Positions 1 to 61,602 of a stretch of 61,602 bases of DNA are shown here, one piece after another (position 1 is the stretch's first letter; every line of letters starts with the position of its first letter). The stretch comes from a virus. The stretch lies in IMG/VR virus record IMGVR_UViG_3300027791_000021, positions 1 to 61,602 of that record; one strand, given 5' to 3'. Position numbers and translations under genes: made by a program. The notes beneath the pieces were generated by a model that did no database searches, was not told the origin of the DNA, and saw nothing but the letters and a program-made list of their open reading frames with translations.

Positions 1-3000
1 ATAGCAGCTAACTCAATTGGAACAGTAGCAATATCAGCAAATAGTATTACAGCAGCACAATTAACAGCAGACGCAGTAGGAACATTTACAGTAACTGCAA
101 ATAGTATCACAGCAGTAGAATTAGCTGCTAACGCAGTAGGCAGTGCTCAAATATTAGCAAACTCAATTGCTTCTGCAGAAATATCAGCTAACTCAATAGG
201 CAGCGCAGAAATAGCCGCTAACTCAGTAAACGGAACAATACTACTAGGAAACTCAGTAGGCTCTACTCAGATAGCAATTAATTCTGTAAATGGTATTATA
301 ATTCAAAATGGAGCAGTAGATACAGACCAGGTAGCAGGAAATGCTATAAGAACAGCTAAAATAGCGGCAAACCAAATAGTAAATGCAAGTGTAGCTAGTA
401 ATGCTATCAATGTAGATAGTATAGCTGCTAACTCTATAGAAAATGCACAATTAAAATCAAATTCAGTAACCGCTGCAATAATTATAGCAAATGCAATAGG
501 AGCTTCAGAAATATCAGCAAACTCAGTAAATGCAGTTATTATAGCTGCTAACTCTATTGAATCAAATCAACTAAAAGCAAACTCTGTAAATGCAATTGTT
601 ATAGCTGCTAACTCTATTAATAACAACCAAATAGCAATTAACTCTGTAAATAGTGTTGTTATTCAAAATAATGGGGTAACTGGAGATAATATATCAGCTA
701 ACTCAATTACCGCAGCAAAAATTGTAGCAAACAGTATAACAAACGCAGAAATAAGCGCGACTGGAGCTATAGACGTAGCAAAAATAAGTATTGGAACAGG
801 CTCTATAGGTATAGCAAAAATAGCTATTGGGACTGGAGATATTGATGTAGCAAAAATAGCTATTGGTACCGGATCAATTGACATAGCAAAAATAGCTATT
901 GGTACTGGAGATATTGATATAGCAAAAATAGCTATTGGGACTGGAGATATTGATATAGCAAAAATAGCTGTTGGGACTGGAGATATTGACTATGCAAAAA
1001 TAGCTGTAAGTAATGGCTCTATTAATACAGCAGTACTAGCCGCAAACGCAATTACAAACGCAAAAATATCTTCAACAGACAATATGACAATCACACTGAC
1101 AGATGGTTCAGCAGGTGGTTGGAATGTAAATGCAGCAGACTTTTCTAGTACAAACTCAAGTGGGGGCGGTAATGCAGCATACGCAACAGCAGGTATAAAA
1201 TTAGGGGCGGCAGGATATATTTCAGCAAAGAACTTCTACATTGACACAGCAGGTAACGCTAAATTTAAAGGTGCTCTAGAAGGTGCAACAGGTACTTTCT
1301 CAGGAAGTATATCAGTAACCGCTTTTAATAGTGGATATACAGGTTCAAGCGCGGCAACAGCTACAGCAGCTGTAGCAGCTAACGCAGCAGCAGCAGCGTC
1401 AACAGCTAGTGATGCCTATGGTCAAGCTAATACTGCTACATCGAATGCATCTGATGCTTATGGTCAAGCTAATACTGCTACATCGAATGCATCTGCTGCT
1501 CATGGTCAAGCTAATACTGCTACATCGAATGCAGCTGCTGCTCATAGTACAGCAAATTCAAAAGTTACTCATGCTTCAGTAAACACATCATCAACTATTG
1601 TAGGTGGTGGTGTAGGTGGATGGGGTATAACAACGTATCACTTAGCAGGTGGTGCACAAGCAAGTTCCTCAACTAGAGATTTTGCAATAGGAACATCAGG
1701 CTCAGGAAATGCAACTTTCTTAGCAAATGGTGGTATTGTAATGGGGTCAGATGGTTTTGTTTCCGCAAAACAATTCTATATCGATACATCAGGAAACGCC
1801 AAATTCAAAGGAACACTAGAAGGTGATGATGTTACTGTAAATGGTCAATTAACTTTACCTTCCTCTGGTGCTAATGTAGCCGGTAGTACAGTAGGTAGCT
1901 GGTCTACCAATACTATGGATAACAAACATATAGTAAGTGTAGGTACTGGAGCAGGATTTTATCAAGGATTTGTAAGATTGACTGGTGGAACAAACCATGT
2001 TAAAACTATTAGTATACAAGCAAGAACAGGTAGTTCCACCGCAAGTGAAGGAACACTAATTTATGAAACTCCAAGAATTGACTACTATACAGCAGGAAAT
2101 GCAACATCAGGTAGATTATACTCTAGTGCTCAAACAGCTAATATGCCTATTGCATTTACATATACAGGCTCAGGCAATGTTTCCATGTTTGTAAGAGCTC
2201 AAGCAGATACAGGACCAGATACAGTAGGTTCAGCGGAAGCAAGATTTATTAAATTCGGAACAACAGACCCATTATTCAGTTTTGCTAACCAAACAGGTGT
2301 AGCAGTAAGTACCGCATTTTATTCTAACACACAAGTAGTTGGAGGATTTGCAGGCACTAAAACAGCAAGTATAACTAATACTTCATATACAAGATATAAA
2401 ATTGATGGAGGAAGTTTTGGAACAGCAAACTCAAATATAGCAAACGGAAGTTACATTAATGTAGAAATTACATCAGCAAGTACTAATGCAACTACAAGAT
2501 CAAGCACAATAACTATTGGAGAATCTTCCGCAGGATTTGAGGTTACAACAACATTAGGAGGCGGAGGCGGAGGCGGAGGCGGAGGTTGTTTCGTAGAAGG
2601 AACTCCTGTCGTAATGGCCGATGGTTCGCTAAAAGCAATAGAAACAGTCACTGCAGGAGAGAGTGTAAAATCATTTAGTCACTCTAGTTTATCTCTTGAA
2701 GAAGATGCATGGATAACTTGGACAACACCAGAAATTGGTACAGGTACTTTTGGAACTTCTACAGTAGAAACAGTTACAGATGCTCATGCACATGACAATT
2801 ACTATTGGATTAATTACAACTTGAAAGTAACAGGCGAACATCCAATGTTAGCATTTAAAGATGCAGTTTTCAAATTCGTAAGAGCTGAAGATCTAGCAGT
2901 AGGAGATCACCTAGTATTAGAGGATGGAAGTAGAGAAGAAATATTTGCAATGCCTAACGTACGAGTAGCCTGTCTAACACATAATATGGACGTAGAAGAT

Positions 3001-3081
3001 CAAGATACTTATGTTGTTAAGGGCGGTAATGGAAATGGATATATAGCACATAACGTTATACTAGATGAGGAGAAACCATAA
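1..3081 (+). CDS. Tail fibre/tip protein with decapeptide repeats and C-terminal Hint domain (5' partial)
   Basis: The reading frame is open from the first base of the window, so the true start lies upstream. The visible 1026 residues begin with about 250 residues of decapeptide repeats of the type AANSIGSAEI. A 12-residue repeat (IAKIAIGTGDID-like) follows, seven copies at 775-1026. Next come two copies of a block containing FYIDT(A/S)GNAKFKG, a pattern seen in C-terminal parts of phage J-like tail proteins, and an Ala/Ser repeat at 1408-1533. After ten consecutive glycines, the last 165 residues form a Hint domain: it opens with CFVEGTPV at 2587 and ends with the His-Asn pair of YIAHN. Hint domains are self-processing intein/hedgehog-type folds. 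Val follows the Asn, so normal protein splicing is unlikely; cleavage or cross-linking is more plausible. The role is inferred as host recognition at the tail tip. Confidence 0.8.
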   Translation: MAANSIGTVAISANSITAAQLTADAVGTFTVTANSITAVELAANAVGSAQILANSIASAEISANSIGSAEIAANSVNGTILLGNSVGSTQIAINSVNGIIIQNGAVDTDQVAGNAIRTAKIAANQIVNASVASNAINVDSIAANSIENAQLKSNSVTAAIIIANAIGASEISANSVNAVIIAANSIESNQLKANSVNAIVIAANSINNNQIAINSVNSVVIQNNGVTGDNISANSITAAKIVANSITNAEISATGAIDVAKISIGTGSIGIAKIAIGTGDIDVAKIAIGTGSIDIAKIAIGTGDIDIAKIAIGTGDIDIAKIAVGTGDIDYAKIAVSNGSINTAVLAANAITNAKISSTDNMTITLTDGSAGGWNVNAADFSSTNSSGGGNAAYATAGIKLGAAGYISAKNFYIDTAGNAKFKGALEGATGTFSGSISVTAFNSGYTGSSAATATAAVAANAAAAASTASDAYGQANTATSNASDAYGQANTATSNASAAHGQANTATSNAAAAHSTANSKVTHASVNTSSTIVGGGVGGWGITTYHLAGGAQASSSTRDFAIGTSGSGNATFLANGGIVMGSDGFVSAKQFYIDTSGNAKFKGTLEGDDVTVNGQLTLPSSGANVAGSTVGSWSTNTMDNKHIVSVGTGAGFYQGFVRLTGGTNHVKTISIQARTGSSTASEGTLIYETPRIDYYTAGNATSGRLYSSAQTANMPIAFTYTGSGNVSMFVRAQADTGPDTVGSAEARFIKFGTTDPLFSFANQTGVAVSTAFYSNTQVVGGFAGTKTASITNTSYTRYKIDGGSFGTANSNIANGSYINVEITSASTNATTRSSTITIGESSAGFEVTTTLGGGGGGGGGGCFVEGTPVVMADGSLKAIETVTAGESVKSFSHSSLSLEEDAWITWTTPEIGTGTFGTSTVETVTDAHAHDNYYWINYNLKVTGEHPMLAFKDAVFKFVRAEDLAVGDHLVLEDGSREEIFAMPNVRVACLTHNMDVEDQDTYVVKGGNGNGYIAHNVILDEEKP
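775..1026 (+). repeat. 36-bp tandem repeat, seven copies, in frame
   Basis: Seven contiguous 36-base units start at 775, 811, 847, 883, 919, 955 and 991. Each encodes 12 residues of the form (I/V/Y)AKIA(I/V)GTGDID. The fourth and fifth copies are nearly identical in DNA, which suggests recent expansion by slippage or unequal recombination. The unit length keeps the frame, so copy number can vary without breaking the tail protein. Confidence 0.85.
1408..1533 (+). repeat. 42-bp tandem repeat, three copies, in frame
   Basis: Three 42-base units at 1408, 1450 and 1492 encode SDAYGQANTATSNA and close variants. They are almost identical at DNA level. The Ala-rich, heptad-compatible composition suggests a helical or coiled-coil spacer in the tail protein. 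Confidence 0.85.
2557..2586 (+). repeat. Poly-glycine (GGAGGC)n microsatellite before the Hint domain
   Basis: Thirty bases alternate GGA and GGC and encode ten glycines directly before the Hint domain's first cysteine. It is the most GC-rich spot in an AT-rich gene and probably acts as a flexible linker. A hexanucleotide repeat like this is expected to vary in length between isolates. Confidence 0.8.
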
Positions 3082-3083
3082 TA

Positions 3084-3527
3084 ATGAATCATATAATACA
3101 AACAGGAACAGACTCGGAAGGAAACCCAATTACTACTACACTAGATGTACAGTTTACTCATGTATATGAATATGTAGGGCATGAAGCACAAGACTTCGTG
3201 AACAATCAGTGTATGCCTAGAAGAAGAGAAAACAATATGGTGAAAACTGTAAAAATAAAAATTACAAGCACTGATGGAACTTCTGCAAATGCAACTCACC
3301 TAGTTAGTGGACAAGCAGATCAAATTTATTCAGAAAATTTATTAATTCCCTTACCTTGGAGAGCTAAAGCGAATGGAGAATTATCAGGCTTCTTAACTCC
3401 CTATGAAAACGTAACTGAAACAATTATGTTAAATTGGGCAAAAGCTATAATACAAGAAACAGATAAAGCAGATGCATTAAATCTAACTTTTGCTACAAAA
3501 TTATACGGTGATAGGTACCAATCATAA
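3084..3527 (+). CDS. Hypothetical virion-region protein
   Basis: This 147-residue protein starts two bases after the Hint-domain tail protein and is probably cotranscribed with it. I recognise no family. It has no signal peptide or membrane segment. The only notable stretch is a basic patch (PRRRENN) near residue 45 followed by a beta-rich segment (VKTVKIKITS). Its position between a tail-tip protein and the tail-fibre run suggests a small tail or assembly protein, by context only. Confidence 0.6.
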   Translation: MNHIIQTGTDSEGNPITTTLDVQFTHVYEYVGHEAQDFVNNQCMPRRRENNMVKTVKIKITSTDGTSANATHLVSGQADQIYSENLLIPLPWRAKANGELSGFLTPYENVTETIMLNWAKAIIQETDKADALNLTFATKLYGDRYQS

Positions 3528-3555
3528 CCTATTTTCCGTTTTAATAACACCCGTT

Positions 3556-3595
3556 AAAAATAGTTCTTGACAGCACCCCATATTTTTGATATAAT
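3556..3595 (+). promoter_or_regulatory. Consensus sigma70-type promoter (P1) for the tail-fibre operon
   Basis: TTGACA lies at 3567-3572 and TATAAT at 3590-3595, exactly 17 bp apart. The -35 box is preceded by the phage-specific block AAAAATAGTTC at 3556-3566. TGA before TATAAT gives an extended -10. The first gene starts 22 bases after the -10 and has a good ribosome site (TAGGAG), so this promoter yields a normal short leader. Confidence 0.9.
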
Positions 3596-3617
3596 TTAGC
3601 ATATAGGAGTAATATTT

Positions 3618-3956
3618 ATGGCAGCAGGAAATTATGACATAGTCATTGATCAAGGTGCTGACTTTTCAATTGAATTAGTCATAGCGCAAAACGGCAACCC
3701 AGTTAATCTAGGTAGTCATTCTGCGTCTGCACAACTGAGACCAACACCCACATCTTCTACTCTTACAGCAACCTTTACTTGTACAGTTACAAATGCCTCA
3801 CAAGGCAAATTAACAATGAATTTAGGTTACGCACTCACACGAAATATAGCGTCAGGTAAATATTATTATGATTTAGAATTATTTAATTCTAGTGCTAATA
3901 GTATTACTAGACTTATTCAAGGTGTAGCGAGAGTTACAGCAGAAGTTACAAGATAA
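3618..3956 (+). CDS. Small beta-rich virion protein (Ig-like/BppU-N-like)
   Basis: The 112-residue protein has the pattern YDIVIDQGADF at its N-terminus and a long beta-rich body. I recognise this from cyanophage and other marine-phage structural proteins that resemble the BppU N-terminal or Ig-like domain of baseplate proteins. It is the first gene after promoter P1 and has a TAGGAG ribosome site. Its stop codon overlaps the next start in a TAATG junction, so the two are translationally coupled. It is probably a fibre-attachment or adaptor protein. Confidence 0.6.
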   Translation: MAAGNYDIVIDQGADFSIELVIAQNGNPVNLGSHSASAQLRPTPTSSTLTATFTCTVTNASQGKLTMNLGYALTRNIASGKYYYDLELFNSSANSITRLIQGVARVTAEVTR

Positions 3957-4336
3957 TGGCACTTACCGTCACGATTACCCCTCAAAATACAAGTTTAACT
4001 GCAACTGCAAACACAACGACATTAACGGTTTCTAGCGCGGTAGCAGCTAGTGCAACAGATGCAAGCTCACTCACATTTGATAATCCAGTAGGAACCTTAG
4101 TAGGGCAATCTACGATTGAAGGTGCACTCAATTACTTAGCGAATCAATTTTTCGTACAAACCTCATCTCCAGCTTCCAGTACAACAAACTTGGCAGAAGG
4201 GGATTTATTTTATGACACTGACGATAATCAGTTAAAGATCTATAGAGAAACGTCTACGGGCGTATATAGTTTTGTTCCTATAATGATAGGCAACGACTCA
4301 ACCGACTCAGACACTATAGACGCAGGGGCTTTTTAG
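3956..4336 (+). CDS. Small tail-fibre-associated protein
   Basis: This 126-residue protein is coupled to the previous gene by TAATG. It is Thr/Ser/Ala-rich at the N-terminus. Its centre reads LVGQSTIEGALNYLANQFF followed by GDLFYDTDDNQLKIY, a pattern common in N-terminal attachment modules of phage tail fibres. It ends in an acidic tail. It probably sits at the base of a fibre. No catalytic motif is visible. Confidence 0.6.
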   Translation: MALTVTITPQNTSLTATANTTTLTVSSAVAASATDASSLTFDNPVGTLVGQSTIEGALNYLANQFFVQTSSPASSTTNLAEGDLFYDTDDNQLKIYRETSTGVYSFVPIMIGNDSTDSDTIDAGAF

Positions 4337-4354
4337 CTCATTTAGGACAGAAAC

Positions 4355-5911
4355 ATGGCACAAACCATTAAAATCAAAAGAAGTAGTAGTTCCGCCGCTC
4401 CATCTTCCCTCGGTGCTGGTGAATTAGCGTATTCATCAAATTCCAAAAAACTATTTGTAGGGCATCCCTCTACATCGGCAGTAACAACAATAGGCGGGGA
4501 CTTATACGTCCAAATGCTCGACCATACAGCAGGTACGCTAACAGCAGCTTCAGCAATAGTAGTAGATAGTTCATCTAAAATAGATGTATTAAAATCAGGT
4601 AACATAGTAGTTACTGGTTCTAGTAATACTATTAGTACTAGTTCAGGCAATCTTACTCTAGCTCCCACAGGTAATTTAGTTATTACTCATGGCGGAACTA
4701 TAGATTTAACAGGTCAAGCAAATTCACTAACTCTATTAGACAATAACGCAGCAGCTTTAGATATAAACGAAGGCGGAACTTCATATTTAAAATTTGTTAC
4801 TACTAATGGAAGTGAATCAACAACTGTAGGATCAGCATTAACAGTATCAGGACTAACTTCAGCAGCAGCTGTCAATATGTCTGGAAACTTAGCTATCGCT
4901 ACAAACAAATTCACAGTAAATGCTAGTTCAGGTGATACTGTAATAGCAGGCGACTTAAATGTCGTTGATGTAACAGCAAGTGGTGATTTAGAAGTCACAG
5001 GTGGCACTACTCTTAACGGAGCAGTAAATATTGGTGACGCATCAGGAGATGCAATCGCAATTGCCGGTACAGCAACATTTACACCATCAGTAGACTTTGA
5101 TGGTGGCTTTACAGTTGCAGGGTCACAAACAGTTGACTTTGGAGGAAATAGACTTGCTAACATTGGCACTCCTACCCAAGCAACAGATGCTACAACAAAA
5201 GCATATGTAGACAGCGTAAAACAAGCACTAGACATTAAAGAATCAGTAAGGGTAGCTACAGAAGCAGCTATTACTGGAACTTATGATAATGGTACTGGTG
5301 GTGTAGGTGCTACATTAACATACGACTCCAACGGAGCTATAACTGTTGATGGACAAGCACTATTAATTAATAATAGAGTACTTGTTAAAAATCAATCAAC
5401 CGCTACACAAAACGGTATTTACTATGTAAGTACAGTAGGTAATGCAGGTGCAGCAGCAGTACTAACAAGAGCACTAGATGCGGATTCAAGTGCAGATGTA
5501 ACAGGTGGACTATTTACTTTCGTAGAAGAAGGTTCAACTAATGCAGATGCAGGTTTTGTTTTATCAAATGTTACAGGATCAGCAACACTAGGTACAGATG
5601 GTCTTACCTTTACACAGTTCTCAGGAGCTGGACAAGTAGTAGCCGGAATAGGTTTAGCCAAATCAGGTAATACTATTTCAGTAAATGTTGATGATACTTC
5701 TATAGAAATAAATTCAGATACTTTACAAATTAAAGGGTTAGACAACGCAATAGTAGAAGGTCAATTAATTTATGGAGCGAACACAGGTGGTTCGTTTACA
5801 ACATTAAATATTGGTTCTTATGACTCAACAAATTCAGTAGGACAAATGTTACAAGTCGGAGCAAACGGAACTGTAGCATGGTCAAACACATTAGACGGTG
5901 GAACATTCTAA
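4355..5911 (+). CDS. Tail fibre protein with Mtd-N-like head
   Basis: The 518-residue protein opens with IKIKRSSSSAAPSSLGAGEL and then KKLFVG. This resembles the N-terminal domain of the major tropism determinant (Mtd_N type), which docks fibres onto the virion. A long Thr/Ser/Gly-rich beta region follows (about residues 60-270). Near residue 285 is the ATTKAYVDSVKQALDIKESVR block seen in many marine-phage fibres, then a C-terminal domain ending in TLDGGTF. The ribosome site is AGGAC. The expected role is a structural fibre that carries a receptor-binding end. Confidence 0.75.
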   Translation: MAQTIKIKRSSSSAAPSSLGAGELAYSSNSKKLFVGHPSTSAVTTIGGDLYVQMLDHTAGTLTAASAIVVDSSSKIDVLKSGNIVVTGSSNTISTSSGNLTLAPTGNLVITHGGTIDLTGQANSLTLLDNNAAALDINEGGTSYLKFVTTNGSESTTVGSALTVSGLTSAAAVNMSGNLAIATNKFTVNASSGDTVIAGDLNVVDVTASGDLEVTGGTTLNGAVNIGDASGDAIAIAGTATFTPSVDFDGGFTVAGSQTVDFGGNRLANIGTPTQATDATTKAYVDSVKQALDIKESVRVATEAAITGTYDNGTGGVGATLTYDSNGAITVDGQALLINNRVLVKNQSTATQNGIYYVSTVGNAGAAAVLTRALDADSSADVTGGLFTFVEEGSTNADAGFVLSNVTGSATLGTDGLTFTQFSGAGQVVAGIGLAKSGNTISVNVDDTSIEINSDTLQIKGLDNAIVEGQLIYGANTGGSFTTLNIGSYDSTNSVGQMLQVGANGTVAWSNTLDGGTF

Positions 5912-5914
5912 GAA

Positions 5915-6115
5915 ATGTCTCACGTAATTAAAATTAAAAGGTCAGAAACAGGCGGTAGTATACCATCAGCAGGTGATTTAGAAACATATGAACTTGCTAT
6001 GAATGTTTCTGACAAAACAATTTACACAAAGAACAGCTCAGGTCAAATTGTTACTATGTCATCTGCCGGTATAACCGAAGCAGAAGCACTAGCACTGAGC
6101 ATAGCATTAGGATAA
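5915..6115 (+). CDS. Short Mtd-N-like fibre protein
   Basis: At 66 residues this is a free-standing copy of the attachment domain of the preceding gene. It starts MSHVIKIKRSETGG and contains ELAMNVSDKTIYTKN, matching the IKIKRS...ELAYS pattern. It could be an adaptor or a remnant of a fibre gene that lost its distal part. Only three bases separate it from the upstream stop. Confidence 0.6.
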   Translation: MSHVIKIKRSETGGSIPSAGDLETYELAMNVSDKTIYTKNSSGQIVTMSSAGITEAEALALSIALG

Positions 6116-6119
6116 GATT

Positions 6120-6452
6120 ATGGCATCAGCATTTAAATCAGCATCATCAGCTAGTGTAGGCACTTCATTAACAAGTGTTTATACCTGCCCTTCAAGTACA
6201 ACATCAACGATTATTGGGTGTTATATTTGTAATCAGAGTGGTGGACAAATTGAAGCAACAGTAGAGTTTTTTGACGCAAGTTCAAGTACTCACGTAGCTT
6301 TAATGCATAGCACTCCAATACCAAGTAACTCCACACAAGTAGTTATAGGTGGAGATGCAAAAGTGGTTTTAGAGGCTGGGGATATAATCAAGGTACAGAG
6401 TAATGTAGCAAATTCAATCGACTGCGTACTCTCATATTTGGAGCAAACATAA
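6120..6452 (+). CDS. Small beta-sandwich virion protein
   Basis: The 110-residue protein has two cysteines close together (GCYICNQ) and a predicted beta-rich fold, with ALMHSTPIPSNST and VVLEAGDIIKVQSN. I recognise this pattern from small structural proteins in tail regions of cyanophages and pelagiphages. It lies between fibre genes and is cotranscribed with them. It probably forms part of a fibre or tail-tip assembly. Confidence 0.55.
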   Translation: MASAFKSASSASVGTSLTSVYTCPSSTTSTIIGCYICNQSGGQIEATVEFFDASSSTHVALMHSTPIPSNSTQVVIGGDAKVVLEAGDIIKVQSNVANSIDCVLSYLEQT

Positions 6453-6453
6453 T

Positions 6454-9400
6454 ATGTCACTCATAGGAAAAAGTAATGCATTAGTCTCCTCACTTGAGGC
6501 GAATGCAGTAGGTACTACTGAAATAGTAAGTAATTCAATTACAGCAAGTGAAATAGCAGCTAACGCAGTAGGCTCATCAGAAATAGCACTTAACGCAGTA
6601 GATACTCTACAAATTGCAACTAACGCAGTTGGAGCAGCACAATTACAAGGAGCCGCAGTAACCGCAGTAGGAGATAATGCTATCAACGCAGCAGCAATAG
6701 CAGCTAACTCAGTAGATTCTTCAGAATTAGTAAGTGGTAGTATAGATAGTATACACATCGGCACAGGACAAATAATTACATCAAAGATCGCTAATAATAA
6801 TGTAACTTCAGGACAACTAGCAAGTAATTCAGTAGTAGCAAGACACATAGCTGCTAATGCTATAGGAACAAGTGAAATAGCCTTAAACTCGGTAGATTCA
6901 TCAGAATTAGTAAGTGGTAGTATAGACACTATACATGTCGCGAACTTACAAATAACATCAGACAAACTAGCAGCTAACTCAGTAGTAGCCGCAAAAATAG
7001 CGGAAAATGCAGTAGGTACTAGTGAACTTGCTAATAACTCTGTAACTGCTACACAGATTCCTTCAGGAACAATAGTAGCAGACCTACTAGCCGCAAACTC
7101 AGTAGATTCATCAGAACTAGTTACAGGTAGTATTGATACAATACATCTTGGAGACTTACAAGTAACATCTGGTAAAATAGCCGCTGGTGCAATAATAACT
7201 ACAAAATTAGGAGCTAACCAAGTAACAGCAGCTAAGATAGCATCAGGAATTATTACTTCAGCCCATATAACAGACGGCACTATAGTGTCTGGAGATATAG
7301 CCGATAATACTATAGCAACAGGTAAGATAGCGGATAACGCAGTAGATGGAAGTAAGATTGCTTCTAATAGTATTTTAACAAGACACATAGACGATGCACA
7401 GATTACAGCAGATCAACTTGCTGCAAACTCTGTAGATACAGCAGAACTAGTAAGTGGCTCAATAGACGCCATACACCTAGCTTCTGATTCAGTTATAACA
7501 GCAAAAATACTAGACGCTAACGTAACAACAGCGAAGATAGCAGATAACGCAGTTACTGCCGCTAAGATTGCTGATGGAAGTATCACTAGCACTCAATTAG
7601 GTGCAAACTCAGTAGATACTGCAGAACTAGTATCAGGCTCAATAGACACAATACATATTGCAGACGACCAAGTAACAAATGCAAAACTTGCAGTAAATTC
7701 AGTCTCCGCAGTAGAACTAGCTGGAAATGCAGTAACAGCTACACAGATAGCAGCAAACGCTGTATCGGTAGCAGAACTTAAATCAGACGCATTAAGCGGA
7801 CAGACAATGTCAGGTAATGTTACTTTCTCAGGAAACGTGACAGTATCAGGAACTTCATTCGCAGCTTCAGCTACAACAATTACAACTGGAGACTCTCTTA
7901 TCTCAATGGCAACTGGCAACGGAAGTTCAGATGCAGTTGATATAGGTTTCTATGGATTATACGATACTGGTGGTACAGACAAATATTCAGGTATATTCAG
8001 AAACGCAGATGATTCTGGTAAATGGCAGATATTTAAAGACTTACAAGTACAACCAACTACAACTGTAAATACTTCAGGAACAGGATATGCAAAAGGTACG
8101 CTAGTAGCAGATTTAGAAGGAAACGTAACAGGTAACTTAACAGGAACAGCTTCTGCAATAGCAGACAATTCAGTTACTTCAGCAAAAATTGCAAACGGTA
8201 CCATAGTTGGTGTAGATATTGCAGCTGATGCAATAAACGGAACAAAAATTGCTGATGACTCTATAGATTCAGAACATTACGTAGATGGTAGTATAGATAA
8301 TGCTCATATTGCAGACTTACAAGTAACAAACGCAAAAATAGCAAATAACACTATACAGACAGGTAAGATAGCAGATAACGCTGTAGATGGTACGAAGATT
8401 GCTCAAAATAGTATTTTAACAAGACATATCGATGACGCACAAATAGTACTAAGTCATCTAGCAGCTAACTCCGTAGACTCTTCAAAAATTGTCAATGGAA
8501 CAATCGTAAATGCAGATTTAGCAGATAACTCAATTACTTCGGCGAAGATTGTAAATGGTACTATAGTGTCCGGAGATATAGCAGCAAATACTATAGCAAC
8601 AGGAAACATAGCAGACAACGCAGTAGACGGTACAAAAATAGCAACAGACAGTATAGTAGCAAGACATATAGCAGCTGGTGCAGTAGGCGCTTCAGAACTA
8701 GCATCAAACTCAGTAGATTCAGCAGAATTAGTGAGTGGTAGTATTGACACTATACATATTGCAGACGACCAAATAACAGCAGCTAAGATAGCAGATAATG
8801 CAATTAATAATGTAGGTATGGTATCATCAGGATTAATTACCGCAGACTTATTAGCATCAAACTCAGTAGATTCAGCAGAACTAGTTACAGGTAGTATTGA
8901 CACTATACATATTGGAGCATCACAAGTAACAACAGCAAAGATTGCCAATGCTAATGTAACAAATGCAAAACTAGGAGATAACTCTGTAACAGCAGCTAAA
9001 ATAGCCGCTAACGCTGTCGGGTCAAGTGAGATTGCAAATAACTCTATAACAACTACACAATTATCAAGTGCAGCACTTGATGGTAAAAGCATGACCGGGA
9101 ATATGGGGTTCGCTGGAGCTAATATCGGTCTTGGTAATGGCACTAGTGCTATAATTGAGGTAAAAGGTAAGTTAGGTATTCAAGATGCAAACCCAGTTCA
9201 AAAACTTCACATAGACGAAGTAGCTGGTATGGATGTTGGTACAGGAGCTTCAACATCAACAACAGTATTTTCATTAGATACTTTTGCAGCAGCAACATTT
9301 AGAACTGCTAAGTACTTAGTACAGATAACAAATTCAACAGACGGTGATTACCAAGCGTTAGAAATAGCATTATTTCATGATGGTACCACAGTTTATTTAA

Positions 9401-9543
9401 CACAGTACGCATCTATATTTGACAACGGAGCACAAGCGACGTTTGATGCAGATATAAATACAGGTAATGTAAGATTAAGAGTAACTCCAGCAAGTGGAGA
9501 TACTATGGCGTATAAATTTATACGAACAACAATAGAGGTATAA
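6454..9543 (+). CDS. Giant repeat-containing tail fibre with C-terminal receptor-binding head
   Basis: This 1029-residue fibre has two long arrays of the decapeptide repeat also found at the start of the window (ANSVDSSELV, GSIDTIHI, DNAVTAAKI and similar), at about residues 20-445 and 565-875. Between them, at about 450-560, lies the domain with SDAVDIGFYGLYDTGGTDKY and QPTTTVNTSGTGYAKGTL, common in cyanophage fibres. The last 130 residues (from KGKLGIQDANPVQKLHI) are non-repetitive and beta-rich, as in terminal receptor-binding heads. Sharing the repeat with the first CDS gives long homologous DNA for recombination between fibre genes. Confidence 0.8.
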   Translation: MSLIGKSNALVSSLEANAVGTTEIVSNSITASEIAANAVGSSEIALNAVDTLQIATNAVGAAQLQGAAVTAVGDNAINAAAIAANSVDSSELVSGSIDSIHIGTGQIITSKIANNNVTSGQLASNSVVARHIAANAIGTSEIALNSVDSSELVSGSIDTIHVANLQITSDKLAANSVVAAKIAENAVGTSELANNSVTATQIPSGTIVADLLAANSVDSSELVTGSIDTIHLGDLQVTSGKIAAGAIITTKLGANQVTAAKIASGIITSAHITDGTIVSGDIADNTIATGKIADNAVDGSKIASNSILTRHIDDAQITADQLAANSVDTAELVSGSIDAIHLASDSVITAKILDANVTTAKIADNAVTAAKIADGSITSTQLGANSVDTAELVSGSIDTIHIADDQVTNAKLAVNSVSAVELAGNAVTATQIAANAVSVAELKSDALSGQTMSGNVTFSGNVTVSGTSFAASATTITTGDSLISMATGNGSSDAVDIGFYGLYDTGGTDKYSGIFRNADDSGKWQIFKDLQVQPTTTVNTSGTGYAKGTLVADLEGNVTGNLTGTASAIADNSVTSAKIANGTIVGVDIAADAINGTKIADDSIDSEHYVDGSIDNAHIADLQVTNAKIANNTIQTGKIADNAVDGTKIAQNSILTRHIDDAQIVLSHLAANSVDSSKIVNGTIVNADLADNSITSAKIVNGTIVSGDIAANTIATGNIADNAVDGTKIATDSIVARHIAAGAVGASELASNSVDSAELVSGSIDTIHIADDQITAAKIADNAINNVGMVSSGLITADLLASNSVDSAELVTGSIDTIHIGASQVTTAKIANANVTNAKLGDNSVTAAKIAANAVGSSEIANNSITTTQLSSAALDGKSMTGNMGFAGANIGLGNGTSAIIEVKGKLGIQDANPVQKLHIDEVAGMDVGTGASTSTTVFSLDTFAAATFRTAKYLVQITNSTDGDYQALEIALFHDGTTVYLTQYASIFDNGAQATFDADINTGNVRLRVTPASGDTMAYKFIRTTIEV

Positions 9544-9544
9544 A

Positions 9545-9766
9545 ATGGGACAAAAATTAGATTTTAACATTGAAGACGCTGGAATAAAAATTGATGGTGT
9601 ACAAGCCGTTGATTCCAGTGGAGGCTTCCAAGGTGCAAGTATGGCAGCAACAAAACTTACAGGAACAATAGCATCAGCTAGGCTTCCTCATACAATCACT
9701 ACTAGTGCACCATCTGGCGTCGGCTCGACAGCAACTGGTCACATATGGTTTGTTTATTCGAGTTAA
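9545..9766 (+). CDS. Small virion protein
   Basis: This 73-residue protein begins one base after the giant fibre. It contains AATKLTGTIASARLPHTITT, a tail-fibre-like motif, and ends in HIWFVYSS. No family is recognised beyond that resemblance. It may cap or anchor the neighbouring fibres. Confidence 0.5.
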   Translation: MGQKLDFNIEDAGIKIDGVQAVDSSGGFQGASMAATKLTGTIASARLPHTITTSAPSGVGSTATGHIWFVYSS

Positions 9767-9769
9767 AAA

Positions 9770-12700
9770 ATGGCAATATATGTAAACGATTCTGGTACAT
9801 TACGACAAGTTAAGTTCCTCGCTGTAAATGATGGTGGGGTAGTTCGTCGTGTCAATGAAGTTTATGTAAATGATAATGGTTCTTTAGCCGGACCTTTTAC
9901 AGCAACTCATGAGACTAGTAGGAATACAGCTACAACAACAAGTACAATTTCAGGAGTACAAAATACTGTATTTAATACAAATACTGTTTTTGATACAGAC
10001 TACAATACTACTACCACATTTGATACGTCTAAAGTTACAACTTTCAATACCACACTAGCAACTGCTACAGGCGCAACAACCACATTTGATACAACTACAA
10101 CGTTCAATACTACGGTATCAACAACAACTGCGTATAATACTACAACAGCTTTTACTACAACGACTACCTTTACAACAACTCAAGGTACAACGACTGCGTT
10201 TACAACTACTACAGCATTTAATACAACTACAACGTTTAATACTACATTAGCAACAACAACAGCTTTTACTACTACTACAACGTTTGATACTACATTAGCA
10301 ACAACAACTGCGTTTACTACTACAACTGCGTTTACTACAACTACTACCTTTACAACAACTCAAGGTACGACAACTGCGTTTACTACTACAACTGCGTTTA
10401 CTACAACTACAACGTTCAACACTACATTAGCAACAACAACTGCGTTTAGTACAACTACTACATTCATTACTAACAAAAATACGATTACTTCGTGGAATAC
10501 CACAACAGCGTATACTACAGCATATGATACTGTAATTGGTACAAGTAGGACAACTTCATTTGCTACTATTACATCTTATATAGATAATACATCTTTCGGA
10601 ACAAGTAAAAGTACAAATACTACACAATCCACCTCTACCTCTAGAAGTACAAATACTGCTCAAGGCACAAACACAGTTACAACCTTTGCAACTATTACAG
10701 CTTATATAGATAACACTACATTTGCTACTATTACTACCTTTGCTAATAATACATCATTTGCGACTATCAGTACATATAATACTACTAGAACCAGTAATAC
10801 CGCTAGAAATACTAATACAGTTACAGCTTATATTAATAATACTTCATTTGCTACTATTACTACTTATACTACTACACAGGGTACAGCTACTTCTAGAAGT
10901 ACTAATACGGCTCAAAATACAAATACAAGTAATAACACAAATACTTCTACGGCTTATATAGCAGTTACAACCTTTGCTACTATTACAGCTTATAGTACTA
11001 CACAAGGTACAAATACAAGTAATAGCACAAATACTTCTACGGCTTATATAGCAGGTACTAATACTTCTAGAGGTACAAATACAAGTAATAACACAAATAC
11101 AGCTACAGCATATATAGCAAGTACTTCATTTGCTACGATTACTAGTTACACTACTTCGCAGGGTACAAATACAAGTAATAACACAAATACAGCTACAGCA
11201 TATATAGCAGGTACAGCTACTTCTAGAAATACAAATACTGCAAGGTCTACTGGGTTTACTAACTCAACTGGTTTTACAAACTCCACAAATTCGACATGGG
11301 TGCATAATACAAATACAACAGGAGCTACAAATACTTCGAGAATTACTACATATAATACTGATTATATAGTAAGTTTTGATCCAGAAGCCGGTACAAACTT
11401 TGATGACAGAAGTACTAGCCGTAGTACAGCGTTTACTAACAATACAAACTTCTTAAACAGTACTAGTGGTATATATGGAGTAAATACAAGTACTTCTAGA
11501 AATACAAATACTTCTCGTAATACTGCATTTACTAACTCAACTGGTTTTACTAACAATACAAATACAAGTAATAACACAAATACTTCTACAGCGTATATTA
11601 ATAATACAGCTTTCGGAACAAGTAGAAGTACTAATACTGCTCAAAACACCAATACAAGTAATAATACAAATACTGTTACAGCGTATATTAATAACACAGC
11701 TTTTACTAACAATACAAATACCGCTAATAATACAGCTACTATTACAGCTTATATTAATAACACATCATTTGGAACAAGTAGAAGTACTAATACGGCTCAA
11801 AATACAAATACAAGTAATAACACAAATACTTCTACGGCTTATATAGCAAGTACTTCATTTGCTACTATTACAGCTTATATTAATAACACATCATTTGGAA
11901 CAAGTAGAAGTACTAATACTTCACAGGGTACAGCTACAAGTAATAACACAAATACTTCTACGGCTTATATAGATAATACAGCTTTTGCAACAACTATAAG
12001 TACTAATACTACTCAAAGCACTGCGACATCAGCAACTACTAATACTACTCAAGCCACTAATACTGCTAGAAGTACAAATACAGCACAAACTACGACTACA
12101 ACTACTACCTTTGCAACTATAACGGCTTATATAGATAATACTACATTTGCTACTATTAGTTCTTATACTACTACACAAGCTACGAGTACTGCTAGAAGTA
12201 CAAATACTTCACAAGCCACAGCATATGAAACAGCGTATATTACATCTAGAGCATCTTCAAGATCTACAGGAACTTCACAAGCAACTCTAACTACATATAA
12301 TACTGCTAGAGCTACAGCTTCAAGTAGAAGCACAACAACAACTTTTGCAACAACTCAAGGTACTGTAACAACAAGAGCAACGGCTTCAAGTAGAACAACA
12401 ACAACAGCTTTTGATACTGATAGAGCTACAGCTTCAAGTAGAAATACAGCGTCAAGTAGAAGTACAACGACAACTTTTAATACTACTCTAGCTACAGCGT
12501 CAAGTAGAAGTACAACGACAACTTTTGCAACAACTCAAGGTACTGTAACAACAAGAGCTACAGCATCAAGTAGAACAACAACAACAGCTTTCGATACTGC
12601 TAGAGCAACAGCTTCAAGTAGAAGTACAGCTTCAAGTAGAAGTACAGTAAGTACTTTTAATACAACAAGAGCAACAGCAACATCGAATGTAACTGGATTT

Positions 12701-12961
12701 AATACTGTTACAACTTTTGATACGACTAAGACAACAACTTTTGCTACAGGTAGAACAACAACAACAACAATTGCAACTACATTAGCAACAGAAACAAACA
12801 AAACAACTGATCACTTAACAACAACAACTTTTGATACTTCAACAACAGTATTTGAAAGAATAACCGCCGCCCAAGCAGGAACCATATTTGACACAGAGGT
12901 TGCTAGTATAGCAGACTTTGGACTATCTTATTGGGATGGCTCAGACTGGAGCGAAACCTAA
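9770..12961 (+). CDS. 1063-residue Thr/Asn/Ser-rich mucin-like virion protein
   Basis: The first 45 residues form a normal small domain, MAIYVNDSGTLRQVKFLAVN, with internal repeats (YVNDSG, VNDGG, YVNDNG), as in phage tail proteins. From about residue 50 to 1010 the protein is almost entirely Thr with Asn, Ser, Ala and regularly spaced Phe/Tyr. It starts with TTTAFTTTTTFNTTLA-type blocks, then TNTSNNTNTSTAYINNTSF-type blocks rich in N-x-S/T sequons, then SSRSTTTTF-type blocks with Arg. A normal C-terminal piece (about 35 residues, ending YWDGSDWSET) closes it. The low-complexity part could be a heavily O-glycosylated stalk or a repetitive beta fibre. The next plus-strand genes include glycosyltransferase candidates. 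Confidence 0.75.
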   Translation: MAIYVNDSGTLRQVKFLAVNDGGVVRRVNEVYVNDNGSLAGPFTATHETSRNTATTTSTISGVQNTVFNTNTVFDTDYNTTTTFDTSKVTTFNTTLATATGATTTFDTTTTFNTTVSTTTAYNTTTAFTTTTTFTTTQGTTTAFTTTTAFNTTTTFNTTLATTTAFTTTTTFDTTLATTTAFTTTTAFTTTTTFTTTQGTTTAFTTTTAFTTTTTFNTTLATTTAFSTTTTFITNKNTITSWNTTTAYTTAYDTVIGTSRTTSFATITSYIDNTSFGTSKSTNTTQSTSTSRSTNTAQGTNTVTTFATITAYIDNTTFATITTFANNTSFATISTYNTTRTSNTARNTNTVTAYINNTSFATITTYTTTQGTATSRSTNTAQNTNTSNNTNTSTAYIAVTTFATITAYSTTQGTNTSNSTNTSTAYIAGTNTSRGTNTSNNTNTATAYIASTSFATITSYTTSQGTNTSNNTNTATAYIAGTATSRNTNTARSTGFTNSTGFTNSTNSTWVHNTNTTGATNTSRITTYNTDYIVSFDPEAGTNFDDRSTSRSTAFTNNTNFLNSTSGIYGVNTSTSRNTNTSRNTAFTNSTGFTNNTNTSNNTNTSTAYINNTAFGTSRSTNTAQNTNTSNNTNTVTAYINNTAFTNNTNTANNTATITAYINNTSFGTSRSTNTAQNTNTSNNTNTSTAYIASTSFATITAYINNTSFGTSRSTNTSQGTATSNNTNTSTAYIDNTAFATTISTNTTQSTATSATTNTTQATNTARSTNTAQTTTTTTTFATITAYIDNTTFATISSYTTTQATSTARSTNTSQATAYETAYITSRASSRSTGTSQATLTTYNTARATASSRSTTTTFATTQGTVTTRATASSRTTTTAFDTDRATASSRNTASSRSTTTTFNTTLATASSRSTTTTFATTQGTVTTRATASSRTTTTAFDTARATASSRSTASSRSTVSTFNTTRATATSNVTGFNTVTTFDTTKTTTFATGRTTTTTIATTLATETNKTTDHLTTTTFDTSTTVFERITAAQAGTIFDTEVASIADFGLSYWDGSDWSET

Positions 12962-12962
12962 T

Positions 12963-13127
12963 ATGATAAAGAATAAAGCAGAAGATATTACACCAGATTA
13001 TCTTAATAAAAAACTGGAATCAATGATGGCGGCTGTGTTCGATGTCATTGGTGAATCTGAAGAAAGAATGAAAAACTTAGAAAAACAACTTTTCGAGCTA
13101 AAGAATGCAAAACAGAACAACAGTTAA
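12963..13127 (+). CDS. Small coiled-coil protein
   Basis: The protein is 54 residues when started at the ATG at 12963, one base after the preceding stop; an earlier in-frame start would lie inside that gene. It is charged and heptad-like (SEERMKNLEKQLFELKNAK), consistent with a short coiled coil. It overlaps the start of the next gene by 23 bases. Function is unknown. Confidence 0.6.
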   Translation: MIKNKAEDITPDYLNKKLESMMAAVFDVIGESEERMKNLEKQLFELKNAKQNNS

Positions 13128-14007
13128 ACCTAAAAATCCGTTAAAAGCTATGACAATAAATGAGTCTTTGGGAGATGTCGCAACTCATTTTATGAAATCA
13201 GGTTCTTGTTTTAGACCAAAAGGTGATTTAGACAGCTTATCAATACTAAAAGAAAGATTAGTATTTGATAAAACTGAGGGGCTTGATTGGGAGTATGACC
13301 TTTGGTTTAACACCAATGAGTTACATAGTATTCGTAAATGGTTGTACACAGATTTTTTAGGAAAAGGAGTAGCTTGTAGAGTTAACTCTATAAAGATTAA
13401 TACAAAATTATATAAAGCGATTATTGATTCAGATGTAAAGATTGATGAAGAAAGAATCGAAAAAATAAAAAATAATCTACAAAACAAGTATACTTTAAGA
13501 TGGAATACAGAATTTTATGATAAAGTTATTTTCTTACCAGGAAGTAATTTATTATGTAAAGGAACAGTAATAGATTACAGACGAGTACAGAAACTAGTAG
13601 ATGAGGGGTATGTAATAAAGCCTCATCCAATTACTGCTCATATTTATATAGCGGATTTAAGAAGACGATTTGGTACAGAAAAAGTACTAGACAAAAAAGA
13701 AGGTGGCTACGAATTATTATTAAATAGTAAAGAAGTAGCAGCAGCACCTAATAGCGAGATGGGATTAATAGCAATCCTTCTTCGCAAAAAACTTTCTCTT
13801 GTTAGCTACCCTAAAGTAGACCGAGAGAAAAACTTATTAACTTATGAGAGTTTCTATGATACAATATCAGGAAGTAACTCATACCTTGCACTTTGTAAGA
13901 TATTTTCAGCAAAAAACTCTGGAATAATCTTTGAATTTGACGAAGATGCGGAAGATAGACTACAAGCGTATGTCAATAACTTTTGGGAATATAAAAAAAT
14001 AAAATGA
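13105..14007 (+). CDS. Putative GT-B-like glycosyltransferase / capsule-synthesis-like protein
   Basis: The 300-residue protein has a C-terminal half with VIKPHPITAH (about residue 175) and later EVAAAPNSEMGLIAIL (about residue 215). A KPHP block followed by a Ser-Glu pair before a hydrophobic helix is the layout of GT-B enzymes of the capsule-polysaccharide and CDP-glycerol transferase type. The identification is by motif only. The start could instead be the ATG at 13150. It lies directly after the mucin-like gene and overlaps the next gene by 4 bases, so a role in decorating virion proteins or host glycans is a fair inference. Confidence 0.5.
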   Translation: MQNRTTVKPKNPLKAMTINESLGDVATHFMKSGSCFRPKGDLDSLSILKERLVFDKTEGLDWEYDLWFNTNELHSIRKWLYTDFLGKGVACRVNSIKINTKLYKAIIDSDVKIDEERIEKIKNNLQNKYTLRWNTEFYDKVIFLPGSNLLCKGTVIDYRRVQKLVDEGYVIKPHPITAHIYIADLRRRFGTEKVLDKKEGGYELLLNSKEVAAAPNSEMGLIAILLRKKLSLVSYPKVDREKNLLTYESFYDTISGSNSYLALCKIFSAKNSGIIFEFDEDAEDRLQAYVNNFWEYKKIK

Positions 14008-14951
14008 TAGAAGTAGTTCACCCCTATAAAAAAGTATGGAGTATGTATACTCTAGCATCACTCCTGCCCGACAAAGAAAAAATAAGGTTACATTTATACA
14101 TACACGAAGATGACTGGGCGGAGGCACCAGTAGAATGGATACTAGAAAACTTTCCTACTGTAAAGATTTATCAAACTTTTTGGTTAAAAAATCAATTAGC
14201 GACAACAATGTGTCATTTATTAGACCATTGGAAAGATAAAGGTGGTTTACATAAAAGAATAGTTTGGCTTGGTGGTAATAATATCATTAGTGGTAGATGG
14301 TCTGATAATCTACCAGGACCAGACTTTTTTCAATCAGTTTCATACTTAGCACATAAAAGAGTATTCAGAAAGCATCCTAGATTTTTAGACTTCTACAGAA
14401 TTTTAAGAATAGCAATTAATGAACAGAAACCAGAAAATATAAGCACAGAATTTGCATTATTGAATTACGACCTATTAAAAAACTTTGACCCAGCAGAATT
14501 ATTTTGCCCTACTGAAACAGATGAGCTAGAGACTAGAGTACCAGGGATGCCTGCAATAGACAGATTATTATATAAGTGTAGGGATGAAGCATTTGTTTCA
14601 AAATTACTTTCATATCAACACAAATTTATGCCACTATACATGACAGGTCAAAATGATGTTTTAATAGAGAAAGACGCGATGGGTCCTCTGGACTGTATTA
14701 ACTATAATGTAATGCTTAGAAAATCTTTCCAACTTAATATAGAACATAAATGGTTAATCAAACCATATTTAGATTTACCTACAGGAGTGCAATTATCATT
14801 GCCATGGGATATGTATTCCAATTTAATAAGTAGCATACCTGTTAATCACAGAAATGCTATTAATAATGAAATTTTATTATTGAAATCAGCAAAACAGAAA
14901 AGAGCTGCTGGATCTTTATTAAAAGCTGGGTTTAAACTAGGAAAGATCTAA
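14004..14951 (+). CDS. Hypothetical protein, possible glycosyltransferase
   Basis: This 315-residue protein is coupled to the previous gene by a 4-base ATGA overlap. I do not recognise the family. It has no signal peptide or membrane helix, and it is rich in aromatic and basic residues with RIVWLGGNNIISG near residue 90. Its 3' end overlaps the convergent sialyltransferase-like gene by 15 bases. The genomic context of sugar-transfer enzymes is the only hint to its role. Confidence 0.45.
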   Translation: MIEVVHPYKKVWSMYTLASLLPDKEKIRLHLYIHEDDWAEAPVEWILENFPTVKIYQTFWLKNQLATTMCHLLDHWKDKGGLHKRIVWLGGNNIISGRWSDNLPGPDFFQSVSYLAHKRVFRKHPRFLDFYRILRIAINEQKPENISTEFALLNYDLLKNFDPAELFCPTETDELETRVPGMPAIDRLLYKCRDEAFVSKLLSYQHKFMPLYMTGQNDVLIEKDAMGPLDCINYNVMLRKSFQLNIEHKWLIKPYLDLPTGVQLSLPWDMYSNLISSIPVNHRNAINNEILLLKSAKQKRAAGSLLKAGFKLGKI

Positions 14952-15566
14952 AAATTCTTCTTTCAAGTCTGAAAGAATATTCCATTTTAATCTGCCCCTG
15001 TTTGCAAGCTCTCTAACTATTTTTGTTTCAGAGGGATTGTGAGGGGTCTTTTTCATACTATTCACCGGCATATGCCAACTAGCGGGATAATCTTCTCCAG
15101 TTGAGAAAGGTAACTTCTTAGCAAAGAAATCAAAACCAATAATCTCTAAACTTTCAAACTCACACTTATTTAGTATATACATAATAGCCAGGAAACCTGC
15201 GGAGGGTCTGCCTCCATCTGGCACCTTATTTATTGTACCAATCAAATCAAATATCTCTAGTATTTCTTCATCAGTAAACATATCAGTATAATCAAATCCT
15301 GGTAGTATTTTTGTATTGGGAGGTATGTCCATATGTATTCGACATCGGTTGAATAAAACTTTTACGTTTTTAAACTTTTTATAATACTGTTGTCTTAAGA
15401 AACCTGTAACCCACATATCGGTTTTTTTACCTATCGAGACGAAATTTTCATTCGTAGGTATACCTTTTCCAAATCTAACAATTGTGTCAAAACTGTCAAT
15501 ATATTGTCCATTTTCGTACTGAAGCATTTCTACTGAATTTCCCACTAATATTACTCGTCCTAGCAT
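14937..15566 (-). CDS. Sialyltransferase-like glycosyltransferase (GT29-like)
   Basis: The 209-residue protein starts MLGRVILVGNSVEML and continues with YIDSFDTIVRFGKG. This is the large sialyl motif of GT29-type transferases (a VGNS nucleotide-binding turn, then IDSFDxVxRF). A later HNPSETKIV matches the H-xxx-E element near the C-terminus of that family. The enzyme would transfer a nucleotide-activated sugar, CMP-sialic acid or a relative, though no sialic acid synthesis gene is visible here. It is the last gene of a long minus-strand operon. Confidence 0.7.
   Translation of the reverse strand: MLGRVILVGNSVEMLQYENGQYIDSFDTIVRFGKGIPTNENFVSIGKKTDMWVTGFLRQQYYKKFKNVKVLFNRCRIHMDIPPNTKILPGFDYTDMFTDEEILEIFDLIGTINKVPDGGRPSAGFLAIMYILNKCEFESLEIIGFDFFAKKLPFSTGEDYPASWHMPVNSMKKTPHNPSETKIVRELANRGRLKWNILSDLKEEFLDLS
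14953..14977 (-). terminator. Weak hairpin terminator at the convergent junction
   Basis: An AT-rich stem of seven perfect pairs (14958-14964 with 14971-14977, six-base loop) is followed on the minus strand by a run of five T. It lies inside the last codons of the minus-strand gene ending at 14937. It may end transcription of the long minus operon before it runs into the plus-strand genes. Confidence 0.35.
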
Positions 15567-15576
15567 AATTATATTC

Positions 15577-16176
15577 CTAATAGTTTGGTATTATCATACC
15601 AGATTTTTTGATCATTTCTTTTAGAGATTGAACCTCTTGATAGTTTGCATGTGCTTGGATAGTTATTTCAGGTATCTCTATACCTGGGTGTGCTGTAATT
15701 AAGTAATAACATACATTTGCAACGTCTTGCGAAGTTAAGCTAGGTATTTCCTCGTGGTTTAACAAACCTAAATTGATTGTAGTAAGTTTGTACCTTTTTT
15801 CTGAATTGTATGTTAAATTATTACTTAAATGGTTTAAAGAAGATTTCTGAGCTGCGTATAGATATCCTTTAGATATGTTTGGTTGAGACGCACGAGAAGA
15901 AAAATTTATGATTTGTTTTGTTTTATCATATCTCCAGGCTTCGTGGGCTATTGCTAATATTTTTGTTTGGTCGAAGTCATTGTGTGCAAAATTAATTAGC
16001 ACATCTACATGGTTAGGATTAATATTATCAAATCCATACCAATTAACATCATTCATTAAAATATCCTCAATACGCGGAGTATCTACTTTAATCATTTTAC
16101 CTTTGAATGGTGTTGCTTCTAATGTGTCTTTGATAGTTTTTGCGAGACCACTACTTCCTGTTATTGCTATTTTCAT
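15577..16176 (-). CDS. Short-chain dehydrogenase/reductase
   Basis: The 199-residue protein has the N-terminal nucleotide-binding turn AITGSSGLAKT, NFSS at the fourth strand and YLYAAQKSSL as the catalytic YxxxK. These are the defining SDR features. It probably reduces or oxidises a sugar or nucleotide-sugar intermediate, since its neighbours are a sialyltransferase-like enzyme and a radical SAM enzyme. It overlaps the upstream radical SAM gene by 26 bases, so the two are cotranscribed. Confidence 0.75.
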   Translation of the reverse strand: MKIAITGSSGLAKTIKDTLEATPFKGKMIKVDTPRIEDILMNDVNWYGFDNINPNHVDVLINFAHNDFDQTKILAIAHEAWRYDKTKQIINFSSRASQPNISKGYLYAAQKSSLNHLSNNLTYNSEKRYKLTTINLGLLNHEEIPSLTSQDVANVCYYLITAHPGIEIPEITIQAHANYQEVQSLKEMIKKSGMIIPNY

Positions 16177-17071
16177 AATATTCCTTTATAATGTCAAATG
16201 ACTGTTTACCGAATAGATTACCATCTACACTGCACTTGTTACAAGGAGACATACTTCTATCTCCTTTTATTAATTTTTTTCTTATTTTGTTCATTGGTTT
16301 ACCAAACCATACATTGTGTAATGTATCTTGCAGTAAATTTCCCACAACATGTTCCCTTCCCCAGTCATTTGAGCAAAATAGAACATCTCCATTCCAGTCA
16401 ACAAACATTTTATAGAAGGGATAATGACAAGGTTTCCCTTTCAAAGCAGTTACACTAGATTCTTCTATACCTACCCAATCGATGACCCCGCTACGGTTGT
16501 TAAGTAATAGACCATGGTTTTCAAAGTCACCCCAATGCATGCGATATTTATACTTATCTTCAGGTATGTTTTTCATTACTTCTTCAAAGTGAGTCATTTG
16601 CTCTATACCATCGTACAGATTAATATAAATTAAGTCTAACCCACTATATTCAAATAGTTCTTCTGCGTATGCTTGGGTTAATTTATCTCCATTAGTGTTA
16701 CACTCTAAAGTTGCTAATGGGATTGTATGTCGAAAGATATGAACTATCTCTCTGAAATTTGGATTAAGTAAATTCTCTCCGAACCCACTTAAAGATATTT
16801 TACCACTAAACCCTATTTTTCCTAATTCATTCCCTATTATTTCTGCACCTTTTATAGTTAAGTGTAGATTTCGATTAGGAAAAACTTCTGGGTTGTGTCG
16901 TGGACAGAATACACAAGTTCTATTACACAACTCGGTAGTATTTATTTCAACAGTAAGGATAGAATCTAGTTCATTTAAGTTATCTTTCTTTGCCCAATGT
17001 TTCTTTTCTTGTTCACGTCTGTGTTCTAGAAAATCATATTGGTCTACTGCTGTTATTGGGATGTTTTTCAT
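16151..17071 (-). CDS. Radical SAM enzyme with SPASM-like C-terminus
   Basis: The 306-residue protein carries the 4Fe-4S motif CNRTCVFC (Cys 49, 53, 56) after ELxVEINTT. Its C-terminal Cys-rich region, CHYPF...VLFCSNDWG...CNKC, is typical of SPASM or twitch domains that bind extra iron-sulfur clusters. SPASM proteins often modify peptides or carbohydrates. The substrate cannot be read from sequence. A second enzyme of this type lies at 46186-46956. Here it is between a GT8-like transferase and an SDR, suggesting sugar modification. Confidence 0.8.
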   Translation of the reverse strand: MKNIPITAVDQYDFLEHRREQEKKHWAKKDNLNELDSILTVEINTTELCNRTCVFCPRHNPEVFPNRNLHLTIKGAEIIGNELGKIGFSGKISLSGFGENLLNPNFREIVHIFRHTIPLATLECNTNGDKLTQAYAEELFEYSGLDLIYINLYDGIEQMTHFEEVMKNIPEDKYKYRMHWGDFENHGLLLNNRSGVIDWVGIEESSVTALKGKPCHYPFYKMFVDWNGDVLFCSNDWGREHVVGNLLQDTLHNVWFGKPMNKIRKKLIKGDRSMSPCNKCSVDGNLFGKQSFDIIKEYYENSNNRK

Positions 17072-17715
17072 TACAAAGTGTTATATAATTCTGTCCACTC
17101 TTTGCAATACTCCTCATGGTCGTAAATTCCCATCCACGGCCCTCCATCTGTAAAGTGTACCCCTTTAGCTCTACTACCAAAATCGTAATAGTTTACTAAA
17201 GCATTGTAAGCAGCAGGTAAAGAACCTACCTTACTAGCCCAGCTAAATCCATGTAAATGTTTAGCCGCAGCATTATTTACATACCATTCGTTTAGCATCG
17301 TACATTCTTTATTGTTGAAATACATCAACGATGACCAATATTTTTTATTATATGGTTTGTTCAATTTATCATGCATTTTAGTGTATTGGTCAAACACTAA
17401 GTCAGCATGTTGTACACACATAACTTCTTCATTGTCTTTCTTAAAATGAGTTATTTCCTGGGGATCACATCTCCATAGAAAGTCACCATCACAGAATAAA
17501 GAATATCCCATATAATTAGAAAGATGAGGAACAAGAAATCTAGTAAAAGCAAATTCGGTATTACCCTTTTCCTTTCTAGTATAAAGTCCTTGTTCCTGTA
17601 ACTCTGAAGTAATCAAAGGTATAACTTCGTGTGTTGGGTTAAATCGTAAGATTGATGCCTTACACACTTCAAACATTTCAGGATATTGTGAATCGTACCC
17701 TACAAATATTTTCAT
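17071..17715 (-). CDS. GT8-like glycosyltransferase
   Basis: The 214-residue protein begins MKIFVGYDSQYPEMFEVCKAS and has TEFAFTRFLVPHL followed by LFCDGDFLW. The D-x-D in CDGDF is the metal-binding motif of GT-A enzymes, and the whole layout is that of short GT8-like transferases common in marine phages and bacteria. It shares its boundary base with the next gene, so it is part of the same transcript as the radical SAM enzyme. Confidence 0.75.
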   Translation of the reverse strand: MKIFVGYDSQYPEMFEVCKASILRFNPTHEVIPLITSELQEQGLYTRKEKGNTEFAFTRFLVPHLSNYMGYSLFCDGDFLWRCDPQEITHFKKDNEEVMCVQHADLVFDQYTKMHDKLNKPYNKKYWSSLMYFNNKECTMLNEWYVNNAAAKHLHGFSWASKVGSLPAAYNALVNYYDFGSRAKGVHFTDGGPWMGIYDHEEYCKEWTELYNTL

Positions 17716-17915
17716 TATTCCCCTTTCAGTTGTCCACCTAAATCATTAACATATGCTTGCCTTGCTGTTTGTGCTATAGCTTGCTTATGCTTCCAATCTT
17801 CGATGTAAATATCGCATTTGTTAATTGCTACTACTATTGATTGTTGTTCTGGTGTCAATGCTGAAATATCATATGCCACCTCATCAAGAGTAATAGTTGG
17901 ATTTTCTTTGCTCAT
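17715..17915 (-). CDS. Small conserved phage protein
   Basis: The 66-residue acidic protein has the pattern ITLDEVAYDISALTPEQQSIV, which I recognise from small proteins found next to ribonucleotide reductase in marine phages. No catalytic motif is visible. It overlaps nrdB by 4 bases and abuts the GT8-like gene. Function is unknown. Confidence 0.6.
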   Translation of the reverse strand: MSKENPTITLDEVAYDISALTPEQQSIVVAINKCDIYIEDWKHKQAIAQTARQAYVNDLGGQLKGE

Positions 17916-18871
17916 TTAAATACGTCCTGCCAATTGCCTTGTGTACTCGCCTTAGCATACTCGGTAGCACGGTTTTCAAAAAAGTTGGTATGCTCAACTG
18001 CGTTGACTTGCATGTCAATCCAAGGTAAAGGATTATCTGTACTATGAAATATTTTCTTCATACCGATACCTAATAACCTTCTATCAGCAATATATCTAAT
18101 ATATTCCTTGACTTCTTTTGCTGTCAAATCTGGTATATCTGCTTTATCAAAACAAATATCAATAAAGTTATCTTCTAACTCTACTGTCTTTTCTGCAGCA
18201 CAGTATATTTCGTATTTTAACTTATCAGTCCATAACTCGGGATTTTCCGAAATGAATGTTCTGAATAGTTTTGACAAGCCATCTACATGCAAGGATTCAT
18301 CACGAATACTCCATGTAACAATTTGTCCCATTCCTTTCATTAAGTTATGTCTTGGGTAGTTAAGAAGAATAGCAAAACTACTAAATAGTTGTACTCCTTC
18401 TGTAAATGCGCTATACACCGCCATTGTTTTTGCCATATCATATGGAGTTTCCATACTGAAATCTTGTAGATATTCATGTTTCTCCATCATAGCATTGATA
18501 TCAAAAAACTCTTGGTACATATCTTCTGACTTACCAAGTGTCTCTAGTAGTAAAGAATACGCTTCTTGATGTACTGCTTCCATAGCAGCAAAACTAACAA
18601 GCATCATTCTTACTTCTGGTTGTTTAAATGTAGGCAAGTAGTGGTGGGCATATCCCCCACATACATCTACATCTGCCTGAGTGAAAAACTTAAAGATATT
18701 ATCTAACAATGTCCTTTCGCCTTCACTTAATTTTTCTTTATAATCCTTTATATCATCTTGTAAGGTTACTTCTTCTGGCAACCAATGCATTTGTTGTTGT
18801 TTTTTATAATTCTCAAATGCCCAAGGATATTGAAAAGGTTTATAGTATTCTCTTTCTTTTAATAAACTCAT
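17912..18871 (-). CDS. nrdB: Ribonucleotide reductase class I small subunit NrdB
   Basis: This 319-residue radical-generating subunit pairs with NrdA to make deoxynucleotides for phage DNA. All di-iron ligands are present: D67, E98, H101 (EAVHQEAY), E158, E192 and H195 (RDESLH). Their spacing (31, 3, then 34, 3) matches E. coli NrdB exactly. Tyr105 occupies the radical tyrosine position. It starts at the base next to the nrdA stop, so the two are tightly coupled, and it overlaps the downstream small gene. Confidence 0.95.
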   Translation of the reverse strand: MSLLKEREYYKPFQYPWAFENYKKQQQMHWLPEEVTLQDDIKDYKEKLSEGERTLLDNIFKFFTQADVDVCGGYAHHYLPTFKQPEVRMMLVSFAAMEAVHQEAYSLLLETLGKSEDMYQEFFDINAMMEKHEYLQDFSMETPYDMAKTMAVYSAFTEGVQLFSSFAILLNYPRHNLMKGMGQIVTWSIRDESLHVDGLSKLFRTFISENPELWTDKLKYEIYCAAEKTVELEDNFIDICFDKADIPDLTAKEVKEYIRYIADRRLLGIGMKKIFHSTDNPLPWIDMQVNAVEHTNFFENRATEYAKASTQGNWQDVFK

Positions 18872-20647
18872 TTATCCCTCGCAACTTAAACAGTCTGACT
18901 GTTCAAATATTATTTCTCGTTTAGCTTGATTAGATACATTATCAGCTCTACTGATAGCTTCACTTCTCAAGTAATACAATGTTTTTAAATTTTTCGCCCA
19001 TGCTAACATATGGACATTATGTAAATCGCCTTTGTTAACATCAGGTGGGAAAAATAGGTTTACGCTTTGTGACTGACAAATATATTCTTGTCTTGCACTT
19101 GCGTGTTCTACAATCCATGCTTGATTGATTTCTACGGCTGTTTTAAATACATCTTTTTCCCACTCATCGAGTATGTCAAGATGCTGTACACTACCTCTGT
19201 TTGCAACAATACTTTTCCAAGTGTCATTGTATACATCACTATGTCCTATTTTACTCATTAACAACCTGTCTAAAAATTTATTTTTTACTAAATTACTACC
19301 TGTTTTTGTTTTTTGAGTATAGGCATTTGCTCTATATGGTTCAATACTTGGACTTGTGTTTCCACAAATAATACTAGAACTAGCGTTAGGGGCGATTGCT
19401 AATAGATGAGCGTTCCTCACAGAACAAGTATCATCATCTGGGCAAGCTCCACGCTCAACAGCTAGTATTCTAGTCGTTTCTTCTGCTTTACTTTTTATAT
19501 ATTGGAACATCTCAGAATTAGCCCCTGTTGCCATTGGGTTGTCAAAAGGTATATCATTCTTCTGCAAATACGCATGAAAGCCCATAGCACCAAGTCCAAT
19601 ACTCCTCTCCCTTTGAGCACTAAACTTAGCTTTTTCTAATTGTTCAGGAGCATTTTGAATAAAGTATTCAAGTACATTATCTAACATTCTTACCAAATCT
19701 GGTATAAATGCAGGTACTGCTTTCCACTCGTCATAATACTCCAGATTAACACTAGATAGACAACAAACGGCTGTTCTTTCTTCGTTTGTAGCGAGTGTTA
19801 TTTCCGAACACAGATTACTGTGATGTACTTTTAAACCTTTCTTTTTCTGAAAGTCGGGCAAATCTTTGTTCACCGCATCTTCAAACATTAAGTAAGGCTC
19901 TCCAGTTTCCATTCTATTTTGAAGTATTTTAACCCATAACGCTCTCGCAGATACAGTTTTCTTTACTTCAAAGGAATGAGGATCTGTAAGATCCCAGCTA
20001 TCGTCAAAATCAGGATACTTTGAAGCGGAGTGAATAAGCTCCATAAAAGCATCAGGAACAACGACAGCGTGATGGATATTAGTACACTTACGGTTAGTAT
20101 CGCCACCAGTAGGCTTCCGTACATCTAAAAATTCCTCTATTTCGGGGTGACTCATATGTAGATAACCTGCGTAACTGCCCCGTCTAGTTACTCCTTGAGA
20201 AAAAGCCAGCATTTCTGCGTCTACTACCTTTACAAAAGGTATTACTCCTGTACTCTCACTTCCTTTAGAAGTTTTAGAGCCAGATGCACGAACATCGTTC
20301 CAACTGCCTCCAATACCTCCTCCAAAAGAAGATAAGAAAGCATTTTCTACAAAATGACCTGTTATACCTTCTCTGCTATCTTCTACATAATTTAAAAAGC
20401 AACTAATAGGTAATCCCCTTTTAGTTCCTCCATTTGATAATACTGGCGTAGAAAACATAAACCAATGTTTGCTAACATAGTCATACAATCTTTGCGCGTG
20501 TTCATCATCGTCTGCAAAAGCTACGGCAGCTCTAGCAAAAGCTTCTTGAGGTGAAGTTTCATCACCTACCATATATCTGTCCTTTAGAGTTGCTTTCGCA
20601 AAATCATCTAAAAGGCTATCTCTACTGTAATCTATCTTCACTGACAT
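18872..20647 (-). CDS. nrdA: Ribonucleotide reductase class I large subunit NrdA
   Basis: This 591-residue catalytic subunit is short because it lacks the N-terminal ATP-cone used for activity control in longer homologues. Cys83 (PISCFL), the N278-C280-E282 active-site triad (SNLCSEI) and a further Cys at 295/296 (AVCCLS) form the catalytic set. The C-terminal swinging pair is C586/C589 (DCLSCEG), which would be reduced by a glutaredoxin or thioredoxin; a phage glutaredoxin is encoded upstream in the same operon. Loss of the cone suggests dATP feedback is bypassed. Confidence 0.95.
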   Translation of the reverse strand: MSVKIDYSRDSLLDDFAKATLKDRYMVGDETSPQEAFARAAVAFADDDEHAQRLYDYVSKHWFMFSTPVLSNGGTKRGLPISCFLNYVEDSREGITGHFVENAFLSSFGGGIGGSWNDVRASGSKTSKGSESTGVIPFVKVVDAEMLAFSQGVTRRGSYAGYLHMSHPEIEEFLDVRKPTGGDTNRKCTNIHHAVVVPDAFMELIHSASKYPDFDDSWDLTDPHSFEVKKTVSARALWVKILQNRMETGEPYLMFEDAVNKDLPDFQKKKGLKVHHSNLCSEITLATNEERTAVCCLSSVNLEYYDEWKAVPAFIPDLVRMLDNVLEYFIQNAPEQLEKAKFSAQRERSIGLGAMGFHAYLQKNDIPFDNPMATGANSEMFQYIKSKAEETTRILAVERGACPDDDTCSVRNAHLLAIAPNASSSIICGNTSPSIEPYRANAYTQKTKTGSNLVKNKFLDRLLMSKIGHSDVYNDTWKSIVANRGSVQHLDILDEWEKDVFKTAVEINQAWIVEHASARQEYICQSQSVNLFFPPDVNKGDLHNVHMLAWAKNLKTLYYLRSEAISRADNVSNQAKREIIFEQSDCLSCEG

Positions 20648-21482
20648 AATTCTCCACTAATTGTATAATCTCTTTTGAGTTGCCGAGCACTGCTCCGTCA
20701 ACATCATATGTTAAATCCATGAGTTTAATTCCTACTTCAAGTCCTTCATTTCCAAACTCATTTAAGTTTTGAATGAATTTATATTTTCCCTCGACAGGTA
20801 AACTCGCCATGATATCAAAAATATCTCCATATTGTTGAATAATTTGGGTAGCCCTCTTTGGACCAATCCCATCAACACCTGGAACGTTATCTCCTTTGTC
20901 CCCTGTTAAGCACTTATAAGTTAAGAAGTACTCAGGATCAAAATCATAATGCTCATCCCAATTATGAAGGGTTGTTTCTTTTCTAGTGACTGTTGAAAAT
21001 CTACTTATATGTTCATCAATAAGTAAATCCCAGTCTCTATCCGATGAAATCATCCAGATATTATCAATACCTAGATTTTCTCTGTTTTGACAGATAAGAG
21101 CAGCTATATCATCAGCCTCTACTCCTGCGTATTTAAGCGTAAGATATCCCTTGTGCTTAAGTCCACTCATTGTATTTTGAAACTCGGCTAAGAATTCTTG
21201 GAACTCTTGTTCTTCTTTCTCAGTCTGTTCTTTGTATCTCTCTTTTCTGTTTGCTTTGTATTCGGGGTAGATTTCTTTACGGTAGTTACTTCCGCCATCC
21301 CCTAAGACTACTATCTCTCCGCAGTCATAAGACTTTGCCAATGATTGTACTGTTCTAATATAATCATGTTCAAAGTCATTTTTGCCCTGATGTTTCCATC
21401 TGAACGCCAAGTTGAGTCCATCAACTATTAATAAGTTCCCATTCGGGATCGACTCTCCATGGCTCGTAAATTTTATCGCCAT
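20622..21482 (-). CDS. 5'-3' flap exonuclease
   Basis: The 286-residue protein has the metal-binding and helical motifs of the FEN / PolI N-terminal nuclease family: LLIVDGLNLAF, GVEADDIAALI, SSDRDWDLL and GDKGDNVPGVDGIGPKRA (helix-3-turn-helix). It would remove RNA primers and process flaps, complementing the phage DNA polymerase, which has no 5' nuclease domain of its own. It overlaps both nrdA (26 bases) and the upstream nuclease gene (62 bases). The first 14 residues come from that overlap. Confidence 0.9.
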   Translation of the reverse strand: MAIKFTSHGESIPNGNLLIVDGLNLAFRWKHQGKNDFEHDYIRTVQSLAKSYDCGEIVVLGDGGSNYRKEIYPEYKANRKERYKEQTEKEEQEFQEFLAEFQNTMSGLKHKGYLTLKYAGVEADDIAALICQNRENLGIDNIWMISSDRDWDLLIDEHISRFSTVTRKETTLHNWDEHYDFDPEYFLTYKCLTGDKGDNVPGVDGIGPKRATQIIQQYGDIFDIMASLPVEGKYKFIQNLNEFGNEGLEVGIKLMDLTYDVDGAVLGNSKEIIQLVENYVSEDRLQ

Positions 21483-21909
21483 TTGTAAACTTTAACTCCT
21501 GTGTTTCTAAAAATTGTTCGGCAAAGGTGACATAGCACCCCAACCAGTTTATGTACATATGTTTTTTGTAACATGGCTTTCTTGTCGTTGCCACGTACCA
21601 TTGTGAATGATTCTCCTTAAAAATGAGGAGAGGTTCTTGGTTCATCTCTGTTGCCTGTCTGCACAGCTTAGACCACCAACCCACAAAGGTGTTACTCTTT
21701 TGAGTAAAAATTTTATGATTAAATGCCATATCTTTATAGAATTTAACCTCTATTGTAAAAAGATTAACTTTATGTTCTACCATTAAGTCTCCTTTTATCT
21801 TGCCGGAACCAGAGCCAGGAGTCTGTATAAACTCCTCGCCTATGATTCTTTTTAGCATTTCTGCTACACGTATTTCTGCATCATGACCTTTTCTTCTAGA
21901 ATTAACCAT
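21421..21909 (-). CDS. Hjc-like Holliday junction resolvase / PD-(D/E)XK nuclease
   Basis: The 162-residue protein begins RKGHDAEIRVAEMLKR, then TPGSGSGKIKGDLMV and EVKFYK. This is the E...D...ExK arrangement of Hjc-type PD-(D/E)XK nucleases. It probably resolves branched replication and recombination intermediates before packaging. It sits between glutaredoxin and the flap exonuclease in the replication operon and overlaps both. Confidence 0.65.
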   Translation of the reverse strand: MVNSRRKGHDAEIRVAEMLKRIIGEEFIQTPGSGSGKIKGDLMVEHKVNLFTIEVKFYKDMAFNHKIFTQKSNTFVGWWSKLCRQATEMNQEPLLIFKENHSQWYVATTRKPCYKKHMYINWLGCYVTFAEQFLETQELKFTNGDKIYEPWRVDPEWELINS

Positions 21910-22132
21910 CTAATAAAGCCTTGAGTTCCATGAATCCGCCTATCTTTTCTCCGTCTACAATAATCTGAGGAAACGTTCTTGCAGTAGGAAATAGTTCCCT
22001 AACTTCTGTTGGTTTAAAACCATCTCCCATCATTTTATATATTGTTTCGTCTACCTTTGGGTGAGACTCCGCTAATTTTTTTGCTTGTACACAATATGTA
22101 CAATTTGGTATACTGTAAATTACTACTTGCAT
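21902..22132 (-). CDS. Glutaredoxin
   Basis: The 76-residue protein has the active site CTYC (Cys11/Cys14), the cis-Pro segment RTFPQI and the GG turn near the end, the classic glutaredoxin set. It likely reduces the C-terminal cysteines of phage NrdA, encoded downstream in the same operon. It is the first gene after promoter P2 and has the ribosome site AAAGGA. Confidence 0.92.
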   Translation of the reverse strand: MQVVIYSIPNCTYCVQAKKLAESHPKVDETIYKMMGDGFKPTEVRELFPTARTFPQIIVDGEKIGGFMELKALLDG

Positions 22133-22154
22133 GTTGTTTCCTTTTGTATGATAT

Positions 22155-22190
22155 ATTATAACAAATATTTAATTCCTTGTCAAGATTTAA
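22155..22190 (-). promoter_or_regulatory. Promoter P2 for the Grx-nuclease-nrdAB operon
   Basis: On the minus strand TTGACA is at 22183-22178 and TATAAT at 22160-22155, with 17 bp between them. TGT before TATAAT gives an extended -10. The upstream block is poorly conserved (AATC instead of AGTTC), so this is the most divergent member of the set. The predicted leader is about 16 bases and contains AAAGGA. Confidence 0.8.
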
Positions 22191-22191
22191 A

Positions 22192-23997
22192 TTATCCTTC
22201 GAGGTAACTAATATTATCTTCTTTTATAATTTCTATTTTCTCTAGTAATGGATGAGTCCAACCGTGTGATACCATATAAGTATTTAAATTTTCCTCTTTC
22301 AATAAAACTTCCACTACCTTTTCTTTACCAACTTCGTCTAAGGCTTGGTTTACCTCGTCTAAGAATAGAACATTTATTTGACTTCTACTTATAGATGCCA
22401 TTAACTTTCTTATTGCAACTAATGTGGCTATGTTGACTCTAGCTAACTCACCGCTAGACAGAGCAAGAATATCAATAATATTGCCATTATCCGAAACTTC
22501 CACATTTAATTTATCATTCTCCACTACAAAATTAATACTAAATCTGCCATCACTAAATTCTGCTAGATACTCATTTGTTAGTAACTCTAGTTCTTTTACT
22601 AATGATTCTATTTTATAGGCAAGTAATCCGTTGGTACTGAAAGCCTTTTTGAGAGTTTCAAGAATCGCCAGTTGGCTTTCCGCTCCCCTAAGACTAGACT
22701 TACTATCATCAAGTTCTGATTGAAATTGTTGAGTTTGTTCCAATATGATTCCAACTCTTGTGTTGTGACGCTCTCTCTTTTCGTTTTCATCTATAACCTC
22801 TTGAAGAGACGACCTACTATTGGTAATCTTTTGACGAAGGTTTTGAATTTGCTCTGCGATGTAGTCGGCATCCACTGCTCTTGTCGCGAGCTCATGGTCA
22901 ATAGACCTGAAGACTTGTTCCCACTCTTCAATTCCTTTGGTTGCGTTCCTATATATTTTGTTTGCATTTTGTATCTCGCTTAATTCTGCTTTCTTTTCTA
23001 AATAAGTAAGCTTTGCTGTTTTTACAGCTTCTTTGTGCATCTCTACTTTATCATCACTAAGAGAAGTCTCTATGTCCTGACCACAAGTAGGGCACTGTCC
23101 AGTTTCATTTTCATACTGGAGTATCTGTTTTTCATGATGACTAACTGTAAAATTAGTTTCTCCTATTTCTCTTTCTAATTGTGAAGTATCTTGTGCTTTT
23201 GGACAAGTTTGTAAATCTTCTTTATACTGCTCTAAAGGTATGCTTTTTAGCTGCTCTTTGAGTGTTTCATTAAGATTTATTTTTTTATTCTTCTGAGAGA
23301 TATTTTCAAATTCTAATTGTAAAGAACGTAATTCTTCTTCGTCTACTTCATTAATATTTGGTAAAATTAACTTTTCCAAGATACTAGTATCTTCTAAAAT
23401 ATTGTCATCGAGCCATTTCTGAATTGTTGCAAGTTTCGCATTGGTACCTGTAATTTCATTTGCTTGTACACGTACGGCTTCTTTAAAAATCTCAAAGTAT
23501 GAAACATACTCGTCTAGTTTTAAAAGGTCGATTAAGAACTTCTTCCTATTTGTATCGGTAGCTGTCAAAAACTGCAATGACGCATTAGTATTTTGGTACA
23601 CTAATTGTGAAAAGGTTTTAAAATCAATACCCAATACTTCACCCAATGTCTTATAAGTATTAGACGCTGTGTGTGAGCTTATATCTTCACCATTCTTTGT
23701 TAGTTTACACTTAAGTGCAGCACGACGCATAACATCGATGCAATACTCCTCATCATCTACTGAAAAAGATAGAGATATATTATAACCACTATTAATATAA
23801 CGATTTGCAATATCTGCTTTCTTAACATTTTTACTATTTTTATTAAATAATACTTCCTCTAATATGAGAGGGATTGAACTTTTACCAACGCCATTTGTGC
23901 CTACAAGTTGTGTAAGAGTGGCGTTATCTAAATCAAGCTCATTACCTTCTCCATATGAAAAGCAATTATCCCACTTCAGCTTCTTTAGAATAATCAT
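22192..23997 (-). CDS. SbcC/gp46-like recombination ATPase
   Basis: The 601-residue SMC-like ATPase has Walker A GTNGVGKSS at residues 33-41, long coiled coils, a zinc hook CPTCGQ near residue 300, the signature LSSGEL at 513-518 and Walker B INVLFLDE at 541-548. With the SbcD-like nuclease encoded just upstream (32-base overlap) it forms a Rad50/Mre11-type complex that resects DNA ends for recombination-dependent replication and may degrade host DNA. It is shorter than bacterial SbcC and close to T4 gp46 in size. Confidence 0.93.
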   Translation of the reverse strand: MIILKKLKWDNCFSYGEGNELDLDNATLTQLVGTNGVGKSSIPLILEEVLFNKNSKNVKKADIANRYINSGYNISLSFSVDDEEYCIDVMRRAALKCKLTKNGEDISSHTASNTYKTLGEVLGIDFKTFSQLVYQNTNASLQFLTATDTNRKKFLIDLLKLDEYVSYFEIFKEAVRVQANEITGTNAKLATIQKWLDDNILEDTSILEKLILPNINEVDEEELRSLQLEFENISQKNKKINLNETLKEQLKSIPLEQYKEDLQTCPKAQDTSQLEREIGETNFTVSHHEKQILQYENETGQCPTCGQDIETSLSDDKVEMHKEAVKTAKLTYLEKKAELSEIQNANKIYRNATKGIEEWEQVFRSIDHELATRAVDADYIAEQIQNLRQKITNSRSSLQEVIDENEKRERHNTRVGIILEQTQQFQSELDDSKSSLRGAESQLAILETLKKAFSTNGLLAYKIESLVKELELLTNEYLAEFSDGRFSINFVVENDKLNVEVSDNGNIIDILALSSGELARVNIATLVAIRKLMASISRSQINVLFLDEVNQALDEVGKEKVVEVLLKEENLNTYMVSHGWTHPLLEKIEIIKEDNISYLEG

Positions 23998-24916
23998 TAA
24001 AAACTCCTATAATATTTGGTACTTTTGATTCGTCCAGACTTAAAATTTCTTGAAGATACATTATTAGTTCTTCTGAAATTGTCATATCTTGATGTAAATT
24101 AAGAGTTGCTTCCATCTCTCGTCTTACAACTTTTTTATCAAGTAGTTCAGTATTCTTAACTTTAGCTAAGTCTTGAACATCCCCTTCTAATTCATATATA
24201 GTATGGTGAAATTCGGTCTGAACCATATCCTCTGGGTTACTAGTATTGGTACGAATGAGTTGTGGTAAATCAAATCTACCCCACTTCCAATCTGTACCTT
24301 CTATTAGTAGATACCCCGTTTGGACCTGATTTCTATGAAATGATGTTGTCATTGGACTGCCTGGGTACACAATATTTCTTTGAGTATTCTCGTGAGCATG
24401 TAAATCTCCAGCAAACACAACTTTAAACTTATCAAATCTTTCTAAATCTACTTCTGGTACTACATGAGGTGGTATTTCTCCACGAACATGAGTGTATAAA
24501 ATCTCTGCATCAATATTTTCTATTGCATCTTTTCTATGTAAGTCTGCGTAAGGTAATATTGCCCAGTTATCTTCGTAATATGTAGTGTCAATAACTTCCA
24601 CTAAGGGATTGATACTACTTGTAACTTTCTTCAAATTACTGAAAAAAGTTTTGTTCTTTCGGGTTGCTTCATGGTTTCCGTCATAAATGATTGTTCTTAC
24701 ATTAACTTTCTTTATAAAATCAAAGTATAAAGTTAACTCATCCATGCTAGGGACTCGATCAAACAAGTCCCCACCAATGATGTGTAAGTCACAATTATTT
24801 TCCGCAATAACTTCCTCTATCTGTTCAAAGAACATATTGTAGCGAGCACAAGCCCATGCTACAGGTACATTTTTCTGACCTAACTTAATATGCCAGTCTG
24901 CGGTAAATAATATCAT
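23966..24916 (-). CDS. SbcD/gp47-like nuclease
   Basis: Started at 24916, where ATG overlaps the peroxiredoxin stop as ATGA, the protein is 316 residues and begins MILFTADWHIKLG. Metallophosphatase motifs follow in order: DWH, GGDLFDR, YDGNHE, YTHV and GDLHAHE. This is the Mre11/SbcD nuclease that works with the SbcC-like ATPase downstream. An upstream in-frame ATG adds nine residues within the peroxiredoxin gene and is less likely. Confidence 0.92.
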   Translation of the reverse strand: MILFTADWHIKLGQKNVPVAWACARYNMFFEQIEEVIAENNCDLHIIGGDLFDRVPSMDELTLYFDFIKKVNVRTIIYDGNHEATRKNKTFFSNLKKVTSSINPLVEVIDTTYYEDNWAILPYADLHRKDAIENIDAEILYTHVRGEIPPHVVPEVDLERFDKFKVVFAGDLHAHENTQRNIVYPGSPMTTSFHRNQVQTGYLLIEGTDWKWGRFDLPQLIRTNTSNPEDMVQTEFHHTIYELEGDVQDLAKVKNTELLDKKVVRREMEATLNLHQDMTISEELIMYLQEILSLDESKVPNIIGVFNDYSKEAEVG

Positions 24917-25434
24917 CCTACGAAATCCTCTCCAGGTTGCCATTCACATCCTGTAAGTCCACCAGCTTTTAAAGCTTGTAGTGTTCTAAGAACTTCTTGA
25001 GCATTTCTGCCTGTGTCAAGTGCGTTTACACTTACATGTTGCACAATATCATTTCTATCAATGATATATGTAGCTCTATAACAAACACCTTCATCCTCAT
25101 CTACTATTCCTAGTTTAGAAGATAACCCTAGTCCGCAATCAGCAGCTAGGGAGTGATGTATGCCATCTATAAGTTTATTAGTTTGTTTCCAAGCTAGTTT
25201 ACAAAACTCATTATCGCCACTTATACCTATTACATTAGCATCATCTACTAATATATCCATCCCCAAGATTTCTGTTGGGCATATAAAGGTAAAGTCTTTT
25301 GGGTAGAAATAGATAACTGTGAAATCATGTTTTAATGGCTCGTAGTGTTCAGTAACTGAAACGTCTACAAACTCATTATTTTCATCCACACCCTTCAAAT
25401 TAAAATGAGGGAATCTTTCTCCTACTCCGATCAT
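24913..25434 (-). CDS. Peroxiredoxin (AhpC/TSA family)
   Basis: The 173-residue protein has the peroxidatic motif YPKDFTFICPTE with Cys52 and a second cysteine near the end (TGCEWQPGEDF, Cys163) that could act as resolving residue. It reduces peroxides at the expense of thiols. Such a complete enzyme is an unusual phage cargo gene. It lies between the ssDNA-binding protein and SbcD, coupled to both by 4-base overlaps, so it is expressed with replication proteins. It may protect the infected cell, or iron enzymes such as NrdB, from oxidative damage. Confidence 0.92.
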   Translation of the reverse strand: MIGVGERFPHFNLKGVDENNEFVDVSVTEHYEPLKHDFTVIYFYPKDFTFICPTEILGMDILVDDANVIGISGDNEFCKLAWKQTNKLIDGIHHSLAADCGLGLSSKLGIVDEDEGVCYRATYIIDRNDIVQHVSVNALDTGRNAQEVLRTLQALKAGGLTGCEWQPGEDFVG

Positions 25435-26060
25435 GATACGTCGAATTCTGAGTCTACAGTCTCCGCAGCACCGTCTTGATTATTAATTCTTCTAAGTAGT
25501 TCCAACTGAGCATCTGCTGTTGGTCTTGAAAGAACATCATCCATAGATTTAAGGTCTGCGACTAAAGCTTTTTCTTCGTCGTTTAATTCACGATTTTTGC
25601 ACTTTAAAACTTGAAGCTGGTATTCCACGTTAAATACTTGTGGTCCAGTTTTCTTTCTTTTAAAATTAATGTCATAACCTGTTACTGGGTCTGTTGGATC
25701 ACCTAAGTCTTCCATAGCCACAATAATTTGGTCAAACAATTTTCTTTTAAGATTCAATACTTTAACTGACATATCTGAATAATCTATACATTGGACCGCA
25801 TAAGACCAGCCACACTTTAAGTCTGGGTAGAAGTCTTTTACATGGTCGTGTTCGATATTGTTAAAGGTCTCAGAATTTCTGTCGAATGACAAACATTCCA
25901 TAGGAATATTCTTGTTATTCTCACCTTTAATCCAGTAGACATATCTAGGTAATAAATCGCCCACTAGTCTTACCTTGTGGTCTTCTTTATCAGCGTAGTT
26001 ATAAGTTGATATTTTATCTTTTTGGGCTGAGCCCTTGGTTACATTAAAGCCTATTGCCAT
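25431..26060 (-). CDS. Single-stranded DNA-binding protein (gp32-like)
   Basis: The 209-residue protein has HKVRLVGDLLPRYVYWIKG and a C-terminal acidic end (ETVDSEFDV). The layout matches gp32-like phage SSBs, in which an acidic tail contacts replication partners. The central Lys/Arg/aromatic-rich region fits ssDNA contact. It lies in an operon with SbcC/D, downstream of the strong promoter P3. Identification is by overall resemblance rather than a single diagnostic motif. Confidence 0.65.
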   Translation of the reverse strand: MAIGFNVTKGSAQKDKISTYNYADKEDHKVRLVGDLLPRYVYWIKGENNKNIPMECLSFDRNSETFNNIEHDHVKDFYPDLKCGWSYAVQCIDYSDMSVKVLNLKRKLFDQIIVAMEDLGDPTDPVTGYDINFKRKKTGPQVFNVEYQLQVLKCKNRELNDEEKALVADLKSMDDVLSRPTADAQLELLRRINNQDGAAETVDSEFDVS

Positions 26061-26072
26061 AATTTTTCTCCG

Positions 26073-26459
26073 TTATATTGTCTCCTCAAACATAAAGTGA
26101 ATCCTGCCATCCTTTACATCGAGCAGTCTGTTTTTAGTTATAATTTCTTCTGACACTGGTAGCATCAGAAGATCTAGTGTGGAGTCTTTGGTTTGCCTAT
26201 ACTCATAGTAACTGCGGAACGATGCGACTCCTGCATATTCCACTACTTCTTTATCTGAGTAGCTGCGACCGACATTCAATAATTTCTCAGGATTCAAGAG
26301 AAACGATTGACCGCCATAGTAGTGTTCATAAAATTTAAACACTCGGTCATTATAGTTTTTTGGTGTGAGTTTAAAAGTAATAATTCGCAGGATTGTGATA
26401 GTATCTAACACATTTCCTTTGCTTACTTTAAGTATTTCATTCCAATTAAATAATAACAT
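26073..26459 (-). CDS. Conserved phage protein of unknown function
   Basis: The 128-residue protein starts MLLFNWNEILKVSKGN and contains YYGGQSFLLNPEKLL and SFRSYYEYRQT. I recognise this pattern from a conserved cyanophage hypothetical family whose N-terminus also begins with FxWNxILK, so the start is probably correct. The ATG follows the -10 box of promoter P3 with no gap. A transcript from P3 would therefore begin inside the gene, and its full-length product must come from read-through of the upstream operon. Confidence 0.65.
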   Translation of the reverse strand: MLLFNWNEILKVSKGNVLDTITILRIITFKLTPKNYNDRVFKFYEHYYGGQSFLLNPEKLLNVGRSYSDKEVVEYAGVASFRSYYEYRQTKDSTLDLLMLPVSEEIITKNRLLDVKDGRIHFMFEETI

Positions 26460-26499
26460 ATTATATCAAATTTATAAGATTCTGTCAAGAACTATTTTT
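26460..26499 (-). promoter_or_regulatory. Promoter P3 (SSB/recombination operon)
   Basis: On the minus strand TTGACA is at 26488-26483 and TATAAT at 26465-26460 (17 bp, TGA extended -10). The upstream block AAAAATAGTTC is intact, and its TAG at 26494-26492 is the stop codon of the preceding glycosyltransferase gene. The ATG at 26459 directly abuts the -10 box. Confidence 0.88.
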
Positions 26500-27394
26500 C
26501 ATTATCTTCGTAGGGACGACTACTTCTAATTTTTCCAATATCATCCGCTGCCATTGTTGCGTGAACGCCTTGCGCTGCCATATCTATAAGCTTTCCTTGA
26601 TAAATATAACTACCACAATGCATTAGTTCAATCATAGGTAGAGTCCAAATATCTATCCCTAGCTTTCTAACATTTTCGCAAAACATATAATCTTCACTTA
26701 GATATCTGTTTTGATCATTAATTATGCAATCAAAATAAGCATGGATTTTTTCTCCTGTTTTAAAGTCTCCTTCCCTTAAATGGTCTGGAGTATATTCTAG
26801 TTCAGGGTGGGCTTCTGCATACTCTTCAAATACACTTCTGTGTATCATCATAAATCCAGTACCTGCTTCTCTAACTTTTACAGGTTCAAATATAGGAGCT
26901 CTACCTTCTGGGTATTCTTCATGATCTGGATTAAATACCATATCCCCTGCTACTTTTTCTAGTGCCATAGGGTTTTCATCATAGTTTCCGCTTTTAGCTG
27001 CTCTTAATACTTTTTCCCATGCAATAGTCTTTTTAGGGTATAGCCCTGTCATAACTCTGTATTTATCTGTATCTTCTGCTACTAAATGAGTCATATACAT
27101 TAAATCCATAGCTTTCCAAGATATATCACTATCTATAAATAATAAATGAGTTGCTGAAGATTTTAGAAAATTAGCAACACAATAGTTCCTTGCTCTAGTA
27201 ACTAAAGACTCATTAAATAGATAGTATAATTCCATTGGAATACCATAATTCATCATTTGAGAAGTTGTGTCCATTAAAGACTTGGTATATAATCCATAGC
27301 ACTGTCCTCCGTACATAGGAGTAGCTAGATAGATATGCATTTTTCTCATTGCTTCTAAATTTAATTGAATGTTTTTTGTTTCTGTTTGTGTCAT
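26492..27394 (-). CDS. GT-A-type glycosyltransferase
   Basis: The 300-residue protein begins with a hydrophobic first strand (HIYLATPMYGG), has RARNYCVANFLKSSATHLLFIDSDISW (the D-x-D metal site in FIDSDIS), and later REAGTGFMMIHRSVF and SEDYMFCENVRKLG. This order is typical of a GT-A family found in marine phages. The sugar and acceptor are unknown. It overlaps the helicase gene by 4 bases (ATGA), and its stop codon is supplied by promoter P3. Confidence 0.7.
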   Translation of the reverse strand: MTQTETKNIQLNLEAMRKMHIYLATPMYGGQCYGLYTKSLMDTTSQMMNYGIPMELYYLFNESLVTRARNYCVANFLKSSATHLLFIDSDISWKAMDLMYMTHLVAEDTDKYRVMTGLYPKKTIAWEKVLRAAKSGNYDENPMALEKVAGDMVFNPDHEEYPEGRAPIFEPVKVREAGTGFMMIHRSVFEEYAEAHPELEYTPDHLREGDFKTGEKIHAYFDCIINDQNRYLSEDYMFCENVRKLGIDIWTLPMIELMHCGSYIYQGKLIDMAAQGVHATMAADDIGKIRSSRPYEDNEK

Positions 27395-28671
27395 AGTATG
27401 GCTACCTCATAGCCTTGTCTCATATAATATCCCAATCGTGCATTTGCTTGACGGGATGCTGTTTTTCCTTTTAAGTTAATATCTACAATGACAGGTTGTA
27501 TCTTGCCATCCATTTTTCGGACTACTCTACCGATAAGCTGCGTTAGTAAAGGTTCATTATTTACTGGTGTTCCTAATACTAAACAGCTTAATTCATTTAA
27601 TGATATACCTTCTGAAAAAATAGATTGAGTGCCGAACAATATATTTTTATTTGTTCTCACTTCTTCCATAGCCTCATCTCTTTCTTCAAAACTCATATCA
27701 CCTGTTATTGATACTGCTTTGTCTCCTACTAGAGCTGAACATCTTTTTAGAAAATGTACTCTATCTGAAACAACCAATACCTTATGTCCTTGTGCTGCAT
27801 ATTTTGCAGCTATCATACTCACACTATGGACATATTCTTCATTGTGAGTAAGGTCGTTAATTCGTTCTGCCCAAGGCGTAAACGAACCATCTATAAATCT
27901 TATATCTGTTCTATAGATATCTATTTTAGGTATCATATAGTTTTCTTTTGGCGGTTTAAAAACATTGTGCCCAAAGTAATCTCTAAATACTACATGCCGT
28001 CCGTCTTTTCTTTCTAGTGTTCCTGTTAAACCTATCTTAAATCTACAAGGCATTTCATCTACTATACGAGTAAATGTTGGACTCGATACATGATGCATTT
28101 CGTCTAATATAACTGTTCCGAATAAATGTTTTATATCGTCAATTTTTCTGTATAAACTCTGAATATTCCCGATTACGATAGGAGCATCAATATCAAACTT
28201 ACCACCACCTATAACGCCTGCTTTAATTCCAAAGCATTTTTCTACTTCTTTTTCCCACTGCGATCTTAATGAAGTTGTATGGGTAACAACTAGTGTTTTC
28301 TGTTTAAGTTTTGCTGCTATAGCCAAACCTGTAAATGTCTTTCCCCAACTTACCCAAGCGTTAACTATACTATTGTCATCGATCTCGTCATAAACCGCCT
28401 GTTGGCTTGGTCGTAAATCAAACTTAAACTTAGGAAAGTCTGCTTCCACACTAACCCTTTTATCGAAAACTTCAAAGTCTTCTGGGATTAAATCTATTCT
28501 TCCTACTGGTATAGAAATTAACCCGTCTCTAATATACCTTATTGTTTTAAAAACCATAGGAGGGTCTTGAGGCATACGAGGAGGTAAAGTATATGTTAAC
28601 TCCTTTTCTATTTTATTAAAAAGAGCAGGTGTACCCATTATTTGTATTCTATTTTTTATTACTGCTTTCAT
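27391..28671 (-). CDS. SF2 helicase (UvsW/XPB-like)
   Basis: The 426-residue helicase has an atypical Walker A, VSWGKT (residues 107-112), motif Ia VVTHTTSLRSQW, a DEMH box (190-193), LTGT and the motif VI arginine segment QLIGRVVRK near residue 385. UvsW-like enzymes unwind R-loops and branched DNA and switch phages from origin to recombination-dependent replication. Trp in place of the usual Gly/Ala in the P-loop is odd but the Lys-Thr pair is intact. It overlaps the cytidylyltransferase gene by 23 bases. Confidence 0.85.
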   Translation of the reverse strand: MKAVIKNRIQIMGTPALFNKIEKELTYTLPPRMPQDPPMVFKTIRYIRDGLISIPVGRIDLIPEDFEVFDKRVSVEADFPKFKFDLRPSQQAVYDEIDDNSIVNAWVSWGKTFTGLAIAAKLKQKTLVVTHTTSLRSQWEKEVEKCFGIKAGVIGGGKFDIDAPIVIGNIQSLYRKIDDIKHLFGTVILDEMHHVSSPTFTRIVDEMPCRFKIGLTGTLERKDGRHVVFRDYFGHNVFKPPKENYMIPKIDIYRTDIRFIDGSFTPWAERINDLTHNEEYVHSVSMIAAKYAAQGHKVLVVSDRVHFLKRCSALVGDKAVSITGDMSFEERDEAMEEVRTNKNILFGTQSIFSEGISLNELSCLVLGTPVNNEPLLTQLIGRVVRKMDGKIQPVIVDINLKGKTASRQANARLGYYMRQGYEVAIL

Positions 28672-29056
28672 TTATTCTATTCCTTAGCGTACTACTAGAG
28701 AAGGAATGTTGTCTACTTGTAAAGTAAACATCTTTCACTAAATCTGCCCCGGTAAAACCTTTGTTTTTATAATCTTCTCCTACAAATCTAATATCTATCT
28801 TAGTAGCTTCTAATAAGTCTCGTAAACTTTGTTCTGTATCATAGGGTATAATTTCGTCTATATACTTTACTGCTCTAAGTTGGATATATCTTTCGTATAC
28901 GGACTGTACGGGTTGATTTTTCTGCTGTCTATCAATGCTCGGGTCTGTTTGCAGTCCTACTATAAGATACTCACAATTTTCACTAGCCTCTTTTAACATA
29001 ACTACATGTCCTGCATGTAATAAATCAAAAGCGCCACAAGTAAATCCTACTATCAT
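28649..29056 (-). CDS. Cytidylyltransferase-like nucleotidyltransferase
   Basis: The 135-residue protein has GFTCGAFDLLHAGHVVML, the HxGH nucleotide-binding signature, and ends with the SSSTLRNRI element matching the conserved ISTTxI/R motif. It is sized like glycerol-3-phosphate or sugar-phosphate cytidylyltransferases, which make CDP-activated precursors. Next to asparagine synthase-like and glycosyltransferase genes, it probably activates a building block for glycan tailoring. Confidence 0.8.
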   Translation of the reverse strand: MIVGFTCGAFDLLHAGHVVMLKEASENCEYLIVGLQTDPSIDRQQKNQPVQSVYERYIQLRAVKYIDEIIPYDTEQSLRDLLEATKIDIRFVGEDYKNKGFTGADLVKDVYFTSRQHSFSSSTLRNRINESSNKK

Positions 29057-30558
29057 AATGAGTCTAAGAAGTCTAAATCTTGTCTATGCCATATGTCTTG
29101 TAGTTTGTCTACATTATTATTCCAAGGACTTGACCACCCTGTTTTGTTCTTTCTTTCTCTAACATGTTTTGGTAGCATATCCCCAAGAACTTCTCGTAAT
29201 AAATATTTATAAGTACCTTTGTGCCAGCCAGGATGTTGTTTAAATTTTTCGACTCCACTATGCTGAAATATATATTGAACATAATTTTGAGATAAAAATA
29301 CTGGTCTTGATTCCATTCCAAACATACCACAAGTTTGGTCTGTGGTTAATATGTTCTGTTCAGAAGTAGCTAATAAATCAATAAACAATCCATTATTCCA
29401 TGAATCTGTTTTGGAAAACACACCACTAGGGAACCAGTCATATTTTTTTACTCTTTTTACACTTTCGTTGTCGTAGCCTGGCTCGAATCTCTTCTTATGA
29501 TGTATATAACCTGTATAAAGTTCATCAGCACTATCTCCTGTAAGTATTACTTTACAACCATCTCTACTAGCTGCCTGACATAATTTATATCTAGGGGCTT
29601 GTCTGTTTCTATCTACCCAAGTATAGTGTGTGTTTGCTATCCAAGACTTACCAAGATGCCCCACTTCTAGTTGATGTAGTTGTACAAGTTTATAAGGTAC
29701 CCCCCACTCTTTACAGGTCTTTACAGCCATTCTTGACTCTTCTCTAAACCCGTCTTGATCGTTTATAGAACCCTTGCTTTCATCATATTCTAATATGTAT
29801 GCAGTTAAATCAATATTCATATCTTTCACTACAGAAAGCGCAAAGGTACTATCCAATCCTCCACTAAGAAATATTCCTGTTTTTTGTTTATTCTTAGCAA
29901 CTTTTTGTATAGAGCTTATAGTTTTTTCTCTAAATACTTTCAAGTCAAACTTCTTAGACCTTATTTGATAATCTTGCCATAAATTTTTTCTAGAAAGGTT
30001 CATTGTTTTTAAATCAACCGTTACTATTTCACCAGGACCTACTTTAGCAATATTATGATAAGGAGTACGGTTGCCTATCCAAAGAGGATTAAACATAAAG
30101 TCTTTATCTTGCTTCTTGTCTCTTTTCTTTATTATAAAACTTTTGAGACTTGTTGAAGCTGCAAAATGTTTTCCTTTTCTATAGAACCATAAAGGTTTTG
30201 ATCCAAATTGATCTCTTACTAGGGTTAGTGTTTGCTTTTTAGGGTTATATATAGCTATACTACCGTGCCAATTAGTATACTGCAAAAAAGCTAAGCCATA
30301 GGTTTCATACCCATTAGCTAAGAATTGTGTATCATTTGGTTTTATTGAGTCGTACATTTCACCATTGAATACTATTATATTTCCTTTTTTTGTTACTAAA
30401 GGCTGTGCTTGAGCTTCCCCACTAATATCTAGTAGAGCGTGTCCCATTGCGATTTTGTCATCCGCCCAGAACCCTACAGAGTCTGGCCCACGAAATCTTT
30501 GTTTCTCTAACATGGTTACTACCATATTTTTATTTTGTGTTACTACGAATCCGCACAT
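29053..30558 (-). CDS. Asparagine synthase-like amidotransferase (AsnB type)
   Basis: The 501-residue protein starts MCGFVV, giving the N-terminal nucleophile Cys2 of class II glutaminases, followed by RGPDSVG and FNGEMYD. The synthetase half has the PP-loop LSGGLDST (about 231-238). It uses glutamine-derived ammonia and ATP to form an amide. In phage and polysaccharide clusters such enzymes often amidate sugars rather than aspartate. It overlaps the cytidylyltransferase by 4 bases and the oxygenase by one base, so it belongs to the same tailoring operon. Confidence 0.88.
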   Translation of the reverse strand: MCGFVVTQNKNMVVTMLEKQRFRGPDSVGFWADDKIAMGHALLDISGEAQAQPLVTKKGNIIVFNGEMYDSIKPNDTQFLANGYETYGLAFLQYTNWHGSIAIYNPKKQTLTLVRDQFGSKPLWFYRKGKHFAASTSLKSFIIKKRDKKQDKDFMFNPLWIGNRTPYHNIAKVGPGEIVTVDLKTMNLSRKNLWQDYQIRSKKFDLKVFREKTISSIQKVAKNKQKTGIFLSGGLDSTFALSVVKDMNIDLTAYILEYDESKGSINDQDGFREESRMAVKTCKEWGVPYKLVQLHQLEVGHLGKSWIANTHYTWVDRNRQAPRYKLCQAASRDGCKVILTGDSADELYTGYIHHKKRFEPGYDNESVKRVKKYDWFPSGVFSKTDSWNNGLFIDLLATSEQNILTTDQTCGMFGMESRPVFLSQNYVQYIFQHSGVEKFKQHPGWHKGTYKYLLREVLGDMLPKHVRERKNKTGWSSPWNNNVDKLQDIWHRQDLDFLDSL

Positions 30559-31076
30559 TATACTTCTCTGAACTCCCCTCTATTGAATATACTCATATCT
30601 TTTTTTATTTTGTGGCAATCAAATGCTAAACTGATTCTGTATTTTTTACTTGTATTTGGTTTTACTTCATGAAATAACTTACAACCAAACCATTGTAAGT
30701 CTCCGGGAGTACTAGGAACGTTTCCTATCCAATCGTACTCTGTACCTATACTTTCCTCCCCTGAGATGAATAAGTTACCACATTTAAAAGAACCTTCTTT
30801 AGTTGTACAGTGTTTGTGTCTTGGAACTCCTTCTCCTTCTCGCAATAAATTAGCCCAGCACTGTACTACATGAGGTGTTTCTAAAATATATTTTAGTTTA
30901 GGTACTAAGAAATCAAAGTCATCTAGCCAGTTATAAGATGCAAATTTATTAGTGAGTCCTGTAAACCCATTTTTCCATCTAGTAGGTAAACTAAGAACAT
31001 ATTTTTCTTTGGCTATTACTGTTTGTTCTATTTCTTTTATTTCTTCAGGAGTAATCCAGTTACTGTATGTTATCAC
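30558..31076 (-). CDS. 2OG-Fe(II) oxygenase-like protein
   Basis: The start is placed at the GTG at 31076, which overlaps the upstream stop as GTGA and follows AAGGAG by five bases. The 172-residue product has GEGVPRHKH, PGDLQWFGCKLFHEV and YRISLAFD. The His residues and the C-terminal Arg fit a double-stranded beta-helix oxygenase. It would hydroxylate an unknown substrate. An earlier GTG at 31094 is possible but less well placed. Confidence 0.6.
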   Translation of the reverse strand: MITYSNWITPEEIKEIEQTVIAKEKYVLSLPTRWKNGFTGLTNKFASYNWLDDFDFLVPKLKYILETPHVVQCWANLLREGEGVPRHKHCTTKEGSFKCGNLFISGEESIGTEYDWIGNVPSTPGDLQWFGCKLFHEVKPNTSKKYRISLAFDCHKIKKDMSIFNRGEFREV

Positions 31077-31594
31077 TTCTTCTCCTTTAACCACATTACA
31101 AAACTTAATTTTCTACCCTCTACTAAATCAGATACTCTATGCATCATAGTAGATCTGTAAAATATAGCATCTCCTTTTTTTAAATTTAAAATAGGATTTG
31201 CTTTTAATTCAAAGTTTGCTCCTTCGTATTCCCAGGGCTCTGATAAATTAATAGATACAGAAACATCAGATATACTAGGTTCCGCATGCCACTCTAGCCC
31301 TTGCCCCGGAGTACTGTACTCCATAATATGTGCGTAAATTTGCGGTGCTTTAGGAAACTTAAGATCTAAATTATAGTATTCATTTGCCATATTTCTTAAA
31401 GGTCTTAGGTGTTTAGTCATACCTCTTATGGTATAATATATTCTATTCACCATATGTATGTCTCTTTTATTTTTTGTTTTTAAACCTACTTCCAATGTAG
31501 GATTAGCATCAAATATTCTTGTGAAAGCAGCGTAATCTTCGCACTCATGGGAAGATAAAAAGTTTTTTACTATAAAGTAATCTTGTTTTTTCAT
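31073..31594 (-). CDS. 2OG-Fe(II) oxygenase (prolyl hydroxylase-like)
   Basis: The 173-residue protein has LEWHAEPSISDVSVSINLS, then GDAIFYRSTMMHRVS and GRKLSFVMWL. These are the HxE/D...H metal triad and the 2OG-binding Arg of the P4H-like superfamily. The iron-binding carboxylate appears to be Glu (HAE) rather than Asp. It is translationally coupled to the oxygenase downstream, making a tandem oxygenase pair. Confidence 0.75.
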   Translation of the reverse strand: MKKQDYFIVKNFLSSHECEDYAAFTRIFDANPTLEVGLKTKNKRDIHMVNRIYYTIRGMTKHLRPLRNMANEYYNLDLKFPKAPQIYAHIMEYSTPGQGLEWHAEPSISDVSVSINLSEPWEYEGANFELKANPILNLKKGDAIFYRSTMMHRVSDLVEGRKLSFVMWLKEKK

Positions 31595-31692
31595 TTCTTT
31601 TTCCTGTTCTCAAACCAAACTCCAGTCACGAATATTAATGCCCATGGCCATAAGTTAATGAACCATGTGTTATTTAAAATTGATTCTATCAT
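31591..31692 (-). CDS. 33-residue single-pass membrane peptide
   Basis: The short frame begins at the ATG at 31692 and encodes a Trp-rich hydrophobic segment (TWFINLWPWALIFVTGVWF) followed by a basic ENRKKK end. It is linked at both ends by 4-base ATGA overlaps and preceded by an AGGAAAAAG ribosome site. The tight coupling argues that it is translated. The function is unknown; a membrane role is inferred. Confidence 0.55.
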   Translation of the reverse strand: MIESILNNTWFINLWPWALIFVTGVWFENRKKK

Positions 31693-31787
31693 TTCTTTTT
31701 CCTAAATTGTTTGTTGGCATTACGCTGGAAACTCCACTCAAAGAATTTACTAATTGCGTTGCTTATCATTTCTTGTAATTTAAACAT
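31689..31787 (-). CDS. 32-residue basic peptide
   Basis: The frame starts at the ATG at 31787 inside the end of the upstream glycosyltransferase gene. It encodes MFKLQEMISNAISKFFEWSF and ends in FRKKK, with its stop overlapping the next ATG. Its amphipathic, Trp/Phe-rich and basic composition suggests membrane association. Its last codons also form the ribosome site of the next peptide gene. Confidence 0.5.
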   Translation of the reverse strand: MFKLQEMISNAISKFFEWSFQRNANKQFRKKK

Positions 31788-32340
31788 CTTTCATAGTCCT
31801 ACTTGCTTGACTTTGTATAATAATCGGGTCTAAAGTGAGAAAGGGAGCATGGTATTTTTCTATATAGTTCCACTCTGCTGATAGAGTATTAAATTTATAA
31901 TCTTTAAGTTTGTTTAGTACTTCCCCTAGTGTTTGTTGGTCCCAAATCATGGAGTCTTCCTTTTGGTGTTCTTCCCATTGCTTAACTAAATCTAAATTAT
32001 TTAAATTGTATGGTATGTAAATAGTAGCTGAAATAAGTTCATTTACTTTTTTACCTTCGTATTCCCATTGAAGAAGGTAAAACATCATAGTATCTCCAAA
32101 TAACTCATGTAAGGGAAGTTCTCTTAATATCATAGCATCCGCGTCTAAATAAAGTATATCGTCTTCATACTCTTGCATAGCTCTAAAAATTACCTCAGGC
32201 TTTTGGGCACAATTCTTTTCCCAACAACCTCTATCTTCGACTTCATATATAGTATAATCATACCCAAATTTTTCAATACTAGCTGTAAGGTTTTTAACTA
32301 TATGCGAATAACTTGGAGTATAAAAAGCTACTATTCTCAT
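31780..32340 (-). CDS. Glycosyltransferase-like protein (GT-A fold)
   Basis: The 186-residue protein has MRIVAFYTPSYSHIV, then EDDILYLDADAMILRELP, where LDADA is a D-x-D type metal site of GT-A enzymes. Later IWDQQTLGEVL matches the acceptor-side helix seen in similar phage proteins. The substrate is unknown. It shares its boundary base with the SH3-like gene. Confidence 0.65.
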   Translation of the reverse strand: MRIVAFYTPSYSHIVKNLTASIEKFGYDYTIYEVEDRGCWEKNCAQKPEVIFRAMQEYEDDILYLDADAMILRELPLHELFGDTMMFYLLQWEYEGKKVNELISATIYIPYNLNNLDLVKQWEEHQKEDSMIWDQQTLGEVLNKLKDYKFNTLSAEWNYIEKYHAPFLTLDPIIIQSQASRTMKDV

Positions 32341-32603
32341 TATTCGCCCTCTATCCTATGCCAACTATTTATTGTTTCTACATCAATATCATCCCATCTT
32401 TGAAATTCTACATCATAGGCTAGGCATTTATCCATTTGATTTGCACTCTGTTTAAAAGTTAACCCCTTTCCGTCTGGTATATACATAGGACACGTTGTTA
32501 ACTCTCTTTCTTTCAATTCTCCACTAAGTAAACTTGTATAGTTCACTAGGCAAATGCCGTCCTCTAAAGATCTCATTAGTTCCTCTACGTCAGCTCTATC
32601 CAT
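32340..32603 (-). CDS. SH3-like beta-barrel phage protein
   Basis: The 87-residue protein has the order EDGICLVNYTSLLSG, ELTTCPMYIPDG, CLAYDVEFQRWDDI and ETINSW. I recognise this from a small SH3-fold family common in T4-like cyanophages. Its function is unknown. It is coupled to both neighbours. Confidence 0.65.
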   Translation of the reverse strand: MDRADVEELMRSLEDGICLVNYTSLLSGELKERELTTCPMYIPDGKGLTFKQSANQMDKCLAYDVEFQRWDDIDVETINSWHRIEGE

Positions 32604-32784
32604 TATCTTCTCCTATATCTGGCATATTATCGCCATATCTTTCTCTGCATTCTTCTTCAAATTCTGAATCAAAATATGTAGAGTGTTCTGTTATTGTTTC
32701 TTTCTTCTTTTTGCTAAATATCTTATCCCAATTATCTCTGTAAGCTTCTTCATTTCCGCCTCTGCGTTTAGAACCTTTACTCAC
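32596..32784 (-). CDS. Small conserved phage protein
   Basis: The 62-residue protein starts SKGSKRRGGNEEAYRDNWDKI, a pattern I know from many phages. Its start codon is GTG, overlapping the end of the upstream gene. It is highly charged with no membrane segment. Function is unknown. Confidence 0.6.
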   Translation of the reverse strand: MSKGSKRRGGNEEAYRDNWDKIFSKKKKETITEHSTYFDSEFEEECRERYGDNMPDIGEDNG

Positions 32785-32998
32785 AGTGCTCTATACCATG
32801 ATAAGTTTTGTAGCATTTAACCTCTACAATTGTGTCTACCCCCGCATCCCAATGTCTTATTACATTTGCTATAATAAAGCAACAAGTAATAAGGTTAAGT
32901 AAGATAATACAACTACGCATAATAGCGACAACATCAGCTTCTCTATCGTATCCAACTTTTTCTCCTAGGGACTTTGCCCATAATCTCCATAAATTCAT
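32777..32998 (-). CDS. Small membrane protein
   Basis: The start at 32998 overlaps the upstream stop as TAATG and gives 73 residues. The protein begins MNLWRLWAKSLGEKVGYDRE and has one clear membrane helix (SCIILLNLITCCFIIANVI). The N-terminal pattern is shared with small cyanophage membrane proteins. Function is unknown. Confidence 0.6.
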   Translation of the reverse strand: MNLWRLWAKSLGEKVGYDREADVVAIMRSCIILLNLITCCFIIANVIRHWDAGVDTIVEVKCYKTYHGIEHCE

Positions 32999-33471
32999 TA
33001 TACCTTTCTCCAAGTATCTTTTTTCTTTTCTTCACAATACTCCCAAATTTTCCATGGAAGCCCCGATAAATGCAACACTCCTGCCCAGCTACAGTTAGAA
33101 GGGGGAGGTCTGCGTTCTTTAAATGGAAAAGGAATACCCTTTAACCATACAATAGTAGCAACATCTTTCAGTTGACGCTTTAATATCTTATGATAAATAA
33201 GCTTAGCATTTCTACTTTTTTCTTTTATTACAATATTTCCTTTACTATCTATAAAGGTTGTTCCTCTATGCTTTAACATACCGATTTCATCTTCAATCAT
33301 ATATCTTAAAGGATAGATACTTTTCATTGGCGTTTGTAATCTTCTAATCCCTAGCTCCTCGCCTTGCATGTTCTTGTCATCTAGTACTTGGTCATCTAAC
33401 CAAAGTATGCCATCTAGTTCTTCTACATTATCACTATGTATTACATAAATTGGGTAATAAACTTTTTGCAT
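32998..33471 (-). CDS. Conserved marine-phage hypothetical protein
   Basis: The 157-residue protein has YPIYVIHSDNVEELDGILWLDD, LGIRRLQTP and a Pro/aromatic-rich end (FPFKERRPPPSNCSW, then WKIWEYCEEKKK). I recognise this family from marine phage genomes but know no function. It overlaps the upstream oxygenase-like gene by 31 bases. Confidence 0.55.
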   Translation of the reverse strand: MQKVYYPIYVIHSDNVEELDGILWLDDQVLDDKNMQGEELGIRRLQTPMKSIYPLRYMIEDEIGMLKHRGTTFIDSKGNIVIKEKSRNAKLIYHKILKRQLKDVATIVWLKGIPFPFKERRPPPSNCSWAGVLHLSGLPWKIWEYCEEKKKDTWRKV

Positions 33472-33953
33472 GTATCCTCGTACGATGTATCAAATAACGA
33501 TATTTTAAATAGTATTCTTTCTTTATCATTATTTTGTACCATATGTTCTGCTTGTGTATTTAAAATAGCACTTTTATACTTAAAATTTCCATTTCTAAAA
33601 GATACTTTAGCTGAATTATCATTTATAATCCAATTAAAAGCACACTTTGTACCCCAGTCTTTATGCCATTTTATTTTTGTGTTAGGAGCAATATAAACAA
33701 ATTTCATATTAAACTTACCTTGTATATTTACTCCAAAGTGACTTTTTGCAATAGGAAGCAACTCTGGGTAGTTTATATGTGCAAAAGTATACCCCTCAAC
33801 TCTTTCCTCTTTATTACCATGATGATAGAACTGTTTTCTAGTCTCCTGCATAGCTTTATCCATTAGCCATTCTTTATCAACATCCAAGTCAAAAGGTAAT
33901 ATATTATTTCTTATTGCTTGAAGTAACTGTTGTTGTTTACTATTTAATGTCAT
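33441..33953 (-). CDS. 2OG-Fe(II) oxygenase-like protein
   Basis: The chosen ATG at 33953 follows AAGGAAAT and gives 170 residues. The sequence has NTKIKWHKDWG, ILNTQAEHMV and ERILFKISLFD, the HxD...H...R pattern of 2OG-Fe(II) enzymes of the aspartyl-hydroxylase type. It is coupled to the GNAT gene upstream (14-base overlap). The substrate is unknown. Confidence 0.6.
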   Translation of the reverse strand: MTLNSKQQQLLQAIRNNILPFDLDVDKEWLMDKAMQETRKQFYHHGNKEERVEGYTFAHINYPELLPIAKSHFGVNIQGKFNMKFVYIAPNTKIKWHKDWGTKCAFNWIINDNSAKVSFRNGNFKYKSAILNTQAEHMVQNNDKERILFKISLFDTSYEDTCKKFITQFM

Positions 33954-34461
33954 ACATTTCCTTAAATCTTTCTCCATCAGGAATCATAACCCAGTTAGGT
34001 CTACCTGCATCATCTAGATAAGGCTCTTTAGTAATAAGTTTCCAACCTAAACCTATAATATGTTGTGCAAATCTCTCTTCCATAACTTCACACATTGTCA
34101 TGTGACTTCCTGTGTACTTCATAGCAGCTGCTATAGCATGTCTTTGTTCTTCTTTTGGGTCTCTATAGCCGGGTACCCATACTTGTCTACGCCATGCAGG
34201 GTAACTATAAGCTTCTCCATCATCACCATAGAAAGTTTTAAGAGTACAATACTGAGTTGCGCCCACCATTGCCTGAGGGTGCATTCCTTGAACACTATCA
34301 TAATGCATCAGATACCAGCCATTGTGGTCATAGTACTGTTCTAAATCTTGATAACAAGTTCCATTGTTTACTATAAAACCTTCAATTCTTAACTGTATTA
34401 TTCTATATAATTCTTCTTTTGTTAGTTCTTCCCATGTTTTACTTACGCAAATTATGCTCAT
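33940..34461 (-). CDS. ElaA-like GNAT acetyltransferase, copy 1
   Basis: The 173-residue protein has LTKEELYRIIQLRIEGFIV and CYQDLEQYYD near the N-terminus, as in ElaA-type GNAT proteins, and a C-terminal LGWKLITKEPYLDDAGRPNWVMI. A paralogue at 46937-47413 shares LQLRVDGFIV, CYQDLE, KTFYGD and YPA(W/F)RRQ(V/A)W in the same order. Both copies neighbour a QueC-like gene. It probably acylates a small-molecule or sugar amine. Confidence 0.7.
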   Translation of the reverse strand: MSIICVSKTWEELTKEELYRIIQLRIEGFIVNNGTCYQDLEQYYDHNGWYLMHYDSVQGMHPQAMVGATQYCTLKTFYGDDGEAYSYPAWRRQVWVPGYRDPKEEQRHAIAAAMKYTGSHMTMCEVMEERFAQHIIGLGWKLITKEPYLDDAGRPNWVMIPDGERFKEMYDIK

Positions 34462-35137
34462 AGTTTAATCCTTCCTGTATTTTTAATCTTGCTTGTTTAG
34501 CTACTCTAAGTGCAGAGCTCCATTCTGTACATTTACTACACTTTTTACATTGTTTATAATTATTTTCTTGTTTTATAGGAGAAACACAAGTCCAAATTTT
34601 CTTTACTAATTCTGGGTGCTCTTGCATAACTATACCTATAATTTCTGATTTAGTAAGATACTCTAATGGAAATAATGATATTGGCATATTTATAAAAGCA
34701 TCCCACTTTACTCCATGCATATCATGTTGGTAACTCCATCTACTTGCAATTATTCTTTGTAGATATCGTATCTGTACTCTTTGTTGCATACTATCTTCTG
34801 CATTACCCCCATTTATAAGGTACTTAAATCTAAGACTAGGATTTCCTAAAACTAATTTAATTACATTTGTAAAAGCAAAGTCAGTAATTGGAACATTTAA
34901 ATTATCCATTGGTATATCATTATATACTACTTTAAAGGGTACATTAAAATACTCTGCTATATCTTGTGTTGCTCTTGTCATTCCTTTTACAGCAGGATTA
35001 TCTCTATCTACAACTTCTGTAAATAAAAAGGGTTTATACCCTTTACCCACTGCCCAGGCAACAGCCGCAGCTGTTTCAATACCACCACCTGATGGCATTA
35101 TACTATCAATACCCGAATTTTTCAAAGTCTCTTTCAT
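34439..35137 (-). CDS. QueC-like ATP pyrophosphatase, copy 1
   Basis: The 232-residue protein has an N-type PP-loop in a modified form, SGGGIET, in place of SGGxDS. Its C-terminal zinc site, C-x11-CKKCSKC, is like that of QueC (7-cyano-7-deazaguanine synthase). The Asp of the PP-loop is replaced by Glu here and in the paralogue at 45542-46213. No QueD, QueE or FolE gene is present, so a deazaguanine role is unproven. It probably makes an amide or nitrile on another substrate. It overlaps the GNAT gene by 23 bases. Confidence 0.7.
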   Translation of the reverse strand: MKETLKNSGIDSIMPSGGGIETAAAVAWAVGKGYKPFLFTEVVDRDNPAVKGMTRATQDIAEYFNVPFKVVYNDIPMDNLNVPITDFAFTNVIKLVLGNPSLRFKYLINGGNAEDSMQQRVQIRYLQRIIASRWSYQHDMHGVKWDAFINMPISLFPLEYLTKSEIIGIVMQEHPELVKKIWTCVSPIKQENNYKQCKKCSKCTEWSSALRVAKQARLKIQEGLNYEHNLRK

Positions 35138-35759
35138 AGTAGTCTCTAACTAAAATTTTATTCTCTTTTGTCCACTCACCCTTCCAAATAGGTGCGCTAG
35201 TGTTTTTATACGTCTTTTTAAGTCCTACTGCTTCCCAGATAGTACCATCTTCTAATTTATGTACTTCTACTTCTCCGCCTGCAATATAAAGGAACTGATG
35301 CTTTAATAAAAGACTTGCATCAAACATTGGGTTTACGCATGACAGCATTTGTATGTACTCCTCAGGATTATCTAAAGATTTTGCCCAGTGTCCTTCTCTT
35401 AACGCACCAATTGCACGAGGTACCCACTTTACAAAAGAAGTGTCTACTAAACCTAGACTAGAAAGATGTTTCCATATACTAGCGAATCTAGTAATAGGAT
35501 TTCTTACTTGAGTAATAAACTTATAATCTCTATATACGGGGTAGTATTTATCATAGCTTGCATGCATATTATAGAGTGTTTGACGCTCATTATCTCTGCC
35601 AATAATCCTACTTATTTTAGCTTCTAATCCTGCACTCCATGTCTTAGCTGCTATTACTTTTCCTCTATCTGGCAAAGTATGTATGTAAGCAGTAGACACA
35701 CTAGTGCCCCCACATTTAGGTATATGTATAAAACAAGTTTTTAAATTCTCAAAGACCAT
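35106..35759 (-). CDS. Sulfotransferase-like protein
   Basis: The ATG at 35759 overlaps the polymerase gene end, giving 217 residues. The PAPS-binding loop is CFIHIPKCGGTSVS and the 3'-phosphate segment is TQVRNPITRFASIWK, as in carbohydrate sulfotransferases. It would sulfate a glycan or lipid using host PAPS. A short related protein lies at 49620-49976. It is cotranscribed with the polymerase and the QueC-like gene. Confidence 0.8.
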   Translation of the reverse strand: MVFENLKTCFIHIPKCGGTSVSTAYIHTLPDRGKVIAAKTWSAGLEAKISRIIGRDNERQTLYNMHASYDKYYPVYRDYKFITQVRNPITRFASIWKHLSSLGLVDTSFVKWVPRAIGALREGHWAKSLDNPEEYIQMLSCVNPMFDASLLLKHQFLYIAGGEVEVHKLEDGTIWEAVGLKKTYKNTSAPIWKGEWTKENKILVRDYYERDFEKFGY

Positions 35760-38010
35760 AAAGCTTTTCAAACTTTCCTAAACTATAGTCATCTGCAACA
35801 TCAAAGTCACATCCAACTGGGGAGCCTGGAATCATTAATCCTCTGTCTTTTTGAATACATAGTCTCAATTTGATACTATAATCTTCTACTAAATCTTCTC
35901 GTACTTCTGCTAGAACTGAATCATGAACAAGTGCAAATATCTTAGCATCCATTCCTGTCTCAACAATATGCTTTTGCATATCAATCGCACCTAATAAATT
36001 TATATCACTAGACACAGATTGAACGAGGGCATTTACACCACTACGAACTTCGTGAGATGCAATACCTTTATCTTTACTGAAAACATTTGGTAGTCTTCTC
36101 TTTCTTCCAAAATGAGAATAGACATAGCCATTGGCTTGAATAAAATCTTTAGTATCATCTAACCATTGTTTTAACTTAGGAAAAGCCTCGAAGTAATCAT
36201 CAATAACTTCTTTCGCTTGACCTGGTGAGAAATATTCTCCACTATCCTTCGTGACCTGTTCACTAATTTTTTTCGGACCTGCTCCATACATAATACCAAA
36301 GGTAACGGCTTTTGCCTGTTGTCTTTTGGCAGGATAGAACTCTGCAACTTCTTCTACGTTTCCTGGTAGTCTGAATACTTGTTTAGCAATAGTACTGTGG
36401 AAATTACCACCTGACTTAAATACATTCTGTAACCCTAAATCTTTGGCAAGTATTGCAGCACAGTAAACCTCTGCTGTTGTTAGATCCATTGCAACTATCT
36501 TATACCCTGTTTTTGCTTTTATACAACCTTTTACAGTCGGATTATCTCTTGGAAGCTGTTGCATATTTAGTTTACCACTAGATGACAGCCTTCCGGATGT
36601 AGTTCCGTGTAGGTTAAAATTTGTACGAAGCCTTGAATCTCTATCTAAGTTAGGTATAATTTTATCAAGGTAAGTAGTTTTAATCTTAACTTTCTGTCTT
36701 ATCTCAAGAATATGTTTAGGAACTTCGTGTTCTTCCGCAAGTTGTCCGAGAACTTCCGCGTCTGTGCTGTGAGCTCCAGTACCTGTTTTCTTACCCGTTG
36801 GGGTCAGATTTAAATAGTCAAATAGTAACTCTCTAAGTTGAACTGTTGAATTGGGGTTGAAGTCTGAGCCTTTAGCTGCTTCAAATGTTTTAATTTGGGG
36901 GAACTTATATAGTTCGGCTACTGCACTATCTATATCTTCTTGCATACGCTTTTGACCAAACTCTAGTCTAGTCTTATCGAAAGGCACACCATTGCTTTCT
37001 GCATCTTTTAAGAACCTTACTCCTTCAATAAGTAGATTCTGATATACCCAGTAAAGTTTACTGTTAGACTTAAGAGGTGCTTCAAACTTTTCAAATAATA
37101 GGAAAGTGACGATAGCATCCATTGCTGCATATGATTTCATAACTTCAAAAGGTATCAAGTCATAGCTAAAATCTCCTTTAAGTATTCCATGGGTTTTACA
37201 ATAACTTTCTCTCCACTGATCTAATTCTTGTTCATAGTCTCCATAAGGAGTATGTTTTATTGCTAACTGTTTAAGACCATGCTTTCCAGGTTGTTCATCA
37301 AACATATAGTGCATCATCATTGTATCTTCAAATCTTGGAAACTTAAAGTTGAAATGGTACTCAAACCATTGTATATCAAACTTACTATTATGAAAGACTA
37401 TTCTTTTAGTATCAAATATCTTTTGCATAAGTTGTTCGGCTTCTTCATCTATAGCTTCGCAATCTACATAGACTCCATGGTCAGGTTCATATGACATAGA
37501 GAACCCTAACATATACCCATCTCTACAATATAATGCAGATGTTTCACTATCTAGTGCGACATAATCTTTTGGGTCTGCTAGTGCTTTATTAAGATAAGTT
37601 ATTAAGTCACTTGTTTCCGTAATTCCATAACATTTATCTTCACCTAATCTTTCTTGTTTTAATTCTCCGCTTACATACTTAGTTATACTCTCGATTGCAC
37701 GCTCGAATTCTGTCTTTGCTTCTGGTTTGAACTTAATCATTGCGGGATTAATTAAACCTAAAAACTTAGAATCGCAAACTTTTCCATTGAACTCTGTTAC
37801 CGATGTCTTTTTTGTATACATTTTGAAGGCTTCTGAACCTACAAGAATGAGCCAATCATACGCATCGATATCTATTTCTATATCTACATCTTTTTTTAAA
37901 ACTTTTTTAACACTAGAATTTGAACATAGTGCATATCTATCTACCTCAAAATCGAAATATCTATCCCAGTTAGTTGATGATGCTTTTGTTTCTATTAATC
38001 CTATTTTCAT
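35749..38010 (-). CDS. DNA polymerase I (family A) with 3'-5' exonuclease
   Basis: The ATG at 38010 overlaps the upstream stop as ATGA, giving 753 residues. The exonuclease domain has DSE (D154/E156), HNSKFD (D212) and YAAMD (Y294/D298). The polymerase domain has motif A MDLTTAEVY (D509), the O-helix RQQAKAVTFGIMYG (R563, K567, F571, Y575) and motif C VHDS (D697), where Ser replaces the usual Glu. F571 occupies the position of E. coli Phe762. No 5' nuclease domain is present; a separate flap exonuclease supplies it. It is the phage replicase. Confidence 0.95.
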   Translation of the reverse strand: MKIGLIETKASSTNWDRYFDFEVDRYALCSNSSVKKVLKKDVDIEIDIDAYDWLILVGSEAFKMYTKKTSVTEFNGKVCDSKFLGLINPAMIKFKPEAKTEFERAIESITKYVSGELKQERLGEDKCYGITETSDLITYLNKALADPKDYVALDSETSALYCRDGYMLGFSMSYEPDHGVYVDCEAIDEEAEQLMQKIFDTKRIVFHNSKFDIQWFEYHFNFKFPRFEDTMMMHYMFDEQPGKHGLKQLAIKHTPYGDYEQELDQWRESYCKTHGILKGDFSYDLIPFEVMKSYAAMDAIVTFLLFEKFEAPLKSNSKLYWVYQNLLIEGVRFLKDAESNGVPFDKTRLEFGQKRMQEDIDSAVAELYKFPQIKTFEAAKGSDFNPNSTVQLRELLFDYLNLTPTGKKTGTGAHSTDAEVLGQLAEEHEVPKHILEIRQKVKIKTTYLDKIIPNLDRDSRLRTNFNLHGTTSGRLSSSGKLNMQQLPRDNPTVKGCIKAKTGYKIVAMDLTTAEVYCAAILAKDLGLQNVFKSGGNFHSTIAKQVFRLPGNVEEVAEFYPAKRQQAKAVTFGIMYGAGPKKISEQVTKDSGEYFSPGQAKEVIDDYFEAFPKLKQWLDDTKDFIQANGYVYSHFGRKRRLPNVFSKDKGIASHEVRSGVNALVQSVSSDINLLGAIDMQKHIVETGMDAKIFALVHDSVLAEVREDLVEDYSIKLRLCIQKDRGLMIPGSPVGCDFDVADDYSLGKFEKLYGL

Positions 38011-38384
38011 TTTTCCTCTTTGTTCATGTAATTTGCTAGTTTTGTATCGCATTGTTTGTAGTTTCTATAGAAACCTTCTATCTCTTGCAACTCTATTTGT
38101 AATGTGTGCCACCAAGACTTATCCATTATAGTTTTCTCAGCAATTGCTTTCTTCTTATGTTGAATTAGTACTTTTATAGCTAATGGGTTCCATGTCTTTC
38201 CACCTTTCTCCCACAGGGAAGGTTTATAATAAGTAAGAGCATATTTTTGTTTTGCTTTTCTTATAGCGACAATACTTCTGCGAAGGTGTTCCGCACAAAA
38301 TTCTATGTCCCAATCATTCGCGACACATATTTCGTAATCGTATTCTGTCCAGCGTTCGTTAGCACTGGTTATATTATTCACCAT
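38007..38384 (-). CDS. Small HTH protein
   Basis: The 125-residue protein has WTEYDYEICVANDWDIEFCAEHLRRSIVAIRKAKQKY, a Myb/SANT or GcrA-like helix-turn-helix pattern shared by several small proteins in this genome. A Trp-rich segment (PSLWEKGGKTW) and a charged C-terminus follow. It lies between primase and polymerase with 4-base and 11-base overlaps. DNA binding is inferred. Confidence 0.55.
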   Translation of the reverse strand: MVNNITSANERWTEYDYEICVANDWDIEFCAEHLRRSIVAIRKAKQKYALTYYKPSLWEKGGKTWNPLAIKVLIQHKKKAIAEKTIMDKSWWHTLQIELQEIEGFYRNYKQCDTKLANYMNKEEK

Positions 38385-39222
38385 ATAATTGTTTCTTTAA
38401 TCTTTCTATCTGGTCACGGTTTAAGTTACCAGGGTCTGTGTTTAGGGGTAAAGTTACTACCCTTGCTGACATTTCTAAGGACTCGGCTAAACCTTTGGCT
38501 GCTTCTGCAGCTCTATTACCTGCCTCATCTCCATCAAACATGATGTCGACTCCTTGTACTCCCTGCATTTTTAGTAAGGATAATTTTACCCAGTTGACTT
38601 GTTGTGTGCCAAAACAGCAAACAGTATTCTTAAGACCTTTGTCCCATAAGTTTAAAGCATCGAATATGCCTTCTACTAGAATAACTCTGTTCTGTATAAG
38701 CTTAACCTTGGCAGGGCAAAAGGGCATTTCCGCCCCGCCAGGATAGATATAGTACTTTGATTGTCCCATACTAGCTTCACTGATTAATCTTCCGATTAAG
38801 GCAACAGTTTTTCCTGTGATGTTACGGATTGGAAAGATAATTCTGCCTTCAAACTTAGGAGTGTTCCAAGTAAACGCATCCCATATACCTAGAGTCTGCT
38901 CTGATATATTTCTAAGCGGTCCACCTGACCATCTTATTCTCTCTTTAGGTAATTGAATACCTACTGTTTGAGACTTAACTTTCGTTATTGCTTCACGAAT
39001 ACGATGAAGCCTTACTTCCAAAGGGCTAGAAGGGGCTCCATAGTATGTAAACAAATTTCCTTTAAAACCACAGGAAAAACAGTTGAATACTCCTGTCACT
39101 CTATCAATTCTCATTGACGGGTGGGAATCATCATGTTCTGGGTTTAAGCAGAGTACAGTAGCATCCTTACCACTTATTTGATAATTTACTCCTTTCTCTT
39201 GTAAAAGTTCTTCTGCTGTCAT
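38374..39222 (-). CDS. DNA primase (CHC2 zinc finger, TOPRIM)
   Basis: The 282-residue primase has a CHC2 zinc finger (LCLNPEHDDSHPS...NCFSCG) and a TOPRIM domain with VILVEGIFDAL and DIMFDGDEAGNRAA. It has no helicase domain; the DnaB-like helicase is encoded separately at 39930-41300. It is the first gene after promoter P4, with only about four bases of predicted leader and no clear ribosome site. Confidence 0.92.
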   Translation of the reverse strand: MTAEELLQEKGVNYQISGKDATVLCLNPEHDDSHPSMRIDRVTGVFNCFSCGFKGNLFTYYGAPSSPLEVRLHRIREAITKVKSQTVGIQLPKERIRWSGGPLRNISEQTLGIWDAFTWNTPKFEGRIIFPIRNITGKTVALIGRLISEASMGQSKYYIYPGGAEMPFCPAKVKLIQNRVILVEGIFDALNLWDKGLKNTVCCFGTQQVNWVKLSLLKMQGVQGVDIMFDGDEAGNRAAEAAKGLAESLEMSARVVTLPLNTDPGNLNRDQIERLKKQLYGE

Positions 39223-39232
39223 AATTATATAT

Positions 39233-39275
39233 AGTATATCAAATTTTTAACCCGGTGTCAAGAATTATTTTTCGT
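39233..39275 (-). promoter_or_regulatory. Promoter P4 (primase-polymerase operon)
   Basis: On the minus strand TTGACA is at 39261-39256 and TATACT at 39238-39233 (17 bp, TGA extended -10). The upstream block reads AAAAATAATTC, one change from the consensus. The primase ATG begins 11 bases after the -10 box, so the leader would be only about four bases. Confidence 0.85.
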
Positions 39276-39279
39276 TGTT

Positions 39280-39777
39280 TCACTTGTATTTTGGGTCATT
39301 TCTATCGTGTTTCCACTTTAAAGTATCCCCTATTCTTTCAAATTCTCTCATATCTACTCCGTCAGGGTCTACTTTATCTTCGTAGTACATGGATTTCCAA
39401 GCTAACTCTGCCATCTGGAACCAGACAGCTACTGCTTTATCCCTAAAATCTTCATCTCCCCATAGATAATATAAAAGCCACCACTCCTTATCGAAGCGGC
39501 ATACTCTTATTTGTTGGTCGTGTATTTCCGGTAGGTCCACCGCGGCCCTCATTCTTTGAGAGCCTGCAATGGGGTACCAGTTGGGCATACACAGGATGGG
39601 AGATTTGACCCCGTGCTGCCGCAGACTGTTCGTTAATTTTTCATTGGGTGGAACATTAGCAATATTTTCTTTTACTTTGTCTTGTTCTAACATCCATCCA
39701 ATAGTTCTCACATACCATGTATGTGGTGGGAGAGGGATTAATTCAGCAGTTTCTCTACTTACTCTATCATCCGCCAT
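39280..39777 (-). CDS. ParB-like nuclease-domain protein
   Basis: The 165-residue protein has NEKLTNSLRQHGVKSPILCM, then YPIAGSQRMRAAV and RVCRFDKEWW, which follow the ParB/sulfiredoxin N-terminal fold (a GxRR-like turn here reads GSQRMRA). Its role in phages is not established; a nuclease or nucleotide-dependent regulator is possible. It is coupled to the small gene upstream and ends just before promoter P4. Confidence 0.6.
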   Translation of the reverse strand: MADDRVSRETAELIPLPPHTWYVRTIGWMLEQDKVKENIANVPPNEKLTNSLRQHGVKSPILCMPNWYPIAGSQRMRAAVDLPEIHDQQIRVCRFDKEWWLLYYLWGDEDFRDKAVAVWFQMAELAWKSMYYEDKVDPDGVDMREFERIGDTLKWKHDRNDPKYK

Positions 39778-39928
39778 TATTCATCTCCTTGTATCTTTGT
39801 GTCCATTCATCTTCATAGATTTTTCTAAATTCTTCTAATGAAGGAATAGGTACGTGTTGTAGTTTGTGCACTTCTCTTATATGTCGAGTATATGCAATCA
39901 TTAATTGTTCTTCTGTGTATAGTATCAT
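39767..39928 (-). CDS. Small conserved-type protein (53 aa)
   Basis: This frame starts at the ATG at 39928, one base after the helicase stop, and encodes TEEQLMIAYTRHIREVHKLQ and EEFRKIYEDEWTQRYKEM. The sequence is charged and helical. Its stop overlaps the next gene. The tight fit between neighbours supports translation. Function is unknown. Confidence 0.55.
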   Translation of the reverse strand: MILYTEEQLMIAYTRHIREVHKLQHVPIPSLEEFRKIYEDEWTQRYKEMNNGG

Positions 39929-39929
39929 A

Positions 39930-41300
39930 TTACCAAGGTACGTCGTTAACCTCTTCTCCTGTTTTTCCCATAGTTTCTTTCAGCTCGGCTTTCTCATCTG
40001 GGTCCATTGCTGTGTGTGGCCCGATTTTAAGTGTACTCCAATTCATCTCACTCGTGAATCCTGCAACTCTAGCATTACGCCTTTTTTGGCAGGAGAATTT
40101 CATAGCTTCTGATTGGTCGAAGTGATCTATACTATAGAAAGCATCTACAGCATTATCGACATTGGTTGAGAATTTAGCAGAACCGTCTGCTTTCGTTTGA
40201 ATCGCTGTCACAGTAGTAGTATTATACTCTTGTGCCAACTGTTTAAAATATTTAGATATTTCTATCTGTTCTGTCCAGTCATACTGACCTGCTTTAACAT
40301 TGCCTGTTCTTTTTACTTGGTTTAAGTAATCAATAATAATTACACCTGGATTATGTAACTTCATTAAATTCTGCCTTACAACACTAGCAATTTTTGCTGT
40401 GGTAAGTGCAGGGTCATAATAAATTTCTATTTGTGGTTTGCTGTAGTCAATTCTATTTCTGACTAGCTTTGTATGAAACTCTTTAAAGTTTGATTTGTCT
40501 AAGTTTTTATAGTCTGCTAAGACTGTTTCTCCATCTGTGAATCTATTAGCCCACCAAGCTCCTACTTTATTCCATTCATGTGGCTCTAAATTTTGATGTA
40601 TTAATCTGTTACAATCTACTTCGGTTTCGATTGCTACTATTCTTTGTAGAATGTCTTTGCTATTCATTTCTATTGTAAAGTACAAAGCGCTACGACCTTG
40701 TTTTCTTATTGCACTAGCTATGTTACAACACACTAAAGACTTACCACCACCTGACTTAGCACCAAGTAGTATAAGCTCATCTGATTTGAATGAGTACTCT
40801 AGGTCGAAGTCTTGATTCAAGCCTAAAGTAATTCGTTTTTTGTATTCTTCTTCATCATCAAATAATTCTATCGTTTCCATACTCTCATTTGCATCCTGAG
40901 TATCTACTTTATCTTCTACAGACACGACAATTTCTTGAAGTAAATCAATGTTTTCTCTTGCGTCTGATATTGCGATTTGGTTTTCTACGTAGCCTTCGAT
41001 TGAAGATAGAATTTCTGATTGTGTATATTGATTCTTGAGATAATCTAACAATAGGGATGCATCGACATCTGTTTCTACAGTTTCGATAGCGTAAAGTTTT
41101 TCTTGCATATCAGAAGAACGAACTTCAAGTTTAAGTTCTTCAAATGTTGGTAGATTTTTATATTTGTCAACGTGTTTGTCAACAACTTTCCACATCTTTC
41201 GGTATTCACCTTCAGGTAGATAATGTTGTTTTAATCCGTTCCAAGTATCAAAATCGCCAAGCGACAAGATTTGCTTCAGTAATGCACTTTCTAGTGTCAA
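39930..41300 (-). CDS. Replicative DNA helicase (DnaB-like)
   Basis: The 456-residue helicase has an N-terminal helical domain, Walker A LLGAKSGGGKSLVCCNIA near residue 190 and Walker B GVIIIDYLNQV near 330. It unwinds the fork ahead of the phage polymerase. The start codon appears to be TTG at 41300: an in-frame stop lies upstream, there is no nearby ATG, and GGGAGA precedes it by six bases. A strong terminator lies just upstream, so expression may depend on read-through. Confidence 0.88.
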   Translation of the reverse strand: MTLESALLKQILSLGDFDTWNGLKQHYLPEGEYRKMWKVVDKHVDKYKNLPTFEELKLEVRSSDMQEKLYAIETVETDVDASLLLDYLKNQYTQSEILSSIEGYVENQIAISDARENIDLLQEIVVSVEDKVDTQDANESMETIELFDDEEEYKKRITLGLNQDFDLEYSFKSDELILLGAKSGGGKSLVCCNIASAIRKQGRSALYFTIEMNSKDILQRIVAIETEVDCNRLIHQNLEPHEWNKVGAWWANRFTDGETVLADYKNLDKSNFKEFHTKLVRNRIDYSKPQIEIYYDPALTTAKIASVVRQNLMKLHNPGVIIIDYLNQVKRTGNVKAGQYDWTEQIEISKYFKQLAQEYNTTTVTAIQTKADGSAKFSTNVDNAVDAFYSIDHFDQSEAMKFSCQKRRNARVAGFTSEMNWSTLKIGPHTAMDPDEKAELKETMGKTGEEVNDVPW

Positions 41301-41331
41301 ATTGAATCTCCCAAGACAATTTTATATTAAT

Positions 41332-41365
41332 AAAAAGCGATAGGCTACTGAAAGCAACCTATCGC
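41332..41365 (-). terminator. Rho-independent terminator between HTH gene and helicase
   Basis: A stem of 8 perfect pairs (41337-41344 with 41358-41365), extended by five inner pairs including wobbles, is followed on the minus strand by five T and then ATT. It lies after the HTH gene and before the helicase. No promoter of the genome's standard type lies between, so it probably acts as an attenuator. Confidence 0.85.
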
Positions 41366-41382
41366 CAAGATGAAATCAGGTA

Positions 41383-42099
41383 TTAGCCGATATCTTTTTT
41401 AGCAGCTCCGTTATAGTCTGAGCTTTGTAGACCTCTTCTAGTAAGCATTGTTTTCACGCCTCTTACTGTTTTGCCGATTGTATCAGCGATAGACTCAACA
41501 GTCATGCTGTTAATATCTAAGTCTGCTAAAGGATCAGCTTTGCTAGAACCTTTAGTTTCTTTTTGCTTAGGAATCGCGTTGATTTCCCCAGCTCTAAGAA
41601 GTGATAAAGCTTTTCCTCTGATAGAGTTTACACTTCTACCTAGAGCTTCTGCGATATCTTCAATGAAAGCACCATCGTTTACTAATGAAACGAATTGTCC
41701 TTCTTCATCCTCGTTGTAAGACTTTACAGTCTCAACTTTAGGAGCAGGTTTAACATGCTCTGTAAGTTGCATAGAAAGGATTTTACCTTGAATTGACTTA
41801 GCAGTAAATGCTCCGCCTTCAAAGTTTGCAGCGATGTCTGCATATGTGTATGAGCCAGAGTTATCTGTTACAAAGTTACTTAAAGTAGCTTCTTGCTCAT
41901 CTGAGAAAGATTTAGAAGCTGATGCTGAAGCTAGTTCAACGTCAAAACCCATCTTTCTTAATTTACTAGATACACTTCTTACTGAAGTTTCTAGTTGCTC
42001 TGCTGCTGAAGCAACAGTAGTTTGAGATATAGGGCTCTCATCCCCAACAAAAGAAGTCAATTCTGAAGTTCTTTCATCTGTCCATTTTGGTAATGCCAT
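41383..42099 (-). CDS. Multi-HTH DNA-binding-like protein
   Basis: The 238-residue protein contains three or four similar helix-turn-helix segments: WTDERTSELTSFV...VRSVSSKLRKMG, FSDEQEATLSNFV...AKSIQGKILSM, YNEDEEGQFVSLV...VNSIRGKALSLL and a last VESIADTIGKTVRGVKTMLTRRG. Each has the shape of a Myb/GcrA-type module that ends with a recognition helix. Repeated modules suggest binding to repeated or long DNA sites. It lies between the ligase C-terminal gene and a terminator. A regulatory role is inferred. Confidence 0.6.
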   Translation of the reverse strand: MALPKWTDERTSELTSFVGDESPISQTTVASAAEQLETSVRSVSSKLRKMGFDVELASASASKSFSDEQEATLSNFVTDNSGSYTYADIAANFEGGAFTAKSIQGKILSMQLTEHVKPAPKVETVKSYNEDEEGQFVSLVNDGAFIEDIAEALGRSVNSIRGKALSLLRAGEINAIPKQKETKGSSKADPLADLDINSMTVESIADTIGKTVRGVKTMLTRRGLQSSDYNGAAKKDIG

Positions 42100-42103
42100 T
42101 TTA

Positions 42104-42856
42104 TTATTCCTCTAATAAATGTTTTAGGTTTGTTATTATTACGACACCGCGTTCTTGCGCCGCCATTGTTTTTGCTGACTCGATTCCTGACTCATTAACC
42201 AAATGAGTACAGTCTTTAGTTAGACTTGATTTTACGATAAATCCATATTGACTAAGCACTTGCTCTGCATGAGCTTTAGTCGGATAACTTTTCAGTCTAC
42301 CACTAATGCATATAACACCCTTGACCTGTTTCTTTTCTAGTATTTTATTTTTCCAGTTGAAAGGCAAGTTGTTGTAGTTATTTGGGTAGTATTCAGTTTC
42401 TAACCAGTTAATTAAATTAGTAGTTGCTTTTGGACCAATACCCGCTTCGGAGCATTTTATCTCGCTTATATCTTCAATATGAGATATAGTATTGCATAGT
42501 TTTTGAGAAGCTGATTGACCAATAAGTGGAATCGAAAATGCCGGTATTAATTTTACTAGCGGAGTTTCTTTAGACTTTTGAATCTCAATATAGAGTTTCT
42601 CTCCTAATTTAACTGAACCTAATCTTGACTGTAAATCTTCTACAGTTAATGAATACAATTCTTCGTAATCTTGGATTTCCAGCTTACTTACAGCTGCAGG
42701 ACCAAGCCCTTTAATTTTTAGACTAGAAGCGAAGTTGACCACTTTCTTATCCCATTGTGAAGGGCATGAGTCGTTTTTACAGAATAACTGGTCATTAACG
42801 AACTCTAACTCACTATCACATGAAGGGCAGTTAGTCGGTGGTATAATTTTTCTCAC
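42104..42856 (-). CDS. NAD-dependent DNA ligase, C-terminal subunit (LigB half)
   Basis: The 250-residue protein has the four-Cys zinc finger (C10, C13, C26, C31) of bacterial LigA, helix-hairpin-helix repeats (KIKGLGPAAVSKL, GIGPKATTNL) and a C-terminal BRCT domain (VKGVICISGRL...TKDCTHLVNES). The adenylation half is a separate gene at 47410-48351. The start codon is GTG with AAAGGA upstream. Both halves have their own promoter. Together they would seal nicks; neither would be sufficient alone. Confidence 0.9.
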   Translation of the reverse strand: MRKIIPPTNCPSCDSELEFVNDQLFCKNDSCPSQWDKKVVNFASSLKIKGLGPAAVSKLEIQDYEELYSLTVEDLQSRLGSVKLGEKLYIEIQKSKETPLVKLIPAFSIPLIGQSASQKLCNTISHIEDISEIKCSEAGIGPKATTNLINWLETEYYPNNYNNLPFNWKNKILEKKQVKGVICISGRLKSYPTKAHAEQVLSQYGFIVKSSLTKDCTHLVNESGIESAKTMAAQERGVVIITNLKHLLEE

Positions 42857-42885
42857 TTACGGTTTCCTTTCTAAATATATAACAT

Positions 42886-42929
42886 ATTATACAAAAAGTT
42901 TGGGCATCTGTCAAGAACTATTTTTATAT
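42886..42929 (-). promoter_or_regulatory. Promoter P5 (ligase C-terminal / helicase operon)
   Basis: On the minus strand TTGACA is at 42914-42909 and TATAAT at 42891-42886 (17 bp), preceded by an intact AAAAATAGTTC block. The leader is about 23 bases and carries AAAGGA before the GTG start. Confidence 0.88.
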
Positions 42930-42932
42930 TGG

Positions 42933-42964
42933 TAACTATAAAATTTACATCACCTTTATAGTTA
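42933..42964. repeat. 10-bp inverted repeat after a small gene
   Basis: Bases 42933-42942 (TAACTATAAA) are perfectly complementary to 42955-42964, with a 12-base loop. On the minus strand the repeat starts at the stop codon of the small gene ending at 42962 and lies just upstream of promoter P5. It is AT-only apart from one pair and has no T-run. It may be a weak terminator, an RNA end-protection hairpin, or a regulator site. Confidence 0.5.
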
Positions 42965-43069
42965 GTCCTCATAGATGTGAGTATCCTCGATGTATTTTCC
43001 ACGATGTTTAATCTGAAACCATAATGCTTTAACTTTTTTAGTTAAAGACTTTATCCATTTTTTTATCAT
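42962..43069 (-). CDS. 35-residue basic peptide
   Basis: The frame begins at the ATG at 43069 (AAAGGA six bases upstream) within the end of the SGNH gene and encodes MIKKWIKSLTKKVKALWF, then RGKYIEDTHIYED. The RGxYxEDxxIxED ending resembles small conserved peptides in cyanophages. It contains an 8-bp inverted repeat at 43027-43047. Function is unknown. Confidence 0.5.
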   Translation of the reverse strand: MIKKWIKSLTKKVKALWFQIKHRGKYIEDTHIYED

Positions 43070-43856
43070 ATATATCCTTTATAATTCTGTCCGCCATTAG
43101 CCTGTTTCCTTCGTGTAACGGATGGTCTCTTGGTCCAAATGGGACTTTTTTTCTGATGCACATGTCATAAAAAGCTTCTTCTTTCATATGCGGTAATAAT
43201 TCTTTGTAGTGTTTTCCATTAAGGGTTTGCTGCTTCCATGTAATGTTAGCACCTTCTTTTTTCTGTTCGTTTAGTGTTCTCCATACGGGTTTTATTTGTC
43301 CATCACTCATATTATAAAATAAGTAAGGAACTTTTTGAAGTTCTAACATATTCTTTACTGCTAGCATATAATTTAAAGTTTCTATTAAATTAGAGGGAGC
43401 GTTCCGGACACTTCTTCCATAATTATTTACTCCTTCCCACTGAGGTCTATTCATGTCTGGGTGATAGTGCATCTCTGAATCGTCGCTTACAGTGAAATCG
43501 TCCATAGCCATTCTATGTCTTGTCCAAGCAGCTTGCCTCCAAGTATTATTAGCACGATTTAAATATTCAAATCTGTTTATATTTGACCAAACTATGATAA
43601 CCATTTTAGGTCTTGCTGCGACAATCTTTACTGGATCGGCTGCCACCTTACCCCAGACTTGATCATTTGCAGTAATTCCTTGGGGATGCATAAAATCATC
43701 TATCATATTCCTAAAAATTCTGTCGTTGCTCCCTCCTACTTTGGAGTGCCTTAACATATCTTGTCCAAAATGATTCGATACTATCCAAGCAAACTGGTCT
43801 TGAACTCTTTCTATTTCCATGCCTTGTACAAAGCTACATCCATTCCAATAAATCAA
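43038..43856 (-). CDS. SGNH hydrolase-like protein
   Basis: The 272-residue protein opens with WNGCSFVQGMEI (catalytic Ser8 in a GCSF block), has KVGGSNDRIFRNM (oxyanion Gly/Asn) and ends with RDHPLHEGNRLMAD, the DxxxH element. These are the blocks of SGNH esterases. The start must be TTG at 43856, because the first ATG would remove the catalytic serine; it overlaps the upstream stop as TTGA. Next to a carbamoyltransferase, it may add or remove acyl groups on a glycan. Confidence 0.65.
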   Translation of the reverse strand: MIYWNGCSFVQGMEIERVQDQFAWIVSNHFGQDMLRHSKVGGSNDRIFRNMIDDFMHPQGITANDQVWGKVAADPVKIVAARPKMVIIVWSNINRFEYLNRANNTWRQAAWTRHRMAMDDFTVSDDSEMHYHPDMNRPQWEGVNNYGRSVRNAPSNLIETLNYMLAVKNMLELQKVPYLFYNMSDGQIKPVWRTLNEQKKEGANITWKQQTLNGKHYKELLPHMKEEAFYDMCIRKKVPFGPRDHPLHEGNRLMADRIIKDIYDKKMDKVFN

Positions 43857-45178
43857 AATACTTTTACTCCATACTTATGCTGAAAGTCTAATGCCTGCTC
43901 CCAAGTGTTAACCATAGGTTCACCTTTAATATTCAAACTGGTGTTTAATAACATAGGTACTTTAGTAATATCATAGTACACCTCTAGTATACGTCGTAGT
44001 GCTGAGGTGCAGTCTTTGCGAACCACTTGTACTCGTGCTGTCCCATCAACATGTGTGACCGAACTATAGTCGTGTTTTGCTTTTGCCACGAATTGCATAT
44101 ACTCATTAGTATACCCTTCAAAATATTCATCTACGTATTCCTCTAATATTGCTGGAGCAAATGGTCTAAATTTCTGTCTGCGTTTAATCGCATTGACTGT
44201 ATCTTTGATATCGAACCTAACATCTCCTAGTAAACTTCTGTTACCAAAAGCACGAGGTCCGAACTCAGCTTTGCCATTAGCTATTCCAACTACTTTATTA
44301 CTTATAATTTCTTTTACTACTTCTACTGGATTTATTTCTTGATCTATATTATGTCCTAAAAAACAATCTTTGAAGTTTATATGCTCTTTTCTGTGAGCAA
44401 GTATACAACCTAATGCACTCCCAGCGTCACCTGGGCTTGGAAATATCCACATATCATCAAACATTGGTCTTATTTTTGAATTTGCCACGCAGTTTAATGC
44501 TACTCCACCTCCATAAACTAATTTTCTTCCGTACTTTCTAGCCTCTAACATTATGTTATGTATCTCATGTTCTAAAAACAACTGAGCTGAAGCCGCTATA
44601 TCTTCAGGAGTTTGCCAAAACCATTTGTTAATACTAATTCCTTTGTGTAGATTCGTATTTATTATATCACCCATATCAATACTAGGAGTGCCATAAGCTG
44701 CCATACCCATTGTAATGTATTCATCTTCGTTTGGTTTTAATCCGATGCGTTTCGTGATAGCACTATAGAATAGACCTAAACTACTAGGGTATCTTTTGCT
44801 CCAGACTTTCTTTCTATCTTTCCAGATAGTTGCTGTATCATACTCACCGATTGCATCTATTACAACGCATACTACATCATCTTTAAAAGGAGCAGTATAA
44901 TATCCTGCTGCCATATGACTCTCATGGTGTCCTACAAATTCATCATACTCATTCCCTTCATGGGGTTTCATATGATGTTGTTCTCGTCTTTCGTTTTTTA
45001 ACTTAATATCTTCATAAAAAACACTAACATCGTGGTCAGTAGTTTTTAAATAGTCAGGTACCCATCGAGTATTCTTTACACGAGTATACCTCTCTGCATG
45101 TGTTGCAAATAAAATTTCATTATTTCTCATGACTGCTACTCCAGCGTCATGAAACCCTTCACTAATCCCTAAATATTT
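43853..45178 (-). CDS. Carbamoyltransferase (NodU/CmcH/TobZ family)
   Basis: The ATG at 45178 starts at the family's usual MKYLGISEGFHDAGVAV, giving 441 residues. It has HHESHMAAGYY (metal-binding His in the Kae1-like domain), VVIDAIGEYDTA, YGGGVALNCVANSK and the YrdC-like C-terminal half with GRAEFGPRAFGNRS-type sequence (KAEFGPRAFGNRSLLGD). These enzymes carbamoylate sugars or antibiotics with carbamoyl phosphate and ATP. In a phage it probably modifies a glycan or nucleotide. The upstream in-frame extension lies inside the GIY-YIG gene and is rejected. Confidence 0.9.
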   Translation of the reverse strand, partial: KYLGISEGFHDAGVAVMRNNEILFATHAERYTRVKNTRWVPDYLKTTDHDVSVFYEDIKLKNERREQHHMKPHEGNEYDEFVGHHESHMAAGYYTAPFKDDVVCVVIDAIGEYDTATIWKDRKKVWSKRYPSSLGLFYSAITKRIGLKPNEDEYITMGMAAYGTPSIDMGDIINTNLHKGISINKWFWQTPEDIAASAQLFLEHEIHNIMLEARKYGRKLVYGGGVALNCVANSKIRPMFDDMWIFPSPGDAGSALGCILAHRKEHINFKDCFLGHNIDQEINPVEVVKEIISNKVVGIANGKAEFGPRAFGNRSLLGDVRFDIKDTVNAIKRRQKFRPFAPAILEEYVDEYFEGYTNEYMQFVAKAKHDYSSVTHVDGTARVQVVRKDCTSALRRILEVYYDITKVPMLLNTSLNIKGEPMVNTWEQALDFQHKYGVKVF

Positions 45179-45545
45179 CATGCTTTTTGGGGAAGTCCTC
45201 CAATATTTTTGAGTCCATGCAGAAACATTCGGTGTGACCACCGAACTTATGTGCTGTTTTATGTCTGTCAATTTCATATTTCTTGTGTAGTTTCTGTTCC
45301 CATCTCCAACAATCGTATATCGTCCCGTTCCAAATTCTCTGTATTCTTATTTCGTAATTGGTAAAGCCACGCCCTCGTCGAACGACGTCTTTGAATGTTG
45401 TTCCTTTTGCGATTCCTACTTTTATTGTTTCTCGTTCCCATGTTACTGTATTCACAAGGACAATTCCGTAGAGCAATCCTGCTTTCTCTTTTTCAAGAGG
45501 ATGGTTATCAAAATAAGTGTGATTATAAATCCCACCAGCACTCAT
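45162..45545 (-). CDS. GIY-YIG-type endonuclease
   Basis: The 127-residue protein has GLLYGIVLVN and ETIKVGIAKG as the GIY/YIG-like strands, an Arg-containing helix (VVRRGRGF), WEQKLHKKY with the metal-binding Glu, and HKFGGHTECF at the end. This is the layout of free-standing GIY-YIG homing-type nucleases. It is embedded between QueC-like copy 2 and the carbamoyltransferase, overlapping both. It may have moved this block as a mobile intronless homing gene. Confidence 0.6.
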   Translation of the reverse strand: MSAGGIYNHTYFDNHPLEKEKAGLLYGIVLVNTVTWERETIKVGIAKGTTFKDVVRRGRGFTNYEIRIQRIWNGTIYDCWRWEQKLHKKYEIDRHKTAHKFGGHTECFCMDSKILEDFPKKHEIFRD

Positions 45546-46213
45546 ATTCGTAAGTCGCCTTCTTGTTGTTTATGTACTGACTTCCACGCTGCTTTTTTAG
45601 CATACGCAAGTTCTATACATTTAGTACAAACTTCACAAGGTTTTTTGTTTATCGTTTTGGTACAACTATGTACTAATTCCAGTAAGTCTGGTTTAGCTTG
45701 TATCAATGCTGCCACAATCTCTGATTTCTGCATCCATTCAAAAGGGAATAGATTAATAGGCAGTTGTAATATATGGCGAGGATGAATCCCGTGTGGGTCT
45801 AGCGTCCTGCTCCATCCACAGGCTAAAGCACGGAATGGAAATTTTAATTGTAATCTTTGTTTGAATGAATCATCTGAGTTAGCACCCCATATAATGGCTT
45901 TCCATTTAATCTTTCGATTACCTTGAATTAATGTGCATATAGCTGATTGATGTTGAAGAACAGGATAGTTATTAACTTTCCAGTCTTGGGGCATGTTTGC
46001 TTCGTCTACTAGAAGTCTTACTTTCATTAGGTCAGCTTGTTTTTGAGCCGCTTCGAGCTGTGCGTCTGCGCTCTCCCCCCAAACTTTATTATATAAATGT
46101 AGAGCCACAGGATTATATCCTTTAGCTTTAGCGTACCATAAGGCAGCTGCACATTCTAGTCCACCACTAAGGTTGACTATTGAGTCTACATCATGTTTAA
46201 GGTTTTCAACCAT
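45542..46213 (-). CDS. QueC-like ATP pyrophosphatase, copy 2
   Basis: The 223-residue protein has the PP-loop LSGGLECAA (residues 15-23), where Glu-Cys replaces the Asp-Ser of SGGLDS, and the zinc site C-x8-CEVCTKC. It shares the order of blocks with copy 1 at 34439-35137 (GYxP after the loop, GGN/GANxDxxxQR, RASRW/RALACGWS, LPISLFP/LPINLFP). The pair is therefore paralogous. It lies in an operon with an ElaA-like GNAT and a radical SAM enzyme. The product is probably a modified amide, not proven queuosine chemistry. Confidence 0.7.
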   Translation of the reverse strand: MVENLKHDVDSIVNLSGGLECAAALWYAKAKGYNPVALHLYNKVWGESADAQLEAAQKQADLMKVRLLVDEANMPQDWKVNNYPVLQHQSAICTLIQGNRKIKWKAIIWGANSDDSFKQRLQLKFPFRALACGWSRTLDPHGIHPRHILQLPINLFPFEWMQKSEIVAALIQAKPDLLELVHSCTKTINKKPCEVCTKCIELAYAKKAAWKSVHKQQEGDLRI

Positions 46214-46956
46214 TTTATTTTATTCTTATCTCTCGAAGTCGGTAATCTGTTGCATGTTGCACAGATTGGGTTATATTTTCTATTGCCTTTGGCTAATTCT
46301 TCTTTTAACTTCTGTAACTCAGGGTTATTTTTCCATACATCAAAAAAGTTGTCTGTGTTTATATTACCAAATACATTAGTGTCTGTCCAGTCATTACAAC
46401 ATAGTTGTATACTGCCATCCCAATGTACCCAGCCTTTTGTCATAGGTAATATACATACTTCATTAATTGCTGACCTATCGGTGGCAATACGATTGTATAT
46501 ATCACTTCTATTTGATACTTGAATAGGCGTTTCGCCCCATTCTTCAGGTTTCATATTCTGATCCCAGTATCTATGTTGAGCTCTAGGCATAATCTTTTTT
46601 CTTTCTTCCATCTGTTCTTTAGATTTATAACTGTTAATTATAAGACTATCAAACAAATCAAAAGTAGCCATACGCTCCGCTAATTTATATCCATTAGTTA
46701 GGATTCTTGTTCTATACGTTCTATTTGGATTGTGCAACATTCGAGCTAAAGTGCCGAAATCAGGGTGTAAGGAATTTTCTCCTCTACCTGTGAAACACAC
46801 ATATCCTTCAAACCCCTCTAAGCTAGAAACAAACTTGCCGAATGTTCTAATACTCATATAGTGCTTGGCATTTGGATAACCACTACTACGAGGACAATAG
46901 TTACAGGTCTCATTACAAAGACCAGTAACATCTATATTAATAAGTATCGGGTTCAT
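46186..46956 (-). CDS. Radical SAM enzyme with SPASM-like C-terminus, second copy type
   Basis: Starting at the ATG at 46956, the 256-residue protein has CNETCNYC (C14, C18, C21), FTGRGENSLHP and a C-terminal Cys set (VCILPM...IQLCCNDW...PICATC). The VHWDGSIQLCCNDWTD segment parallels VDWNGDVLFCSNDWGR in the enzyme at 16151-17071, so the two are related. It is flanked by the GNAT and QueC-like genes with overlaps of about 20-30 bases, indicating one pathway. Confidence 0.8.
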   Translation of the reverse strand: MNPILINIDVTGLCNETCNYCPRSSGYPNAKHYMSIRTFGKFVSSLEGFEGYVCFTGRGENSLHPDFGTLARMLHNPNRTYRTRILTNGYKLAERMATFDLFDSLIINSYKSKEQMEERKKIMPRAQHRYWDQNMKPEEWGETPIQVSNRSDIYNRIATDRSAINEVCILPMTKGWVHWDGSIQLCCNDWTDTNVFGNINTDNFFDVWKNNPELQKLKEELAKGNRKYNPICATCNRLPTSRDKNKIKWLKTLNMM

Positions 46957-47413
46957 ATACAAAAATCCAATTGGTTCTTCCAGCCGAATCTATATTTGTA
47001 CCAACTTCTTTAAATCCAAAGTCTAAGAAAGGTTGTTTACCTCCCTCATAAGTTATTTCACACATCATTCTGGGACTGCCCCATTGTTTCATACAAAATT
47101 CTTTCCCTTTAGTTAAATCTCTTTTGGTACACCCACCTTTGTAATCAGACCTCCAAGCTTGTCTACGAAAAGCAGGATATCTGTAAGATACTCCGTTATC
47201 TCCATAGAAAGTTTTTCTGTCGCATAGTGCATTTACTCCAACCATAACACCTTTATGATACCAAAGCATCCAATACTGGTGTTTGTCGTACTTATCTTCT
47301 AAGTCCTGGTAACATACTTTGTTACGGACAATAAAACCATCGACTCTTAACTGTAGGGCATCATAAAGCTCATCTACAGTTAAGTAAGTATAGTGTTTTA
47401 TTTTAGAAATCAT
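46937..47413 (-). CDS. ElaA-like GNAT acetyltransferase, copy 2
   Basis: The 158-residue protein has VDELYDALQLRVDGFIV, CYQDLEDKYD and RMMCEITYEGGKQPFLDFGF, and is paralogous to 33940-34461. Homologous blocks appear in the same order, including KTFYGDNG and YPAFRRQAW. It follows the ligase gene with a 4-base overlap, so it is expressed from promoter P6. It probably acylates the product of the linked radical SAM or QueC-like enzymes. Confidence 0.7.
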   Translation of the reverse strand: MISKIKHYTYLTVDELYDALQLRVDGFIVRNKVCYQDLEDKYDKHQYWMLWYHKGVMVGVNALCDRKTFYGDNGVSYRYPAFRRQAWRSDYKGGCTKRDLTKGKEFCMKQWGSPRMMCEITYEGGKQPFLDFGFKEVGTNIDSAGRTNWIFVYEPDTY

Positions 47414-48351
47414 ACTCTTTTTACAATTCTTGGGATTATCTCCCCACTTCTTATTACTTCTACATTACAACCTATTTCTAAGTCAAGAGCTTCAATATAT
47501 GCAATGTTATGCAGTGTAGCTCTTGATATGGTTGCTTCTCCTATCACACAAGGTTCGAGTATAGCGACTGGTGAAACTGCACCTGATTTACCGACATTCC
47601 ATTCAACATCTAATAATCGAGTAACAACTCCTGCTTGCCTAGTTTTTAGAGCAAAGCTACCTCTAGGGTGGTGTGCGGTGTAGCCTAACGATTCAAAATA
47701 TATATTAGAGTCGACTCTTACCACTTTACCGTCCTGAGGGAACTGGCTATAATCACTTTGGGTGACTGTGTTTAGTCCCATACTCGCTAACATACCCATA
47801 TCTCCTATCCAATCTGGACAGATGGCTGGTGAACAGCCGTAGGCTATGAAAGTCAAGTCACGAGACTGAAATTCTTTTGTACTTTTTAAGTTCAATGCAC
47901 CTGCTGCATAATTTCTAGCATTAGGTATTTCCTTTGGAGCTACAATCTCACCTGTAATTTGGGTAAGTTGAGTTCTAAAGATTTTATTTGGAACTATAGT
48001 TTTAATTTTATCAGTAATATCTAGCCCTTCTTTGCCATCGCCACGTGTTAACGCCTGAGATAATACGCCATCTATATAAGTTATAGATACAGCTGCACCG
48101 TCCAGTTTAGGAGTCATAATAGTTGCTTTTGTGGTGTCCCATTTTGGTTCCTCATCTTCTCCGATAAAGACCTTTTGTAATGAATACATTGGGAAAGGGT
48201 GTTTGAATCTTTGTTCTCCTACTTCTACATAGCCTACTTTATTTTGTAGTACAGTGTTTTCTGTAAGTCTGTCGTATACCTCGTCCGGCAATATAGGATT
48301 GCCTTCAGCATACTTCTGATTACAATATTCTAGGTATTCTGTCTTATTCAT
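47410..48351 (-). CDS. NAD-dependent DNA ligase, adenylation subunit (LigA half)
   Basis: The 313-residue protein has the NAD-binding Ia region (YCNQKYAEGNPILPDEVYDRL), the nucleotidyl-lysine motif K82-LDG (TPKLDGAAVSI), GEIVAP, and the OB-fold end (GNVEVIRSGEIIP-type). It stops where bacterial LigA would continue into zinc finger, HhH and BRCT, which are encoded at 42104-42856. Its conserved N-terminus fixes the start at 48351, exactly seven bases after the -10 of promoter P6, so the mRNA should be leaderless. Confidence 0.9.
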   Translation of the reverse strand: MNKTEYLEYCNQKYAEGNPILPDEVYDRLTENTVLQNKVGYVEVGEQRFKHPFPMYSLQKVFIGEDEEPKWDTTKATIMTPKLDGAAVSITYIDGVLSQALTRGDGKEGLDITDKIKTIVPNKIFRTQLTQITGEIVAPKEIPNARNYAAGALNLKSTKEFQSRDLTFIAYGCSPAICPDWIGDMGMLASMGLNTVTQSDYSQFPQDGKVVRVDSNIYFESLGYTAHHPRGSFALKTRQAGVVTRLLDVEWNVGKSGAVSPVAILEPCVIGEATISRATLHNIAYIEALDLEIGCNVEVIRSGEIIPRIVKRV

Positions 48352-48357
48352 ACATAT

Positions 48358-48400
48358 ATTATACAGAAAATTTAAGGATTTGTCAAGTATTATTTTTGTG
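48358..48400 (-). promoter_or_regulatory. Promoter P6 (leaderless; ligase adenylation half and tailoring operon)
   Basis: On the minus strand TTGACA is at 48386-48381 and TATAAT at 48363-48358 (17 bp). The upstream block reads AAAAATAATAC, two changes from consensus. The A of the ATG is seven bases after the last -10 base, the expected transcription start. No ribosome site can precede it. Confidence 0.88.
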
Positions 48401-48402
48401 AG

Positions 48403-48705
48403 TTATAAATAAATCTTATCTAATACATCCTTGAAATGAGTTTCAAGAACTGTTTTGACTTCGGAGATAGATAGAATCTCAACTAACCCCTCAAACAGAG
48501 CCTTGCTATTATTAAAGTCTATAGGCATAGCTAAGCCGTCCCGTGTCGGTTTCCATTCTTCGTCAAAGTCTAGGTAATATTTCCTAATATGTAGGTATTC
48601 TATATTTCTAAAGCTATTTACAGTAAGGTAAACTCTCTCGTGTTTTTCTTCATTGTAATGTATTAGCTTTTCATATACAGGGGGCGCATTATGTAGTTCT
48701 ATCAT
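48403..48705 (-). CDS. PC4/YdbC-like ssDNA-binding protein
   Basis: The 100-residue protein has HERVYLTVNSFRNIEYLHIRKYY, then DFDEEWKPTRDGLAMPIDF and a C-terminal helix. This is the IxVREYY...GxWxPTxKGIxL pattern of PC4-family coactivators, which bind ssDNA and affect transcription or replication. It is a plausible late transcription or ssDNA-binding cofactor. It overlaps the upstream gene by 17 bases. Confidence 0.65.
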   Translation of the reverse strand: MIELHNAPPVYEKLIHYNEEKHERVYLTVNSFRNIEYLHIRKYYLDFDEEWKPTRDGLAMPIDFNNSKALFEGLVEILSISEVKTVLETHFKDVLDKIYL

Positions 48706-48961
48706 TCTTCAATATCGCTGATAAAGGAACAATGGAAGTAACATTCTCAGGTGCTAAAAGCCTGTAGCTATCACAATCCCAACAAAAAAGTAATACTTGA
48801 TTATTGTTTGGTGTAGCCCTATTCTTTTTAGTCTGAATATGCTTATTGTCAAAATCCATAGTGCAAACATTATATTTCATTCTGCGACTATTTTGACTAC
48901 GATAGGTAATGATGGCGTCGCCCGCATTACTGACGTTCTTTATAAAATCATCTTTTTGCAT
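48689..48961 (-). CDS. Conserved marine-phage protein
   Basis: The 90-residue protein has DAIITYRSQNSRRMKYNVCTMDF, LLFCWDCDSYRLLAPENVTSIVPLSAIL. I recognise this WDxDSYRLLxPxNVTSxVPLS pattern from a conserved cyanophage family of unknown function. It follows the terminator at 49037 and has no consensus promoter of its own, so it may be transcribed by read-through. Confidence 0.6.
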   Translation of the reverse strand: MQKDDFIKNVSNAGDAIITYRSQNSRRMKYNVCTMDFDNKHIQTKKNRATPNNNQVLLFCWDCDSYRLLAPENVTSIVPLSAILKNDRTT

Positions 48962-49036
48962 GAGTTTCCTTGTAGGTAGTTAAAGTCCTTTAGCGTCCTA
49001 TCAATGGTATTATCTTGCAAGGTCAAATCTATAGAT

Positions 49037-49071
49037 AAAAGAAGACCCAGCCCTTACGAGCTGAGTTCTTC
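49037..49071 (-). terminator. Rho-independent terminator after the HTH gene
   Basis: On the minus strand a 12-bp stem (49060-49071 with 49041-49051, one mismatch and one wobble) is followed by TTTT. It closes the single-gene unit that starts at promoter P7. Confidence 0.85.
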
Positions 49072-49082
49072 AAGGGGTAAAG

Positions 49083-49556
49083 TTAGTCGTTCAGTTCGTT
49101 AATTAACTGTGCGAAATACTGAGCAGCCTTACCAGTAAGCTTACTGATAATTGCAGTGTCTGGTTCTTTACCTGCGTCTGTGATTGCTGAAGCTAAGTCA
49201 TCCTGAGCACCTGCTACAGAGACTCTAGTTCCACCACCAGTTCCGCTAGATTTAGTTCCAGCCGCTGGAGTTTTCTTTACATAAACTCCTGCCTTTGTTA
49301 AAATCATTCTGACTCCATTTGGGCTCTCACCTAATTCATCAGCTACAACTTTAACTATTTCCATACTCGTTTCGGGAGTAGGTTCTTCTGCAGTATACAT
49401 CTCTACTGCCTGAGCTTTCATTTCGTCTGTCCAAGCCATTTTTCTTTTCCTTGTTAATTTAAATTTTAGTTCATATTCGGCAAGAGTCATAGTATTTTTA
49501 TAACCTGGGCACCAACCTGTGGTATCCAGCATTTGTGTATAAAACCTATCGCTCAT
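49083..49556 (-). CDS. WTxExK-type HTH protein, possible transcription regulator
   Basis: The 157-residue protein starts MSDRFYTQML and then has KRKMAWTDEMKAQAVEMYTAEE and ESPNGVRMILTKAGVYVKK, a helix-turn-helix with a recognition helix ending in GVY. A Gly/Ser/Thr linker leads to a second small helical domain (ISKLTGKAAQYFAQLI). I recognise the full-length form, including the N-terminal extension, from cyanophage proteins. It is paralogous to the protein at 61381-61602. It has its own promoter and terminator, which suggests a dedicated regulator. An internal ATG at 49439 is also well placed. Confidence 0.65.
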   Translation of the reverse strand: MSDRFYTQMLDTTGWCPGYKNTMTLAEYELKFKLTRKRKMAWTDEMKAQAVEMYTAEEPTPETSMEIVKVVADELGESPNGVRMILTKAGVYVKKTPAAGTKSSGTGGGTRVSVAGAQDDLASAITDAGKEPDTAIISKLTGKAAQYFAQLINELND

Positions 49557-49580
49557 TGCTTATTTCCTTAATATAAATAT

Positions 49581-49618
49581 ATTATACTAAAAGTTTAAGC
49601 AAGAGTCAAGAACTAAAT
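49581..49618 (-). promoter_or_regulatory. Promoter P7 (single-gene unit)
   Basis: On the minus strand TTGACT is at 49609-49604 and TATAAT at 49586-49581 (17 bp). The upstream block reads TTTAGTTC. The leader is about 18 bases with AAGGAA before the ATG. Confidence 0.82.
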
Positions 49619-49619
49619 T

Positions 49620-49976
49620 CTATATGCTATACCCAAAAGTAGTAATATCTTCCCTGTACATTAGTGCAACACTACTTTTAGACTTTAGTGTGTACCACTG
49701 CTCCCACATAGGTGCTACAAATAAGTTATCCAAAATAGAAGTATCTTCCACAACTAACTCATGTTCCTGTAGTTCATGCTTCCAATCTTCTAACCTTATT
49801 AAAATATCGCTATCTTTATACATTTCCTTCTGTGAAGTCATTGTATATTTTTGTAGCCAATTATCTAGACCTATATAATTAAGACTATTATGGTACTCCG
49901 TTATTACTCTTTCGTAAGGGTTTCTAACTACTCCAATTTTAATTTTATTCGAGACCAGAGATAAATTCTGATTCAT
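49620..49976 (-). CDS. Short sulfotransferase-like protein
   Basis: At 118 residues it lacks the PAPS-binding P-loop of sulfotransferases but keeps the 3'-phosphate segment in KIGVVRNPYERVITEYHNS. It also has DSILIRLEDWKHE and ends TFGYSI. Similar short forms exist in marine phages, so it may be a conserved shortened family rather than a decaying gene. It overlaps the small gene upstream by 32 bases. Enzymatic activity is doubtful without the P-loop. Confidence 0.55.
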   Translation of the reverse strand: MNQNLSLVSNKIKIGVVRNPYERVITEYHNSLNYIGLDNWLQKYTMTSQKEMYKDSDILIRLEDWKHELQEHELVVEDTSILDNLFVAPMWEQWYTLKSKSSVALMYREDITTFGYSI

Positions 49977-50112
49977 ATCTCAACTCCCGAGCTAATGCTC
50001 TACAGTCTTCAATTGCATGACTTAACATAGGAGGTTCTACTTCTCCTAGTTTATCTAGCTTCTCTATAAGTGCTTTTAGTTTAATAGCACAGTGTATTCT
50101 TTCGTGTGTCAT
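49945..50112 (-). CDS. Small helical protein (55 aa)
   Basis: The frame starts at the ATG at 50112, which overlaps the stop of the upstream membrane-protein gene as ATGA. It encodes MTHERIHCAIKLKALIEKLD, MLSHAIEDCRALAREL and an acidic end. The helical, charged pattern and coupling support translation. Function is unknown. Confidence 0.55.
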   Translation of the reverse strand: MTHERIHCAIKLKALIEKLDKLGEVEPPMLSHAIEDCRALARELRYESEFISGLE

Positions 50113-50357
50113 CCTAATAATCCTGTTACAAAGTTTCTAATGAATCTCTCTCTATGTTTGCCAACATCAAGTGCGGCATACATTAATAATGGCGTGAGAG
50201 GTAAGGCTAAAATCAGCACTATACCAATCACAAATTTTTTATGTTTAAGGACTACATTGTCTTTATCCACTAGGGTTGCTATTTCAAAAGCTGGTATAAC
50301 CAATTTCCAAATTACTATGACCCATCCAGATAGCCAAAATGCTATTAAATAATCCAT
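50109..50357 (-). CDS. Small two-helix membrane protein
   Basis: The 82-residue protein has two hydrophobic helices (IAFWLSGWVIVIWKLVIPAF and FVIGIVLILALPLTPLLMYA) with a charged loop. It could be a membrane-remodelling protein or holin-like protein, but it is far from the lysozyme. It is coupled to the small gene downstream by ATGA. Confidence 0.55.
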   Translation of the reverse strand: MDYLIAFWLSGWVIVIWKLVIPAFEIATLVDKDNVVLKHKKFVIGIVLILALPLTPLLMYAALDVGKHRERFIRNFVTGLLG

Positions 50358-50388
50358 ATGTTTTCCTTATTCTCATTTTATGAGTTCT

Positions 50389-51042
50389 TTACAAATATTG
50401 TTGTAAGTGTTTTAGACTACCTAGTTCATACGATAACGCGTGACTATAGTAACCTGCTTTGCTCCCGTCTAGATGTGGAAAGAAACTCTTGCTCAAATCA
50501 CAAGGCGTTACCACCCATAATTTATAACATTGTGCTCCATATTTTTCCATATACATCGGGTCTTTGTGTACATCAAGTACTTGTGCCATATGATTCCTTC
50601 TAGCGCACCATACTTTTTCTCCTATTTCAAAAGAATCAGCTATGCACTGGTCTGGTATCATTGCCTCTTTGTGTCCTGCATAATCTGTTTCAGGTAACTT
50701 CTGAGGCACACCTAATCTTTCTATAATACCTTTTACAAAGGCTGGCGACCTATAAAGACCTTGTGCTATTGTAGTAACATTGTCGCCATCAATATATCTT
50801 TGAACTACCATTTTTATTTCTTGGGAATTTGCACCTTTTCCTTTGTTTTGTGCTTTTCTTCTGTCCCTAAACTCTACAGTTTCGATATGGTTGTCAATTA
50901 TATTTTTTAATCTTGTTGTGTTGTACGCTATATTCAGCATACCACACGCTTCTTTTTTAGTGATGGGCTTCTCCCCATCTAGGGCGGCTATAACCTTAGC
51001 TATATTCGCTTCCGTCAAGTTTTCGTGTTTCTTGATTCTCAA
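50389..51042 (-). CDS. HTH protein with phage-type C-terminal domain
   Basis: The 217-residue protein has EKPITKKEACGMLNIAYNTTRLKNII as a helix-turn-helix, a second possible one (DNVTTIAQGLYRSPAFVKGII), and a C-terminal domain with EKVWCARRNHMAQVLDVHKDPMYMEKYG. I recognise it from marine phages as a DNA-binding-like family of unknown role. The start codon appears to be TTG at 51042, preceded by AGGGG. It overlaps the upstream gene by 47 bases. Confidence 0.6.
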   Translation of the reverse strand: MRIKKHENLTEANIAKVIAALDGEKPITKKEACGMLNIAYNTTRLKNIIDNHIETVEFRDRRKAQNKGKGANSQEIKMVVQRYIDGDNVTTIAQGLYRSPAFVKGIIERLGVPQKLPETDYAGHKEAMIPDQCIADSFEIGEKVWCARRNHMAQVLDVHKDPMYMEKYGAQCYKLWVVTPCDLSKSFFPHLDGSKAGYYSHALSYELGSLKHLQQYL

Positions 51043-51301
51043 TTTCTACCCCTAGTAATATTATTGCATAATGTATTATCTTTAATAAGTCAGCAGTATT
51101 CTTGCCGTCTTTCTTTCCATAGCGTTGGGCATATTTTATAACATTGCCTATGCAAAATCCTTCGCCATGTCCTGCATCAAAGATAAACTCTGTTGATTGT
51201 ATTTTACTCATACTATAGTGTTTACTATAGGTTGACTGAATATATTTTGTTATAAGTGCAATGGTCTCATCTTCGTTAAATTTTGCGTCGTGCCATTCCA
51301 T
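50996..51301 (-). CDS. DUF3310-like protein
   Basis: The 101-residue protein has GEGFCIGNVIKYAQRYGKKDGKNTADLLKIIHYAIILL, which follows the conserved GNxIKYxxRxxxKxGxxxxDLxKxxxY pattern of DUF3310 phage proteins. Their function is not settled, though nucleotide metabolism has been suggested. It shares its boundary base with the oxygenase-like gene upstream. Confidence 0.7.
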   Translation of the reverse strand: MEWHDAKFNEDETIALITKYIQSTYSKHYSMSKIQSTEFIFDAGHGEGFCIGNVIKYAQRYGKKDGKNTADLLKIIHYAIILLGVEIENQETRKLDGSEYS

Positions 51302-51942
51302 TATAAATTGTTCTCCGTTGTAAAAAATCCGACTTGCACTAATCTTCCTGTATCTTTGTTATGTCCAAAAGAAGCATTCATTGGTGCATGCCAGTAGTTT
51401 GCTGGGTAAATAACACATCTATTGTATACATTCCCAACATAAGTATGTAGTTCCCAGTTTGGGTTGGAGGCTTTCCACTCTCCTTTAAAACCTGCATTAG
51501 TATCTATTTTTAAGTCGTCAGACTTAGTTACAAGCCCTGTTTTTTTACTTCTAAATAAACCAGTACCTGTTCCAATAAGTGCTTTAGGTTGTAAATATAC
51601 TATACATGCCCAAGCTCTGCCTCCCGACTTTTTTAAGTCACTCTCAAACTTACCTGCTTGATCGTGGTGAATCCAATTAAGAAACTCGTTTTCTTTTTTT
51701 AATCCAAGAGTAAATGCTCCATTCGAGTTTTTAGCTGGAAATTCTATTATTCTAGCACCTATAGTTTTTTCTAATTTGTTCTTTAGAAATAGTCTATTCT
51801 CACTTGAGAAAGTGCCTACTGTCCTGTCCCCAGGAAAGTGCATTTTTTTACCTCTACGTCCAGGGTAGAAATACATCTTTAGTGCATTTTCTCTAACCTC
51901 GTCTGGGTTTGGGTAAAAGTTATCTACTATATGTATGGTCAT
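51301..51942 (-). CDS. 2OG-Fe(II) oxygenase-like protein (DUF6445-like)
   Basis: The 213-residue protein begins IHIVDNFYPNPDEVRENALKM and has GDRTVGTF, WIHHDQ (HxD-like), GTGTGLF and YWHAP followed by GRLVQVGFF. This order matches a P4H-like family found in phages and polysaccharide clusters. It probably hydroxylates a small molecule or protein. It is one of five or six oxygenase-like genes in the window. Confidence 0.6.
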   Translation of the reverse strand: MTIHIVDNFYPNPDEVRENALKMYFYPGRRGKKMHFPGDRTVGTFSSENRLFLKNKLEKTIGARIIEFPAKNSNGAFTLGLKKENEFLNWIHHDQAGKFESDLKKSGGRAWACIVYLQPKALIGTGTGLFRSKKTGLVTKSDDLKIDTNAGFKGEWKASNPNWELHTYVGNVYNRCVIYPANYWHAPMNASFGHNKDTGRLVQVGFFTTENNL

Positions 51943-52165
51943 TTTTAGACAATTCTTCTAATACTTCAATACCACCCTCTAACTTAGCTAGATATTCTTT
52001 CTTCTTCGCTAGTTGAGCTTTAATTGTTACTATCTCTGCTTCTACCGCATCGATCTGTATTTTTAAATTTTGTTTTAATACTTGACTGTGTTCCATTGTT
52101 TCCATTGTTGGTTCCTTTACTCCTATAAGTGCGTTTAGGAATGATTGTTTAGTGTCTTTTGCCAT
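51920..52165 (-). CDS. Small coiled-coil protein
   Basis: The 81-residue protein has a short N-terminal segment (SFLNALIGVKEP) and a long heptad region (VLKQNLKIQIDAVEAEIVTI, then AQLAKKKEYLAKLEGGIEVL). A coiled coil is clear. Similar small proteins occur in cyanophages. It overlaps both neighbours, so it is cotranscribed from promoter P8. Confidence 0.6.
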   Translation of the reverse strand: MAKDTKQSFLNALIGVKEPTMETMEHSQVLKQNLKIQIDAVEAEIVTIKAQLAKKKEYLAKLEGGIEVLEELSKNDHTYSR

Positions 52166-52337
52166 TTAGTCTTACTCCATTAAGCATATGGTATTCATCA
52201 CCATTACTTTTCCTGACCACTATTGGTCTTTTTAATACTTGGAACTGTCTGTACTCTAACAATTTTTTATTGATTTCTTCGTCAGAAGTTCCCTTTTTAA
52301 ACATTAAGGCATGTTTGCCTATCATTACTTTTATCAT
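52149..52337 (-). CDS. Small hypothetical protein
   Basis: The 62-residue basic protein contains GKHALMFKKGTSDEEINKKL and RKSNGDEYHMLNGVR. No family is recognised. It overlaps the upstream gene by 4 bases and the downstream gene by 17. Confidence 0.5.
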   Translation of the reverse strand: MIKVMIGKHALMFKKGTSDEEINKKLLEYRQFQVLKRPIVVRKSNGDEYHMLNGVRLNGKRH

Positions 52338-52930
52338 CTAGTTATTCTCTTTTCATAATCAGCAAAATCTTCATTCCACCAATCTGGCTTATCTCTATAT
52401 TTCCACTCTGCAAAGGTTGCTTTGTCTAGGTGGTAATAATCTCGATACGATTGAATTACATCATCTTCGTTTTTTAACTCGTCTGGCATAGCCATAAGAA
52501 AAGGAGTCTGTCCTAACCTAGGCATATTCTGTGGCTCAGGTAGTTTATTTACTACTTCTACTATAGACTTGTGTTGTTTGCCATAACGATAGTGGTACTC
52601 ATCATTGAGCGCGTTAGCGTAACAATGAGTCCACTCAAAGTTATCTAAGCTCGACCTAACCCATATTGTGCAAGGATGGTTATACATCATTGGTAAATAA
52701 GGGGTAAGAGGTCGCTCTTCCATAGGAAGATGTTTAATCTTAGCTTTCTTACTGTTTAGTACTTCTCGTTCGTCCTTGTCAAGCGCACGAGGTACAAAGC
52801 CTAGTACTGAGTCGACCCATATTGCTGTACACAGTAACTGTGCTGCCTCTAAAGGCATTTTAACAATATGCTTGTCAACATGGTACTCAGCTGATTTGTC
52901 TAAGTCTTCGTCTAAATAAAATAAATTCAT
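52334..52930 (-). CDS. Conserved phage protein of unknown function
   Basis: The 198-residue protein has FYLDEDLDKSAEYHVDKHIVKMPLEAAQLLC, YNHPCTIWVRSSLDNFEWTH and DDVIQSYRDYYH. I recognise this HxDKHxVKM...HPxxxWVRSS pattern from a widespread phage and bacterial family with no settled function. The conserved His residues suggest a metal-dependent enzyme. The ATG immediately follows the stop of the zinc-ribbon peptide. Confidence 0.65.
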   Translation of the reverse strand: MNLFYLDEDLDKSAEYHVDKHIVKMPLEAAQLLCTAIWVDSVLGFVPRALDKDEREVLNSKKAKIKHLPMEERPLTPYLPMMYNHPCTIWVRSSLDNFEWTHCYANALNDEYHYRYGKQHKSIVEVVNKLPEPQNMPRLGQTPFLMAMPDELKNEDDVIQSYRDYYHLDKATFAEWKYRDKPDWWNEDFADYEKRITR

Positions 52931-53044
52931 TTATTTCCAGCACTTATACTCGCCACATAATCCATCTTCATTTTCTGTAGTTCCACAGTAATGGCATGGT
53001 TTATCTGACTTGGTTGGTTTATGTTTAGTTTCTGTTATTTTCAT
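52931..53044 (-). CDS. 37-residue zinc-ribbon peptide from a leaderless-type promoter
   Basis: The frame from the ATG at 53044 encodes a basic N-terminus, then CHYCGTTENEDGLCGEYKCWK. Four cysteines in two pairs fit a miniature zinc ribbon. The ATG is eight bases after the -10 of promoter P8, and the stop abuts the next start. The strong promoter and precise packing argue it is a real gene. It may bind nucleic acid or a protein partner. Confidence 0.6.
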   Translation of the reverse strand: MKITETKHKPTKSDKPCHYCGTTENEDGLCGEYKCWK

Positions 53045-53051
53045 ATAGTAT

Positions 53052-53090
53052 ATTATACTAAATTTATCAACAGGTGTCAAGAACTATTTT
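53052..53090 (-). promoter_or_regulatory. Promoter P8 (leaderless-type)
   Basis: On the minus strand TTGACA is at 53080-53075 and TATAAT at 53057-53052 (17 bp), preceded by AAAATAGTTC. The TAG of that block (53086-53084) is the stop codon of the upstream holin-like gene. The downstream ATG is eight bases after the -10. Confidence 0.88.
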
Positions 53091-53461
53091 GAGTTTATCT
53101 TATCTTTTGCTGTTCCAGCATAAAGACCAAACCACGCAGCTCCTGCCCCAACAACTACTGAAATTAACCCTGATTGCTCAAAGGTTGGTGTCGGTAGTTC
53201 CATAAACCAAATAGTACACTTATAAAGTAATACTATGTATACAGTTAAAAACATTCTAGGGAAGATTCTCCATGAATCTACCATTTGCGATAACCATATC
53301 CATTTCTGCCATGGATTATCAGGTTCTTTGTCGTTCTCTAGTTCCATAATCTTAGCTTTTAATTCACCAATTTCTGAAACCATAGCCATAAACTTATTAA
53401 GGTCTATTTCAACTTCGTTTCTCGACATATCGCCGCTAAACTGTTCACTCGGTTGTGCCAT
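53084..53461 (-). CDS. Holin-like membrane protein
   Basis: Started at the ATG at 53461, the protein has 125 residues. A hydrophilic first half ends with a coiled-coil-like EIGELKAKIMELEND; then come a WQKWIWLSQMVDSWRIFPRM amphipathic part and two membrane helices (MFLTVYIVLLYKCTIWFM and LISVVVGAGAAWFGLYAG). The last segment resembles holin-like proteins of marine phages and GTA-type holins. Its stop codon is inside promoter P8. The assignment is by pattern and is uncertain. Confidence 0.5.
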   Translation of the reverse strand: MAQPSEQFSGDMSRNEVEIDLNKFMAMVSEIGELKAKIMELENDKEPDNPWQKWIWLSQMVDSWRIFPRMFLTVYIVLLYKCTIWFMELPTPTFEQSGLISVVVGAGAAWFGLYAGTAKDKINSK

Positions 53462-54194
53462 TGTATATATCCTCCGGCTTCCAATTATACCAATTACTTC
53501 TAGCTCCTGTCTCCGAATGTGACTTATTGCCCTCATAAGGTTCCCTGAAGTGATAACTGATTGATATTCTTGGGCTTAGAGTATCAACTTTGTGATACTG
53601 CTTTCTCGGTATATACAATAAATCTCCATCATCTAGATCAACAGTCTCCATTATAGTAAAATCATTATGATTTCTTGGATCGTGTTGACCTTCAGGGGCA
53701 AACTCATTGTATATATACCATCTAATCTTTCCACTAACATGGAAAAGAAAGTTGTCTGTGGAGTCCGCATGGATATTAAAAGTCTTTGCTTCTTTATTAT
53801 TAGAACAGTATATATTAGCACATCCTATGCCATAAAACTTTTCAAATTCCTGCGTTTGTTTCCACATTGTTTTGTTTAAAAATTCAGACAAAGTAATAAT
53901 AAAACTACTACCTGTCCTCCATAACTTTAATATTTGTTCTCTAGTTTTCTTTTCTGGTGACTTTTTCTTACACCACTTTCTTCCATTTGGAAGTACTATT
54001 TGTAGTTGTGGTGTTCTGTCCCACGCTTGTATGTTATACTGATTAAGATAGTTTTCAAACTCCTCCCAAGTAAAGTGGTCTTTAAATATATTGTCTTTTG
54101 ACTTAATTATAAAGTGCTTCTTACCTTTGTATTCTTCCATAAATCTTTTTATCCCTATTGGGGATAATAATTTATCTAATGATAGTACGCTCAT
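53445..54194 (-). CDS. JmjC/cupin-type oxygenase
   Basis: The 249-residue protein has NIHADSTDNFLFHVSGKIRW, DLDDGDLLYIPRKQYHKV and SPRISISYHF. HxD and a distal His form the metal site of the JmjC/cupin-4 family, which includes ribosomal-protein hydroxylases. The rest of the cupin barrel is present, with an N-terminal basic helical part. Its substrate is unknown; given phage bS21 and other tailoring enzymes, a protein or glycan are both possible. Confidence 0.7.
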   Translation of the reverse strand: MSVLSLDKLLSPIGIKRFMEEYKGKKHFIIKSKDNIFKDHFTWEEFENYLNQYNIQAWDRTPQLQIVLPNGRKWCKKKSPEKKTREQILKLWRTGSSFIITLSEFLNKTMWKQTQEFEKFYGIGCANIYCSNNKEAKTFNIHADSTDNFLFHVSGKIRWYIYNEFAPEGQHDPRNHNDFTIMETVDLDDGDLLYIPRKQYHKVDTLSPRISISYHFREPYEGNKSHSETGARSNWYNWKPEDIYNGTTE

Positions 54195-54981
54195 TTTCCA
54201 TTTTCCTTATAATATCGGCATAACGCCACCATATCTCCATTAAATCCTGTCTCCAATGGGTTGCTTTTGAAAAGCAATTGTACCTTGGGTGCCAGGGTTG
54301 GTAAGATAATCCTGTTAAATGTAGTTGCCACATATATTCGGCAGAAAACTGCTCTTTCTTCCAAAAGTCCCCTCTGTCTTCGTCACTTACACTTTTACTA
54401 GGGTCTGCTCCATCGAAAGAGTTCCATCTAGGGTCTATAACATTTACAAATTCTTTTGATTGTTTTTTATGTGGCATACCTAGTTTTTCACCAAACTTGT
54501 ACTTATAGCTAGTATTGTTATTTTTGCTCCATTTCTGCATAACATCTATACTATCCATATATGGTTTTGCTTTTTCACAGTCGTATATCATAACACTATC
54601 ACACCACCAGCCTCTGCCCTTTCCTTGGCTTCTGCCTAATTTTCCATTATCTGATAAAGCATCCCATACAAACCCGAAAGGTTTATCGTCAAGGTTCGTA
54701 TCAAATAGATGTCCTATATTTCTAAAATTAATCATATCTACATCTGTATATAAAGCTCTGCCCTTAAAGTTACATAATTCTGGAACTGCATATCTAAAAC
54801 AGGTAAAAGGTGTACCCCAGGTACTTCTATCCCAGTCTGGAAACATAGATGGTCTCAAAAAAGTTATTTCTATATTTCTGTCTACAGGCAAATTTTTATA
54901 AATGGAATAGATATATATCTGTTCCATTAGGAAATCTTCCTTTTCGCTCGTTCCTATAAATAATCTAATTGTATCTGACAT
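54172..54981 (-). CDS. Glycosyltransferase-like protein (GT-A, DVDM site)
   Basis: Started at the ATG at 54981, the 269-residue protein begins MSDTIRLFIGTSEKEDF, has YTDVDMINFRNIGHLF (DxD metal motif) and RGWWCDSVMIYD, then YMWQLHLTGLSYQPWHP. The arrangement resembles GT8-like enzymes. It overlaps the upstream gene by 17 bases. Substrate is unknown. Confidence 0.65.
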   Translation of the reverse strand: MSDTIRLFIGTSEKEDFLMEQIYIYSIYKNLPVDRNIEITFLRPSMFPDWDRSTWGTPFTCFRYAVPELCNFKGRALYTDVDMINFRNIGHLFDTNLDDKPFGFVWDALSDNGKLGRSQGKGRGWWCDSVMIYDCEKAKPYMDSIDVMQKWSKNNNTSYKYKFGEKLGMPHKKQSKEFVNVIDPRWNSFDGADPSKSVSDEDRGDFWKKEQFSAEYMWQLHLTGLSYQPWHPRYNCFSKATHWRQDLMEIWWRYADIIRKMENERTIIR

Positions 54982-55468
54982 ATAACAACTTTGCTCCGGT
55001 TTCGCCTTGAATTTGGTGAAAAAATCTATTTCCAATTAGTATACTATGGTCTTCAATTATTTTATTTTCAGTTATTTTATTTTTACTATAATCAAAAAGC
55101 TCTCTATCAGGAATATCATAAGCAAGATCTAAACGATGCTTATCTTCACTAACGAGAACATATAAAGGAATATCTGTAAGATTAATAATCAGGGAAGGGG
55201 TTTTGCAAGTTAAATGAAAGGATTTCTCTTTTATTTCTATTACTGCTATATTTGTGGGTTTTTGATTGTTTTTGGTTAGTTCTTCTACATAAGTATCAGA
55301 ATTGTTGTACCACCCTGGGTTTGTACAATTATAATTTTCAAATTTTATTATTTGTTTATACAAAGGTACGGTATGAGCATGAGGAAACAGTGTGTCTCTC
55401 ATGTCAAGGGGGTAGTCTAAAATGTCAAGAGCGAGAGCTTTTAACTCGCTACTAATAGCTTTTTTCAT
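54965..55468 (-). CDS. Hypothetical protein
   Basis: The 167-residue protein is beta-rich in its second half (AVIEIKEKSFHLTC, SLIINLTDIPLYVLV, HSILIGNRFFHQI) and could form a cupin-like barrel, but no metal motif is complete. It abuts the oxygenase gene upstream and overlaps the glycosyltransferase downstream, so it may belong to a protein-tailoring pathway. No known family is recognised. Confidence 0.45.
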   Translation of the reverse strand: MKKAISSELKALALDILDYPLDMRDTLFPHAHTVPLYKQIIKFENYNCTNPGWYNNSDTYVEELTKNNQKPTNIAVIEIKEKSFHLTCKTPSLIINLTDIPLYVLVSEDKHRLDLAYDIPDRELFDYSKNKITENKIIEDHSILIGNRFFHQIQGETGAKLLYVRYN

Positions 55469-56128
55469 TTAATATGGTGCTCCTGCACCTCTGAAGAATC
55501 CTACTATAATATCTCTTTTACCTGATACTAGTGGTCTAGATTCGTGTTCATGTATTGATGTAAATATTGTAAGAGAGCCTTTCTTTCTAATTGTAGGAAA
55601 AGAATGTCTAAATGTTTCTCTTTGTTTTAAAAATTCAGGGGGGCAATTACTATCTATAAATACATCAGGAGTAGTATAACTCTCAACTATCTCTAAATCA
55701 CCGCCCTCATACTCATGACTATGGCTCAGTTGAATACTAAGACTTATCTTTCTAGTTGTCATACCCGTATGGATTTCTTTTAACCCAGGTCTGTAATCTC
55801 TATGAGCTCTAAAGTGCATGCCAGGTTCATCATATCGAACCATATTTATTTCGTGCTTATTTCTTTCATCATAAAGGTGAAACCTATATGAATTATTATT
55901 ATATAAGTCTACAGCTTTCTTTAGTTTATCGTAGAATGGAAACTCTATCCGACTTCTTTTTTTACACTTGCGTATTTTGGAGTTATAACCACTCCATCGT
56001 GTTGCCGCTAAAGGCCACTTCCTATCCTTGTTTATCTCATAAAGCTGAGTTATTTCTTCATCAGATAAAAAATTAGGTATATGCCCTACTATATCGTGCT
56101 TATCATGTATACTAACTTGCAGGTTCAT
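55469..56128 (-). CDS. 2OG-Fe(II) oxygenase (PiuC/P4H-like)
   Basis: The 219-residue protein has MHFRAHRDYRPG (HxD), TRKISLSIQLSHSHEYEGGD, FTSIHEHESRPL (distal His) and SGKRDIIVGFFRG (Arg for 2OG). This is the full set of the P4H-like fold. It probably hydroxylates a side chain or small molecule. It overlaps the ParB-like gene by 17 bases and shares the operon with a glycosyltransferase and a JmjC-type protein. Confidence 0.8.
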   Translation of the reverse strand: MNLQVSIHDKHDIVGHIPNFLSDEEITQLYEINKDRKWPLAATRWSGYNSKIRKCKKRSRIEFPFYDKLKKAVDLYNNNSYRFHLYDERNKHEINMVRYDEPGMHFRAHRDYRPGLKEIHTGMTTRKISLSIQLSHSHEYEGGDLEIVESYTTPDVFIDSNCPPEFLKQRETFRHSFPTIRKKGSLTIFTSIHEHESRPLVSGKRDIIVGFFRGAGAPY

Positions 56129-56465
56129 TTATTATAATTCCATTTTGTAACTGTAGTTGTAAGATATGAGCGTGTCTTACATTGTCTACTATAAAGCAGC
56201 TAACAGTATAATATCCTAACTCCTCTATTATAGAGAGTCTTTGATTGCCATTGTACGCTAATAATTGTTTGTGTGAGTCATACTCTGCAATATTTTCTAC
56301 ATTTCTAATAGCTTCATCATAGTTTATACGACTGTTTCGCATTACTATAATGGGATTAATCAAACCCTCACTTGTAATATCATGTTTTAACGCTTTATAC
56401 TGGTTTCGGTGCAGTACTTCAACGTGCGGAGCGATAAAGTCAACTGCAATCTGCATAGTTTGCAT
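56112..56465 (-). CDS. ParB-like domain protein
   Basis: The 117-residue protein has MQIAVDFIAPHVEVLHRNQY, SEGLINPIIVM and LLAYNGNQRLSIIEELG, then CFIVDNVRHA. This is the ParB/sulfiredoxin-like N-terminal domain with the turn NGNQRLS in place of GxRR. The frame stays open about 34 codons upstream without an ATG or GTG, so a longer form with an unusual start cannot be excluded. It is the second ParB-like protein in the window. Confidence 0.6.
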   Translation of the reverse strand: MQTMQIAVDFIAPHVEVLHRNQYKALKHDITSEGLINPIIVMRNSRINYDEAIRNVENIAEYDSHKQLLAYNGNQRLSIIEELGYYTVSCFIVDNVRHAHILQLQLQNGIIINEPAS

Positions 56466-56526
56466 ACTTAGATTAACTAAACCCCTGTCTGGGTCAAAAT
56501 ACTGTATCGTTTGTGAACTATTATTT

Positions 56527-56700
56527 TTAGCTATCAGTTCTATTTTGTATCTCCAATTTTTCGAGTCTACACTCTAAAAGTTCGCACCATTCTTCTAATT
56601 CTTCAAATCTCATCTGTATTGTAGGGTTAGTTTCTAGTATATCACTACCCTGCTCCATGATTTTTAAGTATCTCCACTTTGCTAAAAAATTACTAAGCAC
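56527..56700 (-). CDS. Small coiled-coil protein (57 aa, GTG start, or 43 aa)
   Basis: The frame from a GTG at 56700 (overlapping the upstream stop) or the ATG at 56658 encodes a strongly acidic helix: MRFEELEEWCELLECRLEKLEI. The heptad pattern predicts a coiled coil. The ATG at 56658 is the safer start. It fills the gap between two phage genes. Function is unknown. Confidence 0.5.
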   Translation of the reverse strand: MLSNFLAKWRYLKIMEQGSDILETNPTIQMRFEELEEWCELLECRLEKLEIQNRTDS

Positions 56701-57310
56701 TGTTCACTAAAGTACAGGCTTCATCCCATGCTTTCCTGTTAGTTGATGGAATTGCCATCTCTATAACACATCTAGGTTTTTTACCAAAGTTTCTATCAGC
56801 CATCCAATCGGTATTACCATTCATCTCACCTATTAAACAAGTCCAGTCTCCATTTTGTGTTGAATGTTGGTCAGGTATCTTTTTATACCTTTTATCTGCT
56901 ACAAACCTTGTTTCTCCTCTGTCGACATTGTGAATAAATCTAATGAATAACTTTGGTTTCCCTTTACTATTCTGCCATCCATTCCATCCCCAGTAAGGTA
57001 CCATAGCAGCATAAGTGTCCCAATACCATTTACTTGTTCCTGTATATTTTTTAAAACTACCTAGAAATACATCCCTAAAAACTTTTAGGTCATTTGCAGT
57101 ATCTATAACAGCATTTCTACCTACCCAATCAATAGTATTACTAATTTCTATTTTTCCATCATTGGCAGTAATCTTTGCTCTGAGAGCACCCATACTTACA
57201 TTTGGAGATGGGAACTGATTATAGGTTGCTGGTTGGTTATAAATACTTTGAGCCATATTATCTAATCTACTTATAACTTGTAAATTTTTTATTTTAAGTG
57301 CTTTTATCAT
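56693..57310 (-). CDS. Hypothetical protein
   Basis: The 205-residue protein is rich in Trp and Gly: KYTGTSKWYWDTYAAMVPYWGWNGWQNS and a later NGDWTCLIGEM. It has no signal peptide and no recognised family. Its location after the spanin genes and before tailoring genes gives no strong clue. Confidence 0.5.
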   Translation of the reverse strand: MIKALKIKNLQVISRLDNMAQSIYNQPATYNQFPSPNVSMGALRAKITANDGKIEISNTIDWVGRNAVIDTANDLKVFRDVFLGSFKKYTGTSKWYWDTYAAMVPYWGWNGWQNSKGKPKLFIRFIHNVDRGETRFVADKRYKKIPDQHSTQNGDWTCLIGEMNGNTDWMADRNFGKKPRCVIEMAIPSTNRKAWDEACTLVNSA

Positions 57311-57678
57311 TTTAGTGCTTCTGGGTCTGTTACTTTTTCATAGTAAACTACGACCTCTTTGAGTTCTGTAATATAACGCTTTAATTCTTGCATATTATAC
57401 GACATTAACTCATAATCTGGTATTGACATGGCTACAAATACTACTTGTCCATGTTCTTTAGTTAATCTTTCGTGAAACTCATCAATGTTTTTGTCACTAA
57501 CAACATACCATAAAGGTATTTTTAAATCTATCTCTCTAGGCATTATTGGCTGTGCTATGTTTCTATCCATAGGCTTTGCTGTTATTTCTATCTGTTTAGT
57601 TGGTAGTAGACTGCAACTCGACGCCATTATCAAGACTGTCGATAGTACGGCTAATTTCTTCGATTGACTCAAATACAT
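57307..57678 (-). CDS. Outer-membrane spanin-like lipoprotein (o-spanin)
   Basis: The 123-residue protein has an N-terminal hydrophobic stretch and a lipobox-like LIMASSC at Cys22, consistent with a lipoprotein. It starts inside the i-spanin-like gene in another frame (83-base overlap), as in Rz/Rz1 pairs. A tail with conserved RYITELKEVVVYYEKVTD completes it. It would tether to the outer membrane and work with the inner spanin in the last step of lysis. Confidence 0.6.
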   Translation of the reverse strand: MYLSQSKKLAVLSTVLIMASSCSLLPTKQIEITAKPMDRNIAQPIMPREIDLKIPLWYVVSDKNIDEFHERLTKEHGQVVFVAMSIPDYELMSYNMQELKRYITELKEVVVYYEKVTDPEALK

Positions 57679-57991
57679 TTTTAGTTCCTTTATTTATCTT
57701 TGGTTCTAGTAAGCCCGGTTTTGCGGCTGCTAGTTTGGTTAAATTATGTCTTTTAAAAATGTCTAGGTATCTATTCATTTCTAACTGTGTTTGCTGGGAC
57801 TTCTGTTGAAGTGCTCCTAGCTGTTGTGTTTGCAGAGCAAAGTCGTTCTGCATATTACTAATTGCCGCTTCTTGTGTAGCAACTGCACCTTCTAGTGCCA
57901 TATTGTTTGCTGTTAGTACTTGATTTTGTTGGTATAGGTAATAACTACCTAGTCCTAGTACTAATATAATTCCGATATAAAGTTGGTTCAT
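57596..57991 (-). CDS. Inner-membrane spanin-like protein (i-spanin)
   Basis: The 131-residue protein has one N-terminal membrane helix (LYIGIILVLGLGSYYLY) and a periplasmic coiled coil (TANNMALEGAVATQEAAISN, then QQKSQQTQLEM). That is the Rz architecture. An overlapping lipoprotein gene follows in another frame, and an endolysin gene lies two genes upstream, so it belongs to the lysis cassette of a phage with a Gram-negative host. Confidence 0.7.
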   Translation of the reverse strand: MNQLYIGIILVLGLGSYYLYQQNQVLTANNMALEGAVATQEAAISNMQNDFALQTQQLGALQQKSQQTQLEMNRYLDIFKRHNLTKLAAAKPGLLEPKINKGTKNVFESIEEISRTIDSLDNGVELQSTTN

Positions 57992-58239
57992 AGTTCTTTT
58001 ATCCTGTAGTTGAGCCCTTCAGCTCCTCGTATTTCTACTATCTCACCTTCTTCGGTTTTGAACTTAAGATATTTATCTTGTTTCTTATAAAAGTGTGATA
58101 CTGTGAAAGTTTGGTCGTCTTCGTCGCCATAGGTAGAATTATAACTTACAGTTAGTTCGTGATAGGTTAGAAATAGATTTTTAAACCAAAACCAGAGTTG
58201 TTTTAGTTTTTCCCAGTTTTCCTGTTGTTTTTTAGACAT
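57988..58239 (-). CDS. Conserved small protein in the lysis region
   Basis: The 83-residue protein has KLKQLWFWFKNLFLTYHELTV (amphipathic, aromatic) followed by a beta-rich end, FYKKQDKYLKFKTEEGEIVEIRGA. I recognise it from marine phages without a function. It is coupled to the endolysin (8-base overlap) and to the i-spanin (4 bases), so a role near the membrane during lysis is possible. Confidence 0.6.
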   Translation of the reverse strand: MSKKQQENWEKLKQLWFWFKNLFLTYHELTVSYNSTYGDEDDQTFTVSHFYKKQDKYLKFKTEEGEIVEIRGAEGLNYRIKEL

Positions 58240-58675
58240 GTTCCCAGATTGCTCCTTGATAGAGCAATGCTTCTGCTTCTCGTCTACGAATTAGCCCGTC
58301 TAGTACTTTCCCACCTGCTTTGTTCCACCTTTTGATTTGAGCAGGTACTCCAGCATGATCGCCAGAGTTGATGACTTTCAACATTGTTGAAGCTTGTAGA
58401 TTTCCATTACCGAGATTGAACACCCAAGATACCAGTGCGTCGAACTGATTTTGAGAAAGTGGAACCGTTACCGCTGTGTTCACATAAGTTTCGTACTCCT
58501 TCATCTCGTGGTCAAACATATCATCTGCTTGTTGTTGTGTTATTGTTTGTCCTCTTTCGACATTTTTGATGGTACCATAACCTATAGTCCATACTCCGGC
58601 GGCACACCTATATGCCTCTAGTTTGCATCCTTCAAACTTCTTGATTAATGCTTTCCCTTCTGCTGATATGTTCAT
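58232..58675 (-). CDS. Lysozyme-type endolysin (GH24)
   Basis: Started at the ATG at 58675 (GAGAGGAAC upstream), the protein is 147 residues: ALIKKFEGCKLEAYRCAAGVWTIGYGT with the catalytic Glu15 and Thr30. Cys24 replaces the Asp of T4 lysozyme, as in many SAR- or P21-type GH24 enzymes. A central PLSQNQFDALVSWVFNLG and a C-terminal GGKVLDGLIRRREAEALLY complete the fold. It cleaves peptidoglycan. No signal-anchor helix is visible, so release depends on a holin. Confidence 0.92.
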   Translation of the reverse strand: MNISAEGKALIKKFEGCKLEAYRCAAGVWTIGYGTIKNVERGQTITQQQADDMFDHEMKEYETYVNTAVTVPLSQNQFDALVSWVFNLGNGNLQASTMLKVINSGDHAGVPAQIKRWNKAGGKVLDGLIRRREAEALLYQGAIWEHV

Positions 58676-58722
58676 AGTGTGTTCCTCTCTCATTTTTAAG
58701 TACATAATTTTATATATAAAGT

Positions 58723-58742
58723 GGGGAAGCTTGCACTTCCCC
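58723..58742 (-). terminator. GC-rich hairpin before the endolysin
   Basis: A perfect 7-bp stem (58723-58729 with 58736-58742, GGGGAAG/CTTCCCC) with a six-base loop lies between the small membrane gene and the endolysin. The minus-strand side continues with TTTATATATAAAATT, not a clean T-run. It could be a weak terminator or an mRNA-processing site that lowers endolysin expression relative to Hsp20. Confidence 0.5.
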
Positions 58743-58763
58743 TGTTGTTTTGTTTTCAATAAA

Positions 58764-58889
58764 CTAAGTCAAAGGTGCGACTGCTAGAAAGACCACTGTG
58801 CTGACTGCTACTAATAGTAACATCTCCACTGCATCTTCTACATCTACCCTGTTTAATTCATCTCGAACTTTAAAAGCTAATGCTTTCAT
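58764..58889 (-). CDS. 41-residue single-pass membrane protein (holin candidate)
   Basis: The frame from the ATG at 58889 overlaps the Hsp20 stop as ATGA and encodes MKALAFKVRDELNRVDVED followed by one helix, VEMLLLVAVSTVVFLAVAPL. It lies directly upstream of the endolysin on the same transcript. A small one-helix membrane protein here could be a pinholin-like holin, but similar small proteins in marine phages have no proven function. Confidence 0.55.
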   Translation of the reverse strand: MKALAFKVRDELNRVDVEDAVEMLLLVAVSTVVFLAVAPLT

Positions 58890-59266
58890 GTTATCTCCAA
58901 TATTTTCCTTTTAGAGTTTGGAGTCCGAGTTAGTTGTATTGTTAATAATCCGTCTTGTAGACCTACATCTGTTACTTGTAAGTCAGGATTAAGAATAAAT
59001 CTTCTCTCAAAGCTTTTTAAACTTAGTCCCTGATGTAGGAATTTCTCCCCTTCATCTAGTTTTGTTGTTTTATTACCCTTGATATGGAGTTCTTCGCCAT
59101 CAGCGATAATCTCCAGTTCTGTTTTATTCCAACCTGGTACAGCAATGTCTATTTTAAAGCCACCACTACTTTCAATTAAGTTATATCTAGGATAAGAACT
59201 CTCCGTATAAGACGGCATAAGCCCATTATCTAATCCAAGCCAAAATTTAGTTAAATCAATACTCAT
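58886..59266 (-). CDS. Small heat-shock protein (Hsp20/IbpA-like)
   Basis: The 126-residue protein has an alpha-crystallin domain with GGFKIDIAVPGWNKTELEIIAD, LHIKGNK and FERRFILNPDLQVTDVGLQDGLL. Phage Hsp20 proteins are known in cyanophages and probably help fold virion proteins. It is preceded by an unusually long, structured leader of about 89 bases with a GGAGG ribosome site, unlike other genes here. Confidence 0.9.
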   Translation of the reverse strand: MSIDLTKFWLGLDNGLMPSYTESSYPRYNLIESSGGFKIDIAVPGWNKTELEIIADGEELHIKGNKTTKLDEGEKFLHQGLSLKSFERRFILNPDLQVTDVGLQDGLLTIQLTRTPNSKRKILEIT

Positions 59267-59356
59267 TATATTTTTCCTCCAAATAATCTTTTCAGTATTA
59301 CTTTGTCTTGCCTTTCGGTCAAGACGCCAAAATGTAAGCGAGTTATTTCACTTACA
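59267..59356 (-). promoter_or_regulatory. Structured 5' leader of the Hsp20 gene
   Basis: The predicted transcript starts near 59355. Two hairpins lie in order on the minus strand: a 6-bp stem (59351-59356 with 59333-59338, 12-base loop) and a strong stem at 59325-59305 (GTCTTG/CAAGAC plus CC/GG, one bulged A, GAAA tetraloop). The ribosome site GGAGG follows about 10 bases from the ATG. Heat-shock genes often use RNA thermometers, but this pattern does not match a known class; the GGAGG is not obviously paired. Confidence 0.5.
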
Positions 59357-59361
59357 AATAA

Positions 59362-59401
59362 ATTATATCAAAATTTAACCTTAATGTCAAGAACTATTTT
59401 T
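59362..59401 (-). promoter_or_regulatory. Promoter P9 (Hsp20-lysis operon)
   Basis: On the minus strand TTGACA is at 59390-59385 and TATAAT at 59367-59362 (17 bp, TGA extended -10), with an intact AAAAATAGTTC block. The block's TAG (59396-59394) is the stop codon of the upstream small membrane gene. Confidence 0.9.
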
Positions 59402-59540
59402 CGTTGTCAAACTCGATTATACCTTCTGTCTCCAGAAAGTCTATCGTTGACTCTATTCCTAACTGTCTTCCAATGTTATATGAAATGCCGATAAGGCAGA
59501 TTGTGATTATAATGTAGTTTACATCTATATTTTCTATCAT
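59394..59540 (-). CDS. 48-residue single-pass membrane protein
   Basis: From the ATG at 59540 the frame encodes MIENIDVNYIIITICLIGIS, one membrane helix, then GRQLGIESTIDFLETEGIIEFD. The second part resembles small conserved proteins in cyanophages. The ATG lies seven bases after the -10 of promoter P10, so it should be translated from a leaderless mRNA. Its stop codon is supplied by promoter P9. Confidence 0.6.
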   Translation of the reverse strand: MIENIDVNYIIITICLIGISYNIGRQLGIESTIDFLETEGIIEFDNEK

Positions 59541-59546
59541 AGCAAT

Positions 59547-59585
59547 ATTATATCAACTTTCTCAGTATTTGTCAAGAACTATATA
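59547..59585 (-). promoter_or_regulatory. Promoter P10 (leaderless, small membrane gene)
   Basis: On the minus strand TTGACA is at 59575-59570 and TATAAT at 59552-59547 (17 bp, TGA extended -10). The block reads TATAGTTC. The ATG lies seven bases beyond the -10. It is divergent from P11, 36 bases away. Confidence 0.85.
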
Positions 59586-59610
59586 AATGAGTCAAAATAA
59601 TTCAACCCTC

Positions 59611-59651
59611 AAAAAATAGTTCTTGACAGGAGTTAAAAAATAGTTCATAAT
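59611..59651 (+). promoter_or_regulatory. Promoter P11 (leaderless, methyltransferase)
   Basis: TTGACA is at 59623-59628 and CATAAT at 59646-59651 (17 bp), preceded by AAAAAATAGTTC. A second copy of AAAAAATAGTTC lies within the spacer (59635-59646). The ATG at 59658 is seven bases after the -10. Confidence 0.85.
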
Positions 59652-59657
59652 AACAGT

Positions 59658-60239
59658 ATGAAAACAATATCCGAAGAATACAGACAAGTATTAATACAAA
59701 CACATAAAAAGTATAAAGGCACGTGGGGAAACTCAGGACTAAGACTATGGAGCAACGCCTTTCTAGGAATAATGCGTTTTCAAAAGTTCAATAGAGTACT
59801 AGATTATGGTGCAGGTTGGGGGATGGTCAAAGATGGCTTATCAAAAACACATCCTCATATTGAAGTCATAGAATATGAACCATCTAGAGCAGAAGTGGCA
59901 GCCTCCCCCGAACCTTGTGAAATGGTTATTTGTCATGATGTACTAGAGCATGTTGAACCAGAATACCTAGATAATGTAATAGCAGACTTAAAAAGAGTAA
60001 CTCTGAAGTGGGGGCATTTTTCTGTGTCTACTAAACCTGCTGTAGCAAGACTATCAGATGGGCGAAATGCTCACTTAATAGTAGAAAATTTCGAGTGGTG
60101 GATAATGAAATTAGCTCCGCACTTTTATATTCGACGAGCTAACCATCCCAATAGAAATCGAGTTGCAGGAGAGTTTTGGGTTGAAAGAAAGGATGAGCTT
60201 GACTTAAAAGCTATAGAGCTACAGAAAAATAGTTCTTGA
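59658..60239 (+). CDS. Class I SAM-dependent methyltransferase
   Basis: The 193-residue protein has VLDYGAGWGMVKD (motif I) and VICHDVLEHVEPEYLDNVI (the HxxEH-type element). The target could be a small molecule, glycan, protein or nucleic acid. The ATG is seven bases after the -10 of P11, so translation should be leaderless. Its stop TGA lies within the -35 box of P12. Confidence 0.8.
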   Translation: MKTISEEYRQVLIQTHKKYKGTWGNSGLRLWSNAFLGIMRFQKFNRVLDYGAGWGMVKDGLSKTHPHIEVIEYEPSRAEVAASPEPCEMVICHDVLEHVEPEYLDNVIADLKRVTLKWGHFSVSTKPAVARLSDGRNAHLIVENFEWWIMKLAPHFYIRRANHPNRNRVAGEFWVERKDELDLKAIELQKNSS

Positions 60240-60264
60240 CACGAATAAAAAATTCATTTATAAT
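60226..60264 (+). promoter_or_regulatory. Promoter P12 (leaderless, HTH-bS21 operon)
   Basis: TTGACA is at 60236-60241 and TATAAT at 60259-60264 (17 bp), preceded by AAAAATAGTTC. The last three bases of the upstream gene, TGA, are within the -35. The ATG at 60271 lies seven bases after the -10. Confidence 0.9.
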
Positions 60265-60270
60265 ATACTT

Positions 60271-60459
60271 ATGAAATGGACTGATAACGAAAAACAATTT
60301 TTGAAACGAAACTACAATGATATGTCAACGGAAGACATTGCATCCAAACTGGGTCGCAATCCGTCAAATATCGCCTCACAGATATACTATCTAAGAAAAA
60401 GAGGTTGGACATTCAACTCTAAGAAAGACAAACGAGAGGAAGTAAATGCCGAGCATTGA
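60271..60459 (+). CDS. Small SANT/GcrA-like HTH protein
   Basis: The 62-residue protein has MKWTDNEKQFLKRNYNDMST and EDIASKLGRNPSNIASQIYYLRKRG, a single helix-turn-helix of the WTxxE type seen in other genes of this window. It should be produced from a leaderless transcript. It probably acts as a small transcription factor and is coupled to the bS21 gene, which starts inside it. Confidence 0.75.
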   Translation: MKWTDNEKQFLKRNYNDMSTEDIASKLGRNPSNIASQIYYLRKRGWTFNSKKDKREEVNAEH

Positions 60460-60697
60460 TTGTAAAAATATGCCTGTTGAAAAGGCAATTCGTATCTTCC
60501 GTAGAAAGTGTGATAACGCTGGGATTAAAGAAGAATGTCGAGAAAGACAACATTTTGAGAAACCATCAGCAGTTAAATATGAGCATAGAAAAGCAACTAA
60601 AAGGAAACGTACTAGAGACTTACAAAAGGAGCAAGACCTTTTTGCAACGAGAAAAACATTTAGAACTGCTCCAAAAAAGAAAAGTCGAAGAAGTTAA
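60446..60697 (+). CDS. rpsU: Ribosomal protein bS21 homologue
   Basis: The 83-residue basic protein has VEKAIRIFRRKCDNAGIKEECRERQHFEKPS, the core of bS21 (VxxAxRxFKRxxxxxGIxxExRRRxxxEKPS). It is longer than typical bS21 (about 70 residues) because of a Lys/Arg-rich tail. bS21 sits at the 30S platform near the anti-Shine-Dalgarno end of 16S rRNA and supports initiation. A phage copy could adjust host ribosomes towards phage mRNAs. It has a normal ribosome site (GAGAGGAAG). Confidence 0.9.
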   Translation: MPSIDCKNMPVEKAIRIFRRKCDNAGIKEECRERQHFEKPSAVKYEHRKATKRKRTRDLQKEQDLFATRKTFRTAPKKKSRRS

Positions 60698-60809
60698 AGT
60701 CCTCACGAAATACCACCCAAGAACAATCACCAACTAAAGTCTTAATATATTTTATTATAACTACATCCCATACCAATACGATAATCCATACCCCTAGGAA
60801 AAACACTTC

Positions 60810-60838
60810 TTGCTTTATGATAAAAGTTGTGATATAAT
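60810..60838 (+). promoter_or_regulatory. Candidate promoter P13 for a non-coding RNA
   Basis: TTGCTT at 60810-60815 and TATAAT at 60833-60838 are 17 bp apart. There is no AAAATAGTTC block, so this is not one of the standard set. No coding gene starts downstream on this strand within the non-coding stretch. Confidence 0.6.
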
Positions 60839-60844
60839 AAATGT

Positions 60845-60975
60845 ATAATTAGATAATGAGCTAATACAAACTACCGATTATGGATGTTACTTCTAATCTG
60901 TGAATCGACTGATAGGAAGCGTAAGCGGACTATCAAGGAGTCACTAATCATGAAGAAAAACTATCCATTAATTGT
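60845..60975 (+). ncRNA. Candidate structured non-coding RNA
   Basis: This stretch has no convincing coding frame but does show pairing. Bases 60877-60885 can pair with 60963-60972 (ATT-ATGGAT with ATCCAT-T-AAT, one bulge). Within this, 60907-60915 (GACTGATAG) pairs with 60930-60934 and 60939-60942, leaving a bulge of four bases, and GC-GTAA-GC at 60919-60926 forms a GNRA-type tip. I cannot match it to a known RNA class. It follows promoter P13 and has a downstream hairpin at 61024. Confidence 0.45.
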
Positions 60976-61125
60976 ATAAACATATCAACTAAGATAAACC
61001 AAGCATAATCTAAAACATCTAAAATGACTTACTCAAGTCATAACAATACTAAATAACTAACAATTACTAAAAACTTCTCTTTAATTTGCTCAACCCCTTC
61101 CAACCAAAATTTTTTAAGCAGGTAC
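60976..61125. other. Non-coding AT-rich stretch with one hairpin
   Basis: No coding frame of useful length is seen on either strand. The one clear structure is a perfect 7-bp inverted repeat, ATGACTT at 61024-61030 with AAGTCAT at 61035-61041. It lies downstream of the candidate RNA and could mark its 3' end, though no T-run follows. Confidence 0.6.
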
Positions 61126-61149
61126 AAAAAAGCCACTACTTGAGTGGCT
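61126..61149 (-). terminator. Rho-independent terminator of the minus-strand operon at the right end
   Basis: A perfect 7-bp stem, AGCCACT at 61131-61137 with AGTGGCT at 61143-61149, has a five-base loop and on the minus strand runs into six T. It ends the transcript that carries the two genes to its right. Confidence 0.88.
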
Positions 61150-61183
61150 ATATCTTGTTTCTTGAAACTTGTACTATTTCTAG

Positions 61184-61390
61184 CTAAGCGTTGGGACTTC
61201 TTACGATGTTAGAATCTTGTAGTATCCTTAGACGTTGAGTCTCTATAGTCGTACGATAGTCATCAGCGAATTTTAATCTCATTTGAAAACCCGTTGGGGT
61301 TTCGGTTAAGCCAAGACACTCTGCATAATGTCCATGCTTATCCACTAGGTCAAAGTTTCTCGGGTCTTTTGTTAGTTTTGCTACACGCAT
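61184..61390 (-). CDS. Conserved small phage protein
   Basis: The 68-residue protein has MRVAKLTKDPRNFDLVDKHG, then AECLGLTETPTGFQMRLKFADDY. I recognise this pattern from cyanophages, without a known function. It overlaps the upstream regulator-like gene by 10 bases and ends before a clear terminator. Confidence 0.65.
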   Translation of the reverse strand: MRVAKLTKDPRNFDLVDKHGHYAECLGLTETPTGFQMRLKFADDYRTTIETQRLRILQDSNIVRSPNA

Positions 61391-61602
61391 TTTATAATCT
61401 CCAGTTGGGTTTCAATATGTTTCAGTGCTTCTTTCGGAGCTTTCTCTAGTCCTATTAGCTGGGTTGGGTCAGTATTTAGTTCCTCTGCTATGCTTTGCAC
61501 CAGCTGGGACTTGGTGACTGGCTTTTCACCCGCTTTGGTTACGTACTCGGTTTTCTTGTACACACCTTCTCTTGACAATTTTCCAATTATCGATTTAACA
61601 CT
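61381..61602 (-). CDS. HTH protein of the GVY type (5' partial)
   Basis: The frame is open through the right edge of the window, so the start lies outside. The visible part reads SIIGKLSREGVYKKTEYVTKAGEKPVTKSQLVQSI and ends in a helical KAPKEALKHIETQLEIIK. It matches the second half of the protein at 49083-49556 (recognition helix followed by GVY, then a small helical domain). The in-frame TTG at 61578 is probably not the start because coding sequence extends further. Confidence 0.65.
   Translation of the reverse strand, partial: SVKSIIGKLSREGVYKKTEYVTKAGEKPVTKSQLVQSIAEELNTDPTQLIGLEKAPKEALKHIETQLEIIKCV

Follow-up and report, generated by a model that had tools for sequence, protein, structure and literature searches.

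Why does a phage that encodes its own ribosomal protein bS21 place the gene behind another gene whose mRNA is predicted to lack a leader? Phage bS21 genes are known, and so are leaderless phage genes; no other ribosomal protein occurs in phages as often as bS21 (PMC9723584). According to the original prediction, the two features belong together, and the phage protein might rewire translation initiation on the ribosome. We addressed this question in a linear viral record from IMG/VR (IMGVR_UViG_3300027791_000021; 61,602 bases), the whole of which is referred to below as the window, and in its relatives.

The bS21 gene and its HTH partner

The identity of the putative ribosomal protein was assessed by profile and structure searches. 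The ORF matched the Pfam family Ribosomal_S21 (PF01165) with 51.6 bits (cut-off 27, E = 7.8e-14) as well as PHROG 21469, and its closest relatives in the PDB were all bS21. An AlphaFold model (pLDDT 87.8) displayed three helices. When this model was submitted to Foldseek, 14 of 14 PDB chains were bS21 or mitochondrial mS21, although the best E-value was only 0.07, as expected for an elongated protein. The ORF is thus a bS21 homologue, as had been proposed from its sequence.

Within the protein, the core and the tail evolve differently. Among 26 relatives, R16, K39 and P40 were invariant and R19, K21 and R32 nearly so, the KP motif being kept. In most informative pairs dN was about a tenth of dS, indicating purifying selection on the core. 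Past residue 55, the tail evolved faster than the core in most comparisons. Lengths ranged from 58 to 86 aa in the clade, compared to 71 aa in E. coli and 88 aa in one bS21 of the PDB. The Lys/Arg-rich tail had been suspected to be over-long and phage-specific; being variable in length and fast-evolving, it is not a conserved phage feature.

The gene in front of bS21 encodes a small HTH protein. All 28 HTH members tested against the D5-like profile PHROG 323 matched it (28/28, best E = 3e-9), the window protein covering only positions 96–139 of 319. The protein also showed weak similarity to Myb and GcrA in the PDB. Its predicted structure is a small helical HTH fold, and a Foldseek search with the model gave no significant match. 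A Trp near the N-terminus is invariant in 28 HTH proteins (residue 3 in the window protein), and the next in-frame Met follows only at residue 18, which indicates that translation indeed begins at the annotated ATG. The peptide RKRGWTFN was invariant among recruited loci and differed in other members, but this invariance is partly an artefact because the peptide served as a search pattern in locus recruitment. As the ATG lies 6 nt past TATAAT, the usual +1 position would fall on its A, and the HTH mRNA is predicted to be leaderless with transcription starting on that nucleotide.

In most loci, the HTH stop and the bS21 start overlap by 14 or 8 nt, a geometry that suits translational coupling. 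A Shine-Dalgarno (SD) core was found before bS21 in 44 of 49 distinct loci. It was strong in 34 of them, so that coupling may not be needed.

The hsp20 gene of the window is divergent from the bS21 operon, and several clade contigs carry divergent promoters of the same type about 240–300 bp apart. This suggests that the neighbourhood of hsp20 and the bS21 operon is conserved.

A promoter class with closely spaced start codons

The promoters in the window follow the layout TTGACA, a 17-nt spacer and TATAAT, and nearly all of them carry TAGTTC or a close variant ahead of the -35 box (AATAGTTC-TTGACA; Table 1). With at most one mismatch allowed, TTGACW-17-TATAAT was found 15 times in the window, compared to 2.5 expected. 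The same pattern with an ATG at +6 was found five times versus 0.09 expected, and neither count was reached in any of 100 shuffles. One of the five +6 matches is a mismatch (ATA) and not leaderless, leaving four real ones. A gene start lies close 3' of 12 of the 15 sites.

Five genes of the window start 6–7 nt past the -10 box, namely those for the HTH protein, the methyltransferase-like protein, the 48-aa ORF, the ligase and the CxxC peptide. Among the remaining promoters, the start lies at 10 nt in one case and at 0 nt in another; all others precede leadered genes with an SD, the leader of hsp20 being long. By this spacing, no more than 5–7 window genes would count as leaderless or almost leaderless. 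An SD core was present in 39 of 84 window genes, based on crude gene calls, versus 13% in control stretches.

Table 1. Promoters and genes of the window discussed in the text; leaderless starts are predicted from promoter spacing.
Feature	Position	Strand	Remarks
Promoter, same type	3567..3595	+	Leadered gene 3618-3956 with SD
Promoter without TAGTTC element	22155..22183	-	Leadered gene 21902-22132 with SD
Promoter, same type	26460..26488	-	Candidate ATG abuts -10; ORF 26073-26459
Promoter, same type (TATACT)	39233..39261	-	Gene 38374-39222, start 10 nt past -10; almost leaderless
Promoter, same type	42886..42914	-	Leadered gene 42104-42856 with SD
NAD-dependent DNA ligase, leaderless	47410..48351	-	
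Ligase promoter	48358..48386	-	
Promoter, same type	49581..49609	-	Leadered gene 49083-49556 with SD
Small CxxC peptide (37 aa), leaderless	52931..53044	-	ATG 7 nt past -10
CxxC peptide promoter	53052..53080	-	
Hsp20	58886..59266	-	SD-led (GGAGG); divergent from bS21 operon
hsp20 promoter, same type	59362..59390	-	Long leader
48-aa ORF, leaderless	59394..59540	-	Family of 36 leaderless loci
Promoter of 48-aa ORF	59547..59575	-	
Promoter, same type (TTGACA-17-CATAAT)	59623..59651	+	
Methyltransferase-like gene (PHROG 24759), leaderless	59658..60239	+	ATG 6 nt past -10
HTH-bS21 promoter	60236..60264	+	Perfect TTGACA-17-TATAAT, AAAAATAGTTC in front
HTH protein (62 aa), D5-like (PHROG 323), leaderless	60271..60459	+	ATG 6 nt past -10
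SD-like GAGAGG of bS21	60434..60439	+	Within HTH coding sequence
Phage bS21 (83 aa)	60446..60697	+	Start overlaps HTH stop by 14 nt

A large clade of uncultivated phages

To place the phage, we compared the window with isolates and metagenomic contigs. A near-identity DNA search with positions 36700–61602 gave no match among phage isolates, and close relatives among isolates were found neither by bS21 nor by HTH search. The DNA polymerase (about 46% identity) and the NAD ligase (about 45%) were nearest to those of T5-like phages (Demerecviridae), which also share the D5-like domain with the clade; we do not claim membership in this family. The window belongs to a sizeable clade of phages, uncultivated and for the most part marine, with their own bS21; the size of this clade is indicated by at least 120 stretches that matched in a scan with the promoter pattern. 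A bS21 alignment search of genome contigs revealed no cellular relative. Host assignment via the bS21 of a relative was discarded as uninformative, since it pointed to Bacillota and scattered MAGs with at most 59% identity and partial coverage. The window also encodes a Nol-like carbamoyltransferase (PHROG 1601; 43853–45277), possibly involved in DNA or surface modification.

Conservation of the operon and of start codon spacing

Recruitment by bS21 homology yielded 27 viral loci. A leaderless HTH gene was located upstream in 27/27, and its promoter was kept in all of them with at most one mismatch in the -35 box. Recruitment by HTH homology, in which neither the promoter nor bS21 was used, yielded 76 viral loci, 51 of them distinct. 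In 75 of the 76, bS21 was found downstream, and the remaining contig stops after 36 nt. A promoter with an in-frame start could be resolved in 46 distinct loci (L250, in which one ATG lies at 0 nt and another at 6 nt, was left out), and the start was located 6–8 nt past the -10 box in 44 of them. In the two exceptions, L251 and L256, the HTH start lies 25–29 nt past the -10 box, in L251 with a clear SD. The L251 locus (1960–3082) encodes a related HTH protein whose gene is SD-led instead of leaderless; a bS21-like gene follows about 700 nt further on. The 6–8 nt spacing and the HTH-bS21 order persisted while HTH identity dropped to about 38–46%.

The ligase gene behaved in the same way. Among 28 distinct promoters obtained by ligase homology, the ATG was located at exactly 6 nt in 28/28, and it is the true start because alignments to T5-like homologues begin at residue 1. 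For both HTH and ligase, the spacing was kept despite differing flanking and spacer sequences.

We then considered the promoter class as a whole, using 239 distinct strict promoters from bS21- and HTH-recruited loci, a minority of which (L149–L191) are bS21 matches in promoter-recruited contigs. For 108 of these, the first ORF of at least 30 codons began at 6–8 nt. When HTH genes were excluded, this spacing was found for 43/177 promoters, compared to 9/626 TATAAT boxes without a -35 box (Fisher p ~5e-22). A spacing of 0 nt, as at the ORF 26073–26459 of the window, occurred at 13/239 clade promoters and 12/626 control sites. Leadered clade promoters were followed by an SD core in 34/41 cases. 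Among the leaderless families are those of the HTH protein, with 80 distinct proteins, the ligase (68), the 48-aa peptide (36) and the CxxC peptides (25); loci that had been recruited through the leaderless pattern contribute to these counts.

All large clade contigs (>40 kb, at least 5 promoters) encode bS21, with one match being weak and below the cut-off. Ligase-bearing contigs that reach the expected place of bS21, about 12 kb upstream of the ligase, carried it in 5/5 cases, and those without bS21 all end before this place. Other contigs without bS21 had one or two chance-like promoter matches or were short fragments. Among contigs long enough to show bS21, we found no clade member with leaderless promoters that lacked it. 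These results support the part of the original prediction that couples phage bS21 to a leaderless HTH gene as well as to leaderless promoters more widely.

Comparison with other phages

Nine clade contigs contained 8–23 strict promoter-ATG matches each in 38–105 kb. In contrast, five T5-like genomes lack bS21 and have hardly any such promoters (0–5 matches each in 112–122 kb); the ligase of Erwinia phage KEY is SD-led. HTVC008M and Kolga are, like the clade, aquatic phages encoding bS21 (PMC6375957, PMC8163748). The bS21 of Kolga is SD-led (TAGGAGG) and preceded by a short ORF as well as a gene for RNA polymerase, and a scan of the Kolga genome revealed no promoter of the clade type. HTVC008M has nine promoter matches, mostly not at 6–8 nt, and none of the clade type in the intergenic stretch before bS21. 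A leaderless HTH partner was seen at neither bS21 locus. A Vibrio jumbo phage with bS21 likewise showed no clade-type promoter. In the jumbo Vibrio phage 2.275.O (MG592671; L324, 103–1101), genes for IF-3, bS21 and an L7/L12/ClpS-like protein lie in a row, possibly forming a translation-initiation cassette.

Leaderless-rich phages therefore have bS21, but phages with bS21 need not be leaderless-rich. Since bS21 and the leaderless promoters are both clade-wide, their coupling is not separable from common descent, and the clade might simply have inherited compact σ70 leaderless promoters and bS21 as independent traits. Such independence would account for the leaderless ligase, CxxC peptide and other genes without an evident tie to bS21, for the bS21 of Kolga and the Vibrio jumbo phage without such promoters (HTVC008M has few), and for L251, where bS21 still follows an SD-led HTH gene. 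By inheritance alone, however, spacing and gene order would be expected to drift, and both persist at the HTH identities given above. We consider independent inheritance a serious but somewhat unlikely explanation.

In lambda, cI is a single leaderless gene of the lysogeny switch, whereas the clade has a class of predicted leaderless genes, one of them tied to a ribosomal protein. As predicted for the clade HTH, cI is a phage DNA-binding regulator whose mRNA has no leader (PMC9031893). The huge phages of Bacteroidetes resemble the clade in the conserved context of bS21 and in the hypothesis of a swap on host ribosomes, but their bS21 is located in a structural gene block (terminase/capsid) and expressed late (PMC9723584). 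The neighbours of the window bS21 are instead the D5-like HTH gene, the methyltransferase-like gene and hsp20, and its promoter is of the σ70 type.

A model for the HTH-bS21 operon

Our preferred reading, to which we assign a probability of roughly 40%, is that of a takeover operon driven by the host polymerase, probably early, in which phage bS21 would replace host bS21 and aid phage mRNAs generally. Host RNA polymerase would read the strong σ70-type promoter, with transcription beginning at the first nucleotide of the HTH start codon, and existing 70S ribosomes could translate the resulting leaderless message at once. Translation of leaderless mRNA by 70S ribosomes has been described (PMC9031893). 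The SD-led second gene, bS21, would be translated by probable coupling to the leaderless HTH gene. Its product could then take the place of host bS21, which is only loosely attached to the 30S subunit, and help initiation on phage mRNAs generally, mainly the SD-led ones, instead of selecting the leaderless ones. Indeed, bS21 is assembled late, loosely bound and exchangeable (PMC9578407), and the bS21 of pelagiphage HTVC008M enters E. coli 70S ribosomes (PMC6375957). Because huge-phage bS21 is late, it is only the promoter type that points to early timing of the clade operon.

With the pelagiphage protein, however, E. coli ribosomes kept only about 5% of their translation (PMC6375957); incorporation may thus poison the ribosome, at least in a foreign host. 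This effect and the fast-evolving basic tail would fit a bS21 that acts off the ribosome or against host translation, e.g., as a basic protein that binds RNA or as a subunit with a dominant-negative effect. Yet phage mRNAs need the same ribosomes and the bS21 core residues are conserved, and we regard such a role as very improbable.

The original prediction went further and proposed that phage bS21 could influence the choice of ribosomes between leaderless or SD-poor phage mRNAs and host mRNAs. In the corresponding model, an altered 30S platform would favour the leaderless phage mRNAs at the expense of SD-led host mRNAs. The conserved association of bS21 and leaderless genes speaks for it. Moreover, bS21 is located near the anti-SD, Flavobacterium ribosomes without bS21 show an altered mRNA choice (PMC9976891), and bS21 paralogues change gene expression in Francisella (PMC9578407). 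Several observations, in contrast, speak against the proposed preference: bS21 itself is SD-led in 44 of the 49 loci, and most phage genes are not leaderless, about half having an SD core. In addition, E. coli 61S ribosomes without bS1 and bS21 reportedly translate leaderless mRNA better (PMC12186496), which argues that a special bS21 is unneeded and speaks against the proposed direction. In Flavobacterium johnsoniae, bS21 controls initiation choice and a strong SD precedes rpsU, just as in the window bS21, but rpsU autoregulation needs the anti-SD pocket of Bacteroidia (PMC9976891). We judged this mechanism unlikely here, since the SD motifs and the E. coli-type TTGACA/TATAAT promoters of the phage point to an SD-using host. 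Selection for leaderless mRNAs by phage bS21 is possible, but as an explanation of the operon we find it quite improbable.

The behaviour of 61S particles suggests a different order of events, in which ribosomes lacking bS21 would first accept the operon through its leaderless start, and the bS21 made by coupling would subsequently bring back SD-led initiation for the other phage genes. Binding of natural mRNAs is said to fail when ribosomes have no bS21 (PMC6375957). The position of bS21 behind a leaderless gene, in overlapping frames, and the SD core in about half of the phage genes would also fit. However, nothing points to a shortage of host bS21 at infection, and the strong SD of bS21 itself in 34 of the 49 loci argues against this scheme, making it improbable. 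More broadly, the view that bS21 and the leaderless genes form one initiation programme, either tuned toward leaderless mRNAs or starting without bS21 and restoring SD use, appears unlikely.

In the literature searched, which consisted mostly of non-subscription papers, we found no description of a clade-wide operon of a leaderless D5-like HTH gene and bS21 accompanied by further leaderless genes. The clade is also a phage group in which σ70-type promoters are predicted to yield leaderless messages for a regulator, a DNA ligase and small peptides alike. For the question of why phages carry bS21, it offers a defined, deeply conserved arrangement. The HTH-bS21 arrangement turns the vague idea of takeover into one open to a direct test, namely whether a bS21 swap changes the use of leaderless versus SD starts. 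How phages take over the start of translation thus becomes testable on a concrete system.
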